A stretch of 56,805 bases of DNA, from IMG/VR virus record IMGVR_UViG_3300011432_000003, positions 1 to 56,805 of that record; one strand, 5' to 3'. This stretch comes from a virus. The translations under genes were made by a program, and so were the position numbers. The notes under the pieces are model-generated. The model did not search any database and was not told the origin of the DNA. It was given only the letters and a program-made list of their open reading frames with translations. Below, one piece after another: positions 1 through 56,805 of the stretch (positions within the stretch are counted from its first letter, which is position 1; every line of letters starts with the position of its first letter).

Positions 1-123
1 GATCGGCGACGGCGTCAACGACATTACGGCCGGCTTTTGGGTCGATCTGCCGCCGTGTGACATACCGGGGACGATCGTTTACGCCTCGATGCTGGCGAAC
101 GAAGACGGCGATCTCGAGGTCGA
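1..123. repeat. Terminal direct repeat, left copy
   Basis: These 123 bases are identical to 56683-56805. The fibre reading frame passes through both copies without a break (base 1 is the third base of a valine codon), which is what a circular molecule written with an overlap would show. A genuine short direct terminal repeat cannot be told apart from an assembly overlap from sequence alone. Confidence 0.95.
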
Positions 124-355
124 TCTCTATCGGTGCACGTTCGCCGAATTCGACGCCGGCGCGACGCATCCCGTCTCCGGAGATTCGATCGTCGCATCGG
201 CGCCGCTCGAGATTGTCGCGGACAACAAATCCGAAGACGCGACGCTCACCGGATGGGATCCGGATCTTGCCGTCGGCGATATACTCCGCGCGTGGGTCAA
301 TAGCGCGACGGATATTAAGCAGTGCACGATCGGGCTCCGGGTACTCCGGACGTAG
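1..355 (+). CDS. Tail fibre protein, C-terminal part (continues from 55619)
   Basis: This is the 3' end of the gene that begins at 55619. Codons run in frame from base 2 and end with TAG at 353-355. Joined across the repeat the protein is 472 residues. This C-terminal part, roughly the last 118 residues, looks beta-rich and acidic, with two cysteines and no catalytic motif. It is probably the distal receptor-facing end of the fibre, which is an inference from position only. An internal ATG at 89 is in frame, but nothing suggests it is a separate start. The gene is followed by two small proteins that may be fibre-associated. Confidence 0.85.
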   Translation, partial: IGDGVNDITAGFWVDLPPCDIPGTIVYASMLANEDGDLEVDLYRCTFAEFDAGATHPVSGDSIVASAPLEIVADNKSEDATLTGWDPDLAVGDILRAWVNSATDIKQCTIGLRVLRT

Positions 356-382
356 GACACCACAACGGAAGAGGGTTCTCTC

Positions 383-586
383 ATGGCACGGTATCAAATC
401 AGCTTCACGCAAAAGCATCCGAGCGGCGGCGAGTCGACGAACACGGTCGAGCACGACGGGCCGAAAGGGCTCGGCGCCGCGCTCGCGGCGAAGCTGCTCG
501 AGGGTGAGAGCGAAGGGATCGTGACGACGTCAGTCACCGCAACACGGATCGAAGACACGCCGGCACCGACGGCGGAAACGCCGTAA
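383..586 (+). CDS. Small hypothetical protein, fibre-proximal
   Basis: A 67-residue protein with no family I recognise. The ATG at 383 is preceded by a purine-rich GGAAGAGGG stretch about 12 bases upstream, a plausible ribosome site. The sequence is hydrophilic with a Thr/Pro/Glu-rich tail. It lies between the fibre gene and a probable virion protein and is likely co-transcribed with the late genes. Its codon pattern matches its neighbours. Confidence 0.65.
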   Translation: MARYQISFTQKHPSGGESTNTVEHDGPKGLGAALAAKLLEGESEGIVTTSVTATRIEDTPAPTAETP

Positions 587-604
587 TCACTCGAGGGTCG
601 ACCT

Positions 605-1048
605 ATGGGAAAGTGGCTCGCGGATCGCGCCGGGAATCCGGTCACGATCCTTTCGACGGAGCTCAATTCGTTGACGACGACGGGCTCGGCGCTCTCGTCG
701 GCGCTCGACAACGACGCCGATCTCGACGTGCTCGCGCGCGCGCAGCTCGATATTACCTATGCGAGCGCGCCGACGGCCGGCACGGTGATAGATCTCTACG
801 TCGTGACGCAGATCGGCGGCACGTATGAAGACGCGTCGACGACGGGACCGATCATCCCTAAAAACGGATGGGTCGCGAGTTTCGAGCTTCGCGCCGTAAC
901 GGGGCAGCAGCTCATCGCGAGCACGCCGTTCCTCGTGCCGCTCGGCGATCACAAGTACCTCGCCGTCGCACGGACAACCGGGCAGACGGCCGCCTCGAGC
1001 GGGAATACGATAAAGCTCATGCTTTACAAAACGGGACCGTCGGCGTGA
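605..1048 (+). CDS. Hypothetical virion-associated protein
   Basis: 147 residues starting MGKWLADRAG. The middle and end alternate small polar residues with hydrophobic strands, as in beta-sandwich tail accessory proteins, and no enzyme motif is visible. It starts 18 bases after the previous stop, and its TGA overlaps the GTG start of the next gene (GTGA, 1045-1048), so the two are translationally coupled. Position directly after the fibre gene suggests a tail-tip or fibre accessory part. The function is inferred from context only. Confidence 0.7.
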   Translation: MGKWLADRAGNPVTILSTELNSLTTTGSALSSALDNDADLDVLARAQLDITYASAPTAGTVIDLYVVTQIGGTYEDASTTGPIIPKNGWVASFELRAVTGQQLIASTPFLVPLGDHKYLAVARTTGQTAASSGNTIKLMLYKTGPSA

Positions 1049-1896
1049 CGGGGATTCTCTCGCCGCATCGCGGGCATATCTGCTCGCCACATCCGTTTTT
1101 CGCCAATTGCGCGACGGCGAGGGAGAAGCGATGGTGGCGCGGCTTACGCGCCGCGATTATTCCGCGCGTGGGAAGTAATCCAATCACCGGCGGCAGCGCG
1201 TGGGCGTCGCACGGTTATAATCTCGTGACACAGCGATTCTCGACGCACGACGGCGGCGTCGTGCATCGCGGCGAGACGCGCGGCCCGGCGATGCGTTTCG
1301 ACGGCGGACCGGGAATGATCTTTTCCATTCAATCCGGCGGCGGCTCCGGCGGCGGCGGCTTGCCGCTCGTGCCGCCGATGACGCTCTTCGGACAAGTGTA
1401 TATGCGTGCCGGCTTCTCGGGGAAACTCTTCTCGACGGGATACCTCTTTAGCGGCGGCGGTTACACGTTTCAGATGAATTACGGGAGCGCGAACCTTGGC
1501 CTAACGCGATGGGGGATCGCCGATCATCCGACGTCGCTCATCGTGCCGACGAGTCAAGAGTCTTCCGTGGCGCTCGCGTGGGATGGCACAACGGCGCGCT
1601 TTATGCTCAATCGCACCTTTGAGAATCAATCGATCGCGAGTAATACGTCGCTCGCCGGCTTCGGTTTCGGCTGCGATGCGAATTTCGCGAGCGGGAGCAC
1701 CGGGATCGCGGTCTTCGTCGGGTATGCGTGGGATCGCGTCCTCAACGACGACGAGCTCGGGGAGCTGCGAGAAGATCCGTGGCGCGTCGTGCGTTCTGGC
1801 CTCGTCTTCGATAGTGACGAGGACGACGAGGCCGGCGTCGCGCCGCCGGCGAATGTCGCACGGCGCGATCGTGTCGCCGGGATTATCGGCGGATGA
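1045..1896 (+). CDS. Concanavalin/LamG-like lectin-fold protein
   Basis: 283 residues from a GTG at 1045 that overlaps the preceding stop. A longer upstream reading frame exists but would run through the neighbouring gene. Residues about 90-270 look like a laminin-G/concanavalin-like jelly roll: strands such as GVVHRGETRG and ALAWDGTTARFML, ending with the AWDRVLNDDELGELREDPW signature of phage and bacterial LamG-type proteins. Such domains bind glycans, and in phages they sit on tail tips or capsid surfaces. A Gly-rich loop (SGGGSGGGG) interrupts the domain. Likely a surface-adhesion virion protein; the specificity is unknown. Confidence 0.75.
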   Translation: MTGILSPHRGHICSPHPFFANCATAREKRWWRGLRAAIIPRVGSNPITGGSAWASHGYNLVTQRFSTHDGGVVHRGETRGPAMRFDGGPGMIFSIQSGGGSGGGGLPLVPPMTLFGQVYMRAGFSGKLFSTGYLFSGGGYTFQMNYGSANLGLTRWGIADHPTSLIVPTSQESSVALAWDGTTARFMLNRTFENQSIASNTSLAGFGFGCDANFASGSTGIAVFVGYAWDRVLNDDELGELREDPWRVVRSGLVFDSDEDDEAGVAPPANVARRDRVAGIIGG

Positions 1897-2135
1897 CGCC
1901 GCCGGCGGGAGCTCGGCCGCTCGAGACGCTCGATCAGATCATCGTCGAGCTGCAGCGCATTGCAACCGACGTCGCGCTGCTCGACGACACGGGCGCCGGC
2001 GATTGCGCAAAGGATCTCGAGCGCGTCGGCGGTGCACTCCTGCAGGCCTTCGCCGCGAGTCTCGCGCGGCCGCCGATGTTCGGATCGCCGGCGCCGTCCC
2101 TCGAGACACCGATCGCACCGAAGCCGCGGCCGTGA
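1893..2135 (+). CDS. Small hypothetical protein
   Basis: 80 residues, with its ATG at 1893 overlapping the previous stop (ATGA). It has a leucine-rich helical N-terminal half (residues 8-60) and a proline-rich tail. I recognise no family. It is coupled to the lectin-like gene and is the last gene before a 139-bp gap (2136-2274) in which I see no clear feature. Confidence 0.65.
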   Translation: MTPPAGARPLETLDQIIVELQRIATDVALLDDTGAGDCAKDLERVGGALLQAFAASLARPPMFGSPAPSLETPIAPKPRP

Positions 2136-2274
2136 GTATGAGCTCGAGGATCCGGTCGGATCCCGGACGCATTTGGTATCACTAACGGGGGACTGGCACG
2201 CTCGAGGCTGCGCGCGTAACGTACGACGCATCAGGCCAAGGGCCGACGGGGCAGAATTCCGTTACCTCGAGCGA

Positions 2275-2703
2275 ATGAGCGACACGACGCCAAGGCCTGA
2301 CGACGTAACCGGCGAGCATGCTCGCCGAGAATCCTACGGCCGCCGGGACGAAGATCTCACGCTGCGGCAGATCTGGCAGATGATCCGCCGCGCACGATGG
2401 ATCGGCGCCTTCGCGATCTTTCTCGGGACCGGAACCGGATGGATCGGCGGCCAATTACTCGGGCCGGTCGCGCAGCGCGTCGCGACCGTCGACGGACGCG
2501 TGACGGTCGTCGACTCGCTGCATCAGCTCAATTTCTCCGCGCTGCGTGCCGAAGACGCGCGGATTCTGGCCTTAGTCGACGAGCTCGCGGATGCGACGAA
2601 GCTCGGGAATTATTTGATCTGCACGATGACGCGCCGGAATGATCCCGTCGCGGTGCCGGCCGAGTGTAACCGTGTGATCCTCGATTGGCGCCGCACGCGA
2701 TGA
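2275..2703 (+). CDS. Membrane protein with one transmembrane segment
   Basis: 142 residues from the ATG at 2275 (MSDTTPRPDD). A hydrophilic, charged N-terminus of about 40 residues is followed by one clear hydrophobic segment (WIGAFAIFLGTGTGWIGGQL, about residues 43-62) and a soluble C-terminus. It is the first of three consecutive small membrane proteins ahead of the lysis enzymes. It could be a pinholin, a holin modulator or a morphogenesis factor; no motif decides between them. Its stop overlaps the next start (2700). Confidence 0.65.
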   Translation: MSDTTPRPDDVTGEHARRESYGRRDEDLTLRQIWQMIRRARWIGAFAIFLGTGTGWIGGQLLGPVAQRVATVDGRVTVVDSLHQLNFSALRAEDARILALVDELADATKLGNYLICTMTRRNDPVAVPAECNRVILDWRRTR

Positions 2704-3023
2704 GCGATCCGACGCAGGCACCGATCGAGCGGCGCGTCTCGGCGACGTCGCGCTCGGCGGCCTTCGTCGCCGGCTTCCGCGCGGCGGCATCGGTGATCGG
2801 GCGGATCCTGCTCGGCGTGACGCTGCTCGTCGGCGCGCTCGCGCTGCTCGGCGTCGAGATGCGGATCGCGCTCGACGTGAAGACGTCGCCGCATTGGGCA
2901 CATATCGCGATGTATGTCGGGCTCATCATCGCCGCGGCGTCGATCCTGCTTCCCGATTGGGCGAAGATGTTTTTCGGATGGCTCACGGCCTTAGCTCGAG
3001 GCGTCCGCAGTGGCAAAGAATAG
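2700..3023 (+). CDS. Small two-transmembrane protein, holin candidate
   Basis: 107 residues. The ATG at 2700 overlaps the upstream TGA; a start 15 bases earlier is in frame but less likely. Two hydrophobic helices (about residues 38-55 and 72-88) are joined by a short polar link, with a basic C-terminus. Size and topology fit phage holins, and the lysis enzymes follow within 2.5 kb. The holin role is inferred from topology and neighbourhood; there are two equally good candidates side by side. Confidence 0.6.
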   Translation: MSDPTQAPIERRVSATSRSAAFVAGFRAAASVIGRILLGVTLLVGALALLGVEMRIALDVKTSPHWAHIAMYVGLIIAAASILLPDWAKMFFGWLTALARGVRSGKE

Positions 3024-3363
3024 CGCGATCCGGAAGCCGTTCGAATGGCTCGAGGACTTTCCGACGACGGCGGCGACGTGCCTCGTCGCGCTCTCGATCA
3101 TCATCGCAACGGCGATCCGATACCTCTTCATGCAGCCGGAGCTCCCGGATCTCGGCGCGTGGCTCACGTTCTTAGGCTCGCTCGTGACGATCGTCGGCGG
3201 GACGGTCGTCGGGAAGCGCTTTAGCGCGGATCCGGCCGTGATTACCGCGGAAGCATCCGCGCGCCAGACGCCGCCGCCGTCGACGTTTGTCGATTCGGCC
3301 GGCGGGATCGAAGTCATCCCGCATTCGGACGCGACGCAGGATCCGCCGGCGCCGGCGCCGTGA
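3010..3363 (+). CDS. Small two-transmembrane protein, second holin candidate
   Basis: 117 residues from a GTG at 3010, overlapping the end of the previous gene by 14 bases. Transmembrane segments are at about residues 20-40 (TAATCLVALSIIIATAIRYL) and 50-67. The last 45 residues are soluble and Pro/Ala-rich. With the preceding protein it may form a holin/antiholin or two-component pair. The stop overlaps the GTG of the peptidase-like gene at 3360, so all are translated together. Confidence 0.6.
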   Translation: MAKNSAIRKPFEWLEDFPTTAATCLVALSIIIATAIRYLFMQPELPDLGAWLTFLGSLVTIVGGTVVGKRFSADPAVITAEASARQTPPPSTFVDSAGGIEVIPHSDATQDPPAPAP

Positions 3364-3980
3364 GCACGGCCGCACGCCTCGCGCAGCTCCGCCTCGAGGC
3401 CGAGCCGCTGCTTGCGGCGTTCGAGCGATTCGATCCGCGGCAGCTCGAGGCGTGGCTCGGCCTCTCGCACGGTCGCGGCTTCCTGCCGCGCGGGATAAAG
3501 GTCTACACGCGGGCGCGATACTGGCACGTGAAGATCCGGATCGGTGTCGGCTCGCCGGCGGATCTCGTCTTTGAAGCCTCTTTCGGTCTGCCGTGGAAGC
3601 CGGGCGGCGTGCGCCTGACGACGGCGGCCGCGCACGCGCCGGCCGGTACGGACTGGTTTCCGATCGTCGGGATCACGTCGCTGCAGTGTCACGCGCTCGC
3701 GATGCGATGCCTCGAGGCACTCGGGGCGCCGTACGCGTGGCTCTCCGGGCTCCGCTTCGTGCCGATCGTGCGCGTCGTGCTCGGCGATCGCGAGAGCCGG
3801 CGCGATCGGCCGCGCTTCAATTGCTCTAAGTTTGCACTCGTCATGCTCCGGGCCGTCGGCCTCGAGCCGATCCCGCGGATGCCGGCCTTCCGGTGCGCGC
3901 CGGGACACTTCCTAAACTCGGCGATCCTCGCCGATCCCGTCACGCTCGATGCGTCCGGGCCGGAGCTCGTACCGGGATGA
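3360..3980 (+). CDS. Permuted papain-like (YiiX/YaeF, NlpC/P60 superfamily) hydrolase candidate
   Basis: 206 residues from a GTG at 3360. The order of possible active-site residues fits the circularly permuted papain-like family: His56 in YWHVKIRIG, Glu72 in FEAS, an APYAWL segment near 123-128 and Cys155 in [15 protein letters not shown], with His before Cys. Permuted NlpC/P60 enzymes cut amide bonds in peptidoglycan or lipids. The neighbours (holin-like proteins upstream, CHAP lysin downstream) suggest a cell-wall or virion-entry role. The family call is a motif-level inference; the rest of the protein is not familiar. Confidence 0.5.
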
Positions 3981-5002
3981 CGGACTTCCGAATATGGCAG
4001 CGGCTCCGCTTCGTCGTGTCGGACGAAGATCCCGGCGCGATCATCTCGAGGACCGTTACCGGATGGTGGTCGCCGCTCGCGCGGACGTTCCGCTTACGCG
4101 GGGATGACGCATGGAGCCCGGATTTATTGGCCGCCGGCGCCGGCGGCGTCGGGCCGCAGGGGCCGCAAGGCGAGCCCGGAGAGCAGGGACCGGCCGGTGC
4201 ACAAGGTCCGCAAGGGATCCAAGGCGTAGCGGGCGCGCAGGGGCCGGCAGGGGCAGCCGGAGCAGCAGGCGCACAAGGTCCGGCCGGCGCAGACGGGGCG
4301 GACGGTGCAGACGGCGCCGACGGTGCCGCCGGTGCGCAGGGGCCGCAGGGGATCCAAGGTCCGGCCGGGAATGACGGCGCGCCGGGCGCCGATGGAGCGG
4401 ACGGCGCACCGGGCGCACCGGGCGCAGACGGCGCCGACGGAGCGGCGGGAGCGGAAGGACCGGCAGGCGAGCAGGGGCCGCAGGGAATCCAAGGTCCGCA
4501 GGGGATCCAAGGGCCGGCCGGCGCCGATGGCTCGATCGCCGCCTGCTATCCGATCGGCGCGATCTTCCTCGCCGTCGTCTCGACGAATCCGGCGACGCTC
4601 TTCGGCTTCGGGACGTGGGCCGCCTTCGGCGCCGGGCGCGTGCTCGTCGGGCTCAATGCCGGCGATCCGGATTTCGACACGGTCGAAGAGACGGGCGGCG
4701 CGAAGACGCACACGCTCTCGGCGGCCGAGATGCCGGCACATACGCACGTTCAGGACGCGCACACGCATTTACAGAATGCGCACACGCATGTTCAAAACGT
4801 CAATTCCGCGGCGACGGGCGGGAACGTCGGCGCGGCGCCGGACGCCTCGACGAATACATCCGTCGCGTCCGGATACTCGACGGCGGCGACAACGGCCGTC
4901 AATCAGAACGCAACGGCCGTCAATCAGAGCACCGGCGGAGACGGCGCGCATAACAACTTGCAGCCGTATATCGTCGTCTATATGTGGAAGCGCACCGCAT
5001 GA
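3977..5002 (+). CDS. Collagen-like fibre with C-terminal phage tail collar domain
   Basis: 341 residues; ATG at 3977 overlaps the upstream stop. Residues about 55-185 are nearly uninterrupted Gly-X-Y triplets ([16 protein letters not shown] and many GADGADGA units), a trimeric collagen-like stalk. From about residue 190 follows a collar-type domain: [34 protein letters not shown], then the His-rich loop MPAHTH with three further HTH repeats, ending in [14 protein letters not shown]. This organisation is typical of short tail fibres or baseplate collar proteins that bind the host surface. It is unusual that it lies among the lysis genes. Repeats may vary in length between isolates. Confidence 0.9.
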
Positions 5003-5646
5003 CACCAATCCTCAAGCCGGCACCGGCGATCGAGATCCCGCTCGGCGGATGGATGGACGCGCCGGCGTACACCGAAGAGCAGCGGCGCCTCGTACGCCGC
5101 GCGCTCCGGGACGGGAATCATCACGAGTCGCCGCTCGGCTCCAATCGTTCACCGTACCTCGACGCCTTGTGCAGTTGGGCCGGTTCGCCGATCGGCTCGT
5201 ACTGGTGCGCGATCTGGCTCGGCGCCGTCTTCGCCTCGAGCGGCTGCCGGCTGCCGTACCTCTTCCCGGCGTGCGACTATTGGCTGCCGTACCTCGTCGA
5301 TCCGAAGACGCTCGAGCCGGCGGCGCGCGTCGGCTGCGCGATCGTGTACGGGAAGCGGGGCACGATCCCGATCGTCGCCTCGCATCGGCAGCGCGCGGAC
5401 GCCTCGCACGCCGGCGCCGGCGGCGTCGTCGCAGAGCTCAAGGCCGGCGGATGGGACGCGCAGCATATCGGGCTCGTGACGAATTGGCTCCGGGATCCGT
5501 ACGATCTTGTCCTGACGACGGAAGGGAATCGCGGGTATCAGGGGCTCGCCGTCGGGACGCCGAATAACGGGATCGCGATTGACACGGCGCCACTAACGCG
5601 AAAGGATGTACTCGGCCTCGTCCCGTGGCGTACCCTCTTGCCGTGA
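4999..5646 (+). CDS. CHAP-type peptidoglycan amidohydrolase (endolysin candidate)
   Basis: 215 residues from the ATG at 4999 overlapping the collar-gene stop; an ATG 15 bases upstream is also in frame. The core resembles CHAP amidases: N-terminal ESPLGSNRSPYLDALCSWAG, catalytic-type Cys70 in GSYWCAIWLGAVFASSG, His156 in AQHIGLVTN and acidic/amide residues in TTEGNRGY (175-180). These enzymes cleave peptide or amide bonds of peptidoglycan. No export signal is visible, so release would need a holin, and three small membrane proteins lie upstream. It could instead be a virion-borne hydrolase. Confidence 0.75.
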   Translation: MTPILKPAPAIEIPLGGWMDAPAYTEEQRRLVRRALRDGNHHESPLGSNRSPYLDALCSWAGSPIGSYWCAIWLGAVFASSGCRLPYLFPACDYWLPYLVDPKTLEPAARVGCAIVYGKRGTIPIVASHRQRADASHAGAGGVVAELKAGGWDAQHIGLVTNWLRDPYDLVLTTEGNRGYQGLAVGTPNNGIAIDTAPLTRKDVLGLVPWRTLLP

Positions 5647-5656
5647 GCTGCTCGCT

Positions 5657-6382
5657 ATGATCCCGCTCCCGAAGTGGATCCTCGTAATCGGTTTCGTGCT
5701 CGTCGCCGGCCTCGCCGCGGCGATCGTCGTCGGCGTCCGCAGCTCGGGCGCATGGAAGCAGGACGCCGCCGACTGGCAGACGAAGTACGCCGCGCTCGAG
5801 GCGAGCCGGGCGCAGGACTCGCTCGCGCTCGAGGCGCTCGTCGCACGGGCCGCCGGGATCCGGGTCGATCTCGACGCCGCACTCGTCACGAACGGCCGCC
5901 TCTCGAGCGAAGCCGCACGGCTCCGGCGGGAGCGCCTCGAGCTCATCGTCACGTCGAGCGTACCGGGATTGCCGCCGAGCGTCGGCGATACGCTCGCGAG
6001 CTGCCGGCACGGCCTGACGCTCTGCGCACGCGAGGCCGCGGTCGAGAAGCTGCGCGCCGACTCCCTCGCCGACGCCGCGCAGGGAGCGGCGATGCACGCC
6101 GCCTCGCTCGAGGACTCGGCGATTCACTTCCGCGAGGCGTACGATCGGCTCCGCCTGCTCACGGATGCCGCGCGTCCGATCATCGCGGCCGCGGATCCGC
6201 CGTGCTATCTGGCGAAGGCCGGCCCGATCCGGATCCATTGTCTCGGCCGGAAGGACGGCGCCGCACTCGCGGCCGCCGGGACGCTGCTCGTGACGTCGCA
6301 ATTCGCCTCGAGCGCGCAGGCGAAACGGATGCAGCTCGGCGCCGCCGGCGTCCTGATTCTCGGCTCGGTCGTGCTCTGGTGA
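5657..6382 (+). CDS. Spanin-like (Rz-type) membrane-anchored coiled-coil protein
   Basis: 241 residues from the ATG at 5657. Residues 8-27 form an N-terminal membrane anchor (ILVIGFVLVAGLAAAIVVGV). A long Ala/Leu/Arg/Glu-rich helix of about 140 residues follows, as in inner-membrane spanins that act after the endolysin to disrupt the outer membrane. Four cysteines are in the C-terminal half, and the last 15 residues are hydrophobic, which is less typical. No embedded outer-membrane spanin frame was obvious. Spanins occur in phages of Gram-negative hosts, so this is weak evidence on the host. Confidence 0.6.
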   Translation: MIPLPKWILVIGFVLVAGLAAAIVVGVRSSGAWKQDAADWQTKYAALEASRAQDSLALEALVARAAGIRVDLDAALVTNGRLSSEAARLRRERLELIVTSSVPGLPPSVGDTLASCRHGLTLCAREAAVEKLRADSLADAAQGAAMHAASLEDSAIHFREAYDRLRLLTDAARPIIAAADPPCYLAKAGPIRIHCLGRKDGAALAAAGTLLVTSQFASSAQAKRMQLGAAGVLILGSVVLW

Positions 6383-6585
6383 GGCCTCTTGCGTGGATCA
6401 CTCGAGCCGCCGAGTGTATACGCACACTAACTCGCTCCGCGCTCATGCCTCGATCACGCACGCCTCGCACCGTCGATCCGTACAACGAAGTCGCCTCACG
6501 CGTGCTCTTTGAGCTCGTACAGGTGCACGCGCGGCTCGTCGAAGTGAGCTCTCGAGTGACCACTCTCTTTCACGAGGTACGACGT
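6383..6585 (+). other. Intergenic stretch with leader-like sequence
   Basis: About 200 bases between the spanin-like gene and the next likely start. An ATG at 6445 is in frame with 6586 and could extend that protein by 47 residues. The last 30 bases resemble the shared early leader (CACTCTC ... CACGAGGTACGACGTATG) but no palindrome or matching promoter precedes them. A TTGCGT near 6389 and TATACG near 6418 are about 22 bp apart, too far for a good promoter. Confidence 0.4.
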
Positions 6586-6813
6586 ATGCCAATTCATCCC
6601 GATACGCAGGCTGCACTCGATCGCGTCAAGGCGGCGATCGCGAAGGAAGGCGACGAGATCAAGGCGAAGGTTCAGGCCACGATCGACGCCGTGAACGCCG
6701 GCGCCGATCCGACGGAGATCGTCGCGCAGCTCAACGACATTACGGCCGCAGTCGACGCAATGTCCGAAGCGCTGCCGTCGACGCCGACGGCGCCGACGCC
6801 GCCGACACCGTAA
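6586..6813 (+). CDS. Small coiled-coil protein
   Basis: 75 residues (MPIHPDTQAALDRVKAAIAK). It is one long charged helix with heptad-like spacing, then a Thr/Pro-rich tail. The ATG at 6586 is chosen because a GAGG sequence sits about ten bases upstream and the helix begins there; an in-frame ATG at 6445 would give 122 residues. I do not recognise a family. It stands between the spanin-like gene and an exported protein. Confidence 0.6.
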   Translation: MPIHPDTQAALDRVKAAIAKEGDEIKAKVQATIDAVNAGADPTEIVAQLNDITAAVDAMSEALPSTPTAPTPPTP

Positions 6814-6817
6814 CACG

Positions 6818-7477
6818 GTGAAGGCTCTCGCAATACTCGTCGCTCTCTGTGTCGCTGCGGGGCATGCAGCGGCGCAGAGGGTGCCGACGGCCTTCGACTC
6901 GAGCACGGCCGCCGCGATCAAAGTCGCTCGAGACTCGACGCGCTGCACGACAAGTCCGCGCGCGTCGGCGGATCAGTGCAGCCGGGCACGCGTGCGCATG
7001 GACTCGATCCGGGCCGGGCTCACGTGTCCTCGAGCGCTCGCGCCGACGATTCCCGCGGGCTCGTGGTTCTGCCCGGCCGCTCCGGTGACGCCGCCGCCGG
7101 GACCGGGACCGATCGCGACGATCGAGGTCGTCGACGTCGGGCCGGTCACAGAGCCGCATTACGCCTCGAGGGCGCTCGACGCGTCAGGCGCGCCGATCCC
7201 GGCCGCCGGTGTCGATACTGTCACCGTGTGCGCCGTCGTGACGTGGTCGACGGGCGCGCGCAAAATCGGATGGCCGCCGGTCCGGATCCGACAAGTCGGC
7301 GATTCCGCGACGATGGGCGCGCGCGGCGGCAATCCGCTGCGGCAGATGTGCGCCGTCGTCGATAGCCTCGTGCCGGCGCCGGACTCGATCCCGGTCACGT
7401 GGTCGCTCGCATGGCTCACGTACAACGGCGCGCGGAAGCTGCGGCCGCTCGCCTTCGTCACGCCGCCGCCGGAATGA
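6818..7477 (+). CDS. Exported protein with Sec signal peptide, function unknown
   Basis: 219 residues from a GTG at 6818, four bases after the previous stop. The N-terminus is a classical signal peptide: Lys2, hydrophobic core LAILVALCVAAG, and a probable cleavage site after AHAAA near residue 19. The mature part has six cysteines, a proline-rich linker near residues 88-98 (TPPPGPGP) and then a beta-rich domain (about 100-215) that resembles bacterial surface Ig-like modules only loosely. A phage-encoded exported protein late in the genome could act in superinfection exclusion, lysis or envelope modification. This is inference. Confidence 0.65.
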   Translation: MKALAILVALCVAAGHAAAQRVPTAFDSSTAAAIKVARDSTRCTTSPRASADQCSRARVRMDSIRAGLTCPRALAPTIPAGSWFCPAAPVTPPPGPGPIATIEVVDVGPVTEPHYASRALDASGAPIPAAGVDTVTVCAVVTWSTGARKIGWPPVRIRQVGDSATMGARGGNPLRQMCAVVDSLVPAPDSIPVTWSLAWLTYNGARKLRPLAFVTPPPE

Positions 7478-7935
7478 GTCGGCGGAACGTCGTCGCCTTC
7501 GCGATCGCCTTCGTCGTCGTGACGGTCGTCATGATGCTGGCCGGGATCGGGCTCGGCGTGACGCTCGAGCAGCTCGCGCTCGCGGACGGCGGGCCGGATA
7601 GCGTCGAGGTCGTGCTCGGCGATTCCGTCGGCGAGGGGCCGGATGCGATCGCATCCGTCGCCGTGCTCTCAACCTCGAGGACGGTCGAGGATTCGACGAT
7701 CGCGTGCGCCGTGTACGTCACGGCCGATAAACGCGTCGGGCTCATGGCGCCGGCCTTCGTCGTGCGCCGAGTCGATCGATCGACCGTGCAGCCGTCATAC
7801 GATCGCGACGTCGTGACGCGCTGCGCACCGCTGCTCAAGGCGAACGGGCTCACGATCACGAGCCGCACGGTGCATCCGGTCGTCGCGTGGCGCCTGCGGA
7901 CGAAGGCGCGCCGGGCGCAGACGATACGCGTCTAG
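7474..7935 (+). CDS. Small protein with one N-terminal transmembrane helix
   Basis: 153 residues; ATG at 7474 overlaps the stop of the exported-protein gene. Residues 6-28 are strongly hydrophobic (VVAFAIAFVVVTVVMMLAG), followed by a soluble domain of about 120 residues with two cysteines and a basic C-terminus. No family recognised. Coupling to the exported protein suggests that the two act together at the envelope. Confidence 0.6.
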   Translation: MSRRNVVAFAIAFVVVTVVMMLAGIGLGVTLEQLALADGGPDSVEVVLGDSVGEGPDAIASVAVLSTSRTVEDSTIACAVYVTADKRVGLMAPAFVVRRVDRSTVQPSYDRDVVTRCAPLLKANGLTITSRTVHPVVAWRLRTKARRAQTIRV

Positions 7936-7941
7936 CGCCTC

Positions 7942-8643
7942 GTGTGCGCGCTCTCGCCGGAGATCCTCGCGGCCGCGCGCGCCGAGCTCGATCGCCAGAC
8001 GGGCCGGCACGAGCGCTCGAGTCGATCGACGAAGCGGCCGGACTCGAGTCGCCGCTGCCGGGCGCGCGATCGTAAAGGCGGGAAGTGGTGCAACCGGCCG
8101 GCGATCGCCGGCTTCCGGTGCGTACGTCACTATCACCGCGATCGTCGCCGGCAGCTCGAGAGGCGGAAGCCGGGCGGCCCGGCACCGCTCGCGGACGTGT
8201 GCAAGTGCGGCCGCGGGATCGTCGTCGCGCTCGAGCGGTGTAATCCGTGCCTGCAGCGCTTTTATCGGACGCATCCGTGCACGTGCGAGGACTGCGGTGC
8301 ACGCTGCCGGGATCCGGGCCGCCGGTTCAAGCCGCGGTGTCCCTCGTGCCGCGCAGCTCGAGCGCCGCGGTATGGGCGCTGCACGGGCGCAGGATGCCGC
8401 CGGACGGCCGTCTCGCCGAGTGGCGAGTGCCGGCCTTGTCGGGCATGGCGAGAGGTCCGCGAGGGCTCACGGGCGCTCTGTGACTGCGGTCACGCGCCGG
8501 CCGTGTGGGATGGCCGGTGTACGCGCTGCGGCCTGAAGGACTACGCGCGGACGCCGCGAGGGAAGTCGGTTCGCCGGCGATCGCAGCGCGCCGGGCGGCG
8601 TCGCGGGAAACTCATCCGTGACACGGCGGACCGGGCCGCATAG
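7942..8643 (+). CDS. Cysteine-rich putative zinc-binding protein
   Basis: 233 residues from a GTG at 7942. It is very rich in Arg and Cys, with at least six CxxC or CxC pairs (CKCG, CNPC, CTCEDCGARC, CPSC, CDCG, CTRCG), implying several zinc ribbons, and a GGKWCNRPAIAGFRCVRH segment near residues 46-63. The C-terminus is strongly basic (RRRSQRAGRRRGK), suggesting nucleic-acid binding. It is the last gene of the late block, so it might act late as a regulator or packaging factor, or might be an early gene read from elsewhere. No known family. Confidence 0.6.
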   Translation: MCALSPEILAAARAELDRQTGRHERSSRSTKRPDSSRRCRARDRKGGKWCNRPAIAGFRCVRHYHRDRRRQLERRKPGGPAPLADVCKCGRGIVVALERCNPCLQRFYRTHPCTCEDCGARCRDPGRRFKPRCPSCRAARAPRYGRCTGAGCRRTAVSPSGECRPCRAWREVREGSRALCDCGHAPAVWDGRCTRCGLKDYARTPRGKSVRRRSQRAGRRRGKLIRDTADRAA

Positions 8644-8792
8644 GTTGGTCGGTGAGCTGGCCGGCGTCTTGTCGGGCTCTTCACAATAAGGGCCGTCTCG
8701 ACTGGCGTAGTTGCGCGTTGCGATGAAGGAACCGAGCCGTAAGTCCCGCGACGGCAGGCCGCCGGCAGCTCAACCTCGAGTGATAAGATCGG
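8644..8792. other. Non-coding junction between late and early regions
   Basis: About 150 bases before the first operator-promoter. I find no tRNA cloverleaf, no convincing terminator stem with a T-run and no reading frame with a ribosome site. Two GCCGGC words are present but not paired into a clear hairpin. It may encode a small RNA or a weak terminator; nothing in the bases settles this. Confidence 0.3.
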
Positions 8793-8823
8793 CCTTGCGC
8801 GATCGCACAAGGCCTTTTAGTTT
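8793..8823 (+). promoter_or_regulatory. Operator-promoter cassette, site 1 (rightward)
   Basis: The palindromic CCTTGCGCGATCGCACAAGG occupies 8793-8812 and overlaps the -35 TTGCGC (8795-8800). After a 17-bp spacer comes the -10 TAGTTT (8818-8823). The ATG of the DnaJ-finger gene is 40 bases further on, after a leader containing CTCTCACTCGAGG and CTCACG. Member of the dispersed family described in the findings. Confidence 0.85.
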
Positions 8824-8862
8824 CCGATCGTACGCTCTCACACTCTCACTCGAGGACTCACG

Positions 8863-9225
8863 ATGAAGCGGCTCACGAGCAAGGCCTGCCCGAAGTGCGA
8901 CGGCACGGGTCACGGCGCTTTCGACTCATCCAATCGCGCCGGCGATTGCAAGCGGTGCGACGGTACGGGCCGGATCCCGGATAGCGTGAAGCGCGTCGCG
9001 CACGTCGAGGATCCGCAGATCGGCGACGTCGTGATCGAGCTGCGCGAGAATGGCGTCTTCATCCGCCGGAAGGGCAAGCGGACGGTATACGGGCCGCTTT
9101 CGTTCCTTGGGCTCTTCATGGCCGGCGCGCGCCAGTACGCCGAGCTCCGACGCCTCGAGGCGAAGGGACGCAAGGCCGGCCGGGCAACCGCTCGCCGGAA
9201 GCGCATCCGCCGCGGGGGGATCTGA
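8863..9225 (+). CDS. DnaJ-type zinc-finger protein
   Basis: 120 residues. Two CxxCxGxG motifs (CPKCDGTGHG near residues 9-18 and CKRCDGTGR near 29-37) match half of the DnaJ cysteine-rich zinc domain; no J-domain is present. The remainder is basic with a central beta segment (residues 50-75) and a Lys/Arg-rich tail. It is the first gene of the early rightward region and has its own operator-promoter. Small DnaJ-finger proteins are common in phages, but their partners are mostly unknown. Confidence 0.75.
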   Translation: MKRLTSKACPKCDGTGHGAFDSSNRAGDCKRCDGTGRIPDSVKRVAHVEDPQIGDVVIELRENGVFIRRKGKRTVYGPLSFLGLFMAGARQYAELRRLEAKGRKAGRATARRKRIRRGGI

Positions 9226-9227
9226 CG

Positions 9228-9557
9228 ATGCACCTTCTCTCCGGGCTCCATCCCGTACACGTGACGCCGGCCGGCGCGCCGGTGCACGTCTCCGCCGAGC
9301 GGCTGCTCGAGCTGGCTCGCTCGTGTCACAAGACGGCGCAGGCCTTCCGCCGGCTCGGGCAACCCGTCTCGGCCGCGCTCTTCGATATGCGCCGGGCGAT
9401 CCTGCTCGACGACGCGCGGCAGGCACGGCTCCGGCGGCCGCATGCGGCCCGGTGCGACGAGCGCGCCGGGTACGGCTTCCATGCCTGCGCGAAGGATCGC
9501 GGGCACCGCGGCGATTGCCGGTGCCGCTGCGGCGAGGCCTTCGGCGAGCCATTTTGA
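9228..9557 (+). CDS. Small Cys/His-rich hypothetical protein
   Basis: 109 residues, starting three bases after the previous stop and so in the same unit. The N-terminal part is helical (SAERLLELARSCHKTAQAFR). The C-terminus carries clustered Cys and His (CDERAGYGFHACAKDRGHRG, then CRCRCGEAF), likely one zinc site. No family recognised. Confidence 0.6.
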   Translation: MHLLSGLHPVHVTPAGAPVHVSAERLLELARSCHKTAQAFRRLGQPVSAALFDMRRAILLDDARQARLRRPHAARCDERAGYGFHACAKDRGHRGDCRCRCGEAFGEPF

Positions 9558-9626
9558 AGCAGGCGACACCTTAGCGAGCTCGCTCAACCTTCCCGGTGAG
9601 AAGCCGCTCCGGCCGCCGACTATCGG

Positions 9627-9657
9627 CCTTGCGCGATCGCGCAAGGCCGTTTAGTTT
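9627..9657 (+). promoter_or_regulatory. Operator-promoter cassette, site 2 (rightward)
   Basis: The perfect 20-bp palindrome CCTTGCGCGATCGCGCAAGG lies at 9627-9646; -35 TTGCGC at 9629-9634, 17-bp spacer, -10 TAGTTT at 9652-9657. The start codon at 9692 is 35 bases downstream behind the leader ACACTCTCACACACTCGAGG. Confidence 0.88.
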
Positions 9658-9691
9658 CCGGTCACACTCTCACACACTCGAGGTACTCACG

Positions 9692-10384
9692 ATGCCCGCA
9701 ACGACGACGAAGACGAAGACGACGATCCGCGACCGGCACTACCCGCCGGCAGAGATCCGCGAGAACACGAAGGCGCGCCGCGCGTGGGTCGAGGCGAAGA
9801 TCGTCGAGCTGAAGGCGCAGCCGGACACGGATGCAAAGTCGGTGCAGTCGGGCAGCTATCAGCACGTCGTCGAGTACGCGCTCACGAAGGTTGCGGCCCG
9901 TGTGCAGATCCGCGGGACGTGCCAGTTCTGCGCGAATGAGCAGGCGCTCGAGAACGGCCTGCTCGTCCTGCACGGGTACACGCGGCCCGGCGACGGATAC
10001 ATCGAAGGCCGTTGCGCCGGCATGCACGGGCAGCCGGCCGAGATCTCGATCGACGACGCGAAGCGGTACGTCGGCTCGCTCCGGACGCAGGCGACGCAGG
10101 AAGAGCAGAAGCTCGCCGAGCTCGAGGCCGAGATGATTACGCTCGGCGAGTGGGCATACGACGTCTCCCGCGGCCGCAAGGCGCCGACGGTGAACATCTA
10201 CCGGCTGCGCTCCGCGCTCCGCGGCGGCTTCAAGCGCCGGAGCGAGCTCACGGCCGCCGAGACGCGGGCGATCGAATTCGACCGGATCGAGAACCTGATT
10301 CCGGCGCTCCGCGGGCAGGCGAAGACGATCGAGACGCACGTCTTCCCGAAGCTCGGCGGGAAGCTCCGCGAGGTTCTAATCTGA
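9692..10384 (+). CDS. Hypothetical early protein with one CxxC and coiled coil
   Basis: 230 residues. The ATG at 9692 is chosen because it follows the conserved leader ending CTCACG. Residues 20-50 and about 125-150 are Lys/Glu-rich helices, a CQFC pair at about 76-79 and a further Cys at about 106 could bind metal, and the C-terminus is basic. The HGYTRPGDGYIEGRCAGMHG segment looks like a compact folded core. It has its own operator-promoter and is a single-gene unit. I cannot assign a function. Confidence 0.65.
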   Translation: MPATTTKTKTTIRDRHYPPAEIRENTKARRAWVEAKIVELKAQPDTDAKSVQSGSYQHVVEYALTKVAARVQIRGTCQFCANEQALENGLLVLHGYTRPGDGYIEGRCAGMHGQPAEISIDDAKRYVGSLRTQATQEEQKLAELEAEMITLGEWAYDVSRGRKAPTVNIYRLRSALRGGFKRRSELTAAETRAIEFDRIENLIPALRGQAKTIETHVFPKLGGKLREVLI

Positions 10385-10411
10385 CGGCTCCGGATCCCGA
10401 TCCTCTCGAGG

Positions 10412-10442
10412 CCTTGCGCGATCGCGCAAGGCCTTTTAGTTT
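10412..10442 (+). promoter_or_regulatory. Operator-promoter cassette, site 3 (rightward)
   Basis: Perfect palindrome CCTTGCGCGATCGCGCAAGG at 10412-10431, -35 TTGCGC at 10414-10419, 17-bp spacer, -10 TAGTTT at 10437-10442. The leader is identical to that of site 2, and the ATG at 10477 is 35 bases beyond the -10. It drives the unit that contains the Mom-like gene. Confidence 0.88.
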
Positions 10443-10476
10443 CCGGTCACACTCTCACACACTCGAGGTACTCACG

Positions 10477-10785
10477 ATGTACGCCTGCGCGACGCTCCCG
10501 AACGGCTTCCTCGTCGGCTCCCGCTTCACGTCCGCGGCGACGCTCACCGATGCGCAGGACGCGATCCGGAAAGTCCTCGCCGCCGCCTTCCCGCATTGCC
10601 GCATCTTGTCGCCGCGCGATGCGTGGACGTCCGACGTCGTCCTCGTCGAGTGCTTCCGCTCCCGCTCGACGTGGGGCGTGAGTCGCGCCGGCGGCGAGTT
10701 TGAGACGTGGGCCGTCGAGCTGCGGCCGCAAGGCGGCGTGATCCCGGTCCGCACGAGCAGCGACAACACGCTCGGGGGATTCTGA
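10477..10785 (+). CDS. Small hypothetical protein upstream of Mom-like gene
   Basis: 102 residues (MYACATLPNGFLVGSRF), with a mixed alpha/beta pattern and no known motif. Its stop is two bases before the ATG of the Mom-like gene, so it may assist or regulate DNA modification, as Com does for Mu mom. However, it lacks the zinc finger of Com, so that parallel is speculative. Confidence 0.6.
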   Translation: MYACATLPNGFLVGSRFTSAATLTDAQDAIRKVLAAAFPHCRILSPRDAWTSDVVLVECFRSRSTWGVSRAGGEFETWAVELRPQGGVIPVRTSSDNTLGGF

Positions 10786-10787
10786 CG

Positions 10788-11588
10788 ATGACGACGATCA
10801 CCGCAGAGAAGAGATGGACGGAGCGCCTCGAGCGATGGGTCACGCCGCGCGACGTCTTCCGGCCTGACGGCTTCGCCGTCGACGTCCTGCGCGATCGGGA
10901 CGCGAAGGCCTTCGTCACGCGCGAGCACTATTCCGGGACGTATCCGGCCGCGCGCTGCGCGATCGGCCTCTTCCTCGAGAAGTCCCTCGTCGGCGTCGCC
11001 GTCTTCTCGGTGCCGGCGAACGCGCGCGTCCTGCCGCACTACTTCGGCGAGGACGTCAACGCCGCGGAGCTCGGGCGCTTCGTGTGCGCGCCGTGCGTCG
11101 GGTACAATGGGGAATCATGGTTTCTCGCGCGCGCCTTCCGCGCGCTGCGGGAAGTGAAGCAGATCGTCGGCGTCCTCTCGTATGCGGATCCGCTCGAGCG
11201 CACGACGGCCGACGGTGAGATCGCGAAGCGGGCGCATTGGGGGACGATCTATCAGGCGAGTAATGCACGGTACGTCGGCCGCGCGGAGCCGCGGACGCTG
11301 CTCGTCACCGCGGACGGCCGAGTGATCTCGCCGCGCGCCTTGTCGAAGATCCGCAATGATGAACGCGGCGCACGGTACGCGGCCGCGCAGCTCGAGGCCT
11401 TCGGAGCGCCGGCCCGTGCCTTCGGTGAAGAGCCGGCGGCGTGGGTAACGCGCGTCTCGAGCGGCTTCCGTAAGATCCGGCATCCGGGGAATCTCGCGTA
11501 CGTTTTCGGCCTCACGCCGGCGATCCGCACGTCGATTGACGTGCAATGGGGCGCCGGGCAACCCTACCCAAAAGCGAAGGCAGCATGA
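10788..11588 (+). CDS. mom: Mom-like DNA adenine hypermodification protein
   Basis: 266 residues. It shows the conserved blocks of the Mom family (GNAT-like fold), which converts adenine in phage DNA to a carbamoylmethyl derivative and blocks host restriction. The blocks are REHYSGTYP (45-53), GLFLEKSLVGVAVFSVPAN (60-78), ELGRF (94-98), NGESWFLARAFRAL (107-120), VLSYADP (129-135) and HWGTIYQASNARYVGR (150-165). Length and motif order fit the family; about 100 extra C-terminal residues may contact DNA. It is expressed from cassette site 3. In Mu, mom is tightly controlled because expression is toxic, so the operator is notable. Confidence 0.8.
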   Translation: MTTITAEKRWTERLERWVTPRDVFRPDGFAVDVLRDRDAKAFVTREHYSGTYPAARCAIGLFLEKSLVGVAVFSVPANARVLPHYFGEDVNAAELGRFVCAPCVGYNGESWFLARAFRALREVKQIVGVLSYADPLERTTADGEIAKRAHWGTIYQASNARYVGRAEPRTLLVTADGRVISPRALSKIRNDERGARYAAAQLEAFGAPARAFGEEPAAWVTRVSSGFRKIRHPGNLAYVFGLTPAIRTSIDVQWGAGQPYPKAKAA

Positions 11589-11812
11589 CACAAGACAACG
11601 ACACGGCGCCGCCGTCCCGGCGCGCCGCCGCGCAGCTCGAGCGCGCGGAACGCATGAAGCGGATCGAGCAGGCGTATCTCGCGGCGCAAGTCGACGCGGG
11701 CATTCCGTCCGGGAAGCTCTTTCCGTTCCGGATCCTGCCGCCGCACGAGCGGAAGCTGCTCGAGCGCTTCGCCGTCCGCATCGAGGAATCACTCGAGGGC
11801 GCCGGCGAATGA
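11585..11812 (+). CDS. Small helical hypothetical protein
   Basis: 75 residues; ATG at 11585 overlaps the stop of the Mom-like gene. Mostly charged helix (RRAAAQLERAERMKRIEQAY), with a PSGKLFPFRILPPHERKLLE turn. No family recognised. The ATGA overlap with the next gene (11809) keeps it in the same translated chain. Confidence 0.6.
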   Translation: MTQDNDTAPPSRRAAAQLERAERMKRIEQAYLAAQVDAGIPSGKLFPFRILPPHERKLLERFAVRIEESLEGAGE

Positions 11813-12021
11813 TCTTCCTCATCAATGAATGGCCGGCGCATTGTCCGAAGTGCGGCGAAGAGCGCGGCACGCCGCGAGACGTGCACGCGCGCTCGGACTT
11901 TTTCGCCGGCTGCTCGCACTCGTGCAAGTGTGGGGCGAAGTGGCAATTCGTCGAGACGGCGACGCTCGTCGAGACGACGAAGGCGACGGGCGGCGATCTG
12001 CATCAGTACGTCGACCGATGA
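11809..12021 (+). CDS. Small zinc-ribbon protein
   Basis: 70 residues with two cysteine pairs (CPKCGEERG at 12-20 and CSHSCKCGAKW at about 40-50), a four-Cys zinc ribbon, and a short C-terminal helix. Such ribbons in small phage proteins often bind nucleic acid or host polymerase; the target here is unknown. It starts on the upstream gene's stop (ATGA). Confidence 0.6.
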   Translation: MIFLINEWPAHCPKCGEERGTPRDVHARSDFFAGCSHSCKCGAKWQFVETATLVETTKATGGDLHQYVDR

Positions 12022-12524
12022 GCGGCGGCCGTGCGTGCGCCTGCGCGAAGGATCGGCGCGATTGGGTCGTGCTCACGCGCGAGGGGAATCATTCAAAATT
12101 CAACGGGCGCCGGTTCCAGAGCTCCGCATACTCGGCGATCCGGTGCCTCACGTGTGCGGCCGTCTGGCGCACGCGCGCGGACTACGTCGCCGGGCTCCGG
12201 GATGCCTCGACCGACGAGCGCCGGCTGCCGGTATCCGATCTCTTCCGCGGAGCATGGACGTGTCCCGTGTGCGGCGCCGAGCGTCGCGGCCGCGGGCAGG
12301 CGTACGCGATCGACGTCGGCCGCGGCGTGACGTATCTCGGCCGCGAGGGAATGATCGTCCTCGAGGCCGGCGACTTCGTTTGCTGGTATCACGAGTCGAT
12401 CGAGCGGGAGATCCGCCGGCTCGAGCTCATCGTCGACGCCGGCGACGCCGCGGATCCTGACGAGCTGCAGCGGGAGCTCGCACGGCTGCGGGCAGGCCTT
12501 GCGCAATCGCACAAGGCCGACTAG
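12018..12524 (+). CDS. Hypothetical protein with CxxC pairs; 3' end lies in an operator
   Basis: 168 residues. A CACAKDRRDW start, a CLTC pair near residues 43-46 and CPVCG near 82-86 suggest zinc binding; the C-terminal 40 residues are a Glu/Leu/Arg helix. The last residues (AGLAQSHKAD) are encoded by the next operator palindrome, and the TAG stop (12522-12524) is also the first half of its -10, so gene end and promoter are interlocked. No family recognised. Confidence 0.6.
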   Translation: MSGGRACACAKDRRDWVVLTREGNHSKFNGRRFQSSAYSAIRCLTCAAVWRTRADYVAGLRDASTDERRLPVSDLFRGAWTCPVCGAERRGRGQAYAIDVGRGVTYLGREGMIVLEAGDFVCWYHESIEREIRRLELIVDAGDAADPDELQRELARLRAGLAQSHKAD

Positions 12525-12527
12525 CTT
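12497..12527 (+). promoter_or_regulatory. Operator-promoter cassette, site 4 (rightward)
   Basis: CCTTGCGCAATCGCACAAGG at 12497-12516; -35 TTGCGC at 12499-12504; 17-bp spacer; -10 TAGCTT at 12522-12527. The downstream leader ACACTCTCACACTGAGG precedes the ATG at 12559, 32 bases past the -10. It overlaps the end of the upstream coding sequence. Confidence 0.85.
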
Positions 12528-12558
12528 CCGGGTACACTCTCACACTGAGGCTCACGTT

Positions 12559-13029
12559 ATGGACTCTGCTACGCTCTCCGCCTTCGACGCCGCGCGCGAG
12601 AAGGCAAACCTCGTCGGCCGCCGGTATGCGATCGTCGCCGTCGACTTCCGACTCGGCCGGATCGGCGTCGACGAGTACCTCGTCGCACGCGCCGAGCGCG
12701 ACGCCGTCGAGCTCGAGTACGATCTCGCAGAGGCGGCCGTCTGCCGCGAGCAGGCGGAGATCGAGGCGCACGAGACGCCGGCAGAGGCGCCGGCGCCGTC
12801 GATCGCGCAGCGGCTCCGGTCCGTCGTCGCCTTCGCGATCGAAGAGCGCTCGACGCATATCCGCAACGGTGCGGATGCGTACGACGACGTCGCCGCCGTT
12901 CTGTATGACGTGTACCTCGATTGCACGCGCCTTGCCGGCCGTCTCGAGCGCGTCGACGAGCAGCGCGCACAGATCCTCGCACGCGCGCGCCGCGCGGCGG
13001 AACGGAAGACGAAGGCGGCCGCGCGATGA
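12559..13029 (+). CDS. Helical hypothetical early protein
   Basis: 156 residues, almost entirely predicted helix, rich in Ala, Glu and Arg, with a proline-rich hinge near residues 72-80 (TPAEAPAPS). No cysteine motif beyond isolated residues and no known family. It is first in the unit driven by site 4 and its stop overlaps the next ATG (13026). Confidence 0.6.
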   Translation: MDSATLSAFDAAREKANLVGRRYAIVAVDFRLGRIGVDEYLVARAERDAVELEYDLAEAAVCREQAEIEAHETPAEAPAPSIAQRLRSVVAFAIEERSTHIRNGADAYDDVAAVLYDVYLDCTRLAGRLERVDEQRAQILARARRAAERKTKAAAR

Positions 13030-13529
13030 AGTTTGTCGTCGACGACGGCGGCCGGGCCGCCGCGGGATTCAAGGGCTCGACGCGGGACTGCGTCGCACGC
13101 GCGATCGCGATCGCGTCGGGCCGGCCGTACCTCGAGATATACGACGCGCTTAACGCGCGCTCGAGCGGCGAGCGGCAGACAGTGCGCACGCGCCGCGACG
13201 GCCGCCGGCAGTTTGTGCGCGGCTCGTCAGCGCGTGACGGCGTGCTCACGTCGCGGAAGTGGTTCCGGGAATACATGCAGACGCTCGGCTTCCGATGGGT
13301 CGCGACGATGCGCATCGGCTCCGGCTGCACGGTGCATCTTCACGACGGCGAGCTGCCGGCCGGCCGGCTCGTCGTGAGCGTCTCGAGGCACCTTACGGCC
13401 GTGATCGACGGCGTCGTGCACGATACGCACGATCCGCAGCGCGCGACGCTGCACTATCACGGCGCCGAGCTGCTCCGGATCTCGCGCCGTTGTGTGTACG
13501 GGTATTGGATCCTCGAGGCGTCGGCGTGA
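13026..13529 (+). CDS. Papain-like cysteine-peptidase-fold protein candidate
   Basis: 167 residues. Opens with a GSTRDCVARAIAIASGRPY block (Cys22), a form I associate with phage papain-like proteins, and carries a later SRHLTAVIDGVVHDTHDP block (His about 120) that could supply the second catalytic residue and following Asp. Between them is a basic region and an EYMQTLGFRW segment. This Cys...His order fits the C39/NlpC-like papain superfamily. Activity is not certain, since many phage members may be inactive binding folds. Coupled to both neighbours by overlapping start/stop. Confidence 0.55.
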   Translation: MKFVVDDGGRAAAGFKGSTRDCVARAIAIASGRPYLEIYDALNARSSGERQTVRTRRDGRRQFVRGSSARDGVLTSRKWFREYMQTLGFRWVATMRIGSGCTVHLHDGELPAGRLVVSVSRHLTAVIDGVVHDTHDPQRATLHYHGAELLRISRRCVYGYWILEASA

Positions 13530-13885
13530 GCGCGCTCTTCCGCCGCGGCCTCGAGCGGCTCGCGCTCGTCGAGTCGAAGCACGGCGAGCTCACGGTGATT
13601 TCGTGCGCGCTCTGCGCAACGCAATGGGAGCGCACGAAGGATCTCGGGCCGACGGCGACGCGCAACGCACGGCAACTCGCCGGATGGCACGCACTCGAGC
13701 ACGAGCGCGCCGGCGAGAAGTCTCCGGCGTTCCTCGAGGCCGAGCGCGCGGCGATCGTCGCGGAGCTCGAGCAGGCGCGCACGAATTACGAGGACGTTAT
13801 CCGGGATCCGGAGTCGGCCGACAAGCGGGATCTCGCATGGAGTCGCCTCGAGCGCGCGCAGGCGGCCGCACGCGAGGCCGTATGA
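13526..13885 (+). CDS. Small hypothetical protein with CxxC and helical tail
   Basis: 119 residues from a GTG at 13526 in a GTGA overlap. It has CALCATQW (about residues 26-33), then a HALEHERAG segment, so a CCHH-type zinc site is possible. Residues 70-119 form one long Glu/Arg-rich helix. No family recognised. Confidence 0.6.
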   Translation: MSALFRRGLERLALVESKHGELTVISCALCATQWERTKDLGPTATRNARQLAGWHALEHERAGEKSPAFLEAERAAIVAELEQARTNYEDVIRDPESADKRDLAWSRLERAQAAAREAV

Positions 13886-15135
13886 GCGACGACACGCGGC
13901 CGCGGATCCTCGAGGTATACACCGGCGAGGATCTCGGGCCGGCCGATCCCTCGAGGATCCGCGACGTCCCGATCGACGACGGGTATCTCGGCGACAAACC
14001 GAATCCCGTCTATCGCGGCCTTCCGCACGTGTGGCTCTTCATCGACGAGCACGGCGAGATCCGGCACGTCGGCGGAAAGGGCGCGTCCGAAGTCGACGCC
14101 GACGATAAAGACGCGGTGCACCGGGCGATCTATGAACGCACGCGCCGGCGGAGCCCGGACGGGATCGGCTCGGGCGGCGTCACCTTGCGCGCGGCGACAA
14201 GGGAGCCCATAATGCCGAAGCCGGCCGCGGATTGCTCCGGGCCGGCTTTCGGGGCGGCGCTCTCACACGCCGACTCACGAGAGGACGCTCACGACGCCGC
14301 TCGCTCTCACGAAGGTAATCACTCACGCTCACCGGACAACCGAATGACAACCGCAGCGAAGCCGAAGGCCGACGTCGTCGACGCCGGCAGTATTACGACG
14401 ATCGGGCCGGAGTCATCGCGGCCGGTCCTCACCTTGTACGATCTCTCCGATCGGCTGCTCGCGATCGAGGCCTTTATCGACGAGAACGCCGACGCGATCA
14501 TCGCGGCGAAGGGAGATCTCGACGCGATTCCCGGCCTCGTCGAGCAGCTCGAGCAGCTCGAGGGCGCTTTTTCGGCGAAGGTCGAGCGCGTCGCGCTCTT
14601 CATCGAGAACCGGAGCGCGATCGAGCAGACGCGCCGCGCGCAGGCGCAGCGCTTCGCGCATCTCGCCGACACGGATAAGAACGTCGTCGCGAGCCTGAAG
14701 GCGTACCTCGTGCGGTGCCAGCGACGCGCCGGGCAGATCAAAGTCGAGACGGCCGCGATCATCTCGCGCGTGCAACGCAACTCGCAGCAATCGATCGACC
14801 GGAAGGCGGACGCCGAGCCGCTCGAGATCATCCGCGACTCGGCGAGCTGCGGCTTCCTGAGTCTCCCGGAGATGAGCGACGACGCCGACGAATTCCGGGC
14901 CGCGGTCGTCGCGTGCATCGAGAAGGAAGTCCCGCCGCCGCTCTATTCGCTCAACCGGGAGAAGATCCTCGAGATCTGGCACGCAGCGTACGCGCGATCG
15001 AAGGCGGCACCGAAGCCGGGGAAGCTCTCCGATTACGACGCCGACGTATTCGATCAGGCCGCGGCGAATGGCGATCCCGTCCTGCGCGCGCTCGGCGTTA
15101 CGGTGACGCAAGGCTATCACGTCCGCTTGAAGTAG
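13882..15135 (+). CDS. Early protein whose frame stays open into the Gp157-like gene
   Basis: The ATG at 13882 overlaps the previous stop and begins a domain (MSDDTRPRILEVYTGEDLG) with a strand-turn pattern VWLFIDEHGEIRHVGGKG at about residues 48-65. No stop occurs before 15135, so as written it makes a 417-residue protein with the Gp157-like domain at its C-terminus. Residues about 95-154 are low-complexity and are encoded by a promoter, a hairpin and a leader. This suggests two genes whose separating stop is absent: a true fusion, recent loss of a stop, or a base error. Confidence 0.45.
   Translation: MSDDTRPRILEVYTGEDLGPADPSRIRDVPIDDGYLGDKPNPVYRGLPHVWLFIDEHGEIRHVGGKGASEVDADDKDAVHRAIYERTRRRSPDGIGSGGVTLRAATREPIMPKPAADCSGPAFGAALSHADSREDAHDAARSHEGNHSRSPDNRMTTAAKPKADVVDAGSITTIGPESSRPVLTLYDLSDRLLAIEAFIDENADAIIAAKGDLDAIPGLVEQLEQLEGAFSAKVERVALFIENRSAIEQTRRAQAQRFAHLADTDKNVVASLKAYLVRCQRRAGQIKVETAAIISRVQRNSQQSIDRKADAEPLEIIRDSASCGFLSLPEMSDDADEFRAAVVACIEKEVPPPLYSLNREKILEIWHAAYARSKAAPKPGKLSDYDADVFDQAAANGDPVLRALGVTVTQGYHVRLK
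14183..14213 (+). promoter_or_regulatory. Operator-promoter cassette, site 5, variant (rightward)
   Basis: The arms CCTTGCGC and CAAGG are kept at 14183-14202 although the centre is degenerate. The -35 is TTGCGC (14185-14190), the spacer is 17 bp and the -10 is CATAAT (14208-14213), the closest of the family to the sigma70 consensus. Unlike the others, it is followed by a 130-base leader with a hairpin before the ATG at 14344. Confidence 0.7.
14218..14248 (+). terminator. Hairpin in the leader of the Gp157-like gene (attenuator candidate)
   Basis: AAGCCGGC (14218-14225) pairs with GCCGGCTT (14241-14248), with partial inner pairing; a further CCG/CGG pair can extend the stem across a bulge. 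It lies just downstream of the expected transcription start of site 5 and is followed by TTTCGGGG rather than a full T-run. It could attenuate transcription or end read-through from upstream. Confidence 0.5.
14344..15135 (+). CDS. Siphovirus Gp157-like protein
   Basis: 263 residues from the ATG at 14344. It follows a long leader and starts where the recognisable family begins: LYDLSDRLLAIEAFIDENAD, then LEQLEGAFSAKVERVALFIEN (about 75-95), DTDKNVVASLKAYLVRCQRR and IISRVQRNSQQSIDRK. Gp157-type proteins are long helical early proteins that usually lie next to single-strand annealing proteins and are thought to help phage recombination or replication. The next gene is a RecT/Bet-like annealing protein, as expected. 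See the 13882 entry for the open upstream frame. Confidence 0.7.
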   Translation: MTTAAKPKADVVDAGSITTIGPESSRPVLTLYDLSDRLLAIEAFIDENADAIIAAKGDLDAIPGLVEQLEQLEGAFSAKVERVALFIENRSAIEQTRRAQAQRFAHLADTDKNVVASLKAYLVRCQRRAGQIKVETAAIISRVQRNSQQSIDRKADAEPLEIIRDSASCGFLSLPEMSDDADEFRAAVVACIEKEVPPPLYSLNREKILEIWHAAYARSKAAPKPGKLSDYDADVFDQAAANGDPVLRALGVTVTQGYHVRLK

Positions 15136-15139
15136 GACG

Positions 15140-16768
15140 ATGGGAGAGCACGCCGAGCAGCAGAGTGACGACGGCCTCGAGGCGCTCGCCGCGCATGCCG
15201 CCGGCGAGTGTGAGGGACCGTGTCCATATTGTGACGAGGAAGATCGGGCCGAACGGGCAGCGGAACGCAAAACTAGACACGCTCCAAGGGGGCGCAGCAT
15301 GACACAAGAGACGCACACGACGACGGCCGTCGAGACGCCGCTCGATCCCGCACTCGAGATCTCGAGCGTGCCGAATGAGTCGGCGATGCCGGTCCCGGTG
15401 AAGCCGCCGGCGCCGAACGGCGATGCACTCCCGCCGGAGCTCCCGCCGCACGAAGCGGCCGAGCAGGCGGATCTCAACCGATGGACGCCGGCGCAGATCC
15501 AACTCCTGAAGGACACCGTTTGCCGCGGCGCGACGGATGACGAGCTGCGGCTCTTTCTCTACGTGTGCCAGCGGCGCCGCTTGGATCCGTTCACGAAGCA
15601 GATACACGCGATCAAGCGCCGGGTAAAAGAGGGCTCACGCTGGCGCGACTCGATCACGTTTCAAACCGGGATCGATGCCTTCCGGCTCGTCGCCGATCGG
15701 ACCGGGAAGTATCTCGGGCAAGCGCCGTTTGAGTGGTGCGGTGAGGATGGCGTATGGCGTGACGTGTGGCTTTCGAAGGACGCACCGAAGGCCGCGCGCT
15801 GCACGATCTATCGCGAGGGATTCCGGGAGCCGATCCGGGCCGTCGCGCTCTTCGACGAGTACGTGCAGACGGTCGACGAGTACAAGCGACAAGAGCAGGC
15901 GCCGGGCGAATTCGCCGACGTCAAGACGGGCCGCGAGGTTCCTAACGCGATGTGGACGCAGCGGCCGGCCGGGCAGCTCGCGAAGTGCGCGGAAGCGCTC
16001 GGCTTTCGAATGGCCTTCCCGGAAGAGCTCTCCGGGCTCTACACAAATGACGAGATGGGACAAGCGGATAATCCGTCGAAAGGCGCGCAGCGCGTCGGCG
16101 TCGATAGCGGGCAAGGCGATAGCATGAATGGGCGCGCCGGCGGCGAGACGCCGAGCTGCCCGAAGTGCGGCGGCGAGATGTGGGACAACCGCGAGAAAAA
16201 GCGCAGTCAAAAGGGATGGGCGACGGCGCCGGACTTCCGGTGCAAGAATAAGAACGGCTGCACCGGCGAGATCGCCGACATAGCAAACCCTCAACGGCCG
16301 GCGGAGCAGACAGCGAACGGGCCGAGCTCCGCCGGCTCGGCCGCTCCGCGATCCGACGCGCCGACAAGCGGCAGCGCGAGCAGCTCGAGCTCGGGCCGCG
16401 CGGCGTCGACGCCGGACACGAGGCCGACGTCGGAGAAGTCTCCCGGCTCTTCGACGAATTCCGCGAGCAGCGGCTCCGGATCCTCGAGCGCGACGGATAC
16501 GATCCCGACGTCGACGATCACGCGTGACGCGGTGATCGATTGGGGGCTCGGGAAGTTTTCCGTCGTGCAGGGGAAGCGGATCAAAGATCTCCGATGGGAG
16601 CAGCTCGACTACTTCATCCGCAATCGGCCGAGCGTGCTCCCGGCGGGATGGCTCGAGGCGATCGCGAAAGAGAAGGCGCTGCGCGAAGAGACGGGCGGCG
16701 ATGAGCGCGACGAGGACGACGGCGGCAGCATGCAAGGCGGCGATCCGTACACCGGCGCCGGCGCATGA
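15140..16768 (+). CDS. bet: RecT/Bet-family single-strand annealing protein with C-terminal zinc ribbon
   Basis: 542 residues from the ATG at 15140; a second in-frame ATG at 15299 has a stronger AGGGGG ribosome site and would give 489. Family core about residues 110-305: RGATDDELRLFLYVCQRRRL, DPFTKQIHAIKR, FQTGIDAFRLVADRTGKYLG, GFREPIRAVALFDEYVQ and LAKCAEALGFRMAFPEEL. After it come a zinc ribbon (CPKCGGEMWDN ... FRCKNKNGC), a Ser/Thr-rich linker of about 60 residues and a short C-terminal domain. Such proteins anneal single strands during recombination and end repair. No exonuclease partner is adjacent; a HerA-like ATPase follows instead. Confidence 0.85.
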   Translation: MGEHAEQQSDDGLEALAAHAAGECEGPCPYCDEEDRAERAAERKTRHAPRGRSMTQETHTTTAVETPLDPALEISSVPNESAMPVPVKPPAPNGDALPPELPPHEAAEQADLNRWTPAQIQLLKDTVCRGATDDELRLFLYVCQRRRLDPFTKQIHAIKRRVKEGSRWRDSITFQTGIDAFRLVADRTGKYLGQAPFEWCGEDGVWRDVWLSKDAPKAARCTIYREGFREPIRAVALFDEYVQTVDEYKRQEQAPGEFADVKTGREVPNAMWTQRPAGQLAKCAEALGFRMAFPEELSGLYTNDEMGQADNPSKGAQRVGVDSGQGDSMNGRAGGETPSCPKCGGEMWDNREKKRSQKGWATAPDFRCKNKNGCTGEIADIANPQRPAEQTANGPSSAGSAAPRSDAPTSGSASSSSSGRAASTPDTRPTSEKSPGSSTNSASSGSGSSSATDTIPTSTITRDAVIDWGLGKFSVVQGKRIKDLRWEQLDYFIRNRPSVLPAGWLEAIAKEKALREETGGDERDEDDGGSMQGGDPYTGAGA

Positions 16769-18690
16769 CGAAGACGCTCAAGATCTCGGCCGACTTCGCG
16801 CTGCCGTACGATGCGCAGACGCGCACCTTCGTTGTCTACGGCGGCAAGGGCAAAGGGAAGAGCAATCTCGGCGCCGTTATGTGCGAGGAATTCGCCGACG
16901 CCGGCCTGAAGTTCTGCGTCATCGATCCATTAGACGTCTTTTGGGGACTCCGGCACGGGAAGACGAAAGACGAGCAGGGGATCGACGTCGTCCTGCTCGG
17001 CGGCACGCACGGCGACTTAGCGATCGAGCCCGGCGCCGGCGCGACGGCGGCCGATTTCGTCGTCGACGAGACGGCGAGCGTGATAATCGTCATGCGCCGC
17101 GGAAACGGGGAGATGTGGACGAATGGCGAGCGGATCCGCTTTATGCGCGACTTCGCGACGCGCGTCTTTCAGCGGCAGGGGGAAGCGCGGCAGCCGTTGC
17201 ACTTGGTCGTCGACGAGGCCGGGCGCTTCGTGCCGCAGATGCCGGCAAAGAATGATCTCGCGATCGCCGAGTGCATCGGGGCGATCGAGCAGCTCGTCGA
17301 GTGGGGCCGGAATTTCGGGATCGGCGTCACGCTCATTACGCAGCGCTCCGCGCGGATGAATAAGAGCGTTAGTGAGCTGGCCGAGTGCATGGTCGCTTTC
17401 CAGACGGCCGGGCCGCGCTCGATCGGCGCCGTCGTCGACTGGTTCGGTGAGCACGTGCCGAAGGAACGGCAGCACGAGCTCGTCGGGATCCTGCGGAAGC
17501 TGCCCGTCGGCCGGGCGCTCATCGTGTCGCCGGAGTTTCTCGACTTCGAAGGCGAGGCGCAGATCCGGCACCGGCGCACCTTCGACTCGAGCGCGACACC
17601 GAAGGCCGGCGCGAAGCCGGCGAAGCCGGGCGGCCGGCGCGCGATCGATCTCGAGGCGTATCGCGTGAAGCTCGGCGAGACGATCGCGAAGGCCGAAGCG
17701 CAGGATCCGCGGGCGCTCATGAAGCGGATCCGGGATCTCGAGCAGCAACTCACGAAGCGGCTCGAGACGGCGAAGGCCGTCGCGGATCCGAAGGCGATCG
17801 AGCGAGCGGTCGCGGCGCTCGAGAAGACGCACGCGATCGCGCTCGGCCAGCTCCGGAAGCGCGTCGACGACGTGATCCGGAAGGCGACGCACGGCTTCGC
17901 GAGCCTGCAGGCGGCCGTCGAGAAGGCGAACGAAGCGGCGAAGCTCTTCGGCGAGGCCTTCCGGCATCAGCTCGAGAGCGTCCTCGAGGATCCGATATGG
18001 ACCGGGACGCCACGGCCGAGCGTGGACGATCACGCCGGCGACGGGTACGCCGCGCATGCGAGGATCGCGCAGGCCGTGCCATTCGCGCGGAAGGTAGCGC
18101 AGGCCTCACCGCTCACCGATGCGGCCGCACGCGCCGTCGTGGCTCGAGCGCGTCCCGATTCCGCGGTCGCAGAGAACGGGAACGGCAAAGGCCTGCCGAT
18201 CGGGATCCGGCACGTCGCGATCTTGAACGCCTTACTCGAGCTCGAGCAGCTCGGCGTCGGCGAGCCGTCCCGGATACAGCTCGGCGCCTTCGCCGGGCGC
18301 AACCTGACGGGCGGCACGGGCGGGATGGACGTCGCGGCGCTCGTCGAGGCCGGCCTCGCGCGGATCCCGTCGGCCGGGAAGGTCGCGATCACACGGGCCG
18401 GCGAGGCGCAGGCGTCACGGATCGAGGATCCGCTCACCCTCGAGGACGTGCACGCACGGGCTCGGGCACGCGTCCCGGAGCGCCTGCGGCCGATCCTCGA
18501 GCGGCTGCTCGAGATCTGGCCGGAGTCGGTTACACGGACGCAGCTCGGCGAGGTCGTCGGCCGGAACCTCACCGGCGGGACCGGCGGGATGGACGTCGCG
18601 GCCTTAGTGGCGCTCGGCTTCGCCGAGATCCCGCGGAGCGGGCACGTCGCCGCCGGCGGGATCCTCTTCCCGGAAAGTCTGCGGTCGTGA
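16765..18690 (+). CDS. HerA/FtsK-like P-loop ATPase with duplicated C-terminal module
   Basis: 641 residues; ATG overlaps the upstream stop. Walker A GGKGKGKSN (26-34), Walker B LHLVVDEAG (145-153) and a sensor-like LITQRSARMNKSV (190-202) mark a hexameric DNA translocase of the HerA/FtsK class. Coiled coil spans about 295-410. Near residues 508-545 and 593-627 the same module occurs twice (GRNLTGGTGGMDVAALV in both), probably winged-helix DNA-binding units. HerA ATPases normally feed ends to a nuclease (NurA or others). Here it follows an annealing protein, so it may process ends for recombination. A packaging role is unlikely because a terminase is present. Confidence 0.75.
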   Translation: MTKTLKISADFALPYDAQTRTFVVYGGKGKGKSNLGAVMCEEFADAGLKFCVIDPLDVFWGLRHGKTKDEQGIDVVLLGGTHGDLAIEPGAGATAADFVVDETASVIIVMRRGNGEMWTNGERIRFMRDFATRVFQRQGEARQPLHLVVDEAGRFVPQMPAKNDLAIAECIGAIEQLVEWGRNFGIGVTLITQRSARMNKSVSELAECMVAFQTAGPRSIGAVVDWFGEHVPKERQHELVGILRKLPVGRALIVSPEFLDFEGEAQIRHRRTFDSSATPKAGAKPAKPGGRRAIDLEAYRVKLGETIAKAEAQDPRALMKRIRDLEQQLTKRLETAKAVADPKAIERAVAALEKTHAIALGQLRKRVDDVIRKATHGFASLQAAVEKANEAAKLFGEAFRHQLESVLEDPIWTGTPRPSVDDHAGDGYAAHARIAQAVPFARKVAQASPLTDAAARAVVARARPDSAVAENGNGKGLPIGIRHVAILNALLELEQLGVGEPSRIQLGAFAGRNLTGGTGGMDVAALVEAGLARIPSAGKVAITRAGEAQASRIEDPLTLEDVHARARARVPERLRPILERLLEIWPESVTRTQLGEVVGRNLTGGTGGMDVAALVALGFAEIPRSGHVAAGGILFPESLRS

Positions 18691-18692
18691 GG

Positions 18693-18722
18693 CCTTGCGC
18701 AACCGCACAAGGCCTTTAGATT
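18693..18722 (+). promoter_or_regulatory. Operator-promoter cassette, site 6 (rightward)
   Basis: CCTTGCGCAACCGCACAAGG at 18693-18712, beginning three bases after the ATPase stop codon; -35 TTGCGC at 18695-18700; spacer 16 bp (one shorter than the others); -10 TAGATT at 18717-18722. Leader ACACTCTCACGCTCGAGG, ATG at 18755, 33 bases downstream. Confidence 0.85.
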
Positions 18723-18754
18723 CCGGGTACACTCTCACGCTCGAGGTTCTCACG

Positions 18755-19345
18755 ATGACGCAGCCGACGACCGAAAAAGCTCCCGCGATCCATCCCTTCG
18801 AAGAGTCAGGGCTCGGCGTCGGGCCGTTCCGCTGCGTCGGCGTCGAGACGCGCGTCGGACCGATCACGCTCGCCGACGGGACGCAAGTCGGCTCGCCGGG
18901 GCAGCCGATGGGCTCGTGCGCGCATTGCGGGACCGGGATTAAGGATTGCTATCTCATCCGCAGCGCAGACGGGAAGCGCTTTGTCGTCGGCTCGTCGTGC
19001 GTCCTCAAGACGAATCGGAAGAGCCTCGACACGCGCGGAATGTCGGAGCTCGAGCGCGACGTCCTGCGCGAGAAGCGGGCACTCGATCGCGAGAAGGCCG
19101 CGGCGAAGCGCGACGCGAAGTACCTCGCCGATCTGGCGAAGTTCAAGCCGTCATGGGACGCCGCGCGCGCCGCGCTCGAGGCCGATCCGACGCTCTGCGC
19201 CGGCGAGCCGCATCCGCAGATCTCGGGCCTGACGCTCCGGAATAAATACGAGTGGATGCTGCAGCATGCCGGCTTCGCCGGTCGGAACGCGACGGCGGCG
19301 TGCATCCTGCGCGCGGCCGCGGCGAAGGCCGGAGTCGCCGAGTGA
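18755..19345 (+). CDS. Zinc-ribbon early protein with helical domain
   Basis: 196 residues. A CAHCGTGIKDCYLIRS block (about 55-70) followed by GKRFVVGSSCVLKT (73-86) forms a four-Cys ribbon that I have seen in conserved phage proteins of unknown role. A Lys/Arg/Glu coiled segment (97-125) and a CAGEPHPQISGLTLRNKYEW segment follow. First gene of the unit driven by site 6, which includes the DNA-binding proteins further on. Confidence 0.65.
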   Translation: MTQPTTEKAPAIHPFEESGLGVGPFRCVGVETRVGPITLADGTQVGSPGQPMGSCAHCGTGIKDCYLIRSADGKRFVVGSSCVLKTNRKSLDTRGMSELERDVLREKRALDREKAAAKRDAKYLADLAKFKPSWDAARAALEADPTLCAGEPHPQISGLTLRNKYEWMLQHAGFAGRNATAACILRAAAAKAGVAE

Positions 19346-19539
19346 AGCCGCTCCCGCAATGGGCGCGCGTGCAGCAGCGCGCGCTCGAGACGGCGACGCT
19401 CTGCGCGACGTGCGGGAAAAAGACGCTCGTCGCGAACGTGTCGCCGCTGCGCGTGCGGCCGACGCTCGAGCCGGTGACGGCGGCGACGCACTGCACGTGT
19501 CCCGGCGGCCCGGCCGCGGAGATCTCGCATGTTCGGTGA
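19342..19539 (+). CDS. Small protein with cysteine pairs
   Basis: 65 residues from a GTG at 19342 in a GTGA overlap. CATCGKK (about 22-28) and a CTCPGG near the end may bind zinc. Overlaps the next gene by 11 bases. No family recognised. Confidence 0.5.
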   Translation: MKPLPQWARVQQRALETATLCATCGKKTLVANVSPLRVRPTLEPVTAATHCTCPGGPAAEISHVR

Positions 19540-19882
19540 GCCCGGCGGGATCCGCGCGATCATGGTCGCACTCGTGCTCGAGGATGGCCGGCAGGTATGG
19601 ATCGCCGGCCGGTGCTCGCCGGAGTATTCCGACTGCACGATCGGTTTCGAGCGCGACGTCGTTCCCATATGGGACAAGCCATTCGGGCCGCCGATCGGGC
19701 ACTTCGTCCGCGATCTGACTTTCAAGATCGAAGGCCGTTTTCCCGGCTTCGTCGGCGGCGAGACGTGGAAGGAAGGCACGCCGGATCCGGACGCGCTGCG
19801 CACCGTCGCCGGCGATCTCCCGGAGCCGCCGAAGCAGATCGCGGCCGGGCCGATCGCCGTCATCGAGGCGCCGAAAGAATGA
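19529..19882 (+). CDS. Hypothetical early protein
   Basis: 117 residues, beta-rich N-terminal half (MVALVLEDGRQVWIAGRCSP), then a proline-rich end. No motif recognised. The ATG at 19529 sits inside the previous gene's end, and its own stop overlaps the following ATG. Confidence 0.55.
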   Translation: MFGEPGGIRAIMVALVLEDGRQVWIAGRCSPEYSDCTIGFERDVVPIWDKPFGPPIGHFVRDLTFKIEGRFPGFVGGETWKEGTPDPDALRTVAGDLPEPPKQIAAGPIAVIEAPKE

Positions 19883-20037
19883 CGACGCTCGCCGCGGTGT
19901 CTCTGTATCTCGCGATCGTCGCCGGCGTCGGGACGGGTCGTGCGCGCGTGCATTCGCCGGCATGGTGGATCGCGATCGTCTTGTGCGTCGGCTTCTGCCG
20001 GATCTTCGTCGAGCTCTTACTCCGGATCCCTCGATGA
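19879..20037 (+). CDS. Very small membrane protein
   Basis: 52 residues: MTTLAAVSLYLAIVAGVGTG, a short basic loop, then PAWWIAIVLCVGFCRIFVEL; two membrane helices with little else. It overlaps genes at both ends by ATGA junctions, which supports real translation. Function unknown. Confidence 0.5.
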   Translation: MTTLAAVSLYLAIVAGVGTGRARVHSPAWWIAIVLCVGFCRIFVELLLRIPR

Positions 20038-20546
20038 GCCGGCATCCGCACGCCGGCGAGAAACGGAAGCCGACGCTCGAGCGGCAACTCGAGGGGACGG
20101 GGCTCTTCGGCGGATTGCCAGAGCCGGGCAGCGACGCCGAGCTGCGGGAAGCCGCGCGCGCTCTCGCGCTCCCGATCGAGGACGTGCGCGTACTCCGGGA
20201 CGGCGTCGACATAGCACCGGGGCCGCAGCGGCTCGGCCGCCGCGCGATCGCGCAGGACGTCGCGCTCGGGAAGGCGCTCATCGTCAAAGGGACGAAGATC
20301 GAGCAGATCCTTGCGTTTCTACGCAAGGACTATAAACTCGGATGCACGCGGGAGCAGATCGCGAAAGCGCTCGGCTTCAAGCTGCAAACCGTTTGCGGGC
20401 GCGTAAACGATCTGCTCTATCGGAAAGCTGCAGGCCTGCCGGCGCCGCTCGTGTATGAGCGCGGCGAAGATTCGACCGGGGCCGCTTATGTGTACGCATT
20501 CACGCCGGAAGCTCTCTCACTCTCTCGACTCACGGACACAAAATGA
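20034..20546 (+). CDS. Winged-helix DNA-binding protein containing an internal operator
   Basis: 170 residues. Residues about 100-132 (CTREQIAKALGFKLQTVCGR) read as a helix-turn-helix with a following winged segment. The N-terminal 60 residues are acidic and flexible. The gene body contains a copy of the 20-bp palindrome (20309-20328) inside the codons for ILAFLRKDYK, just before the helix-turn-helix. It is a candidate regulator of the cassette family, possibly self-regulated, but sequence alone does not show which of the three regulators binds the operator. Confidence 0.6.
   Translation: MSRHPHAGEKRKPTLERQLEGTGLFGGLPEPGSDAELREAARALALPIEDVRVLRDGVDIAPGPQRLGRRAIAQDVALGKALIVKGTKIEQILAFLRKDYKLGCTREQIAKALGFKLQTVCGRVNDLLYRKAAGLPAPLVYERGEDSTGAAYVYAFTPEALSLSRLTDTK
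20309..20328. promoter_or_regulatory. Intragenic copy of the operator palindrome
   Basis: CCTTGCGTTTCTACGCAAGG has the same 20-bp length and the same CCTTG/CAAGG arms as the promoter-linked sites but a different centre. TTGCGT with a 16-bp spacer is followed by TAAACT, so a weak promoter toward the XRE-like gene at 20543 is possible. It lies within coding sequence and may also act as an autoregulatory roadblock. Confidence 0.6.
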
Positions 20547-20950
20547 AGACACAGATCCTCGCCGCGCTCGTCACCGATTCGCCAGAGGCGGCGACACTCG
20601 GCCTCGAGGCCGCCGAGCTCTCGATCGAGCAACTCCTGCAGGCGGAGCCGATCGCCGATCGCATGCTCGCGGAAGTCCGGACGGCGATCGGGACGAAGCT
20701 CCGCGATGAGCGCGCCGCGCTCGGGCTCTCGCTCGAGGAAGTGCGCGACAAGTCGGGCCGCTCGATTGACTCCGGCGGCCTCTCGCGGCTCGAGCGCGGG
20801 CAGTCATGGAGCGGCGAGCTTGCCGGCACGGCGCGCAAGTTCTACGCGCGCGAGCGCGCCAAGCAGGCGAAGGCCGACGCACGGAAGCAGGCGAAGGCAG
20901 CGGCATCGTATGCCGTCGTCACCGAAGGACGCCGCAGAGCCGGCGCGTGA
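20543..20950 (+). CDS. XRE-like helix-turn-helix protein, repressor candidate
   Basis: 135 residues; ATG at 20543 overlaps the previous stop. Residues about 48-90 (GTKLRDERAALGLSLEEVRD, then SIDSGGLSRLERGQSW) match a Cro/CI-type five-helix DNA-binding domain, though the loop before the recognition helix is longer than usual. The N-terminus is acidic, and the C-terminus is a basic Lys/Ala helix. No peptidase domain. Cro/CI proteins bind palindromes as dimers, so this is a reasonable reader of the 20-bp operator. The upstream CTCTCACTCTCTCGACTCAC resembles the shared leader. Confidence 0.6.
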   Translation: MKTQILAALVTDSPEAATLGLEAAELSIEQLLQAEPIADRMLAEVRTAIGTKLRDERAALGLSLEEVRDKSGRSIDSGGLSRLERGQSWSGELAGTARKFYARERAKQAKADARKQAKAAASYAVVTEGRRRAGA

Positions 20951-21366
20951 GATCGTCGCGGAAGCAGCTCGATCCGGAGCTCGAGGCGCTCAAGGCGTAC
21001 GGGAAGCACGTCCGCGCGTGGATCGATAAAGACGAGCCGCGGCGGCTCGAGCTGCTCAAGGCGCAGTGCGAGCGCTTCGGGATCGCGCTCCGGCAGCTCT
21101 CGCCGCACTCGTGGCGCCTCACGCTCGGCGAGACGTGGTGCGACTACTTCCCGCGGCGCCGGACCGTCACACACGGGAACGAACGCGTCGGCGACGGGCT
21201 CGCGGCCGCGCTCGAGTATCTCGGGATCCCGAAGCGCGACGCCGTCCGGCTCGAGCCGCGGCGACGTGGACAACGTGTGTGGACAACCGACGTGGACAAT
21301 ACGGCCGGAGATTCCACACGGGATCCCACATTGCCCAATGTGGAACGGAAAGCGCCGCCGGCGTGA
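20947..21366 (+). CDS. Hypothetical protein whose 3' end holds DnaA-box-like iterons
   Basis: 139 residues from a GTG at 20947. Helical N-terminal half (LDPELEALKAYGKHVRAWID), then a basic beta-type segment (SWRLTLGETWCDYFPRRRTV). The C-terminal 45 residues are encoded by the iteron and hairpin region described as a candidate origin. It could be an origin-binding protein, as initiators are often encoded at their own origin, but no known initiator motif is present. Confidence 0.55.
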   Translation: MRSSRKQLDPELEALKAYGKHVRAWIDKDEPRRLELLKAQCERFGIALRQLSPHSWRLTLGETWCDYFPRRRTVTHGNERVGDGLAAALEYLGIPKRDAVRLEPRRRGQRVWTTDVDNTAGDSTRDPTLPNVERKAPPA

Positions 21367-21445
21367 CGGTTAGCTCGGTTCTGCACGTTTCAACACGTCT
21401 CTACTGTTACTGATTCTGTAAGTCTTTAGTCCTACTATCAGAACC
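21265..21445. other. Candidate replication origin (iterons, hairpin, AT-rich stretch)
   Basis: Three copies of GTGGACAA start at 21266, 21279 and 21292, exactly 13 bp apart. The middle one, preceded by T, is a perfect TGTGGACAA (TTGTCCACA on the other strand), the DnaA-box form of GC-rich bacteria. Then come TTCCACA (21312), a perfect 7-bp-arm inverted repeat CCACATTGCCCAATGTGG (21326-21343), and from about 21395 an unusually AT-rich stretch (ACTGTTACTGATTCTGTAAG) in this GC-rich genome. This layout is typical of a theta origin. Promoter elements for 21462 may overlap it. Confidence 0.55.
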
Positions 21446-21461
21446 CGCTCACGAGGGGAGA

Positions 21462-21887
21462 ATGCCAGCAACGAAAGCAAAGCCGAAGGCTCGCGCGGCT
21501 CGCGCGAAGCGCTTCGCAGAGTACATGCTCGAGAATTTCCGGAACGCATTCGCCGAGCTGCGCGCGATCTCCGGGCAGATCTCGCAACTCGGGCACATGG
21601 TCGAAGGGCTCAAGGCACGGATCCCGGACACGCTCGCGAAGACGAATCGATTCGGCGAGCCGATTCGTGTCACGTCGTGGAAGATCGCGCGGCCGCTTAC
21701 GGTGCCGATGTACAATCCCGACGCCGATCGGGATCGGCAGCTCACGGAGCCGGCCGAGCTGGCCGTCGTGCTCTTTGAGCTCGTCGCACGAGCGGACACA
21801 CTCGGGGCGACGAATCGAATCGCGAGCGTCACCTTCGACGAGCGCGAGGGGAAGCTCGAGCTCTACGCGCGGGAGCGCCTCACGTGA
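21462..21887 (+). CDS. Hypothetical early protein after the candidate origin
   Basis: 141 residues with a strong GAGGGGAG ribosome site just upstream. Basic N-terminus (ATKAKPKARAARAKRFAEYM), a helical middle and a C-terminal segment of strands (ASVTFDEREGKLELYARERL). No family recognised. It is the first gene after the AT-rich stretch, so it probably has its own promoter there. Confidence 0.6.
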   Translation: MPATKAKPKARAARAKRFAEYMLENFRNAFAELRAISGQISQLGHMVEGLKARIPDTLAKTNRFGEPIRVTSWKIARPLTVPMYNPDADRDRQLTEPAELAVVLFELVARADTLGATNRIASVTFDEREGKLELYARERLT

Positions 21888-22066
21888 GCGCCGAAACATT
21901 CGCGCGCGGCGCGTACGCCGTCGCCGCGATCGCCTTCGTGCTCGCGGTCGTCGTCTTCATGCTGCAGTCGCATCTCCGGTATCGCGCGGCCCGGCGCCGG
22001 CACGAAGAGCAGTATCGGCGCGTCCTCGCGTCGATCCGGAGCACGCTCGAGAACCTCGAGCGGTGA
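21884..22066 (+). CDS. Small single-transmembrane protein
   Basis: 60 residues from a GTG at 21884. Residues 8-27 are hydrophobic (GAYAVAAIAFVLAVVVFMLQ), followed by a charged Arg/Glu helix. Overlaps both neighbours by start/stop fusion. Function unknown. Confidence 0.5.
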   Translation: MSAETFARGAYAVAAIAFVLAVVVFMLQSHLRYRAARRRHEEQYRRVLASIRSTLENLER

Positions 22067-22356
22067 CGACGCTCTGCGCGACGTGTCCGCTCAATCGGGA
22101 TCCGACGCAACCGCTCTCCGGGCGGCAGGCGCAGCTCTTGCGCTTTCTCGGCCAGTATCACCGGCGCTCGGGCATCATGCCGGCGTATTCCGAGATCGCC
22201 GAAGCGCTCGGCGTCCGCTCGCTCGCGAGTGTATCGGAGCTCGTCGGGACGCTCGAGGGGAAGGGATGGATCTCCCGCCGGCATAACGTCGCGCGCTCGA
22301 TCACGCTCACCGCGGCCGCGGTCGAATGGGTCGCACAGTACGGAGACGCGGCATGA
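22063..22356 (+). CDS. LexA-type DNA-binding domain protein without peptidase
   Basis: 97 residues from a GTG at 22063. Residues about 18-82 match the LexA N-terminal winged helix: LSGRQAQLLRFLGQYHRRSG, IMPAYSEIAEALGVRS, SVSELVGTLEGKGWI, then SRRHNVARSITL. There is no S24 self-cleavage domain, so it could bind SOS-type or phage operators constitutively. A CATC pair at residues 5-8 precedes the domain. Possible roles: competing with host LexA or regulating phage promoters. Confidence 0.75.
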   Translation: MTTLCATCPLNRDPTQPLSGRQAQLLRFLGQYHRRSGIMPAYSEIAEALGVRSLASVSELVGTLEGKGWISRRHNVARSITLTAAAVEWVAQYGDAA

Positions 22357-22649
22357 TGAGCGCGGCCGATCTATGTCCGAAGTGCGGCGGGCAGCGGATG
22401 CGACAAGCCGGGTGGATGCTCTGCGCTTGTCCCGGTCCCGGTATTCGTGAAGCGGGCATGCTCGCCGAAGCCGAGAACGTGCTCCGGCTCTCCGGCGACG
22501 GATTGCTGCTCGCCGAGCTGCTCCGCGACGGCGCCGAGATCACGATTTATCGGGACAAAAGCATCGGGATTAACCGGCTCGACGGCTCGACGGTGCCGTT
22601 TAGCGATGACGTCGATCGGCACGCGATCGCGAGGATCCTCTGCCGATGA
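22353..22649 (+). CDS. Small zinc-ribbon protein
   Basis: 98 residues; two adjacent ATGs (22353, 22356) could start it, the first overlapping the LexA-like stop. CPKCGGQRM and CACPGPG form a ribbon at about 8-30; an acidic alpha/beta domain follows. No function assigned. Confidence 0.55.
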   Translation: MMSAADLCPKCGGQRMRQAGWMLCACPGPGIREAGMLAEAENVLRLSGDGLLLAELLRDGAEITIYRDKSIGINRLDGSTVPFSDDVDRHAIARILCR

Positions 22650-22927
22650 TCCCGCCGGAGCTCGCGCATCTCAACCCGGCGAACGTCCGGGAATTCCTGC
22701 CGCTCGTCGAGCAGTACAAGCGCCGCGGATACACGGCCGCTGCCTGCGCGAATGCGATCGTCAGGCCTTGGTCGCAGCAGGCGACGCGAGACGCGAAGGC
22801 CGGGCTCCGGCCGGCAATCCTCATCGAGCAGGATCTCGCGAAGGCCTGCGCGATGCTCGGCGACATTATTCACACGGTGTACCGGACACGTGTCCTCTTT
22901 ACCAATCACGGGAGCGTACTCTCATGA
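22646..22927 (+). CDS. Hypothetical early protein
   Basis: 93 residues, helical, with LNPANVREFLPLVEQYKRRG at the start. No motif recognised. ATGA overlaps with both neighbours. Confidence 0.55.
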   Translation: MIPPELAHLNPANVREFLPLVEQYKRRGYTAAACANAIVRPWSQQATRDAKAGLRPAILIEQDLAKACAMLGDIIHTVYRTRVLFTNHGSVLS

Positions 22928-23151
22928 CTTTGCTAACCTCACCGCAGCTCGGGCCGATCCTCTTCGTGATCCTCGTCTTCGTCGGGATCGGCGTCTTCAC
23001 CCTCGCACGTTCGCTCATCCTCGCCGGCGCCTGCGTTTACGAATATCGCCAGCACAAGCGCCGCGGCGGCCGGCTCACGTTCCGCGGCTTCCTCGAGGCC
23101 TTCGGCGTGCGGAACATGCTCGAGCGGCACGAGTGGATCCGGCCGCAATGA
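22924..23151 (+). CDS. Small membrane protein
   Basis: 75 residues; residues 8-40 contain one long or two short hydrophobic helices (LGPILFVILVFVGIGVFTLA), and the rest is basic. Coupled to the next membrane protein. Function unknown. Confidence 0.5.
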   Translation: MTLLTSPQLGPILFVILVFVGIGVFTLARSLILAGACVYEYRQHKRRGGRLTFRGFLEAFGVRNMLERHEWIRPQ

Positions 23152-23648
23152 TCGACGCCGTGAGTATGTCGGCGATCGTCTTCGTCGTGCTCGTCGGCCT
23201 CTCCGCGATCGGCGCGCTCACGGTCACGCATCGGCTCCGCGATTGGGTCGAGGCACGCCTCGATCCCGATCGCCTGCACTGCGGGTATCACGAGGCACTC
23301 GAGCGGATTCGTGAGGCGATCGGGCTCCCGCCGCGGATCGCGCACTCGACGATCGCCGACGAGGCGATCCGGATCATCCGGGAGCCGATCCTCTCGCTCG
23401 CGGCGGATCCGTACAAGGCCGAAGCCGTCGACGTGCTCGAGATCTCGTATGACGTTCGGGCATTGTGGGGCCGGTGCGATGTGTGCGGCGCCGGGCACGG
23501 TATGCAGTGTCGGAACGTGATCGACGCCGGCCTTTTCCGGGAAGGTGATCGAGGCGTTTCGGCGGCCGCGCATTTTGGCCGGCTCGCGAAGGCGCCGCTC
23601 TCGGTCCGTCTCGAGTGGTCACGTGCGAGGCTCGCCGGCAAGGCATAG
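23148..23648 (+). CDS. N-terminally anchored protein with a cysteine cluster
   Basis: 166 residues. Membrane helix at residues 5-24 ([20 protein letters not shown]), a helical middle, and a [12 protein letters not shown] cluster near residues 110-121 that could bind zinc. Its TAG stop (23646-23648) forms part of a TAGATT -10-like element before the cold-shock gene. No family recognised. Confidence 0.55.
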
Positions 23649-23651
23649 ATT
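23623..23651 (+). promoter_or_regulatory. Possible promoter of the cold-shock gene (degenerate cassette)
   Basis: TAGATT at 23646-23651 with GTGCGA 17 bp upstream resembles the cassette promoters, and a CAAGG right arm (23639-23643) is kept, but the left arm is lost. The leader before 23707 has ACACACAC and CTCGAGG, reminiscent of the shared leader. It may be a cassette that has lost its operator. Confidence 0.35.
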
Positions 23652-23706
23652 CCGCGGCGAGGCCGGAAGCCGGCCGACACACACACTTGCTCGAGGATCG
23701 TCCGCA

Positions 23707-23916
23707 ATGGCTCGCGAGTCTGGCATCGTGAAGTGGTTCAACGATCAAAAAGGGTTCGGCTTTATCACGCGCGACAATGGCGGGAAGGACGTTTTCGTAC
23801 ATCAGACGGCGATCAAAGCCGACGGATTCCGCACCCTCTCGGAAGGCGAGCGCGTGACGTTCGACGTCGAGAACGCGGAGAAGGGACCGGCGGCGAAAGA
23901 CGTCGAGAAGTCATAA
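23707..23916 (+). CDS. csp: Cold-shock-domain protein
   Basis: 69 residues, a full CspA-type protein: [20 protein letters not shown] with RNP1 (KGFGFIT) and RNP2 (DVFVHQTAI), then the usual [19 protein letters not shown]. Cold-shock proteins bind single-stranded RNA or DNA and melt mRNA structure. Phage copies may favour translation of phage transcripts or aid antitermination. It is followed by a strong hairpin and so forms a one-gene unit. It looks bacterial in origin. Confidence 0.95.
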
Positions 23917-23928
23917 ATCGATCGATCC

Positions 23929-23948
23929 CGCCGGCCGGGGGGCCGGCG
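23929..23948 (+). terminator. Hairpin after the cold-shock gene
   Basis: CGCCGGCC (23929-23936), GGGG loop, GGCCGGCG (23941-23948): a perfect 8-bp GC stem 12 bases after the stop. The T-run is missing, so termination may be weak or may only stabilise the mRNA end. Confidence 0.55.
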
Positions 23949-23983
23949 TGGGTCGTCGCTCTCACTCTCACGGACCTATCACG

Positions 23984-24418
23984 ATGACGGCAGCCGGGAC
24001 GCTTTCGATCTCACTCAATCGTCGCGAGGGCGAATGCATCGCGTGCGGCGCCGCCGTTACGGATCCGCGGCAAGGGCTGCCGATGCGCGACGGCGAGATC
24101 GTCGATCTCGAGGATAACGGCGAGTGGGGCGGCTTCCATGCGTGCCGCGATTGTTATAACGCATACATCGTCGCCGGTCCGGCCGGCGTCCGGATTCGCC
24201 TGCAGGCGATCGCCGGTGCCGCGGATCGGTTCGAGGTCGTCGGGCCTGACGGTCAAGTTGAGTGGGACAGTGAGGCCGCATATCGCAACTCGCCAGAGAT
24301 GAGCAGCGCGGAGCGGGCGGCCGTCGCCGTGAAGATCGCGACCGTCGGCGTCGGCGGCATTGGCCGAGACGTCCGCCGCTCGATTGTGATCCGGTCCTCG
24401 CTCCATCTCTCCCGATGA
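23984..24418 (+). CDS. Hypothetical early protein with two CxxC pairs
   Basis: 144 residues. CIACGAAV (about 18-25) and CRDCYNAY (about 54-61) likely share a zinc ion; the rest is beta-rich. The start is preceded by CTCTCACTCTCACGGA and CACG, a decayed form of the shared leader, without a recognisable palindrome. Confidence 0.6.
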   Translation: MTAAGTLSISLNRREGECIACGAAVTDPRQGLPMRDGEIVDLEDNGEWGGFHACRDCYNAYIVAGPAGVRIRLQAIAGAADRFEVVGPDGQVEWDSEAAYRNSPEMSSAERAAVAVKIATVGVGGIGRDVRRSIVIRSSLHLSR

Positions 24419-24540
24419 TCTCGATCGATCGCGCCACATACGCACAGACGCTCACCTTCGCCGTCCGCCGGCTTCGCAAGGCCGCGCGCTATTTCGTGCG
24501 CTGCGTCGGGCGCGCCTTCCTCGCCGGCGCGCGCTCGTGA
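24415..24540 (+). CDS. Very small basic protein
   Basis: 41 residues (MISIDRATYAQTLTFAVRRL and a basic helical rest). Bounded by an ATGA overlap at its start and a GTGA overlap at its end, the same pattern as its neighbours, which is the main support that it is translated. It could simply couple translation of the next gene. Confidence 0.45.
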   Translation: MISIDRATYAQTLTFAVRRLRKAARYFVRCVGRAFLAGARS

Positions 24541-25022
24541 GGATCCTCACCCTCTGGCAGCCGTGGGCGACGCTCGTCGCGCTCGACGAGAAAGCGATCG
24601 AGACGCGCGGATGGGGCACGAGCTATCGGGGGCCGCTCGCGATCCATGCCGCGCAGAAATTCGACGCCGTTAGTCGCGAGTGGTGCACGCGGGATCCGTT
24701 CCGCTTCGTCCTGCGCACGCACGGGATCCTCGAGCCGGAGCAGCTCCCGCTCGGCGCGATCGTCTGCGTGACGAAGCTCGTCGACTGCATCCCGACGGAC
24801 GGCCTCGAGGCGCTCGGGCGGATCCTCGCCGGCGGCCGCTTCGAAAAGAATTTCGGCGACTACCGGCCCGGCCGGCGCGCGTGGATCCTGCAGCGGCCGC
24901 CGATCCGTCTCGAGCCGCCGATCCCGTTCAAAAACGGGCAAGGCCTGCGCGCGATGCCGGGCGCACTCGCCGGCGAGCTCGCGCAGCGTCTCATCGCCTC
25001 GAGTGGCGCGCCGCACGCATGA
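24537..25022 (+). CDS. ASCH-domain protein
   Basis: 161 residues from a GTG at 24537. The N-terminal ILTLWQPWATLVALDEKAIE, TRGWGTSYRGPLAIHAA and the later LPLGAIVCVTKLVDC are typical of ASCH domains, a PUA-related fold that binds RNA or modified nucleotides. A segment near residues 100-125 (GRFEKNFGDYRPGRRAWILQ) completes the fold. Phage ASCH proteins are common in early regions; the ligand is unknown. In this genome it coexists with a Mom-like DNA modifier, so a role in handling modified bases is possible. Confidence 0.75.
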   Translation: MRILTLWQPWATLVALDEKAIETRGWGTSYRGPLAIHAAQKFDAVSREWCTRDPFRFVLRTHGILEPEQLPLGAIVCVTKLVDCIPTDGLEALGRILAGGRFEKNFGDYRPGRRAWILQRPPIRLEPPIPFKNGQGLRAMPGALAGELAQRLIASSGAPHA

Positions 25023-25080
25023 CGTTTATACTCGCACTCCCGCCTCATCATGTACGCCGAGACACTCAAGGGGTATCTCG

Positions 25081-25665
25081 ATGATCGTCGACTTCATCGT
25101 GCCGGACTTCCCGCTCGTGCAGTCCGCGCACAAGCTCATTAAGAAAGCGCTCGAGCGAGCCGCAAGCGCCGTCCGTCAGATCGGCCACAACGACGACGCG
25201 ATCGCGACGGATCTCCATCATCTCGAGGCCTTCGAAGCGCGGTACAATCGCGCACGCGTGAAGGCGAACGGCGAGGACAACGGGCAGACGTCGCAGGGAT
25301 TCGCGTCCGCGGTCGACGTGCCGGCCGTCGAGGCCGCGGTGATCCGGACCGGGATCTTACTTCTCCTGCAGCGGCACACGGGCACCGCGGATAAGCTGCA
25401 GTCCGAGATCGATCTCGAGGACAAAGAGCTCGGCGCGCGGCTCGGCGATATGCGTAATCTCGGCCTGCGGCTCGGCGGGCAGGGCGACTTATTCGCCGCC
25501 GCGGCGACGGCCGAGAAGCGGGCGCTCGTCGAAGGTATGGGGCTCTCGGCGTCGGCCGTCGGCGTCGAGAAGGTTCGGAAGCCGCGAGTCATGCACAAGC
25601 GGTCGACGGAGAAGGGGACACCTAGCGAGCCGGCCGGACGCCGAAAGGGGAAGCGGGGCCGATAG
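25081..25665 (+). CDS. Hypothetical early protein with basic tail
   Basis: 194 residues from the ATG at 25081, preceded by 58 non-coding bases containing TATACT (25026-25031), a good -10-like hexamer without a clear -35. Mainly helical (VQSAHKLIKKALERAASAVR), with a strongly basic C-terminus (GTPSEPAGRRKGKRGR) suggesting DNA or RNA binding. No family recognised. It precedes a RecU-like nuclease by one base. Confidence 0.55.
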   Translation: MIVDFIVPDFPLVQSAHKLIKKALERAASAVRQIGHNDDAIATDLHHLEAFEARYNRARVKANGEDNGQTSQGFASAVDVPAVEAAVIRTGILLLLQRHTGTADKLQSEIDLEDKELGARLGDMRNLGLRLGGQGDLFAAAATAEKRALVEGMGLSASAVGVEKVRKPRVMHKRSTEKGTPSEPAGRRKGKRGR

Positions 25666-25666
25666 G

Positions 25667-26380
25667 ATGCAGCGCGCGCTCCGCATGCGGAAAAGCGATT
25701 TCGAGCGCGCCGTCGCGCTCTCGCGGAATGGGGATACGGCCGGCGCGCTCGAGGCGATGGCGCCGAAGCGGAAACGGGCCGCCGCGGCCGCCGGCGCCGA
25801 GCGGAAGGGACAACGGGCGGACCAAGCGGGAAAGGCCTTTCAGAAGGCAATCCGCGAGACGCTCGAGCTCGAGGCGAAGGCCGGCCGCTGCGTCTTCATC
25901 GAAGGGAATCCGCGCGTCGGCGGCGCGCCGGGCGGCATGTTCCCGATCGAGGCGACGCGCGTCGACTTTCAGGTACTCGCCGGCGGGATCTCGATCGCGT
26001 TTGACTGTAAGGCCGTGTCCGGGATGGCCGAGTTTTCCGTCCGGAATTACGTCGGGACGCCGAAGGCGATCGAGAAGCTCGAGCGGCAGATCCGGTACTT
26101 ACTCGACTTCCGGAAGCAGGGGGGAATCGCCTTCCTCTTGCTGCAGGAAGAGAAGCACGCGCGCGCGTGGCTCTGCTTTCAGCTCAAGACGTTACTCGAC
26201 GGCGGCAGCGTCCCGATCCGGACGCTCGAGCGGGAGCGCGGCGGCATCCCGGCCCGTGTCGTCGATCATCTCCCGGTCATCGTCGAGTCACCGCGACTCG
26301 TCGGGCCGAGCTGGCCGATCCTCGACGCCGCACGTACGCACGGGACAAAGACGATCCCGCTCGCCGGCGAGCCGTCATGA
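25667..26380 (+). CDS. RecU-like Holliday-junction resolvase family nuclease
   Basis: 237 residues from the ATG at 25667. Residues about 55-165 follow the RecU/restriction-type nuclease pattern: a helix GKAFQKAIRETLELEAKAG, then RVDFQVLAGGISIAFDCKAV, where Asp100, Asp113 and Lys115 would form the D...(D/E)xK metal site, and IRYLLDFRKQGGIAFLLLQ. The basic N-terminal 50 residues probably contact DNA. Such enzymes resolve branched DNA before packaging. It fits with the annealing protein and HerA-like ATPase of this phage. Confidence 0.65.
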   Translation: MQRALRMRKSDFERAVALSRNGDTAGALEAMAPKRKRAAAAAGAERKGQRADQAGKAFQKAIRETLELEAKAGRCVFIEGNPRVGGAPGGMFPIEATRVDFQVLAGGISIAFDCKAVSGMAEFSVRNYVGTPKAIEKLERQIRYLLDFRKQGGIAFLLLQEEKHARAWLCFQLKTLLDGGSVPIRTLERERGGIPARVVDHLPVIVESPRLVGPSWPILDAARTHGTKTIPLAGEPS

Positions 26381-27324
26381 AGTCCGCGCTCGTCATCCTC
26401 GCGTCCGGGATCGGGAATGTCATCCGATGGACGCCGATCGTCCCGATCCTCGTCGAGCGCGGATACATCGTCGACGTGTGGATCGTGGCGCCGGATTATC
26501 CCGAAGTGGCCTCGCTGCTCGAGCCGTCGCCGATGATCCGGCGCGTCATGATCTCGGGACTCCTGACGAAAGCGGAAGCGCCGCCGGACGCGTACGATCT
26601 GGCGATCGTCACGCGATGGGTTCCGCCGTTCATTCTCGAGCAGATCCTCGCCGTCGAGCGGCTCGAGGCGCCGGCCGAGTTTTGGCTGCAGCACGGGGAC
26701 CGGGGCGCCGTCGTGTGGACGGCGACGCAGCTCGGGTATATCAACCCGATTCCGAAGCCATTCGTTCACGCCTCGAGCCGGCGCTTCGGCCTCGAGCCGA
26801 GTACGATCGCGATCCATGCCGGCCGGAAGGCGGGATGGGATCAAAAGCAGTGGCACGGCTTCGGCGAGCTGCTCCGGTATTTCGAGCGCTTCGTCCTCAT
26901 CGGCGCCGGCGAAGATTGGACGGGGCACGAGCTCGGCGACTACGCGCGGCATCTCGCGCGCGGCCGCGACTACGTCGGGCAGCTCACGCTCCGGGATACG
27001 GCGGCGCTGCTCACCGAATGCGTCGGCGTCGTGACGATCGACTCGGGGATTTCGCATATCGCCGCAGCGCTCGGGATTGCGACGTTCCCGATCTACGGGA
27101 TCACGCGCGCGCGGCGCGAGGCGTTCGCCTTGCCGAACGTGTACCCGATCGAGAACCGGGCCGCCTGCGCGCCGAGCTGCGCGACGATCCGGTACAATGC
27201 GCGCACGTGTCCCGGCGGCCTCGCCTGCTTGTCGACGCTCACCGCGGAGACGGTCGCGGCGAAGGTCCGGAGCGTCCTCATGCTCGAGGCGCCGGCGGAC
27301 GCACCGGCGGCGGCTGCGGAATGA
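26377..27324 (+). CDS. Glycosyltransferase family 9-like (heptosyltransferase-type) protein
   Basis: 315 residues; ATG overlaps the upstream stop. GT-B layout: N-terminal Rossmann start ALVILASGIGNVIRWTPIVP and a C-terminal donor domain with IAIHAGRKAGWDQKQWHGFG, FVLIGAGEDW and VVTIDSGISHIAAALGIATF, the D-SG-HIA nucleotide-sugar signature of GT9 enzymes. The C-terminus ends in a cysteine-containing segment (CAPSCATIRYNARTCPGGLA) also seen in phage and bacterial relatives. GT9 enzymes transfer heptose in LPS synthesis. In a phage it could alter host surface sugar or glycosylate a phage product. Confidence 0.75.
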   Translation: MKSALVILASGIGNVIRWTPIVPILVERGYIVDVWIVAPDYPEVASLLEPSPMIRRVMISGLLTKAEAPPDAYDLAIVTRWVPPFILEQILAVERLEAPAEFWLQHGDRGAVVWTATQLGYINPIPKPFVHASSRRFGLEPSTIAIHAGRKAGWDQKQWHGFGELLRYFERFVLIGAGEDWTGHELGDYARHLARGRDYVGQLTLRDTAALLTECVGVVTIDSGISHIAAALGIATFPIYGITRARREAFALPNVYPIENRAACAPSCATIRYNARTCPGGLACLSTLTAETVAAKVRSVLMLEAPADAPAAAAE

Positions 27325-27575
27325 TACGCGTCACCGTGGAGCTCATTAGCGCGATCAGTCCGGACCGGAATCGGGTGCTCGGAATCGCGGAGATCGCGAA
27401 CGAATCCGGCGACGAGCTGCATGCAGACTATAGCGTTCGGTTATCGAAGTGGGCGCCGAAGACGGGGGAGACGTGGAAGCGCGGCGAGGTCCGCGGCTTC
27501 GATAAAGTGCATCGGGGCGCGTGGGATCTCTTGTATCTGGCGCTGCGGGCATGCGTCGGAGATCGGAACCGATGA
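27321..27575 (+). CDS. Small hypothetical protein between two glycosyltransferases
   Basis: 84 residues (MIRVTVELISAISPDRNRVL), beta-rich with a Lys/Arg-rich turn (WAPKTGETWKRGEVRGFDKV). Embedded between the two GT9-like genes with overlapping starts and stops, so it is probably co-expressed with them. No family recognised. Confidence 0.6.
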   Translation: MIRVTVELISAISPDRNRVLGIAEIANESGDELHADYSVRLSKWAPKTGETWKRGEVRGFDKVHRGAWDLLYLALRACVGDRNR

Positions 27576-29422
27576 CACGGCCGCTCACGATCGCCGTCCG
27601 GCTCACCGGCGGGATGGGGGACGTCCTACTCGCGTCGCCGTTCCTCGAGCAGATGCACGAGATCCTCGAGAGCTGCGAGATCACGGCGTACTATCACTCG
27701 CCGAAGGTCGCGGAGTTTGTCCTCGCCGGCGCGCGCTTCGTGCACGCGATCCGGGACGTCGCGGATCTCAATCGGGCCGCGCTGCAGCGCGCGGATGTGC
27801 TCGTGCATACGGGACACTTTCCGCGCTATGTGCCGCAGAACCGGCGCGCGCTCGCGCTGCTCGGCGGCTCGGCGTTTCGGTTCCTCGTCGAAAGGAATCA
27901 GGCGGCGATCGCCGAGATCGAGGGATTCGTCACGCATCATCCGCGGTTAGACGGCGTATGGGCGCGCATGCTGCAGGGGAACGGGCACGCGATGAATTAC
28001 CTCGACGGGATCGGCCAGCTCTCCGGCTTCCCGATCGACCGGCACACGCGGCCGTTCCTCACCTTGGATCCGGGACACCGCGGCCCGGTATCGATCGCGC
28101 TCGAGCGCCGGCCGTATATCACCGTGCACGACGGTTTCGATAACCGGCAGGCACCGGCGGCCGGGCGCGCGTCAAAATGCTGGCCGCTCGAGCACTGGCA
28201 GGCGCTCGTCGCACTCCTGCGCGCCGCGCATCCCGACTACTTCATCGTACAGCTCGGCGCCGGGAAGAGCCGGCCGATCGCCGGCGTCGACGCGTGCCTG
28301 ATTGACAAGACGACGCTCGCGGAAACGGCATGGATCCTGAAGGACGCCGCGCTGCACGTCGATACGGACTCCGGCCTCGCGCATCTCGCGTACGCGCTGC
28401 ATACGCCGGCCGTCGTGCTCTTCGGGCCGACGCCGGCGCGCTACTTCGGGCACGATCCGAATACAAACGTCGCCGTCGGGCCGTGCTCGGATTGCTGGTG
28501 GAGTACGCCGGATTGGCTCGCAAAGTGTCCGCGCGGCCTCGCGACGCCGGCGTGCATGCAGGCGATCACGCCGGCACTCATCGAGGCCAAGGCGCGCGAC
28601 GTCCTCGCGCAGCGGGCACGCCAGACGCCAAAGTTCCGGGCCGGCGTGCTCCGATGTTACGACGGCATGAACGACGAGGCGCGCGCGATCGCCGACGTGA
28701 TCGCGATCACGTCCGGGCTCGAGCCGGGACCGATCACCGGGCATCTTGTCGACGGCGCGACGGGCGTCTATGTGCACGCGTCGAAGCAATGGGAATACGC
28801 GTACGCCGTGCGGTCGATCGTGGAGTACGCCGGAATCCGGAAGGCACCGGACGGCCTCGAGATTGCGCAATGCGCCGGCCTGAAGATCGCAGACGTCGGC
28901 GGCGGCCGCGGCGCGCTCGCGGCCTTCCTCGCCGCCGCCGGGGCGACGGTCGAGCAATTCGACCGGGATTACCAATGGGGCCGCAACGGGCACACGGAGC
29001 CGGCGTATCAGCGATGGAGCCGCTCCAAGGGATACCGGGCGCGCTTCGGCTCGATCTATAACCTGCCGGCGGCGTCGGAGTCATTCGACGTCGTCCTTTG
29101 CATCTCGGTCCTCGAGCACCTTCCCGACAAGCGCGCGGCGCTCCGCGAGCTCGTGCGCCTGCTCCGGCCCGGCGGGATCTGCGTCCTCACCTTCGATCTC
29201 GCGCTCGAGCCGGAGCGCTTCCGGGATGCCTTGCGCGTCGACGTCGCGGATCCGGACCGGCTCGCGGAATGGCTCGCCGCGATCGGGATCGAGTACGAGC
29301 TGCTCCCGAATGCACTTCCCGCGATCGTCGAGCTGAGTCAATCGCGGATCCAATTCGACGGCGTCGCCGGGATCCCGGACGGGATGACGGTCGCCGGCCT
29401 CACGATCACGCGCGTGCGATGA
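27572..29422 (+). CDS. GT9-like glycosyltransferase fused to a SAM-dependent methyltransferase
   Basis: 616 residues. The N-terminal half is GT-B/GT9-like: RLTGGMGDVLLASPFLEQMH (residues about 10-29), WPLEHWQALVALLRAAHPDY and AALHVDTDSGLAHLAYALHT with PAVVLFGPTPARYF. Residues about 435-616 form a class I methyltransferase: IADVGGGRGALAAFLAAAG (SAM-binding loop), YNLPAASESFDVVLCISVLE, HLPDKRAALRELVRLLRPGG. Fusion of transfer and methylation suggests that a sugar is added and then capped by methylation. Substrate unknown: phage DNA, virion protein or cell-surface glycan are all possible. Confidence 0.8.
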   Translation: MTRPLTIAVRLTGGMGDVLLASPFLEQMHEILESCEITAYYHSPKVAEFVLAGARFVHAIRDVADLNRAALQRADVLVHTGHFPRYVPQNRRALALLGGSAFRFLVERNQAAIAEIEGFVTHHPRLDGVWARMLQGNGHAMNYLDGIGQLSGFPIDRHTRPFLTLDPGHRGPVSIALERRPYITVHDGFDNRQAPAAGRASKCWPLEHWQALVALLRAAHPDYFIVQLGAGKSRPIAGVDACLIDKTTLAETAWILKDAALHVDTDSGLAHLAYALHTPAVVLFGPTPARYFGHDPNTNVAVGPCSDCWWSTPDWLAKCPRGLATPACMQAITPALIEAKARDVLAQRARQTPKFRAGVLRCYDGMNDEARAIADVIAITSGLEPGPITGHLVDGATGVYVHASKQWEYAYAVRSIVEYAGIRKAPDGLEIAQCAGLKIADVGGGRGALAAFLAAAGATVEQFDRDYQWGRNGHTEPAYQRWSRSKGYRARFGSIYNLPAASESFDVVLCISVLEHLPDKRAALRELVRLLRPGGICVLTFDLALEPERFRDALRVDVADPDRLAEWLAAIGIEYELLPNALPAIVELSQSRIQFDGVAGIPDGMTVAGLTITRVR

Positions 29423-29640
29423 GTGTCGCGGAACGTCGCGGCGATCTGCCGCAAGTCGCCGAAGCCGCCTTTCGGAAATTCGTCGAGCGCGTCGGCTCGC
29501 TCGAGAAGGCGGCCCGGATCTTATACGCCGAGAATTACCACTTCCGCCGGCGGCTCAAGCTGCACGACGAGCCGCTAAAGCAGCGCGCCGAGCCGATGGA
29601 TCTCGATCCCGCCTCACCCTATCGCAACCCGCGGCGATGA
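29419..29640 (+). CDS. Small protein resembling the N-terminal helix of the scaffold
   Basis: 73 residues. FRKFVERVGSLEKAARILYA followed by ENYHFRRRLK closely parallels the scaffold candidate at 41130 (FQTLVTRAGNAEAAARSLFD, ENYRLRRRVR). Both keep a coiled-coil start with ENY and RRR. The similarity suggests a duplicated oligomerisation helix. Whether it interacts with the scaffold is unknown. Confidence 0.6.
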   Translation: MSVAERRGDLPQVAEAAFRKFVERVGSLEKAARILYAENYHFRRRLKLHDEPLKQRAEPMDLDPASPYRNPRR

Positions 29641-29903
29641 GCGCGCTCCCGGTGTCGAAGCCATTCCGCGAGGCCTTTTGCATCCGGTGCCTCTGCACGG
29701 AGTCGAAGGCGTGCGCCGGCGGCTGCTCATGGTCCTACTTCAACGATCGGCACCGGATCGGGATCTGCTCGAGCTGCACGACGCGCGGCGATAGCACGGT
29801 CGAGGCGAAGCGCCGGGAGACACGGGAGAAGATGAAGAGCGAAGTCGATCGATTCATTAAGAGCGCGCGCGACACCTTCGCGACGCCGGATCCGCCGCGA
29901 TGA
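29637..29903 (+). CDS. Small zinc-binding protein
   Basis: 88 residues. CIRCLCTESKACAGGCSWSY and CSSCTTRG give a Cys-rich knuckle within residues 15-48, then a charged helix. The CxxCxCTExxACxGGCxW arrangement is common in small phage zinc proteins. ATGA-coupled to its neighbours. Confidence 0.6.
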   Translation: MSALPVSKPFREAFCIRCLCTESKACAGGCSWSYFNDRHRIGICSSCTTRGDSTVEAKRRETREKMKSEVDRFIKSARDTFATPDPPR

Positions 29904-30217
29904 ACGCGATCGTAGTCGTGAGCGTCGCCGCGGCGCTCTTCGTCGGGCTCGGGATCATGGTCGCAGCGGCGTACGAGTATTCCCTCGTCCGGTATCGCGT
30001 CGAGCTCGAGGGCGCCGGCGTGCGGCTGCCGGCCGGGCGCCGGCGGCTCTGGCAATTCCTGCAGCGCGTCATCCTCTGGCCTTATGTCGTGTGGTCGACA
30101 CTGGCGACGATTCGTGACGCCGGCGATCGATCGCGGCAGGTACGGCGCGCGCAGGATCGAAGCGCGACGCGGCACGTTGAGAAGCCGCAGCGGCCGTACA
30201 AGCGGGGCAAGCGATGA
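29900..30217 (+). CDS. Small membrane protein with basic C-terminus
   Basis: 105 residues; hydrophobic residues 3-25 (AIVVVSVAAALFVGLGIMVA), then a basic cytoplasmic-type tail rich in Arg and Lys. Function unknown; coupled by overlapping starts to both neighbours. Confidence 0.55.
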   Translation: MNAIVVVSVAAALFVGLGIMVAAAYEYSLVRYRVELEGAGVRLPAGRRRLWQFLQRVILWPYVVWSTLATIRDAGDRSRQVRRAQDRSATRHVEKPQRPYKRGKR

Positions 30218-30666
30218 AGCGGCCGCGCAAACTCCGGAAGGCGCCGCCGGCCCGGAAGGTCGATCGAGCCGCGGTGAAGTGGATCCAAGCGGACGACGGC
30301 GAAGGGCGCGAGCCGCTCGGCGACGATATGCTCGATCGCCGTCCGCTCCCGACGGTCGTCGAATTCTCCGCACGGGCCGGGCGATGGGAGTTACGCGTAC
30401 AGCGCTCCGGCGAGGATCCCGACGGGCCGTATCACGGGGAGCTATGGGACAACACCGACGCCGGGAATTGCCGCGCGCGCTTCCAATGCGATGACGTCGG
30501 CGACGCGATGAAGCGCCTCGAGGATCTCGTGCACACGTGGTCGACGTGCGTCGGCTGCGGGAAGCCGATCGGCGCGACGGAGCCGCTCGAGCTTGTGCGC
30601 GGCGCCGCTTGTCACGCCGGCTCGCACGCGATCGCCGTCCGTGAAATGATGGGAGCGAATCGATGA
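30214..30666 (+). CDS. Hypothetical early protein with CxxC
   Basis: 150 residues: basic N-terminus (KRPRKLRKAPPARKVDR), beta-rich middle (WELRVQRSGEDPDGPYHGEL) and a CVGCGKPIG pair near residue 110 with a later Cys-His (ACHAGSHAIAV), likely one zinc site. No family recognised. Confidence 0.6.
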   Translation: MKRPRKLRKAPPARKVDRAAVKWIQADDGEGREPLGDDMLDRRPLPTVVEFSARAGRWELRVQRSGEDPDGPYHGELWDNTDAGNCRARFQCDDVGDAMKRLEDLVHTWSTCVGCGKPIGATEPLELVRGAACHAGSHAIAVREMMGANR

Positions 30667-30848
30667 GTCGACGACGAGGTTATTACGATCCGGGCCGCAG
30701 TCCGTACCCGCGGAAGGCGGAGAGCACACGGCCGGCGGCGCCGCCGAAGGACCGGCCGCTCACACGGCAGCAACGGCGGAAGCTCGAGCGCGACGCCGCA
30801 AAGGGAGACGTCGCCGCGGCGCGTCGGCTCGGGATCGTGAAAGAATGA
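30663..30848 (+). CDS. Very small basic protein
   Basis: 61 residues, rich in Arg, Pro and Lys, ending in a helix (RQQRRKLERDAAKGDVAAAR). Fused by ATGA junctions to both neighbours. No function assigned. Confidence 0.5.
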   Translation: MSRRRGYYDPGRSPYPRKAESTRPAAPPKDRPLTRQQRRKLERDAAKGDVAAARRLGIVKE

Positions 30849-31264
30849 CGCCGATAGAAGTCGTCGCGGCCGTTCGCATCTGGCATCGTCAGGTATGGAT
30901 CTGCCGGCGCCTGCACGACGGAGACAGCTCGCATAACGCGGCGAGTTTTGCCGGCTCGTGGGAGTTTCCCGGCGGCAAGGTTGAGGCTACCGACGCGACG
31001 CTCGGCGCAGCGCTAAAGCGCGAGATGCTCGAGGAATTCGATGCGCGGATCGTCGTCCGCGAGTTACTCGCCTCGATCGACGCGGATCATCTCGGCAAGC
31101 GGTATCGCGTACACTTTTTCCGGGTCGTCTTCGTGCAGACGCCGGCGCTCAAGGTTCACAGTGAAACGCGATGGATGATGCCGGAAGATGCTGCAGCGCT
31201 GCCGCATCTTCCGAGCGGTGTCGAATTTTTACGCCGGCTGCAGGCCGGGGAGATCGTCGTATGA
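30845..31264 (+). CDS. Nudix hydrolase (MutT-like)
   Basis: 139 residues. WEFPGGKVE (39-47) and LKREMLEEF (57-65) mark a Nudix box. Compared with MutT there is one extra residue between the two halves, and the first metal-binding Glu is replaced by an Asp or displaced. The fold continues with RYRVHFFRVVF and ETRWMMPEDAAAL. Nudix enzymes hydrolyse nucleoside diphosphate derivatives. Between glycosyltransferase genes it could control nucleotide-sugar or modified-nucleotide pools. Confidence 0.8.
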   Translation: MTPIEVVAAVRIWHRQVWICRRLHDGDSSHNAASFAGSWEFPGGKVEATDATLGAALKREMLEEFDARIVVRELLASIDADHLGKRYRVHFFRVVFVQTPALKVHSETRWMMPEDAAALPHLPSGVEFLRRLQAGEIVV

Positions 31265-32058
31265 CGCCGCTCGTCAGTTACGCGCAGATGACGCACGTCG
31301 CACGGGCCGCCGGCGCGCAGCGCGTGCGCGAGCAGCTCGGCCGGCCGATCGACGTCCATATCGACCGGGAGAGCCGCGGCCCGTGGAGCTCCGCGCGCGC
31401 GGCGTGGGAAGCGACGCCGGGCTCGTGCCGATGGCGCGTACTCCTGCAGGACGACGTCGATCTCGCGCCGGACTTCGCCGACGCGCTCGAGTGGCTGCTC
31501 ATGGAATACGGGAGCCTACTCGCTGGCCGGCCGCTCGCTCTGTATAACGGGCTCGGGGATCAACCGGACGCCGGCGAGCATTGGATCGAGCGCCGGGACG
31601 GCGTGCAGGGGCCGGCAATCGTGCTCGGGCAGCCGGACGTCGCACCTATGCTCGAGTGGTGCGAGCGCTTCGTCCGGGATTCGCCGGCGATGACGTCGAG
31701 CGATATACGGCCGTCCCTCTGGCTCGAGGCGATGGGGCGGACGTCACTCTGCCCGTCGCCGTCGTGGCTCAATCACCGCGGGTACGAGCCGTCGCTCAAC
31801 GGGACGCGCAGCTCGAGATCGCAGCCGCGGACGGCGCCGACGTGGGATCCGCATCGCCGCCTCGCCTCGATCGATTGGACGCTCGGCCTCGCACCGCGGA
31901 TCCGTGAGCTGCGCGGCCGCCGGCTCGGGGCATCGGAGCGCGTGCGCTGGCATCTCTGGCGCACGTGGCAGCGGGAGCCCGATCACGAGCTCTATCGGCT
32001 CGGCCTCGATCCGTGGGAAGGGATGCCGCGGCACCGCGGCGGACTGGCCGGGATATGA
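31261..32058 (+). CDS. GT25-like / GT-A glycosyltransferase-type protein
   Basis: 265 residues; ATG overlaps the Nudix stop. A CRWRVLLQDDVDLAPDFADA block (about 56-75) carries the acidic DxD-type metal motif (QDDVDL) seen in LPS glycosyltransferases of family 25 and phage relatives. A C-terminal LCPSPSWLNHRGYEPSLNGT segment (about 160-180) resembles the part where these enzymes bind the acceptor. It is the last gene before the convergent terminator and the third glycosyltransferase-type gene in 6 kb. Confidence 0.65.
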   Translation: MTPLVSYAQMTHVARAAGAQRVREQLGRPIDVHIDRESRGPWSSARAAWEATPGSCRWRVLLQDDVDLAPDFADALEWLLMEYGSLLAGRPLALYNGLGDQPDAGEHWIERRDGVQGPAIVLGQPDVAPMLEWCERFVRDSPAMTSSDIRPSLWLEAMGRTSLCPSPSWLNHRGYEPSLNGTRSSRSQPRTAPTWDPHRRLASIDWTLGLAPRIRELRGRRLGASERVRWHLWRTWQREPDHELYRLGLDPWEGMPRHRGGLAGI

Positions 32059-32060
32059 GA

Positions 32061-32088
32061 AGAGCCCGGCGATTGCTCGCCGGGCTCT
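32061..32088. terminator. Bidirectional hairpin between convergent gene blocks
   Basis: A perfect 12-bp stem, AGAGCCCGGCGA (32061-32072) and TCGCCGGGCTCT (32077-32088), with a TTGC loop, starts two bases after the rightward stop and 55 bases before the leftward gene end. No T-run follows on either side. Position strongly suggests a shared terminator for both directions. Confidence 0.75.
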
Positions 32089-32142
32089 CTCGCTCCGCTT
32101 ACTCCGCTCGATCGATCGCACTTGTCCAGACGCGAGGGAAAT

Positions 32143-32469
32143 CTAATGGCCGCGACGCCGGCGAGGATACGCCGCGCGGAAGGCGCGCCATGCCTCGCGA
32201 CGGGCCGCTTCCGTCCACACGAGCGCCGACGCCTTGAATCCGCACGCCTTCGCATCGGCGAGGATCTGCATCTGCCCGGCCAGCAGGCCGCCGACTTGCT
32301 TCCCGTCGGCACCGTGATACGTCACGGACCAATCGCCGATCATGCCGGACGTCGCGGCCATATTGCCCGGATGGAAGTCGATCACGGCCTTAACGGCCGG
32401 CGCCGAGTGGAAGCGCTTCGGATCGACGGGAGCGGATGCCGCGAGGCGGCGCGAGAGCTGCGTCTTCAT
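32143..32469 (-). CDS. Hypothetical leftward early protein
   Basis: 108 residues (MKTQLSRRLAASAPVDPKRF), alpha/beta with a GMIGDWSVTYHGADGKQVGG segment and a basic end (YPRRRRGH). The start is preceded by a CACTCTCACTCTCGAGG ... CTCACG leader like the other early genes, but here that leader is also coding sequence of the gene upstream, and no palindrome precedes it. Last gene of the leftward unit. Confidence 0.6.
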   Translation of the reverse strand: MKTQLSRRLAASAPVDPKRFHSAPAVKAVIDFHPGNMAATSGMIGDWSVTYHGADGKQVGGLLAGQMQILADAKACGFKASALVWTEAARREAWRAFRAAYPRRRRGH

Positions 32470-32702
32470 CGTGAGGATCCTCGAGAGTGAGAGTGACGAC
32501 GGGGAATGAGGCCGAGATATTCGGCCGCTGCAGTGAGGGACCGGATCCGACGCGGGAATTCCGTCGGATCATTGCGATAGATCGTGCCGGTATCGGTGAT
32601 CTCGACGAAGTCATCGCCGCACGCGTAGATCGTCGAGAACGGCCGGCTCTCGATGGAGAGCCGGGCCGTCTTCGCGAGCTCGTCGAATTGCGCGCGGCGC
32701 AT
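32466..32702 (-). CDS. Hypothetical leftward early protein
   Basis: 78 residues, with a compact alpha/beta core (STIYACGDDFVEITDTGTIY). Its C-terminus RRHSHSRGSSR is encoded by the leader-like sequence of the following gene, suggesting that an old cassette leader was captured as coding sequence. It starts three bases after the stop of 32706-33050. Confidence 0.55.
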   Translation of the reverse strand: MRRAQFDELAKTARLSIESRPFSTIYACGDDFVEITDTGTIYRNDPTEFPRRIRSLTAAAEYLGLIPRRHSHSRGSSR

Positions 32703-32705
32703 CGG

Positions 32706-33050
32706 TTAGCGCGCCTCGCGAATGAACCGGACGGCCTTCGCCGTCATCGTGACGATCGCGCGCTCGCTCGAGTCGCGGATCCCGGACCAATCGCCGCCGG
32801 CCGTCCCGATCCCGCGGCCGAACCCGTCGGCGAGCGCTTCGAAGTCACAACCGGCGGACCATGCCGCTTGAATCACGTACAGATCGGCACGGGCCGAGAA
32901 CGCGAATCCGTTCCGCATCCCGCGGAATCGGCTCGTCGGCTCGCCGGCTTCGATGCACGCGAGCGCATGCGTGAGGACAACCGTCACGTCACCGGCGACG
33001 TACGGCAGGGAGTCGAGATCGGAGAGGATCGAAGCGGCGGCGGACGTCAT
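32706..33050 (-). CDS. Hypothetical leftward early protein
   Basis: 114 residues from the ATG at 33050, which directly follows the conserved leader; a start ten codons upstream is in frame but lies in the leader. Contains ALACIEAGEPTSRFRGMRNG and a helical C-terminus. First gene of the unit driven by site 7. No family recognised. Confidence 0.6.
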   Translation of the reverse strand: MTSAAASILSDLDSLPYVAGDVTVVLTHALACIEAGEPTSRFRGMRNGFAFSARADLYVIQAAWSAGCDFEALADGFGRGIGTAGGDWSGIRDSSERAIVTMTAKAVRFIREAR

Positions 33051-33080
33051 CGTGAGTACCTCGAGTGAGAGTGTATGCAC

Positions 33081-33111
33081 ATTCTAAACGTCCTTGTGCG
33101 ATTGCACAAGG
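33081..33111 (-). promoter_or_regulatory. Operator-promoter cassette, site 7 (leftward)
   Basis: Palindrome CCTTGTGCGATTGCACAAGG at 33092-33111. On the minus strand the -35 is TTGTGC (33104-33109) and, after 17 bp, the -10 is TAGAAT (33081-33086). Leader ACACTCTCACTCGAGG, ATG at 33050, 31 bases past the -10. Confidence 0.88.
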
Positions 33112-33114
33112 GGC

Positions 33115-33315
33115 CTAGAGGCGCCAATCGATGACGCAGGCGTTTACGGCGTCCGCCGCGGCCGTGCGCTCGCACCACTTCCGCACGATCCGCTCGGCGT
33201 GCGCGCGCGTCGGGGCCGTCACGATCGTACCGTCGGGCAGCATGACGAGCAGCTCGCCGGCCTCGCCGCGCTCGACGACGGCCTTCCCTTGCACGTTCAC
33301 GCGGGGCGCCGTCAT
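33115..33315 (-). CDS. Small leftward early protein
   Basis: 66 residues from the ATG at 33315, which overlaps the stop of the preceding gene; upstream in-frame ATGs would run through that gene. Beta-rich middle (AGELLVMLPDGTIVTAPTRA), then a helix. No family recognised. Confidence 0.55.
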   Translation of the reverse strand: MTAPRVNVQGKAVVERGEAGELLVMLPDGTIVTAPTRAHAERIVRKWCERTAAADAVNACVIDWRL

Positions 33316-33536
33316 CGCGACGTATCCGGATCGAAGGCGATCCCGCCGATTTCGAAGCTCACGCGGTACGTCTCGGTCGTGCCGCGGCGCGTCACGCGCG
33401 CGATCCAAAGGCTGCGGGAAGGATCGTAATCGACGCGGACGCTTCGCGCCTGCAGGACACGGCGGCCGGCGCGCTCGATGCGTGAAACGTACGTCTCGCT
33501 CGGCGTCATGCCTTTGCTATACCGTGAGTAACGCAT
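33312..33536 (-). CDS. Small leftward early protein
   Basis: 74 residues from the ATG at 33536, placed right after the conserved leader; an alternative ATG lies at 33509. Strand-rich basic protein (RVLQARSVRVDYDPSRSLWI). Driven by site 8. No family recognised. Confidence 0.55.
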   Translation of the reverse strand: MRYSRYSKGMTPSETYVSRIERAGRRVLQARSVRVDYDPSRSLWIARVTRRGTTETYRVSFEIGGIAFDPDTSR

Positions 33537-33567
33537 ACCGTAACCTCGAGCGTGAGAGTGTATGCAC

Positions 33568-33598
33568 AAACTAAGAGGCCTTGTGCAATCGCACAAGG
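33568..33598 (-). promoter_or_regulatory. Operator-promoter cassette, site 8 (leftward)
   Basis: Palindrome CCTTGTGCAATCGCACAAGG at 33579-33598. Minus strand -35 TTGTGC (33591-33596), 17-bp spacer, -10 TAGTTT (33568-33573). Leader ACACTCTCACGCTCGAGG, ATG at 33536, 32 bases past the -10. Confidence 0.88.
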
Positions 33599-33636
33599 CC
33601 TCGAGGCAACAAAGATCCGGGAACCTCGCCGGCGTC

Positions 33637-33897
33637 TTACCTCTGCTCGGCGGCGATCATCGCCTGCGCGACGTCGTGCCAATTGCGGACCGGGACGCCG
33701 GCGAAGCCGCGGATACATACCGTGCGCGGCTCGGCGAGGAATGGCACGAGCTCGATCGGCTCGTCAGGGATCACCGATGGCTCGATCGTGGCGACGATCG
33801 AGGGGCCGGATTCCGGCGTGACGATGAGCGCAACGTTTATGTCACCGAAGCGGGCGATCGTGTCCGCGAGCCGAGCCTGCAGTTCCGATGCTAACAT
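33637..33897 (-). CDS. Small leftward early protein
   Basis: 86 residues from the ATG at 33897 (MLASELQARLADTIARFGDI). An N-terminal helix, a strand-rich middle (NVALIVTPESGPSIVATIEP) and a short helical end. One-gene unit under site 9. No family recognised. Confidence 0.6.
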   Translation of the reverse strand: MLASELQARLADTIARFGDINVALIVTPESGPSIVATIEPSVIPDEPIELVPFLAEPRTVCIRGFAGVPVRNWHDVAQAMIAAEQR

Positions 33898-33928
33898 CGT
33901 GAGTAACCTCGAGTGAGAGTGTGCACAC

Positions 33929-33959
33929 ATACTAAGCGGCCTTGCGCAGTCGCACAAGG
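33929..33959 (-). promoter_or_regulatory. Operator-promoter cassette, site 9 (leftward)
   Basis: Palindrome CCTTGCGCAGTCGCACAAGG at 33940-33959. Minus strand -35 TTGTGC (33952-33957), 17-bp spacer, -10 TAGTAT (33929-33934). Leader ACACTCTCACTCGAGG, ATG at 33897, 32 bases past the -10. Confidence 0.88.
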
Positions 33960-33966
33960 CCTCGCG

Positions 33967-34212
33967 CTATTTCCAGCGCTCGAGCGGGTACTTCCGCCGA
34001 AGCTGCCGGAAGGCCGCACGCAGCGGCGCGTCGAGCTCGAGCCGATCGTCGAGCGTCATCTTCACGCCGTACGTTTCCTCGTACCAAAGTTGCATCTCGC
34101 CGCGGCCGACACGCGTCGGCGGCAGGATCTCGTCGATCTGCGTCGCCGGCGTGCGCGCTTCGAAGCGGCGCACAAACTCGGCGACGTACGCGGTGATCTG
34201 CTCGGCCGTCAT
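33967..34212 (-). CDS. Small leftward early protein
   Basis: 81 residues from the ATG at 34212, overlapping the stop of the preceding gene. Helical (ITAYVAEFVRRFEARTPATQ), with LWYEETYGVKMTLDDRLELD near the middle and a basic end. No family recognised. Confidence 0.6.
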   Translation of the reverse strand: MTAEQITAYVAEFVRRFEARTPATQIDEILPPTRVGRGEMQLWYEETYGVKMTLDDRLELDAPLRAAFRQLRRKYPLERWK

Positions 34213-34454
34213 CGCTCGATCGCTCCGCTGCCGATCGCGCCGACACCGGCCGGCGTGCCGCTCGCCTGCCGCGCTTCCTCGACCCATTGCTCGACCGTGA
34301 AGGCGCCGAGCTGCGCGACGTACACGGCCGTCCGCGGCCAGCGTCCGACGTCGCCGGTAAAATACCAATAGTCCCGGCCGTGTACGATCTCGACACCGAC
34401 GAAGCCGGCACGGGCAAGCGCCGCATTGACGAGAGAGCGAGTGACGCGAGCCAT
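34209..34454 (-). CDS. Small leftward early protein
   Basis: 81 residues from the ATG at 34454 behind the conserved leader (MARVTRSLVNAALARAGFVG). The core HGRDYWYFTGDVGRWPRTAV with the following AFTVEQWVEEA is a compact alpha/beta fold typical of small phage early proteins. First gene of the leftward block, driven by site 10. Confidence 0.6.
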   Translation of the reverse strand: MARVTRSLVNAALARAGFVGVEIVHGRDYWYFTGDVGRWPRTAVYVAQLGAFTVEQWVEEARQASGTPAGVGAIGSGAIER

Positions 34455-34480
34455 CGTGAGAACCTCGAGCGTGAGAGTGT

Positions 34481-34780
34481 ATGGAGAAGCTAACCGTCCT
34501 TGCGCGATCGCACAAGGGGCCGCGGGAACGCCGGCGCGAGCTCCATTTTCAGCGGGCATTTTGCCGGAGCGTCCTCGAGGCAATGGGCCGGGCCGCCGTC
34601 GCCGGCGATCAGGCCGCGCGCGACTTCCTGACGGATTGCGCCGTGCTCGAGCAGCTCGAGGGCACCGCGACACGGCCGGCCGGGCGCATCGTCGCCGGGA
34701 TGGATCCGGACGCCGTCGAGTATCATCTCGAGCACGTCGACGTCCGCCGGCGGACTGGCCGAAAACGCCGCGGACGCTAA
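34481..34780 (+). CDS. Possible first gene of the late region
   Basis: 99 residues if started at the ATG at 34481, which lies inside the leftward promoter; 65 residues from the ATG at 34583. FQRAFCRSVLEAMGRAAVAG and DFLTDCAVLEQLEGTA are helical, and the C-terminus is very basic (RRRTGRKRRGR). Codon pattern looks like its neighbours. No family recognised and the start is unsure. Confidence 0.4.
   Translation: MEKLTVLARSHKGPRERRRELHFQRAFCRSVLEAMGRAAVAGDQAARDFLTDCAVLEQLEGTATRPAGRIVAGMDPDAVEYHLEHVDVRRRTGRKRRGR
34487..34517 (-). promoter_or_regulatory. Operator-promoter cassette, site 10 (leftward)
   Basis: Palindrome CCTTGCGCGATCGCACAAGG at 34498-34517. Minus strand -35 TTGTGC (34510-34515), 17-bp spacer, -10 TAGCTT (34487-34492). 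Leader ACACTCTCACGCTCGAGG, ATG at 34454, 33 bases past the -10. It marks the divergence between leftward early and rightward late genes. Confidence 0.88.
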
Positions 34781-34932
34781 TCTTCCGCTCGATCCCTCGA
34801 CCTAACTCCATGCAGCACACGAGCACACTCGCACGAGCACGGCAGCCGCGGACGACGCGCGCGAGCCGGAATGTCCGTCCCGTTCGCCGGCAATCCTGCT
34901 CGATCCCGTCCTGACGCCGCGGCCGCGACGCT
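34781..34932 (+). other. Gap before the terminase genes
   Basis: About 150 bases with no convincing gene. Short ATG frames here look like shadows of other frames. The late promoter may lie here or just upstream; I see only weak -10-like words and no palindrome, so I cannot mark it. Confidence 0.3.
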
Positions 34933-35640
34933 ATGCCTCGACCGGCGCACCGGCCGTCCAAGATCACCGCGGATCTCGTCGAACGGATCGCCGCCTCGAT
35001 CCGCGGGGGAGCCTACAAAGAGACGGCGAGCGCACTCGTCGACGTGCACCGGGACACGTTGAACGAATGGCTCCGCCGCGGGGCGAAGGAAAAAGAGCGA
35101 GTTAAGTCCTTATGGGCCAAGGGAGAACGCCGCGCGCGCGTCCATGCCGGCGAATCCTTGTACGTCCGGTTATCCGACGCAGTCGAAAAGGCTCTTGCGG
35201 AAGCCGACGAGCGAGATCTCGGGCACGTCGACGCCGGCGCGCGCGGCGGGCAGCCGGTCGTCGTCCGCACGACGCGCACGCGATCGCAGCCGGTGATCGA
35301 CGACAAGGGGAAGCCGGTCACGAAGCGGAACGGGAAGCCGATCCTCATCGTCGAGACGATCGTCGAGGAACGCACGACGGCGACGGCGCCGAGCTGGCAG
35401 GCGGCCGCATGGAAGCTCGAGCGGCGGAACCCGCGGCTCTACGGCCGCCGGACGTATGCCGAAGTCACGGGCCGGGACGGGCAGGATCTCATCCCGCTAA
35501 CCGCGATCCGGGCCGCGCTCGCGGCGAATGACGAGATCGAAGACGCCGAATGGGAAGAGCTCGAGGAACCGGCCGGCCTGCTCGGTCCCGGTGCCGGCGA
35601 AGGTGATCCCGGCACGCCGGCGCCGGACTTCCCGGAGTGA
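34933..35640 (+). CDS. terS: Terminase small subunit
   Basis: 235 residues from the ATG at 34933. The N-terminal helix-turn-helix (ITADLVERIAASIRGGAYKE, TASALVDVHRDTLNEWLRRG) and the later ATAPSWQAAAWKLERRNPRL followed by YGRR are typical of small terminases, which bind the packaging site and regulate the large subunit. The C-terminus is acidic and proline-rich. Directly upstream of the large subunit and joined by a GTGA overlap. Confidence 0.85.
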   Translation: MPRPAHRPSKITADLVERIAASIRGGAYKETASALVDVHRDTLNEWLRRGAKEKERVKSLWAKGERRARVHAGESLYVRLSDAVEKALAEADERDLGHVDAGARGGQPVVVRTTRTRSQPVIDDKGKPVTKRNGKPILIVETIVEERTTATAPSWQAAAWKLERRNPRLYGRRTYAEVTGRDGQDLIPLTAIRAALAANDEIEDAEWEELEEPAGLLGPGAGEGDPGTPAPDFPE

Positions 35641-37169
35641 CGGCGACAAACGGCGCGCCGCGGCCGCCGACGAACGCCGAGATAAAGCGATGGCTCGCGG
35701 ATCCCGTCGAGTATTCCCGCCGGTTCCTGCGTCACCGCTCATGGTCCATGCAGCGCGACGTTATGCGCTCGGTGCAGACGCAGCGGCGGACGGCCGTTAA
35801 GGGGTGTCACGCCTCGAGTAAGACGTTCACCGCGGCCGACGTCGTGCTCTGGTGGATCACGCACGATCCGCGCGCGGTCGTCGTCACGACGGCGCCGACG
35901 TGGAAGCAGGTACTTCTCACGATGTGGGGCGAGATCGGGAAGGCGATCGCGAGCTCGATCGTCGCCTATCCGGCACCGGGCCGCGCGCAGCTCTGGCTCG
36001 CACGCGCCGGCGTCCGCGGGGCCGCCTTCGATAACTTCGCGATCGGCCTCTCGACGAATGAGGCGGATCGGTTCCAAGGCCTGCCGCGACTGAAGACGCT
36101 AATCGTCATCGACGAGGCGCCGGGCGTGAAGCCGCCGATCTGGACAGCGATCGAGGGCATCCGGGCCGGCGGCGACGTGCGCGTGCTCGCGCTCGGGAAT
36201 CCGACGTACGCCGGCGGCCCGTTCTATGAGGCCTTCACGTCTAACCGGATGGGCTGGTCGACGTTCACGGTCGACGCGCTCGATACGCCGAACACGCGGC
36301 CGCTCGGCCGGACGGTCGAGGAACGCCTCGACGTGATCGTGCGCGCGTACGATGAAGGCGACGGCGCGCTGCTCGATGGGGACGTCGTCCCGTATCTCGT
36401 CGGCCGCCGGTGGATCGGCGAGAAGTTCAAAGAGTGGGGGCCGGACTCGCCGCAATGGGAAGCGCGCGTGCGCGGGACGTTTCCCACATACAGCGAGGTA
36501 TCCGTCTATCCGCTCGCGTGGCTCGAGCGCGCCGAGCAGCTCGAGCTCGAGGATCTCGAGGCGGACGATCTCGCCGCGACGCTCTCGGCCGATTTCGACG
36601 TCGGGATCGATCCGGCGGGACCGGGCCGGGCCGAGTGCGCCGTCACGATCGCGCAGCGCTCACACGTCGTCGCACAAAAGTTTTTCGCACAAGCGGATCC
36701 GCGCGGCCCGGTCGCGGAATTCCTCGCGCACTTTCGCTCGAGGATTCGCCGGCTCAAGATCGATACGAGCGGGATCGGGTACTTTTTCGCGACGCACTTC
36801 CGGGATATGGGATACGAAGTGCACATGATTAACGCCGAAGGGAATCCCGTTTTCGACTTCCCGGATCGGAGCGGCCGCCGGAAGTTTGCGAACCGGAAGG
36901 CGGAGACGTATTGGCACACGCGGCAGCTCTTCGAAGCCGATCAGATCACCGGCCTTAAGGATCCGAAGACGATTACGCAGCTCTCGCTCATACACTGGCA
37001 ACCCGACTCGGCCGGCCGTATCATGATTGAGCCAAAAGAGAAGGCGCAGGCCGAGCGGGGCATGCCGTCTCCCGATCGCGCCGAGTCTTTGATTCTGGCG
37101 CTCGCGCCGGTCCGGGATCTCCCGGCGGACGACGAGCTGCCGCCGTCGACAGTGTACCGGAGTTTCTGA
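35637..37169 (+). CDS. terL: Terminase large subunit
   Basis: 510 residues from a GTG at 35637. ATPase: Walker A-like KGCHASSKT (55-63), VVVTTAPTWKQV (81-92), Walker B LIVIDEAPG (155-163), coupling motif ALGNPT (185-190). Nuclease: first Asp in FDVGIDPAGPG (D325), second in LKIDTSG (D376) and a late acidic cluster (PSPDRAESLILAL). It pumps DNA into the prohead and cuts the concatemer. Length is normal and all motifs are present. Confidence 0.93.
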   Translation: MTATNGAPRPPTNAEIKRWLADPVEYSRRFLRHRSWSMQRDVMRSVQTQRRTAVKGCHASSKTFTAADVVLWWITHDPRAVVVTTAPTWKQVLLTMWGEIGKAIASSIVAYPAPGRAQLWLARAGVRGAAFDNFAIGLSTNEADRFQGLPRLKTLIVIDEAPGVKPPIWTAIEGIRAGGDVRVLALGNPTYAGGPFYEAFTSNRMGWSTFTVDALDTPNTRPLGRTVEERLDVIVRAYDEGDGALLDGDVVPYLVGRRWIGEKFKEWGPDSPQWEARVRGTFPTYSEVSVYPLAWLERAEQLELEDLEADDLAATLSADFDVGIDPAGPGRAECAVTIAQRSHVVAQKFFAQADPRGPVAEFLAHFRSRIRRLKIDTSGIGYFFATHFRDMGYEVHMINAEGNPVFDFPDRSGRRKFANRKAETYWHTRQLFEADQITGLKDPKTITQLSLIHWQPDSAGRIMIEPKEKAQAERGMPSPDRAESLILALAPVRDLPADDELPPSTVYRSF

Positions 37170-37172
37170 GTC

Positions 37173-39035
37173 GTGACGCTTCCCGCTGCCGCGACGCCGT
37201 CGCCGACGTCGGCCATGAATGCAAGCCGCGGATCCGTGCACCGGCCGCCGGCGGATCCGGCCGAGTGGACTTTGAACGACGCGCAGGGAGTCGTCGCCGC
37301 GCAGACGCCGCAATGGATCCCGACGGCGCGCCTCTTCGTCGTCGACGGCGATCACTGGCAGAACGGAACCGGATGGATCGGGCCGATGCCGCTTCCCGGA
37401 TCCGAAGGCTACGCCGAGACGGCGCTACTCATCCGGAACGGCTTCACCTTCCGGAACGCGCTCGCCGAAGTGTCGAAGCGGTATACGAACGGCGTCGTCG
37501 GGACGGAAGCCGATTGGAGCCTGACGCCGGCGCGCGCGATGGAAGCGGACGATGACGAGCCGAATCCGGCCGAGCAGGCGCTCATCGATGAAGCAGAGGC
37601 CGCGCTTACGGGCTGGTGGGACCGGGACAAGATCGGCGCGCTCTTTTGGGCCTTCGCCTATCAAATGGCGTGGGGCCAGCGCTCGGCGATGCGGCTCTTC
37701 CTCTCGCGCTCGGCCTTCGTCGACGTCGGGACGGATCCGCCGACGGATACGACGGCGCCGGCGAGCGACGATGCGAACGGCGCCGAGCCGGCACCGAAGC
37801 AGCGCGCCGTCCCGAAGCAGGCGACGCTCGAGGATGCGCTGCGTCTAATCCTGCTCGACGTGCCGAAGGTCGAGAACGCGGCCGTTTACATGGATCCGGA
37901 CACGCATCGCGAGGTCGGGGTCTATCTCTTCAAGACGGCCGACGGGAACGACGCCGCGGAGATCTCATACGTCGACGCCGCAAAGGTCGTGATCCGGACG
38001 CTCGGCGGCGCGACGCCGACGACGGTCGAGGTCGATCTCGGCGGCCACTTGCCGCATTATCAGGTGATCCGGCAGACGCGGCTCTTAACCGATGCCGCTT
38101 TCTCGCTGCAGCGGGCGCTCAACCTCGCGCTTTCGGTCGTGCCGCGGACGATCACGACGGCCGGCTTTCTCGAGCGCGTCCTGCTCAATGCGAAGCTGCC
38201 CGGAAAGTGGATCGAGCAAGGCGGCAAAAAGACGTGGCAGCCGGAGCCGAATCTCGGCTTTGGGCCGGGCGCGACGGCGTCGCTCCAAGGCGTCGAGTTT
38301 ACCGATGAGCAGGGGAAAAAGGTCGTCAAGGATCCCGGCGTACAGTATCGGCCGCCGGTCGACGCCGGCCCGTCCGTCGACGCCGCCGAGAAGATTTACG
38401 GCGCGCTGCTCGCCGAAGTCGGGCAGGCGCATATCATGCTCTCGAGCGAGGCCTCGCCGAGCGGCCGCTCGAGACGGGAAGCGCGCGCGGATTACGAGAG
38501 CTCGCTCGAGGAAGCGGTGCATCCGATCGAGAACGCCGGCCGCTGGCTGCTCGGCGCCGTGCTCTCGCTCGCCGAGTACCTCATGCAGACGCCGGGCCGG
38601 TATACGGAGCCGCTGCGCGTCGTCTTCAACATCATACCGGACGCCGGGCCGCTCGCGTCAGAGGATCGGCAGCAGAACCTCGCCGAATGGGAGAAAGGCG
38701 CACGGTCGCTCGAGTCGGTTATGCTCGGCGCCGGCCTCAAGGATCCGGACGCCGAGCAGACGCGCATCTCGCAAGAGCGCGGCGCGCGGCTCGATCTGCT
38801 CCGGCGTCAGGCGGAAGTCGCGCAGTTATGGATCGATCTCGGCGCGTCCGTCGCACTCGTCGGCGAGCTCGTCGGCCTCGATGATGACGTCGTCGAGCAG
38901 CTCGAGAAGGATCGTAAATTGCAAGAGCCCAAGGGGACCGAAGAGAACACGGATCCCGCAGGGGGGAGCAATGGCGATCCGCAAGCAGGCGATCCGGCCG
39001 GTGGCGATCCCGCCGACGAAGGCGCCGCCTCGTGA
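37173..39035 (+). CDS. Portal protein
   Basis: 620 residues from a GTG at 37173. Position after the large terminase, size, the conserved middle (ETALLIRNGFTFRNALAEVS, FAYQMAWGQRSAMRLFLSRS) and the C-terminal helical stem with HIMLSSEASPSGRSRREARA fit siphovirus portals, which form the dodecameric DNA gate at the head vertex. The last 40 residues are Gly/Asp/Pro-rich and overlap the next gene by 65 bases. Confidence 0.82.
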   Translation: MTLPAAATPSPTSAMNASRGSVHRPPADPAEWTLNDAQGVVAAQTPQWIPTARLFVVDGDHWQNGTGWIGPMPLPGSEGYAETALLIRNGFTFRNALAEVSKRYTNGVVGTEADWSLTPARAMEADDDEPNPAEQALIDEAEAALTGWWDRDKIGALFWAFAYQMAWGQRSAMRLFLSRSAFVDVGTDPPTDTTAPASDDANGAEPAPKQRAVPKQATLEDALRLILLDVPKVENAAVYMDPDTHREVGVYLFKTADGNDAAEISYVDAAKVVIRTLGGATPTTVEVDLGGHLPHYQVIRQTRLLTDAAFSLQRALNLALSVVPRTITTAGFLERVLLNAKLPGKWIEQGGKKTWQPEPNLGFGPGATASLQGVEFTDEQGKKVVKDPGVQYRPPVDAGPSVDAAEKIYGALLAEVGQAHIMLSSEASPSGRSRREARADYESSLEEAVHPIENAGRWLLGAVLSLAEYLMQTPGRYTEPLRVVFNIIPDAGPLASEDRQQNLAEWEKGARSLESVMLGAGLKDPDAEQTRISQERGARLDLLRRQAEVAQLWIDLGASVALVGELVGLDDDVVEQLEKDRKLQEPKGTEENTDPAGGSNGDPQAGDPAGGDPADEGAAS

Positions 39036-39180
39036 GCAACTCCGATCGTGGAGCGCCGCAGAGATCGCGCGTCGATCACTCGTGACGGATAGCGATCTCG
39101 CACGCGCGCGCGGCGCATGGCAGCGTCACGCGGACGGCGTCTTTCGGACACTACTCGACGCCGACGAACGGCGGCCGTGA
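38971..39180 (+). CDS. Small protein overlapping the portal gene
   Basis: 69 residues from the ATG at 38971, preceded by a very strong GGGGGGAG ribosome site located within the portal coding sequence. Basic N-terminus (AIRKQAIRPVAIPPTKAPPR), helical end. Its stop overlaps the next GTG. It might be a head-assembly accessory; no family recognised. Confidence 0.6.
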   Translation: MAIRKQAIRPVAIPPTKAPPREQLRSWSAAEIARRSLVTDSDLARARGAWQRHADGVFRTLLDADERRP

Positions 39181-39341
39181 ACGTCAATCTCGAGAAGGCA
39201 CTCGTCGAGAACGTCGACGCCGAGATTCTCGACGCCGAGCGCCGCGCAGCGTCGGCGCTCGCGTCGTACGTGTCGGCGAGGCAGGAGAAAACACGGCTCG
39301 AGGCGATCCGGGACGTACAGCAGGCAATGAGCAAGGCGTAA
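39177..39341 (+). CDS. Very small helical protein
   Basis: 54 residues from a GTG at 39177 in a GTGA overlap (an ATG 60 bases upstream is in frame but lies inside the upstream gene). Almost entirely coiled-coil helix (NVNLEKALVENVDAEILDAE). Possibly a head-assembly helper. Confidence 0.5.
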   Translation: MNVNLEKALVENVDAEILDAERRAASALASYVSARQEKTRLEAIRDVQQAMSKA

Positions 39342-39345
39342 ACGC

Positions 39346-39984
39346 GTGCCGATCGCACGCCGGCCGTTTCTCTCCGCCTTCGAATGGGACGCGAAGAGCT
39401 CGCAATACCGCTCCAAAGTGTCGGGCCGTTTCGTCTCGAGGGACGTCATCCGCGGATCCCTCGAGCGCGCGCTTAACCGGGCGAAGCGGGAGATCGATCT
39501 CACGGGCGCGAACCTGCAGAACGGGCTAATTAGTGTCGACCAATGGCGGGAGCAGATGGCGACGCACGTCAAGTCGACGCACCTTTACTCGGCCGCGATT
39601 CCGCGCGGCGGATGGGCGCAACTCACGTCGGCGGACTTCGGGCGCGTCGGGCGGCTCGTGCGCTTTCAGTACGAGCGGCTCAATAAGTTTGCGCTCGAGC
39701 TGGCCGCCGGAAAGAAAACGGACGGATCTTTTCGGATGCGCGCGCGGATGTATGCCGGCGCGAGCATGCAGATGTATCACGAGAGCGAGCGCGTCGAGAT
39801 GAAGGACGTCCAAGGGATGACACACGAGCGGAACGTGCGGACGCGCGGCGATAGCTGCGACGGCTGCGTGCACGAGTCATCTCGAGGATGGGTGCCGATC
39901 GGGAAGCTCCGGCCGATCGGGACGCGGACGTGCCTCACAAATTGCCGGTGTCACATACGCTATCGATCGGGAGACTCGAGATGA
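39346..39984 (+). CDS. MuF-like minor head protein
   Basis: 212 residues from a GTG at 39346. The C-terminal part has the cysteine signature of phage head-morphogenesis proteins: RGDSCDGCVHESSRGW, then RTCLTNCRCHIRYR (about residues 165-208). The N-terminal two thirds are helical (DQWREQMATHVKSTHLYSAA). Such proteins enter the head through the portal and aid assembly or ejection. It lies between portal and scaffold, as expected. Confidence 0.75.
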   Translation: MPIARRPFLSAFEWDAKSSQYRSKVSGRFVSRDVIRGSLERALNRAKREIDLTGANLQNGLISVDQWREQMATHVKSTHLYSAAIPRGGWAQLTSADFGRVGRLVRFQYERLNKFALELAAGKKTDGSFRMRARMYAGASMQMYHESERVEMKDVQGMTHERNVRTRGDSCDGCVHESSRGWVPIGKLRPIGTRTCLTNCRCHIRYRSGDSR

Positions 39985-40295
39985 GACTGCGCGAGATTGT
40001 CGTCGACGTTCTCGAGGACGGGCCGCGGCTCATTCTCAATGCGACCGGGGACGGCGGGCACGTGTGGCTCGAGTGTCCGCATTGCATCCTCGCCGGCGTG
40101 CCGGACGTCGAGCGTCCGCGCGTCCGGCTGCCGTTCGAACGGGGCAAGGGCAAAAGCTCGCCGGTCGTGTGGGGATGGAACGGCGAGGCGGATCTCGAGA
40201 AGGTGACATTCACGCCGAGCGTACATATTCTCGGCGGACACTGGCACGGGCACGTCATCAACGGCGAAGTCACGCAGCCGTCGAATACCAACTAA
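39981..40295 (+). CDS. Hypothetical protein, DUF6527-like pattern
   Basis: 104 residues; ATG overlaps the MuF-like stop. CPHC pair near residue 35 and a C-terminal FTPSVHILGGHWHGHVINGE resemble a small zinc-containing phage family with a conserved PS...WHG...NGE end. The role is unknown; in other phages it appears near structural or early genes. Confidence 0.5.
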   Translation: MRLREIVVDVLEDGPRLILNATGDGGHVWLECPHCILAGVPDVERPRVRLPFERGKGKSSPVVWGWNGEADLEKVTFTPSVHILGGHWHGHVINGEVTQPSNTN

Positions 40296-40310
40296 CGGGG
40301 GAGTCGACCA

Positions 40311-40526
40311 ATGTTGAACGCCTTCCGGGAATCTCTCGCTCGCATCGTCGAGCTCATGATCGGCGTCGCCGCCGGCGTCTTCCTCGTCGGGCAGCTCGCC
40401 GATCCGCCGCGGACGGAATTCTCGAGTCTCGGTGTCGTCGTCGTGATCGCCGGCGTGACGGTCGTCGGCGCCGTGCTCGCCGCCGCGATCCATACGAGCC
40501 GGATCGGCCGGCCGCCGGCGGCGTGA
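40311..40526 (+). CDS. Small two-transmembrane protein in the head region
   Basis: 71 residues; hydrophobic at residues 13-29 (IVELMIGVAAGVFLVG) and 42-60 (GVVVVIAGVTVVGAVLAAAI). GGGGGAG-like purines lie upstream of the ATG at 40311. A membrane protein between MuF-like and scaffold genes is unexpected; a holin-like or exclusion role cannot be excluded. Confidence 0.55.
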   Translation: MLNAFRESLARIVELMIGVAAGVFLVGQLADPPRTEFSSLGVVVVIAGVTVVGAVLAAAIHTSRIGRPPAA

Positions 40527-40771
40527 TCCTCGTCACTGGCGAGCGGCGCGTCCGCGACTGGCGAGAGCTCGAGCGGCAGATCGTGATCGGCCGGCAGCCG
40601 CCGCGGCGCTTCGCCGCGCTCCCGATCGCCGAGCAGGCGCACGTCGTCGCCTTCCTCGCCGGGCAGGCCTTCCGGAAGGCGGAAGAGGACCGGCGCGCGG
40701 AGCGGCTGCTCGAGACGCCTCGAGGCCGGCGCGTCGTCGCGGATCTCGCGCTCGAGGCGCTCGAGCGATGA
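40523..40771 (+). CDS. Small hypothetical protein
   Basis: 82 residues from a GTG at 40523 overlapping the previous stop. Helical and strongly charged (RDWRELERQIVIGRQPPRRF). No family recognised. Coupled to the next gene by ATGA. Confidence 0.5.
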   Translation: MILVTGERRVRDWRELERQIVIGRQPPRRFAALPIAEQAHVVAFLAGQAFRKAEEDRRAERLLETPRGRRVVADLALEALER

Positions 40772-41016
40772 CGCCGCGGCCGTTCACGTGGTATACGATC
40801 CCGGCCGGCACGAAGCCTCGACCATGCCGCGGCAGCTCGTGCGAGGCGATGATCTTCGACATTCCGAGCGAGAAAACGCCGGGCGCGAAGATCCCGATCT
40901 CGATCGAGCCCGAAGGCGCATACGCGCCGACGTCGACGGATACCGGATCCGGCGTGAATCACTTCCAAGATTGCCCGGACGCCGACGAATTCACGGCCGC
41001 ACGCCGGAAGCGGTAA
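40768..41016 (+). CDS. Small hypothetical protein
   Basis: 82 residues; RPCRGSSCEAMIFDIPSEKT near residues 18-37 and a later HFQDCPDADEFTAARRKR give three cysteines and a His that could bind zinc. Followed by a 113-base gap with a hairpin before the scaffold gene. Confidence 0.55.
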   Translation: MTPRPFTWYTIPAGTKPRPCRGSSCEAMIFDIPSEKTPGAKIPISIEPEGAYAPTSTDTGSGVNHFQDCPDADEFTAARRKR

Positions 41017-41058
41017 GTCCTTCCCGTCTGGCCGATTCGGCTCTAATTGCTTAGGTTG

Positions 41059-41092
41059 TCGGCCGTGAGCCGGCGCCGGCACTCACGGCCGA
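41059..41092 (+). terminator. Hairpin upstream of the scaffold gene
   Basis: TCGGCCGTGAG (41059-41069) pairs with CTCACGGCCGA (41082-41092): an 11-bp perfect stem around a 12-base loop (CCGGCGCCGGCA) that is itself nearly palindromic. No T-run. It lies 38 bases before the scaffold ATG and may separate the portal/MuF messages from the highly expressed scaffold-capsid messages, or protect the latter's 5' end. Confidence 0.55.
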
Positions 41093-41129
41093 TGCCTCGA
41101 CCGATCCGTATCGACCGAGCCATTCCGTC

Positions 41130-41981
41130 ATGACATTTCTCCGCCGCGGCCGCCGCTTTCTCGATCCGAACACGCAACCGGGCACGGGCTCGGGTACTCC
41201 GGATCCGTCACCGGGGCCGCGGCCGGCGCCGGTTCCCGGCACGACGACGCGACTCCCGGCGAACGTGGAGCCGGAATTTCAAACGCTCGTCACGCGCGCC
41301 GGGAACGCCGAAGCGGCCGCGCGAAGTCTCTTCGACGAGAATTACCGGCTCCGCCGGCGCGTCCGCGATCAGAAAAAGGCGCTCGAGGCGTACGAGACGC
41401 GCAACCCGCAGGGCTCCATCGTGCTACACGGTGAGCAGCTCGCCGAGTACAACGCACTAAAGACGCTCGGGAAGCCGGCCGAGCTGAAGGCGAAGCTCGA
41501 CGAGGCGACGAAGACGGCGACGGAGCTCGCCGCGGCGAAGGTGAAGGACGCGCGCGCGAAGGCGGCCGGCCTTATGAAGTGGGGCGCCGCGACGCTGGCC
41601 GATCGTCTCGTCGCGGATCCGCGCGATCTCGAGATTCGGAATGAGACGGGCAGCGACGGGAAGCCGCGCGAGGTCGTGTACGCGCGGAAGCCGGGCGATC
41701 CTAACGCGACGTGGGAGACGCTCGAGACGGTCGCTAACCGCGATTGGACAAAGGAACATCTCGCCGCACTAAAGGCGGGCGCCGCGGGTACGAATGGCGC
41801 CGGCGCTGCAGCGGGTAACGGTCAACCGGCGTCGTACGTTACATTCCCGGATAACGGCGGGGGCAACGGCAGCAGCGGCTCCGGCTCGATCCTCGAGAGC
41901 TTCACGAAGTCTCGCGCCGAAGCGGCGCGCGCAGTGACAAACCCGTTGCAGCCGCAAGGCGCGCGCACCGGAACGAAGTAG
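41130..41981 (+). CDS. Scaffold protein candidate
   Basis: 283 residues. Composition and place directly before decoration and major capsid genes fit a scaffold: Pro-rich disordered start (PDPSPGPRPAPVPGTTT), long Lys/Ala/Glu helix (about 48-150), Gly/Ser-rich linker (about 225-255) and a short helical end that could bind the capsid. Part of the helix (FQTLVTRAGNAEAAARSLFD, ENYRLRRRVR) is shared with the small early protein at 29419. Scaffolds guide prohead assembly and then leave. No protease domain is seen. Confidence 0.7.
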   Translation: MTFLRRGRRFLDPNTQPGTGSGTPDPSPGPRPAPVPGTTTRLPANVEPEFQTLVTRAGNAEAAARSLFDENYRLRRRVRDQKKALEAYETRNPQGSIVLHGEQLAEYNALKTLGKPAELKAKLDEATKTATELAAAKVKDARAKAAGLMKWGAATLADRLVADPRDLEIRNETGSDGKPREVVYARKPGDPNATWETLETVANRDWTKEHLAALKAGAAGTNGAGAAAGNGQPASYVTFPDNGGGNGSSGSGSILESFTKSRAEAARAVTNPLQPQGARTGTK

Positions 41982-42011
41982 GCTCACCCTACCAGTAACA
42001 CGGGGTTACGC

Positions 42012-42458
42012 ATGCCGCGGACAGAATACACGAACATGCTCCCGAATTTCATCGCGGATCCGGGCTTTATGCGCCGGCATCCTTCGGGGCGTCAAGTCAA
42101 GTGGGCCGCCGTCTCTGAAGATTTCATAGACGAGGCGACGGGGAAAAAGCGGCTCAAGGCCGGGCAAGTGGTGAGCGAGCTCGCCGACGGATCCGTGATC
42201 GAGTACGGCGGAACCGATGCGAGCGCGTCACCGGACGAAACGCCGACGACGGCCGTCGGCCTGCTCGCCAGCGAAGCGAACGAAGACGCACCGGCGGAAG
42301 CGCTTTCCGGGTACGGCATTATCACCGGCGGCGTCGTGTGGGAGAACCTGCTTCCGAATGCGGAAGCCGGAGAGCTGCCGGCGGGCACGAAGACGGCGCT
42401 CACGAACGGCGGCGCCGCTTTCCAGTATCACACGTACGAGGACGATCGCGCCGTATAG
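42012..42458 (+). CDS. Head decoration protein, lambda D-like
   Basis: 148 residues. A strand-rich protein with AVSEDFIDEATGKKRLKAGQ, TAVGLLASEANEDAPAEALS and GYGIITGGVVWENLLPN, the pattern of lambda gpD-type or related decoration proteins that cap capsid trimers after expansion. It lies between the scaffold and major capsid genes, and a GC hairpin follows its stop, typical of highly expressed head genes. Confidence 0.65.
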   Translation: MPRTEYTNMLPNFIADPGFMRRHPSGRQVKWAAVSEDFIDEATGKKRLKAGQVVSELADGSVIEYGGTDASASPDETPTTAVGLLASEANEDAPAEALSGYGIITGGVVWENLLPNAEAGELPAGTKTALTNGGAAFQYHTYEDDRAV

Positions 42459-42507
42459 GCGCTCGCGCGGCCGCGTCCCAAGGGGCGCGCGGCTCACTGT
42501 GGGACGG

Positions 42508-42534
42508 CGCCGGCATCCTCTGACGATGCCGGCG
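42508..42534 (+). terminator. Hairpin between decoration and major capsid genes
   Basis: CGCCGGCATC (42508-42517) and GATGCCGGCG (42525-42534) form a perfect 10-bp stem with a CTCTGAC loop. There is no T-run. It sits 68 bases before the capsid ATG in a 143-base gap; it may partly terminate transcription or stabilise the capsid mRNA. Confidence 0.6.
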
Positions 42535-42601
42535 ATCGGAAGGTGAGACGAACGGCTGCCCAAGGGCGCAGCGCAACCCAAGCACAACGGGATCCGCCTC
42601 A

Positions 42602-43708
42602 ATGTTCATCAATTTTGCGGCACTCATCGCCGCGCTCGGGCCGGGCGCCGCGGCCGTCATCGCGAATCGCGCGCGCGCGCCGGGGAGTTACCTCTTCAAC
42701 ACGTTGCTGCCCGAAGAAACGCGTTTCGGGTACAGCGTGCAGTCCGGGAATATCACGATCCGGGCCACGATGGCCGGCCTCGTCGGTATGGATTCGCCGT
42801 ATCCGCCGGGCGGCGCGATCGGCTCAACGTCCCTGCAGGAGCAGACGGCGAAGATCGCGAATGAGATTCCGATCAATGAGCAGACGATGCGCACACTTCA
42901 GGAGATGATGCTGCGTCTCCAAGTGTCGCAGGCGCCGACGAACGACGTCGTCCTTCGGCAGCTCTTGAATTTCGTCGCGAAAGTCATCGTGCAGCCGCAT
43001 CTCGATACGGCCGAGTGGATGCGCGGCCGCGCGCTGCAGACGGGCCGCCTCGACTGGGTAATGAACGGGATCACGCTCGCCGTCGATTACGGCGTGCCGA
43101 CGGGGAATATCCTCACGGTGCGCTCGGGGAACGACGCGTACGGCGGCTCGGCGTCCAAGTTCCACACGGACGTACGCGAGGCACGCCGGATCCTGAAGCG
43201 GATCCGCGCGATCATCGCGCATCCGACGACGATCGACGAGATCCGATACAACACGGTGAACAACCTCGTGACGATCGGCGAGTCGGAAGGCACCGTGACG
43301 CTCCGCCGGGTCACGTCGGACGGGATCTTTACGAATGACTCGCAGGACGTAATTACGATGATTCCGTATGATCTCGAGGCCGAAGTTCTCGATCCGGCCG
43401 CTCCGGCGACGCCGCAGAAACTCCCGTTCATGGATCCGGGGAAGCTGCTTTTCGTGGCGCCGAACACGGTCGACGGCTTCGCCGTCAACGTGGACGAAGG
43501 GAGCACGGAAGATCCGAATCGGGCGAACCGGCTCGGGTATACGCACGTCGCACCGACGGTCGAAGGCGGCGGGATTCCGGGCCGATGGGCCGATCTCTTC
43601 ACGCCGCAGCACGAGCCGTATAAGGTGATCGGTCGAGGCGTCACGAACCTGCTCCCGGTCCTCGAGGCCGCGGATAAGATCGTCGTCGCCGAGACAGATC
43701 TCGCGTAA
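42602..43708 (+). CDS. Major capsid protein (HK97 fold, lambda gpE-type)
   Basis: 368 residues from the ATG at 42602. Order (scaffold, decoration, capsid) and length match lambda gpE-type capsid proteins. Recognisable parts: EIPINEQTMRTLQEMMLRLQ, LDTAEWMRGRALQTGRLDWV, TLAVDYGVPTGNILTVRSGN, IIAHPTTIDEIRYNTVNNLV and a C-terminal IPGRWADLFTPQHEPY with GRGVTNLLPVLEAAD. No internal protease cleavage site is evident, so the scaffold may leave without being cut. Followed by a hairpin. Confidence 0.88.
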   Translation: MFINFAALIAALGPGAAAVIANRARAPGSYLFNTLLPEETRFGYSVQSGNITIRATMAGLVGMDSPYPPGGAIGSTSLQEQTAKIANEIPINEQTMRTLQEMMLRLQVSQAPTNDVVLRQLLNFVAKVIVQPHLDTAEWMRGRALQTGRLDWVMNGITLAVDYGVPTGNILTVRSGNDAYGGSASKFHTDVREARRILKRIRAIIAHPTTIDEIRYNTVNNLVTIGESEGTVTLRRVTSDGIFTNDSQDVITMIPYDLEAEVLDPAAPATPQKLPFMDPGKLLFVAPNTVDGFAVNVDEGSTEDPNRANRLGYTHVAPTVEGGGIPGRWADLFTPQHEPYKVIGRGVTNLLPVLEAADKIVVAETDLA

Positions 43709-43731
43709 GGCAGGACGCACACGGATAGGGT

Positions 43732-43764
43732 GAGCCGGCTCGTCGGAATCCGCCGGGCCGGCTC
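43732..43764 (+). terminator. Hairpin after the major capsid gene
   Basis: GAGCCGGC (43732-43739) and GCCGGCTC (43757-43764) pair, with further CGG/CCG pairing inside. CTTCACTTTCTC follows, the most T-rich tail of the late-region hairpins. A partial terminator after the most expressed gene is the likely role. Confidence 0.65.
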
Positions 43765-43793
43765 GCTTCACTTTCTCACCGTCGGGAGCTGCG

Positions 43794-44225
43794 GTGCCTC
43801 TCTCAAGTTCGGACTTGCTGCAGCCGGTCGGAGAGCTCGAGACGCAGCTCTTCCCGCATCTCGACGCGGCGTTAAGTCCGCCGCCGCCGGTCACGCTCGA
43901 GGAACGTCTCGAGCAGTATCTCGACGAGGGATACACACGGGCCGCGGACTTCTCCCTCGACGACGAAGATCACGACACGTACGCGCGCGCGTGGGCCTAT
44001 TACCGCGCGTATTTCGCCGTATATCAGCGCATGATCGCGACGGCGGCAGAGGCACGGATCGACGGGCAGGGCTCGCGCCGATACGATCCGAAGCAGGCGC
44101 TCGCCTTCCTCGAGCTGGCGAACGCAAAGAAAGGGGAAGCGGACGCGCTCGTGCCGGTCGACGAAGACGAGACGGCGCCGGACGTGCCGCCGTCCTCGAG
44201 CTTCCGGCATCGGATCGAGTGGTAA
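43794..44225 (+). CDS. Head-tail connector (adaptor) candidate
   Basis: 143 residues from a GTG at 43794. A mostly helical protein (LEERLEQYLDEGYTRAADFS, AYYRAYFAVYQRMIATAAEA), the usual nature of the adaptor ring that sits under the portal, in the expected place directly after the capsid gene. The family assignment rests on position and helix pattern. Confidence 0.5.
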   Translation: MPLSSSDLLQPVGELETQLFPHLDAALSPPPPVTLEERLEQYLDEGYTRAADFSLDDEDHDTYARAWAYYRAYFAVYQRMIATAAEARIDGQGSRRYDPKQALAFLELANAKKGEADALVPVDEDETAPDVPPSSSFRHRIEW

Positions 44226-44229
44226 CGGG

Positions 44230-44625
44230 ATGCCGGGCTTCCCGCTGCTTGACGGCTTCACGAAGGCCGAGCTCACGAGCCTACACCGGGCGAACCTGCC
44301 GCACTGGTGCACCGTCGAGACGATCGACGCAGACGACGTATGGAGCGCCGCCGCGACGAGCGTCCCGTGCCGGCTCATGCACGTATCGGCCGCGGCGAAA
44401 GTCGGCGCCGATCAGGCCTTACGGCCGGAGACGGAGTGGCTGCTCGGCTTCGCCGCGAGCTCACCGCACGCCGGGCCGCGGCGCCGGTACACCGTGAACG
44501 GGAAGCGGCCGGACGGGACGCCGTTTGTCTCGAGGTTGCTCTACGCGCTCGGCGCGCACGTGCCGCACGTCGAGGAATCCGTCGCGCTCGTCGAATGCGC
44601 CGAGACGGCGCCGGCGGGAGTGTAG
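44230..44625 (+). CDS. Head-closure (stopper) protein candidate
   Basis: 131 residues. Beta-rich, with CTVETIDADDVWSAAATSVP and a GPRRRYTVNGKRPDGTPFVS strand pair typical of small stopper proteins that seal the filled head. Assigned by order: connector, stopper, gp10-like, terminator. Confidence 0.45.
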   Translation: MPGFPLLDGFTKAELTSLHRANLPHWCTVETIDADDVWSAAATSVPCRLMHVSAAAKVGADQALRPETEWLLGFAASSPHAGPRRRYTVNGKRPDGTPFVSRLLYALGAHVPHVEESVALVECAETAPAGV

Positions 44626-44629
44626 CGCG

Positions 44630-45067
44630 ATGGCGAATGCCGCCTTCCGCCTCGATATGCGCGTGACGGAGAAGACGCAGCGCGCAACGGTCGCAAACCT
44701 GCGGCAATACGGCCGCGGCGTCTCGCGCGATCTCGAGCGGATCACCGTCCGGAGCGGCGAGCGCGCGCAGGCGATGGCCGAGCACTTCGCGCCGGTCGAC
44801 GAGGGATACATGCGATCGAAGATCCGCCTCGTGATCTCGGCGAAGCGCCTCGCGTGGCAGCTCGGGTACAATCAGGCCGATTTCTCCGGGCAGGGGCTCG
44901 CGGATTACTACCTTTTCCAAGAGCTCGGTTTTCGGCATTGGATCACCGGGCAATTCATACAGAACGCGCACCTTCGGCCGGCGTTTGAGCTCGAGCGGCC
45001 GCGGTATCTGCGCGAAGTCGCGCAGGCGTTACGCGTGAACGCGGCGCGATTGGCGAGGGCGCAGTAA
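44630..45067 (+). CDS. HK97 gp10-like tail component
   Basis: 145 residues from the ATG at 44630. LERITVRSGERAQAMAEHFA, APVDEGYMRSKIRLVISAKR and RPAFELERPRYLREVAQALR follow the gp10 family (VDTGxLRxS motif here APVDEGYMRSKI). These proteins are involved in head-tail joining. Its stop overlaps the next start (TAATG). Confidence 0.75.
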   Translation: MANAAFRLDMRVTEKTQRATVANLRQYGRGVSRDLERITVRSGERAQAMAEHFAPVDEGYMRSKIRLVISAKRLAWQLGYNQADFSGQGLADYYLFQELGFRHWITGQFIQNAHLRPAFELERPRYLREVAQALRVNAARLARAQ

Positions 45068-45510
45068 TGCAGGCGTCTCTCGAGGCGATCGGGCCGCTCA
45101 CGGATGCCGTGGTAACGGCGCTCCGCGCGAATACGTCACTCAATAGCCTGCTCGATGCCGGCACGGAGAAAGGCGTACACGACGGCGGCGCACCGAATCC
45201 GACGGACGGCGCGCAGCCGCTCCGGTACATCGTCGTCCGCTCGCCGTCGACGTCACCGACGGGCGTCTTCTCGAGCGTCGGCGGGCTCTGTGTCCTCGAG
45301 CTGCACGTATGGTATCCGACGCGGCAAGAGGGGCCGATACGCGCGATCGCCGCGCAATGCGGGATCACGCTCGAGGGGACGCGCCTCACGCTCTCCGGCA
45401 GCTTTCGCCATTGGGGCGGCTCGTGCTTCCTGATTGGTATTCTCGACGATAACGCGGCACGTCCGCCGCTGAAGCACGGGATCATCCGATATGAGGCGAG
45501 GGTGCAATGA
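45067..45510 (+). CDS. Tail terminator / completion protein candidate
   Basis: 147 residues. ITDA-type start (QASLEAIGPLTDAVVTALRA), a YIVVRSPSTSPTGVFSSVGG core and a WGGSCFLIGILDDNAARPPL end resemble DUF3168-type tail terminators, which cap the tail tube before joining to the head. Right position before the tail-tube gene. Confidence 0.65.
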   Translation: MQASLEAIGPLTDAVVTALRANTSLNSLLDAGTEKGVHDGGAPNPTDGAQPLRYIVVRSPSTSPTGVFSSVGGLCVLELHVWYPTRQEGPIRAIAAQCGITLEGTRLTLSGSFRHWGGSCFLIGILDDNAARPPLKHGIIRYEARVQ

Positions 45511-45773
45511 ACGCGAGCGATCTCCGGGCCGTGCGGCAGATCGCGCTTACGATCGCGAGTGCGACGTCGGCGCTTCTCGAGATCCTCGAGGATGCGACGC
45601 CGGCGGAAGTCGGCGCCGGCGATGCCGGCGTGCCGAAGGAACCGATCCCGGAGAAGCTCCGGAACGCAGGCGTCCCAATGTTCGGCCGGAAGCCGGTCGA
45701 CGAGATTCAAGCGGCTGCCGCGGCCGCGAGTAGTGTCGGAAGTGGCGCCGCGGACTCGCCGGCGACAGATTGA
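45507..45773 (+). CDS. Small hypothetical tail-region protein
   Basis: 88 residues; a helical first half (LRAVRQIALTIASATSALLE) and an Ala/Gly-rich flexible end. No family recognised. A 77-base gap containing CTCCAAGGGCGCG follows, a sequence similar to others found before 15299 and 42602. Confidence 0.55.
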   Translation: MNASDLRAVRQIALTIASATSALLEILEDATPAEVGAGDAGVPKEPIPEKLRNAGVPMFGRKPVDEIQAAAAAASSVGSGAADSPATD

Positions 45774-45850
45774 CGCAGGACAAAACAACGGGCCGCGCTC
45801 CAAGGGCGCGCCGGCCGTAACGCCGCAGTGGAACAACGGAGCGCGCTCTT

Positions 45851-46279
45851 ATGCCGGATCCGGTCCTTGGGAAAGATTTCGAGCTCTACGTGCTCGATAC
45901 GGCGCAGTCGCCGGACGCGTATGTGCTCGTCGACGGTATCAATCAGTGGGACGATCAGATTAACCGTGAGCGTCAGAGCTGGCCGATGTTCGGCCGGGCG
46001 ACGGACTACCAGACGGTAGGCTCGCGCGAGATCACGTACTCGATGGGCGGCTTCCTCATCCTCACGGATCCGGGGCAAGTCATCATCCGGACGGCGGAGC
46101 TGGCCGATTCCACGGTCGGAATCAAAGTCTTATGGGAAGGCGGTTCCGACGGGTACACGCAGAACGTCCGTATCGGCACGCGCTCCGGCAGCCGCACGCC
46201 GGAAGGCCTGCAGACGCTCACGTACGAAGTCGCCGCGATCGACGACGCCGTGATCGTCGGCTCGGGTCCGCTGCCGTAG
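45851..46279 (+). CDS. Major tail (tube) protein
   Basis: 142 residues. Beta-rich with DYQTVGSREITYSMGGFLIL, ELADSTVGIKVLWEGGSDGY and TPEGLQTLTYEVAAIDDAVI, the sort of all-beta hexamer-forming protein that stacks into the tail tube. It stands just before the chaperone pair and tape measure, as tube genes do. A hairpin follows its stop. Confidence 0.7.
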   Translation: MPDPVLGKDFELYVLDTAQSPDAYVLVDGINQWDDQINRERQSWPMFGRATDYQTVGSREITYSMGGFLILTDPGQVIIRTAELADSTVGIKVLWEGGSDGYTQNVRIGTRSGSRTPEGLQTLTYEVAAIDDAVIVGSGPLP

Positions 46280-46295
46280 TCGCTGCACGATCGAA

Positions 46296-46325
46296 GCGGC
46301 CGGCGTCACTTCCGATGCCGGCCGC
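46296..46325 (+). terminator. Hairpin after the tail-tube gene
   Basis: GCGGCCGGC (46296-46304) and GCCGGCCGC (46317-46325) form a perfect 9-bp stem around a GTCACTTCCGAT loop. No T-run. As after the capsid gene, it may lower transcription beyond an abundant structural gene. Confidence 0.6.
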
Positions 46326-46361
46326 CTGCCCGTTCCTCACGCCTTGGAGTACGCTCGAGCA

Positions 46362-46817
46362 ATGTCCGACACGCCAGACACCGACGGCACGGCCGCCGGC
46401 ACGCCAGACGCCGGCGAGACGCCGGCCAGCACGCCGAAGGCACCGCTTCGACTGCTCCGGAAAGATTCCTTCCTGAAGCGGGCGGACGTCCGGTATGAGT
46501 GGATCCCGGTCCCGGAGTGGGAAGAGGACGGGCAGATTCCCGAAGTCCGCATTCGGAGCCTGACGGGCGCCGAGTGGGAAGAGTTCGAGATGGCCGTCAG
46601 CAAGACGGGCGCCGACGGTGTCACGAAAACGGATATGCGGAACGCGCGCGCAAAGTTGCTCGTGAAGGTCGTCGTCGACGAGAACGGCGGGCTCGTCTTC
46701 GATGCGAGCGACGTCGGCCAGCTCGCACAGAAAAACGCCGGCGCCTTGTCGCGGCTCTTCGATGCCGCTTCGAAGCTCTCCGGCGTCATGAAGCGCGAGG
46801 ACGCGGTAAAAAACTAG
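46362..46817 (+). CDS. Tail assembly chaperone (gpG-like)
   Basis: 151 residues from the ATG at 46362. Flexible Thr/Pro/Asp-rich start, then LRLLRKDSFLKRADVRYEWI, VRIRSLTGAEWEEFEMAVSK and ARAKLLVKVVVDENGGLVFD, typical of siphovirus tail chaperones that coat the tape measure during tail assembly. The last codons GTA AAA AAC TAG contain a -1 slippery heptamer, giving a longer fusion described separately. Confidence 0.75.
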   Translation: MSDTPDTDGTAAGTPDAGETPASTPKAPLRLLRKDSFLKRADVRYEWIPVPEWEEDGQIPEVRIRSLTGAEWEEFEMAVSKTGADGVTKTDMRNARAKLLVKVVVDENGGLVFDASDVGQLAQKNAGALSRLFDAASKLSGVMKREDAVKN

Positions 46818-47035
46818 AAGGTCGGCCGCTCCGGGAGCTCATGCTCGCGCTCGCGGTCGACGTCTTCAAGAAACGAATTTCGAAGGTCGAAAAGTGGCCG
46901 CGGGAAGAGATCGCCGAGTACGAAACGTATTTCGCGCTCAAGGATAAACGCGAGAAAGAGCGCGAAGCCAATACGACGGGGAGCGGGCAAGGCCGACGGA
47001 CTCCCGGACGGGCTACACGAGGACGCCGCCGATGA
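46362..47035 (+). CDS. Tail assembly chaperone fusion (gpGT-like) made by -1 frameshift
   Basis: Ribosomes slipping back one base at A AAA AAC (46808-46814) would continue in the -1 frame from 46814 (CTA GAA GGT ...) to the TGA at 47033-47035, adding 73 residues (LEGRPLRELMLALAVDVFKK ... VEKWPREEIAEYETYFALKD) for 224 in total. The -1 frame has no separate ribosome site, and its stop overlaps the tape-measure ATG at 47032 (ATGA), as in known phages with the G/GT arrangement. Confidence 0.85.
46808..46814 (+). promoter_or_regulatory. -1 programmed ribosomal frameshift slippery site
   Basis: AAAAAAC, read as A AAA AAC in the zero frame, is a canonical X XXY YYZ heptamer and is immediately followed by the zero-frame stop TAG. 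GC-rich sequence downstream (GGTCGGCCGCTCCGGGAGC) can fold into a stimulatory structure. Confidence 0.85.
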
Positions 47036-50000
47036 CGACAGTCGCAGGGCTGCAAGTCGGCATCGGTGGTGATCCTACCGGCCTGATAAACGCGCTCAAC
47101 GCCTCGACGCGCGCCGTCACGCAGTTTTCGACGAACGTCACGCAGATGAACGCGCGCGTAAACTCGAGCGCGCTCTCGATCGGCCGCCTGCTCGCGGCAC
47201 TCGGCGTCGGGATCTCATTCCGTGAGGTCGTGAATTACGCCGACGCGTGGAAGCAAGTCGAGGCACGGCTCGGGATCGTCACGCGATCGACCGAAGAGTT
47301 ACGCCGAGTGCAGCGGGAGCTCTTCGCGATCGCGCAGGAATCGCGCGCGGAGTTTGAATCGACGGCGACGCTCTACACGCGCCTTGCGCAATCGCAGAAG
47401 CAGCTCGGGCTCTCGAGCCGGGATCTTGTCAAGATCACGCGCACCGTCACGCAGGCACTCGCGATCGAGGGGCGCAGCGCGTCGGAAGTGTCCTCGACGA
47501 TCCGGCAGCTCGCGCAGGCCTTTGGCTCTGGCAAGTTCGCCGGCGATGAGCTGCGGAGCGTCTCGGAAAACGCATCCCTACTCTTCGGCAAAATGGCCGA
47601 GTCGCTCGGCCTGACGATCGGCGAGTTTCGGAAGCTCTCGAGCGAGGGAAAGATCTCGGTCGAGCAAGTCGCGCGCGCGATCCTCGAGTCGGGCGACGCG
47701 ATCGCCGCGCAGGCCGGCCGGCTCCCGACAACCGTCGGCGGCGCCTTGACGCAGCTCCGGAATAGCGTGCAGCGCTTTATCGGGGAGACGGACGCGGCGA
47801 CGGGCGCGACGAAAAAGCTCGTCGAGATGATAAACGCGCTCGGGAACGCCTTCGATAATCACCGGGCGGCCGTTGAGACGTTTGCCTTCGTGATCGGCGC
47901 CGGCGTGCTCGTGAAGGCGATCAATCTCGCGATCGGAGCGCTCGGCCGGCTCGCCGCCGGGACGGCGCTCGCCGGCCTGCTCTCGCTCATCCCGGCGATC
48001 CGGTCGCTGCGGGATGCGTTCGCCTTTCTGCAGCTTGCGATCGCGGGCGCATGGCGGACGCTACTCGGGCCGATCGGCATCATCGCAACGGCGATCGGGA
48101 TCGCGGCCGCCGTCTTTTTCAAGTGGCGGAAGGGAGTCGAAGAGACACGGAAGGAAGCGGAGAAGCTCCGGACCGGCCTCGAGAAGATGGATCCGAAAGA
48201 GCTCACGACACGGATCGAGGACTCGCTCCGGGATCTTACGCGCATGAACGCCGAAGCGCGTCGACTGCGCGCGAATATCGAAGCGGCCGCGCGCGGCGGC
48301 GGCGTCGCGCCGGGCGATTCCGACGAGCTCGTGACGCTCGAGCGGCGGATCACGAGCGTTCAGAAAGCGCTTAACGCGATGATCGAAGTCCGGAACGCCG
48401 CCGGCGCCGATGCGACGCCGATCATTAAGCCGTCGGCAGAGGATGAGCTAAAGAAATTCGCCGACGGCGTATCTCGTGTGATCGAGACGTTTCGGATCAT
48501 GCAGAAGCAGGGAGAACACGTGCACCGGGTCGTCGATCGGCTGCGCGTCCTCTTCGACGAGACGCAGCGGAAGCTCCGCGGCCTGAAGGATCCTTTCGGC
48601 GAGGAAGCGCTCCGGCTCCGGAAGATCCTCGCCGATCTGCTCGAGCTGCCGGAGATAAAGCTGCGCGTCCGGATCGATACGTCGACGCGCGAGATCCGGC
48701 AGCTCGCCGAAGCGGAAGTAAAAAAGCTCACCGAAGCGCTCACGGCGAAGGATTCCGGGCTCATTCCTAAGATCACCGTGCAGCCGATCATCGATACGTC
48801 GCTCGCGTCGTCCTCGATGCAGCGGCTCGCGCAACGGCTGCCGGCGGAGATGGCTGCAGCAATCGGGAAGGTCCGTTTCGACACGCTCCGCGATCGCCTC
48901 GCGCAGCAACTCGGGAGCCTGCCGATTAAGATCGAGCCGGCCGGCCTCGACATATTCAACCGGGCCGTAGATCAGGCCGTCGCCGCGCAGAACCGGCTCA
49001 ACCTCGCGCGGCTCGGCGGCGATCGGCACGAGATCATCAGTGCGGAGCAGCAGTACGCGGCCGCGATCGATACCGTGCGGAACGCGCTCGGCGGCCTCGC
49101 GCGCTCGCTTGACTCGACGAATATCAAAGCGGACGATCAGGCGCTCGCGATCGCGGCGATCAACGAAGCCGCCGGCAAGCTGCAGGCGACGCTCTCGAGC
49201 ACGACGTCGCGGCTCGACAAGCTCATGAATTTTGCGCGCGCGGCGACGGGCATCGGCCGGGCGATCTTGGGCCTCGCGGACGCGATGCGGAGCGTCGACG
49301 AGAACATTCGCCGCACGCTGCAGAGCGCCGTCAATCTCACCGATGCACTCGTCGATCTGGCGCAGGCGCAGAAGGATCTCCGCGCGGGCACGGGCTCCGC
49401 GGTGACGGTCGCAGCGTCCGCGCTCGGCGCCGCCGGCGCCGGCCTTTCTATCGTGAATTCCATCGTCACCGCGATACAGTCGGACAATGAAAAGCTGCGT
49501 CAGGTAGTGCGCGAGCAGACGGAGATCCAGCGCGAAAACAATCGGAACCTCGAGAGGCTCCGCATCGAGGTAGGGGGATTTACCGGCGCGATCGGCGACT
49601 TCCGGACGGCGCTTACAGCGCTCCGCGGCCCATTGGATCCGAGCCGCGGGGGCACGATCGGCGCCGGCTTTACGAGCGTGCAGCAGCTCATCGAGCGGCT
49701 CGCAGATATTCAGCGAGAAACGGACGGCCGATCTTTCACGCAGAACATTCTCGGCGGCGTCCTGCGGGAGTTCGGGACGTCGCTTGCGGAAGTGTCGGCG
49801 ATCGCCGACGAGCTTAACGTCACGCTCTTTGACTCGGCCGGCCGGATCATCCCGGAAGCCTTTGGGCTGCTCGCGGACAAGATCGAGCTAAATATCCGGC
49901 GGCTCACGGAATGGAGTAACACGCTAGACGATACGCGGCAGCGGATGGAGCTCGAGGCGAACGTCTTCGACTTCGAAGCAACGGCACAGCGGACCATTCA

Positions 50001-50586
50001 GCAGGGGATCGCGCAACTGCAGACACTCGCGCCGGCGATCTTCGATAAGTTTTTCGGGAGCATCGATCCGAACAATGCCGGGCAAGTCGAGGCCGCGCTG
50101 CGGTTACTCACGCGGACGCTACTCGACAACGTCGCGAGCCTCTCCGGCGACTTCGATGCACTTTTCGGCCGCGACGAGCTCATACAGATAATCGAGCTCG
50201 TCGAGTCGGGCCTCGACGGACTCGCGAAAGCGGCGAACGAAGTCACGGCGTCACTCTTGAACGTGCCGCAGGGATTCAAGCTCGAGCGGGCGCGCTTCGA
50301 GGCGACACTCGCACGCACCGTCGACTCGATCGCCGGCACCTTCGACTCGATCGAGATCGACAAGATCAAGCCGGGCGCACTCACGCTCACCGGGCGGCAG
50401 TCGCTCGACACCGTGCAGGATCAGAACATCTCCGCCGGCGGCGACGTCTTCATCATCGAGCAGCTCAACGTCGACGCTCGAGAGCGGCCGGCCGCGGAGC
50501 TCGTCGACGCGATTAAGTATGAGCTGAAGACGAAAGCACGGAATCACGGCCTCACGGCGCGTCCGTCATCCATGCTCGATATATAG
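47032..50586 (+). CDS. Tail tape measure protein
   Basis: 1184 residues, the largest gene. The N-terminal region (residues about 60-215) has the tape-measure domain: VVNYADAWKQVEARLGIVTR, FAIAQESRAEFESTATLYTR, GKFAGDELRSVSENASLLFG, GKISVEQVARAILESG. Hydrophobic stretches at about 284-325 and 344-363 probably form membrane segments used in DNA delivery. Long Ala/Leu/Arg/Glu helices fill most of the rest. Its length predicts a tail of roughly 1,184 x 0.15 nm, about 180 nm. Directly follows the chaperones by an ATGA overlap. Confidence 0.93.
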   Translation: MTTVAGLQVGIGGDPTGLINALNASTRAVTQFSTNVTQMNARVNSSALSIGRLLAALGVGISFREVVNYADAWKQVEARLGIVTRSTEELRRVQRELFAIAQESRAEFESTATLYTRLAQSQKQLGLSSRDLVKITRTVTQALAIEGRSASEVSSTIRQLAQAFGSGKFAGDELRSVSENASLLFGKMAESLGLTIGEFRKLSSEGKISVEQVARAILESGDAIAAQAGRLPTTVGGALTQLRNSVQRFIGETDAATGATKKLVEMINALGNAFDNHRAAVETFAFVIGAGVLVKAINLAIGALGRLAAGTALAGLLSLIPAIRSLRDAFAFLQLAIAGAWRTLLGPIGIIATAIGIAAAVFFKWRKGVEETRKEAEKLRTGLEKMDPKELTTRIEDSLRDLTRMNAEARRLRANIEAAARGGGVAPGDSDELVTLERRITSVQKALNAMIEVRNAAGADATPIIKPSAEDELKKFADGVSRVIETFRIMQKQGEHVHRVVDRLRVLFDETQRKLRGLKDPFGEEALRLRKILADLLELPEIKLRVRIDTSTREIRQLAEAEVKKLTEALTAKDSGLIPKITVQPIIDTSLASSSMQRLAQRLPAEMAAAIGKVRFDTLRDRLAQQLGSLPIKIEPAGLDIFNRAVDQAVAAQNRLNLARLGGDRHEIISAEQQYAAAIDTVRNALGGLARSLDSTNIKADDQALAIAAINEAAGKLQATLSSTTSRLDKLMNFARAATGIGRAILGLADAMRSVDENIRRTLQSAVNLTDALVDLAQAQKDLRAGTGSAVTVAASALGAAGAGLSIVNSIVTAIQSDNEKLRQVVREQTEIQRENNRNLERLRIEVGGFTGAIGDFRTALTALRGPLDPSRGGTIGAGFTSVQQLIERLADIQRETDGRSFTQNILGGVLREFGTSLAEVSAIADELNVTLFDSAGRIIPEAFGLLADKIELNIRRLTEWSNTLDDTRQRMELEANVFDFEATAQRTIQQGIAQLQTLAPAIFDKFFGSIDPNNAGQVEAALRLLTRTLLDNVASLSGDFDALFGRDELIQIIELVESGLDGLAKAANEVTASLLNVPQGFKLERARFEATLARTVDSIAGTFDSIEIDKIKPGALTLTGRQSLDTVQDQNISAGGDVFIIEQLNVDARERPAAELVDAIKYELKTKARNHGLTARPSSMLDI

Positions 50587-50595
50587 GGATCAGCG

Positions 50596-50946
50596 ATGCC
50601 TTTTCTCGTGGTCGCAGGAATCACGCTCGAGATCCTCGTCGCCGGCGCGACGCAGGAAGAGGGCGAATACATCGGCGAGGCGAAGCGCTCATTCTCGGGC
50701 CTCATGCGCTCGAGCCGTCAGGCGAATAAAGAGCGCTACCGCTTCACCGTCGGGCCGATCACGCAGTCGGCGGCCGCGACGCTGCGCACGGCCGCCGCGG
50801 CGACGGGCGGGATCGTGAGCTGCTCCGGCGACGCGATCACGTCCGGGAATTACCTCGTCACGCTCAATAGCTCCGACTTCATCAAAGACGCGAGCGAGAC
50901 GGCCGACTTCCGCCGCACGGTGCAGCTCACGCTCGAGCGAGCTTAG
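50596..50946 (+). CDS. Small tail-tip protein candidate
   Basis: 116 residues from the ATG at 50596 (MPFLVVAGITLEILVAGATQ). Beta-rich with a central helix (SAAATLRTAAAATGGIVSCS). Position after the tape measure suggests a distal-tail or baseplate component. No family call beyond context. Confidence 0.6.
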   Translation: MPFLVVAGITLEILVAGATQEEGEYIGEAKRSFSGLMRSSRQANKERYRFTVGPITQSAAATLRTAAAATGGIVSCSGDAITSGNYLVTLNSSDFIKDASETADFRRTVQLTLERA

Positions 50947-50952
50947 TCCCGC

Positions 50953-53538
50953 ATGCGGACGATCACGGCGCCGGAACGGGCGACGATCGGCGGCCAGTCG
51001 ATCGAGTATCATCTCCGGGTCGAGATTCAAAACGAATCCGGGACGTGGGTCAATTACTCCGATGATCCCGTCGGCGGCCTCGATTGGGTCGACGAGGTCA
51101 CGCTCACGGACTCGATCGATCAACCCGTCGCCGGCGGGACGCTCCGGCTCAAGCGGGAAGCGCACGACGGCTCGCAATTGCTCTCGCTCGCGCCGTTCAT
51201 GGCGACGTCGCCGCTCAACGTCGACGATCTGCTCGCGTATTCGCCGGTCATCCATCCGGGCCGCGGCGTCCGGATCTGGCTCGCGCCGATCGCGAACGGG
51301 ACCGGCCGGCCGGCCGACGTGTCGGCGCTCTGGCGGAAGATCTTCGACGGCATTCTCGGGAAGCCGCAATGGGGGCCAGAGCATACGATCGAGGTCGGGC
51401 TCCGGGATCTCGGCGCGCGCCTCGCCGACGCGATCATCGAAGAGCTGCGGGAATACGGCTCGACGGCCGGCGTCCGGCTCGATCTCGTCATTCAGCAGAT
51501 CCTCGACGACAACGGGCTCGGCGCGATCACGCTCTCGGTTCCCGTCATCCCGAATTGGTTCCTCGAGCCGTACGAGCAGGCACGCGTCCCGGTCTTCGAA
51601 GCGATCCGCGCGCTCGCGCTGCAGATCGGATGGGATCTCCGGTATCGGTACGCCGGCGCCGGCGTGCTTCCGGTGCTCACGCTCTTTGCGCCGGAGCGGA
51701 ATCCCGTCTTCGTGAACCTCACAAACGGGATACAGATCACCGCGGATGAGTATTCGAAAGTCACCGACTTACAGATCGGCGACGACGAGGTACGCAACTT
51801 CGGCCGCCTGAAGTACGTCACATCGGCCGGCACGACGGCCGAAGTCACGGCGTCGGATCCCGCCTCGATCGGCACCTTCGGGCGCCGGTATATCGAGATC
51901 GGCGAAGCGCATACGAGCAACATCAATACAGCCGTCGAAGCGCAGGCGATGATCGATTATGTGATCGAGGATCTCGCGACGCCGTTCGCCGATCACGCGA
52001 TCGAGACGTTTCATCTCTGGCCGCTGCAGCTCGGCGATCTGCTCGAGTTTGCAGCGAACGACGTGCACTATTCCGACGATCAGACGTACGCGATCGTCGC
52101 GATGACGCACCGCTTCGCCAAAGGGCACGGCGACTCGACGATACAGACACGCGGGAAGCCGGCCGGCGCGTACCGGACGTGGATCAACATGCACGGCAGC
52201 GGGCCGGGGAACGCCGCCGGCGTGCCGGCGCCGATCTTCACCTTCCTGCTCGGCGAGGAATCGCACGGCGGCGGCGTCACCGGAGACGGCATGGTATGGA
52301 TCGGCGTCGTCTTCGAAAAGAATACGGAGTATGTCGAGTTTTGGGCCGAAGAGGGCGACAGCGCCGCGACGCCGGCGCCGGATATTGCGAATAACTCGAG
52401 CGCGCTTCGGCTCTTCCGGCAGGAAGGGATCCACACGGCCGGCGTCATCTTTTCGGACGTCGTGAAAACGAAGACGCCGAAAACGAAGTTCCCGGACTGG
52501 CAGACGGTCGTCGGGATCGCGACGCGTCCGTTCCGCTGGCGCAAGATCCGCGCGTGCGGCTTCGGCCGGACGGGCATCAAAGGGCCGGATTGGACGCCGC
52601 CGGCCGTGCAGGCGATCGATCCGACGCCGACGCCGATCGACGGCGTGATCGCATCCTTCGCCGTGTCCTCAGTCCTCGACGTGAATATTCTCGACGTCAC
52701 GCCGGGCGCGATCGATCCCGGCGGCGGGAATTTTATCTTCATCCGGCGGGACGGCGTCGACATTTTTCAGCTCTTCATCGATGCGGACACGTCGCCGCGG
52801 GCGTTTAGTGACACGTTCATAAACCCGCAGACGCCGTACAATTACGAGGTTTTCATCTGGAATAACGGCGTCAGCGGGAAGCATCGCCGGCACGCCGGCG
52901 GGATTGCGATCCCGTCTACGTTCACGTGGGACGGGCAGGCGCCTAAACTCGTGTGGGACTCCGGGCTCGGGCTCTACAAGGTTGCGCTAATGTGGCTCGT
53001 CACCGGGCATCCGACGGCCGATCATATCGTTTTCGAGTACGCGCCGGACGGGATTCACTTCGTCGAGTTTGCGACGACGTCGATCGTCTCGACGGTGATT
53101 TCCGACTTCAACATTCTGCCGAAGTGGTATCGGATGCGCCTCGAGGATGCGGCGGACGCCGTCCTCGCGTACTCGACGCCGGCGTACTTCGCCGGGCAGG
53201 GATTGCCGCCGTCGCAGGGAGCGCTCGAGCCGCCGACGTGGAATCCGGAGCCCGGTGTCGAGTATCTGCGCGCGCCGACGCTCTCGATCGGGATCGCGTC
53301 GCTCGTCATGGGCTTTATCTGCGTGACGTCGGGCGCGCGCACGTGCGCGATTCAGCGATCGGACGACGACGGCATTATCGATCCGTGGGTCGATCAATAC
53401 GAATCCGGCCAGCTCGCCGGCGATCAGTGGCACGCCGGGCCGGGCATCGGGCCGGGCTACTATCGCCTTGCGGCGAAGGACGCCGCGGGTAGCGTTCTGG
53501 TCGTGTCGAATTCGATCCTCTGGCCGGGCTTCGTATGA
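50953..53538 (+). CDS. Tail-tip / baseplate hub-like protein with Fn3-like domain
   Basis: 861 residues from the ATG at 50953. The first about 480 residues look like the hub-type tail protein that follows the tape measure in siphoviruses (VRIWLAPIANGTGRPADVSA, FEAIRALALQIGWDLRYRYA, YVIEDLATPFADHAIETFHL). The C-terminal half has two or more immunoglobulin/fibronectin-type beta sandwiches (LWLVTGHPT-like strands, FNILPKWYRMRLEDAADAVL). Probably forms the tail-tip ring and carries adhesion domains. Confidence 0.65.
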   Translation: MRTITAPERATIGGQSIEYHLRVEIQNESGTWVNYSDDPVGGLDWVDEVTLTDSIDQPVAGGTLRLKREAHDGSQLLSLAPFMATSPLNVDDLLAYSPVIHPGRGVRIWLAPIANGTGRPADVSALWRKIFDGILGKPQWGPEHTIEVGLRDLGARLADAIIEELREYGSTAGVRLDLVIQQILDDNGLGAITLSVPVIPNWFLEPYEQARVPVFEAIRALALQIGWDLRYRYAGAGVLPVLTLFAPERNPVFVNLTNGIQITADEYSKVTDLQIGDDEVRNFGRLKYVTSAGTTAEVTASDPASIGTFGRRYIEIGEAHTSNINTAVEAQAMIDYVIEDLATPFADHAIETFHLWPLQLGDLLEFAANDVHYSDDQTYAIVAMTHRFAKGHGDSTIQTRGKPAGAYRTWINMHGSGPGNAAGVPAPIFTFLLGEESHGGGVTGDGMVWIGVVFEKNTEYVEFWAEEGDSAATPAPDIANNSSALRLFRQEGIHTAGVIFSDVVKTKTPKTKFPDWQTVVGIATRPFRWRKIRACGFGRTGIKGPDWTPPAVQAIDPTPTPIDGVIASFAVSSVLDVNILDVTPGAIDPGGGNFIFIRRDGVDIFQLFIDADTSPRAFSDTFINPQTPYNYEVFIWNNGVSGKHRRHAGGIAIPSTFTWDGQAPKLVWDSGLGLYKVALMWLVTGHPTADHIVFEYAPDGIHFVEFATTSIVSTVISDFNILPKWYRMRLEDAADAVLAYSTPAYFAGQGLPPSQGALEPPTWNPEPGVEYLRAPTLSIGIASLVMGFICVTSGARTCAIQRSDDDGIIDPWVDQYESGQLAGDQWHAGPGIGPGYYRLAAKDAAGSVLVVSNSILWPGFV

Positions 53539-55349
53539 CGTCGCCGCGACTCCCGCCGCCGCTCGATTATTACAACCGGCCGCCGAAAGAGCTCGCCGGG
53601 TATCAGAATTCGACCGTCGACGATGGCGACGAGACGCCGGCGCCGACGCGCTCGATCGTCGCCGGCGAAGCTATTTCCCTGCTCGCCGGCTTCGGGCCGG
53701 TGACACTGTATCAGCAAGGCGCCGCGCTCGATCCGTACACGCTGGCGTTCAAGCGGACGAAGTACAACGCAGCGGCGTACAACTACGTCCGCCTCACGGT
53801 CGACGTCCTCGAGGCCGGCGCCTCGAGCTCGAGGATGCAAGTCTTCTATTCCCTGACGGGCGCACCGGGAACCTTCGTAAGCGCCGGGCTCACCGGGCCG
53901 GCGCAGGTATCGATCGGCACCGTCGGGATTCAAGTCGGCGGCGGATTCTTTGTCGCGGCCGCCGGCGCGGACGTGTATTGGGCCGTGCAGGCGTACGGCG
54001 GCGACGGATCCGCCTCGCCGCGGCTCGATCTCGTGACGCTGCAATTCGAATTGCAGCAGAACGTCACGCTCCCGCCGGAGACGTTGTACGTCCGGCACGC
54101 GGCGCCGTCGGCGCACTCGTGCCTCGCGAAGTATGACGGCGGATGGATCGACCGCTTCGGCGTGAATAGCCTCGAGACGCTCGGCGTCGTGCGCGAGGAT
54201 CTGCAATACGCCAATGTCCTGCAGCAATTCGTCCTCACGAGTGATCCGGCGTCGGCGGGATGGACGCCGGGCGTCGGCGGGAGCGGGCTCGGGGGATGGA
54301 CTGGAATCACGGACGACGAATCAAACGGCGCGATCGCACGCGCCGGGATCATCCTCTTGAATTGCTTCAACGCCTCGCAGGGGTTTAGCCGGTCCTTCAC
54401 GCTCCCGGCGGCGACGGATCCGTGCGGCGTCGGCGCAGAGGTCCGGATGAAGTTCCGCAAGCAAGGCGGGACGTGGACCGTCGTCGGCTTTCCGGGGCAG
54501 TGCTCGGGCACGTGGGGGCCGACGCAATGCGGCCCGTCGGATCTTTGCGCCTGCCCGGTATGGGCGATGATTACGATCTCGGGATCCTTCGGCACGCGGT
54601 GTATGTCGGCGAGGGTCGCAGAGTACGGAATGGGATGGGACGGCTCGGCGCCTTGGGCGACGATGCGCTTCCGGCTGCCGGCCGGCGCGAGCGGATCGGT
54701 GACGATCGGTTTCGAGCTCGGCAGCGATTGCTCCGGCGCGAGCTGCTACGGCGTCGGGTACGGCTCATGGACGGCCGCGCTCTCGGCGATTGTTATCACG
54801 GATCCGGCGCCGCCGATGCTCATCTTCTCGTCGACGAAGGGCTCGAGCGCACGGATCGCGAAGCCGGAGACGGATTACGATTCGAAGCGCGCGAGCGGTG
54901 GCTTCGCTCGAGTGTACGGGGCGCCGCTGGCCGCGCAGACGGTGCCGGCGTGGACGTATCAGCTCCGGATCGCGGCCGCGATGGCTGCGTCGACGCGGTA
55001 CGCCGAAGGGCACGTGACCGGGCGCTTATGGGTCTGGCGCTCGACGGGCGATGTTGACGTCGGGACGATCGGCACGTTTGTGTCCGCGGCGATCGCCGGG
55101 ACGTCGCTCGTCGAGCAAGATATTTCTTTCGCCGGCGCCTCGATCGACGTGCAGGCCGGCGATCAGCTCGTGCTCGATCTCGCGGGATCCGCGGACGCAC
55201 CGGCGGGGCAAAAGCTCGAGAGCTCGGCGCCTTGGTTCCAATTCGACGGGACCGATGACGCTTTCTCTACGGGCTCGGCGCCGGCCGTCGGCGGCGCCGC
55301 GACGCACCTTACCGTACCGGGCCTGCAGTACACGGGAGCGGCACCGTGA
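53535..55349 (+). CDS. Tail-tip or fibre-like protein, cysteine-bearing beta-rich
   Basis: 604 residues; ATG overlaps the previous stop. Almost entirely beta-type sequence (TLYQQGAALDPYTLAFKRTK, GGGFFVAAAGADVYWAVQAY). A central section (about 270-420) has clustered cysteines (CSGTWGPTQCGPSDLCACPV, GSDCSGASCYGVG), unusual for a cytoplasmically assembled virion protein, perhaps a metal- or carbohydrate-binding module. Likely an adhesion protein at the tail tip; family not recognised. Confidence 0.6.
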   Translation: MTSPRLPPPLDYYNRPPKELAGYQNSTVDDGDETPAPTRSIVAGEAISLLAGFGPVTLYQQGAALDPYTLAFKRTKYNAAAYNYVRLTVDVLEAGASSSRMQVFYSLTGAPGTFVSAGLTGPAQVSIGTVGIQVGGGFFVAAAGADVYWAVQAYGGDGSASPRLDLVTLQFELQQNVTLPPETLYVRHAAPSAHSCLAKYDGGWIDRFGVNSLETLGVVREDLQYANVLQQFVLTSDPASAGWTPGVGGSGLGGWTGITDDESNGAIARAGIILLNCFNASQGFSRSFTLPAATDPCGVGAEVRMKFRKQGGTWTVVGFPGQCSGTWGPTQCGPSDLCACPVWAMITISGSFGTRCMSARVAEYGMGWDGSAPWATMRFRLPAGASGSVTIGFELGSDCSGASCYGVGYGSWTAALSAIVITDPAPPMLIFSSTKGSSARIAKPETDYDSKRASGGFARVYGAPLAAQTVPAWTYQLRIAAAMAASTRYAEGHVTGRLWVWRSTGDVDVGTIGTFVSAAIAGTSLVEQDISFAGASIDVQAGDQLVLDLAGSADAPAGQKLESSAPWFQFDGTDDAFSTGSAPAVGGAATHLTVPGLQYTGAAP

Positions 55350-55615
55350 CGCCGCCGATCACGATCCGGAGCAAGGTTGCATACGTCCGGGACGATTCCG
55401 TTCCCGGTACGGCGCAGCAGCTCGAGATCGATATTCGCCTTATCGGTGTCCGGATCCCGGCCGATTGGGCATCGAAGCAGTACGTCCCGCTCGTCATTCC
55501 CGATCCGGACGATCCGACGAAGCCGGTCCTCGAGTTTGTCGATCTCGCCTCTTTGATCGCGCTCGGCGGCACCGGATGGGGTTACTATGGGACTTATATC
55601 ATGGGGACTCTCTAA
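55346..55615 (+). CDS. Small virion-associated protein
   Basis: 89 residues from a GTG at 55346 (GTGA overlap). Beta-rich with GVRIPADWASKQYVPLVIPD and a Gly/Tyr-rich end (GTGWGYYGTYIMGTL). It lies four bases before the fibre gene; possibly a fibre attachment factor or chaperone. Confidence 0.55.
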   Translation: MTPPITIRSKVAYVRDDSVPGTAQQLEIDIRLIGVRIPADWASKQYVPLVIPDPDDPTKPVLEFVDLASLIALGGTGWGYYGTYIMGTL

Positions 55616-55618
55616 AAA

Positions 55619-56805
55619 ATGCCGCCGATTCAGCTTCCGATTAACGGGATATACGCCGACGCGACGCTCGGCGAGAATGTCGCGGCGGAAGCGAGCGCGC
55701 AGGCGCGCACGCTCGACGCGTCCCTAAGTCCGCACTGGCGGATCGATCTCTCGGGATGGCCGGCCAGCGCGGCGACGTGGCCGACGCTCAACGTCTCCGG
55801 CTTCGGCGGCCCGATCGTCGACGAGAACGGCGTCACGACGCCGGGCTCGGACTGGGGGCCGATCGCACTCACGGACGACGACACGAATTATCTCGAGCGT
55901 ACGCACGCCGGCGTCGTGAGCGTCGACGTCGGCGGCTTCACGCCGGACGCGCTCGCGATGTACGAGATAACAACCGTCGGCGGCGAGATCACGGCGATCG
56001 TCGATCGACGCGTGCAGGCGGCCGCGGCGAACCTCGCGGCCGCGATCCTCGCCTTGCGCGCACTCACGCCGGCGGCGGATAAACTCGCGTATTACACGAG
56101 CTCGAGCGCGGCCGCCTTAACGGATCTCTCGGCCTTCGCGCGGACGCTGCTCGACGACGCCGACGCCGCCGCGATGCGGACGACGCTCGGGATTCAGGCG
56201 CTACTCGATGCCGCGATCGCCGGGCTCGATCAGAAGGCGAGCGTCCGTGTCGCGACGACGGCGCCGATCGCGATCGCGACGGATCTCGAGAACGGCGATA
56301 CGATCGACGGCGTGACACTCGTCACCGGCGATCGCGTGCTCGTCAAAGATCAGGCGTCCGCGCTCGAGAACGGGATATACGTCGTCCCGGTGAGCGGCGC
56401 CGCCTCGAGGTCGACGGACGCCGACGCATGGACGGAGCTCGTCGCCGCCTTCGTGGTCGTCGAGATCGGGACGGCGAATGCGGATACGTTCTGGCTCTCG
56501 ACGGTGAATGCCGGCGGGACGCTCGGCGTGACGGCCGTCAATTGGGCGCAGTTCGGCGGCGGGACCGTGCTCTCGACCGGGATCACCGACTCGACGACGG
56601 CCGGCCGGGATATGCTCACGGCCGCCGACGCCGACGCGCAGCGCGCGCTCTTGAACGTCGAGCACTATACGATCCCGATCGTGATCGGCGACGGCGTCAA
56701 CGACATTACGGCCGGCTTTTGGGTCGATCTGCCGCCGTGTGACATACCGGGGACGATCGTTTACGCCTCGATGCTGGCGAACGAAGACGGCGATCTCGAG
56801 GTCGA
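55619..56805 (+). CDS. Tail fibre protein, N-terminal part (continues at 1-355)
   Basis: The ATG at 55619 begins a frame that stays open to the end of the window (395 codons) and continues from base 124 of the left end to the stop at 355, 472 residues in all. N-terminal helical part (VAAEASAQARTLDASLSPHW), an AAAANLAAAILALRALTPAA and SSSAAALTDLSAFARTLLDD stalk (about 140-195), then a VRVATTAPIAIATDLENGDT, GVTLVTGDRVLVKDQ, ENGIYVV module (about 205-255) common to phage fibres. Beta-rich end follows. Probable receptor-binding or side-fibre protein. Confidence 0.85.
   Translation, partial: MPPIQLPINGIYADATLGENVAAEASAQARTLDASLSPHWRIDLSGWPASAATWPTLNVSGFGGPIVDENGVTTPGSDWGPIALTDDDTNYLERTHAGVVSVDVGGFTPDALAMYEITTVGGEITAIVDRRVQAAAANLAAAILALRALTPAADKLAYYTSSSAAALTDLSAFARTLLDDADAAAMRTTLGIQALLDAAIAGLDQKASVRVATTAPIAIATDLENGDTIDGVTLVTGDRVLVKDQASALENGIYVVPVSGAASRSTDADAWTELVAAFVVVEIGTANADTFWLSTVNAGGTLGVTAVNWAQFGGGTVLSTGITDSTTAGRDMLTAADADAQRALLNVEHYTIPIVIGDGVNDITAGFWVDLPPCDIPGTIVYASMLANEDGDLEV
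56683..56805. repeat. Terminal direct repeat, right copy
   Basis: Identical to 1-123. The unit length of the circle is therefore 56,682 bp if the repeat is an assembly overlap. Confidence 0.95.

Follow-up and report, generated by a model that had tools for sequence, protein, structure and literature searches.

A candidate replication origin beside the least stable DNA of a 56.8-kb phage genome

How does a tailed phage with no recognised initiator begin to copy its DNA? The question is raised by a short segment near 21.3 kb of a 56,805-nt virus genome (the window, i.e., the whole stretch that was analysed), where a replication origin with 13-bp-spaced, DnaA-box-like iterons had been proposed from the letters alone. 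The virus record is complete, with a 123-bp direct terminal repeat at 1-123 and 56683-56805, from which the unique sequence is put at ~56.68 kb, circular or terminally redundant. The same phage was recovered by a terminase search from two other samples (L012 and L013) at >99.9% identity, in contigs spanning ~30.2-44.4 kb only. A DNA similarity search against annotated phages returned nothing or chance matches only, no relatives of gene 37, gene 30, gene 38 or the RecT protein were found in viral contigs, and searches for tRNAs and RNA families gave no matches. The features of the segment and its surroundings are as follows.

13882-19345, plus strand: upstream module encoding a Gp157-like protein, RecT, a HerA-like ATPase and gene 31, which is without assigned function (profile matches)
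20543-20950, plus strand: gene 36, a small protein with a weak XRE-type helix-turn-helix (HTH) match
20947-21366, plus strand: gene 37, no family match, folded core to about residue 96
21262-21461, no strand: whole candidate control/origin region (low codon score, disordered tail, 95-bp gap)
21266-21273, plus strand: repeat copy 1, GTGGACAA, complement TTGTCCACG
21278-21286, plus strand: repeat copy 2, TGTGGACAA, which is TTGTCCACA on the opposite strand; its GTGGACAA core is at 21279-21286
21292-21299, plus strand: repeat copy 3, GTGGACAA, complement TTGTCCACG
21312-21318 and 21339-21345, no strand: inverted repeat TTCCACA / TGTGGAA (sequence match)
21326-21343, no strand: perfect inverted repeat CCACATTG-CC-CAATGTGG (sequence match)
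~21364-21460, no strand: candidate unwinding element and/or gene 38 promoter, the most AT-rich and least stable segment of the genome
21377-21383 and 21439-21445, no strand: inverted repeat GGTTCTG / CAGAACC, flanking the AT-rich core on both sides
21462-21887, plus strand: gene 38, the first gene past the region, without assigned function (ORF call)
22063-22356, plus strand: gene 40, a LexA-type DNA-binding domain without the protease half

The 13-bp array and the DNA around it

Copies of GTGGACAA begin at 21266, 21279 and 21292, the exact 13-bp period that had been claimed, and the middle copy is indeed a perfect TGTGGACAA/TTGTCCACA. The outer two copies read CGTGGACAA, and the part that is invariant across all three is GTGGACAA, not the full 9-mer. 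The word has no further copy on either strand of the whole 56.8-kb genome; in dinucleotide shuffles it occurs 0.43 times on average, and at least three copies anywhere are reached in 3 of 100 shuffles. Third-order Markov simulations predict ~0.1 equal-period triple arrays of any 8-mer per genome once periods divisible by 3 are set aside, and the GTGGACAA array is the sole such off-codon-register array in the window; given that expectation, the array by itself is suggestive, not overwhelming. For iterons, 13 bp is not a standard length, those of theta plasmids and lambda-type phages being ~17-22 bp.

Formally, the array lies inside the open reading frame of gene 37, at its 3' end, starting at about residue 107. 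By codon score the final 34 codons rank last among the 3' ends of 59 genes, and a single-sequence structure model of the protein (of low overall confidence, as is that of gene 31) shows a disordered tail from residue 97, so that the tail over the array looks non-functional. Given this codon score and the predicted disorder, 21262-21461 behaves as one 200-bp non-coding block. Such a location, here a 3' end that looks less like coding DNA than that of any other of the 59 genes, followed by the 95-bp gap after gene 37, is what is expected of an origin.

Both the TTCCACA/TGTGGAA words and the inverted repeat at 21326-21343 are present as described, and the local AT-rich stretch is more striking than had been claimed: the DNA beside the array ranks first genome-wide in AT content at 60, 80 and 100 bp and joint first at 40 bp. 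By nearest-neighbour energy, the least stable 50-, 75- and 100-bp segments of the genome lie beside the array (z 4.2 to 4.7) and the least stable 150-bp segment begins inside it, at 21294 (z 3.6), all of them falling within 21294-21487 and adjoining or overlapping the repeats. An easily melted element thus adjoins the array, with the genome-wide instability maximum at 21369-21443 and in the neighbouring segments. Non-coding DNA makes up 5.8% of the genome and is spread over ~25 gaps, which puts the chance that the array and the instability maximum share one gap at ~1/25; the position beside the least stable DNA raises the array above the merely suggestive. The single-strand fold of the region is ordinary (z -0.86). 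Another unstable stretch, at 22862-22936, holds the window's only perfect TTATTCACA (TTWTNCACA), at 22866.

DnaA boxes, the host and the same word elsewhere

The complement of the middle copy is identical to TTGTCCACA, the high-affinity DnaA box tabulated for Mycobacterium tuberculosis and Streptomyces coelicolor (PMC4285127), although this actinobacterial box may not be the consensus of the host. The Streptomyces oriC box consensus given in the pWTY27 paper, [T/C][T/C][G/A]TCCAC[A/C] (PMC3583192), excludes the final G of the outer copies, leaving one good box and two doubtful ones. Scored against an actinobacterial consensus that is perhaps not the host's, the tally is one exact TTGTCCACA, two TTGTCCACG and the weaker inverted TTCCACA words. 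A high G+C content, RecT matches mainly to Gordonia and Mycobacterium phages and weak ClgR/BldD-type matches of the gene 36 HTH hint at a host among the Actinomycetota.

The region resembles a Mycobacterium/Streptomyces-type oriC in having one exact and two 8-of-9 boxes as a direct repeat in a non-coding block beside the least stable DNA. It differs in its length (200 bp vs ~950 bp for the Streptomyces oriC), in its three boxes against 17 or more and in the absence of dnaA/dnaN neighbours, and direct 13-bp phasing is not an established trait of these origins. A survey of actinobacterial genomes turned up few spaced TTGTCCAC pairs, and their spacings varied; a general oriC rule of 13 bp therefore does not hold in that group. 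In an Actinokineospora genome (L008, G004), GTTGTGGACAAC-like words form well over 100 pairs, mostly with 19-bp spacing and across many contigs, as a dispersed element.

Among the matches listed, off-codon-register triple GTGGACAA arrays occur in 60 of 118 viral contigs vs 5 of 120 for the reversed word, proportions in a sample in which related contigs are tallied separately; this difference argues that the arrays are real non-coding elements in phages. Some immediately adjoin a phage gene for a primase-helicase or a polymerase/primase (L047, L040, L067); others lie beside terminase genes (L094, L053, L104) or an integrase (L048, L082), and the one in L056 has an HTH/excisionase gene on one side and a repressor-integrase pair on the other. 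The word thus recurs in phage control regions, a recurrence that does not by itself mark an origin. Exact 13-bp triple arrays were found in no other viral contig in the scan and at nine bacterial loci, several of them actinobacterial; from flanks read as raw sequence none of the nine is established as oriC, and one (L005) lies just upstream of an ordinary-looking, housekeeping-like gene.

Arrays with other periods are also seen. In L047 (9613-9640) and L125 (6176-6213), a GTGGACAA array with a 10-bp period directly follows a phage gene's stop codon, the gene in L047 encoding a primase-helicase, and head-to-tail 9-bp TGTGGACAA arrays occupy non-coding viral DNA in L053 (4264-4289, close to terminase genes), L105 (3526-3551), L128 (6836-6861) and others.

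Replication genes, GC skew and a recurrent promoter-like module

Of ~40 scanned proteins, which take in the products of most of the larger early genes, none matched a polymerase, primase, DnaB/DnaC, O-like or Rep family; the PHROGs part of the scan stops short of the tail genes and numerous small ORFs. The phage had been said to encode no DNA polymerase, and this holds as far as the ~40 scanned proteins go. Searches of Pfam, PHROGs and NCBIfam gave no Rep/O/DnaD-like match for the neighbouring genes. The upstream annealing protein is of the RecT/Bet type, a RecU-like resolvase is encoded downstream of the region, as is the LexA-type DNA-binding domain, and the terminase genes are 13.5 kb away. 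A Mom-like DNA modification protein is encoded at 10788-11588.

A GC-skew minimum, the proposed check on an origin at this site, did not appear there: after detrending, no extremum of the cumulative curve reaches significance (p ~0.9), and the lowest point falls at 15.7 kb, not 21.3 kb. Cumulative skew simply rises along the genome. With nearly every gene on the same strand the test has little power, and an origin need not strictly show an extremum. Skew at third codon positions is nominally significant (p 0.02), with its lowest point near 30.0 kb and not at 21.3 kb.

Elsewhere in the genome, a palindrome, CCTTGYGC-N4-GCRCAAGG, overlaps a promoter-like pair, TTGYGC-16/17-TAG, in nine intergenic copies, five on the plus and four on the minus strand.

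8791-8862, 9625-9691, 10410-10476, 12495-12558 and 18691-18754, plus strand: module copies (palindrome and promoter-like pair)
33055-33111, 33537-33600, 33898-33961 and 34455-34517, minus strand: module copies (palindrome and promoter-like pair)

The conserved leader of the module, ACACTCTCAC..CTCGAGG..CTCACG, ends 40-48 bp downstream at a called start codon in eight of the nine copies, and the set looks like the promoter-operator regulon of one phage regulator. Four copies serve the cassette at 32143-34454, the genome's only clear minus-strand gene cassette. No copy lies in 21262-21461, so that an ordinary early promoter at 21.3 kb becomes less likely, while a separately regulated one would still fit.

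An origin weighed against its rivals

We propose that the 200-bp region 21262-21461 is the replication origin of the phage. A protein would bind the three 13-bp-phased TTGTCCAC(A/G) sites, and probably the inverted TTCCACA/TGTGGAA sites too, and would then melt the adjacent AT-rich, least stable DNA (~21364-21460), onto which the host helicase, primase and polymerase would be loaded. Among possible binders host DnaA ranks first, since the core matches the actinobacterial DnaA box and the scanned proteins gave no phage initiator. An origin served by DnaA or another host factor is a tentative reading, the best single explanation rather than an established one, with a promoter/operator close behind; that DnaA itself is the initiator is rather doubtful. 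What speaks for the original prediction of an origin is the layout (direct repeats, inverted repeats, least stable DNA, non-coding block), the adjoining recombination genes and the failure to find a phage initiator. Against it, the match to a DnaA box is good for only one of the three copies, the other two ending in G rather than A, and GC skew is silent; GTGGACAA arrays also adjoin terminase, integrase and repressor genes in other phages, and a promoter, too, would look like an AT-rich stretch immediately ahead of a gene. Two known systems counsel caution: in lambda, DnaA bound near ori has a stimulating effect on transcription (PMC3985674), and in phage P1, RepL replication in a reporter assay survived the mutation of two DnaA sites by an AT-rich element (PMC9948254).

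It is quite possible, if somewhat less so, that the region is the promoter/operator of the gene 38-40 operon, with the AT-rich stretch as promoter, the 13-bp repeats and palindromes as candidate operators and, as candidate binder, a phage regulator (the gene 36 HTH or the LexA-type product of gene 40) or host DnaA in the role of transcription factor, for which its stimulation of transcription near the lambda ori is a precedent (PMC3985674). The AT-rich stretch directly precedes gene 38, which has a good ribosome-binding site; the GGTTCTG/CAGAACC inverted repeat encloses the AT-rich core; and regulator-like genes stand on both sides, as in phage tandem-operator control regions, where repeats and palindromes precede an operon with regulator genes near. 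The L056 array, in its setting of HTH/excisionase and repressor-integrase genes, is consistent with the same role. However, the region differs from such control regions in lacking this phage's own promoter/palindrome module (TTGYGC-17-TAG, with the palindrome over the -35), no sigma-70-type match was found in it, and it is less stable than the intergenic stretches in which the recurrent promoters lie.

An origin could also serve a phage-encoded initiator that sequence comparison does not recognise (e.g., the product of gene 31, 36 or 37), with GTGGACAA as its own iteron and the DnaA-box likeness a coincidence. Initiators of the lambda type are encoded beside their own origin, small genes without assigned function lie directly upstream of the array, and it is GTGGACAA, rather than the whole 9-mer, that is invariant; yet no Rep/O-like family was matched among the scanned proteins, and this possibility appears quite improbable. 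Iteron origins of theta plasmids and lambda-type phages (lambda O, P1 oriR/oriL) likewise have tandem repeats by an AT-rich stretch with recombination or replication genes near, but the array here has an 8-bp core and a 13-bp period, and, unlike those origins, no recognisable Rep or O gene. Slightly less probable still is a packaging or other recognition site (for the terminase small subunit or a ParB-like protein), a DnaA titration site or a chance feature. Arrays beside terminase genes in L094, L053 and L104 would suit packaging, and the simulated ~0.1 off-register triple arrays per genome leave some room for chance; the terminase genes of this phage are nevertheless 13.5 kb away, and coincidence with the genome's least stable DNA, when only 5.8% is non-coding, would go unexplained.

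Everything observed here is within known kinds. A broader proposal, that a tailed phage without its own initiator, helicase and polymerase replicates solely via host DnaA at a 200-bp oriC mimic of 13-bp-phased TTGTCCAC sites, and that the primase-adjacent arrays of other phages work likewise, is unlikely. If the proposed origin is real, a phage group without cultured members would gain a concrete origin of 200 bp, and this tailed phage would be an example of dependence on host DnaA instead of an initiator of its own; the site would also point to the likely host group, namely hosts whose DnaA prefers TTGTCCACA.
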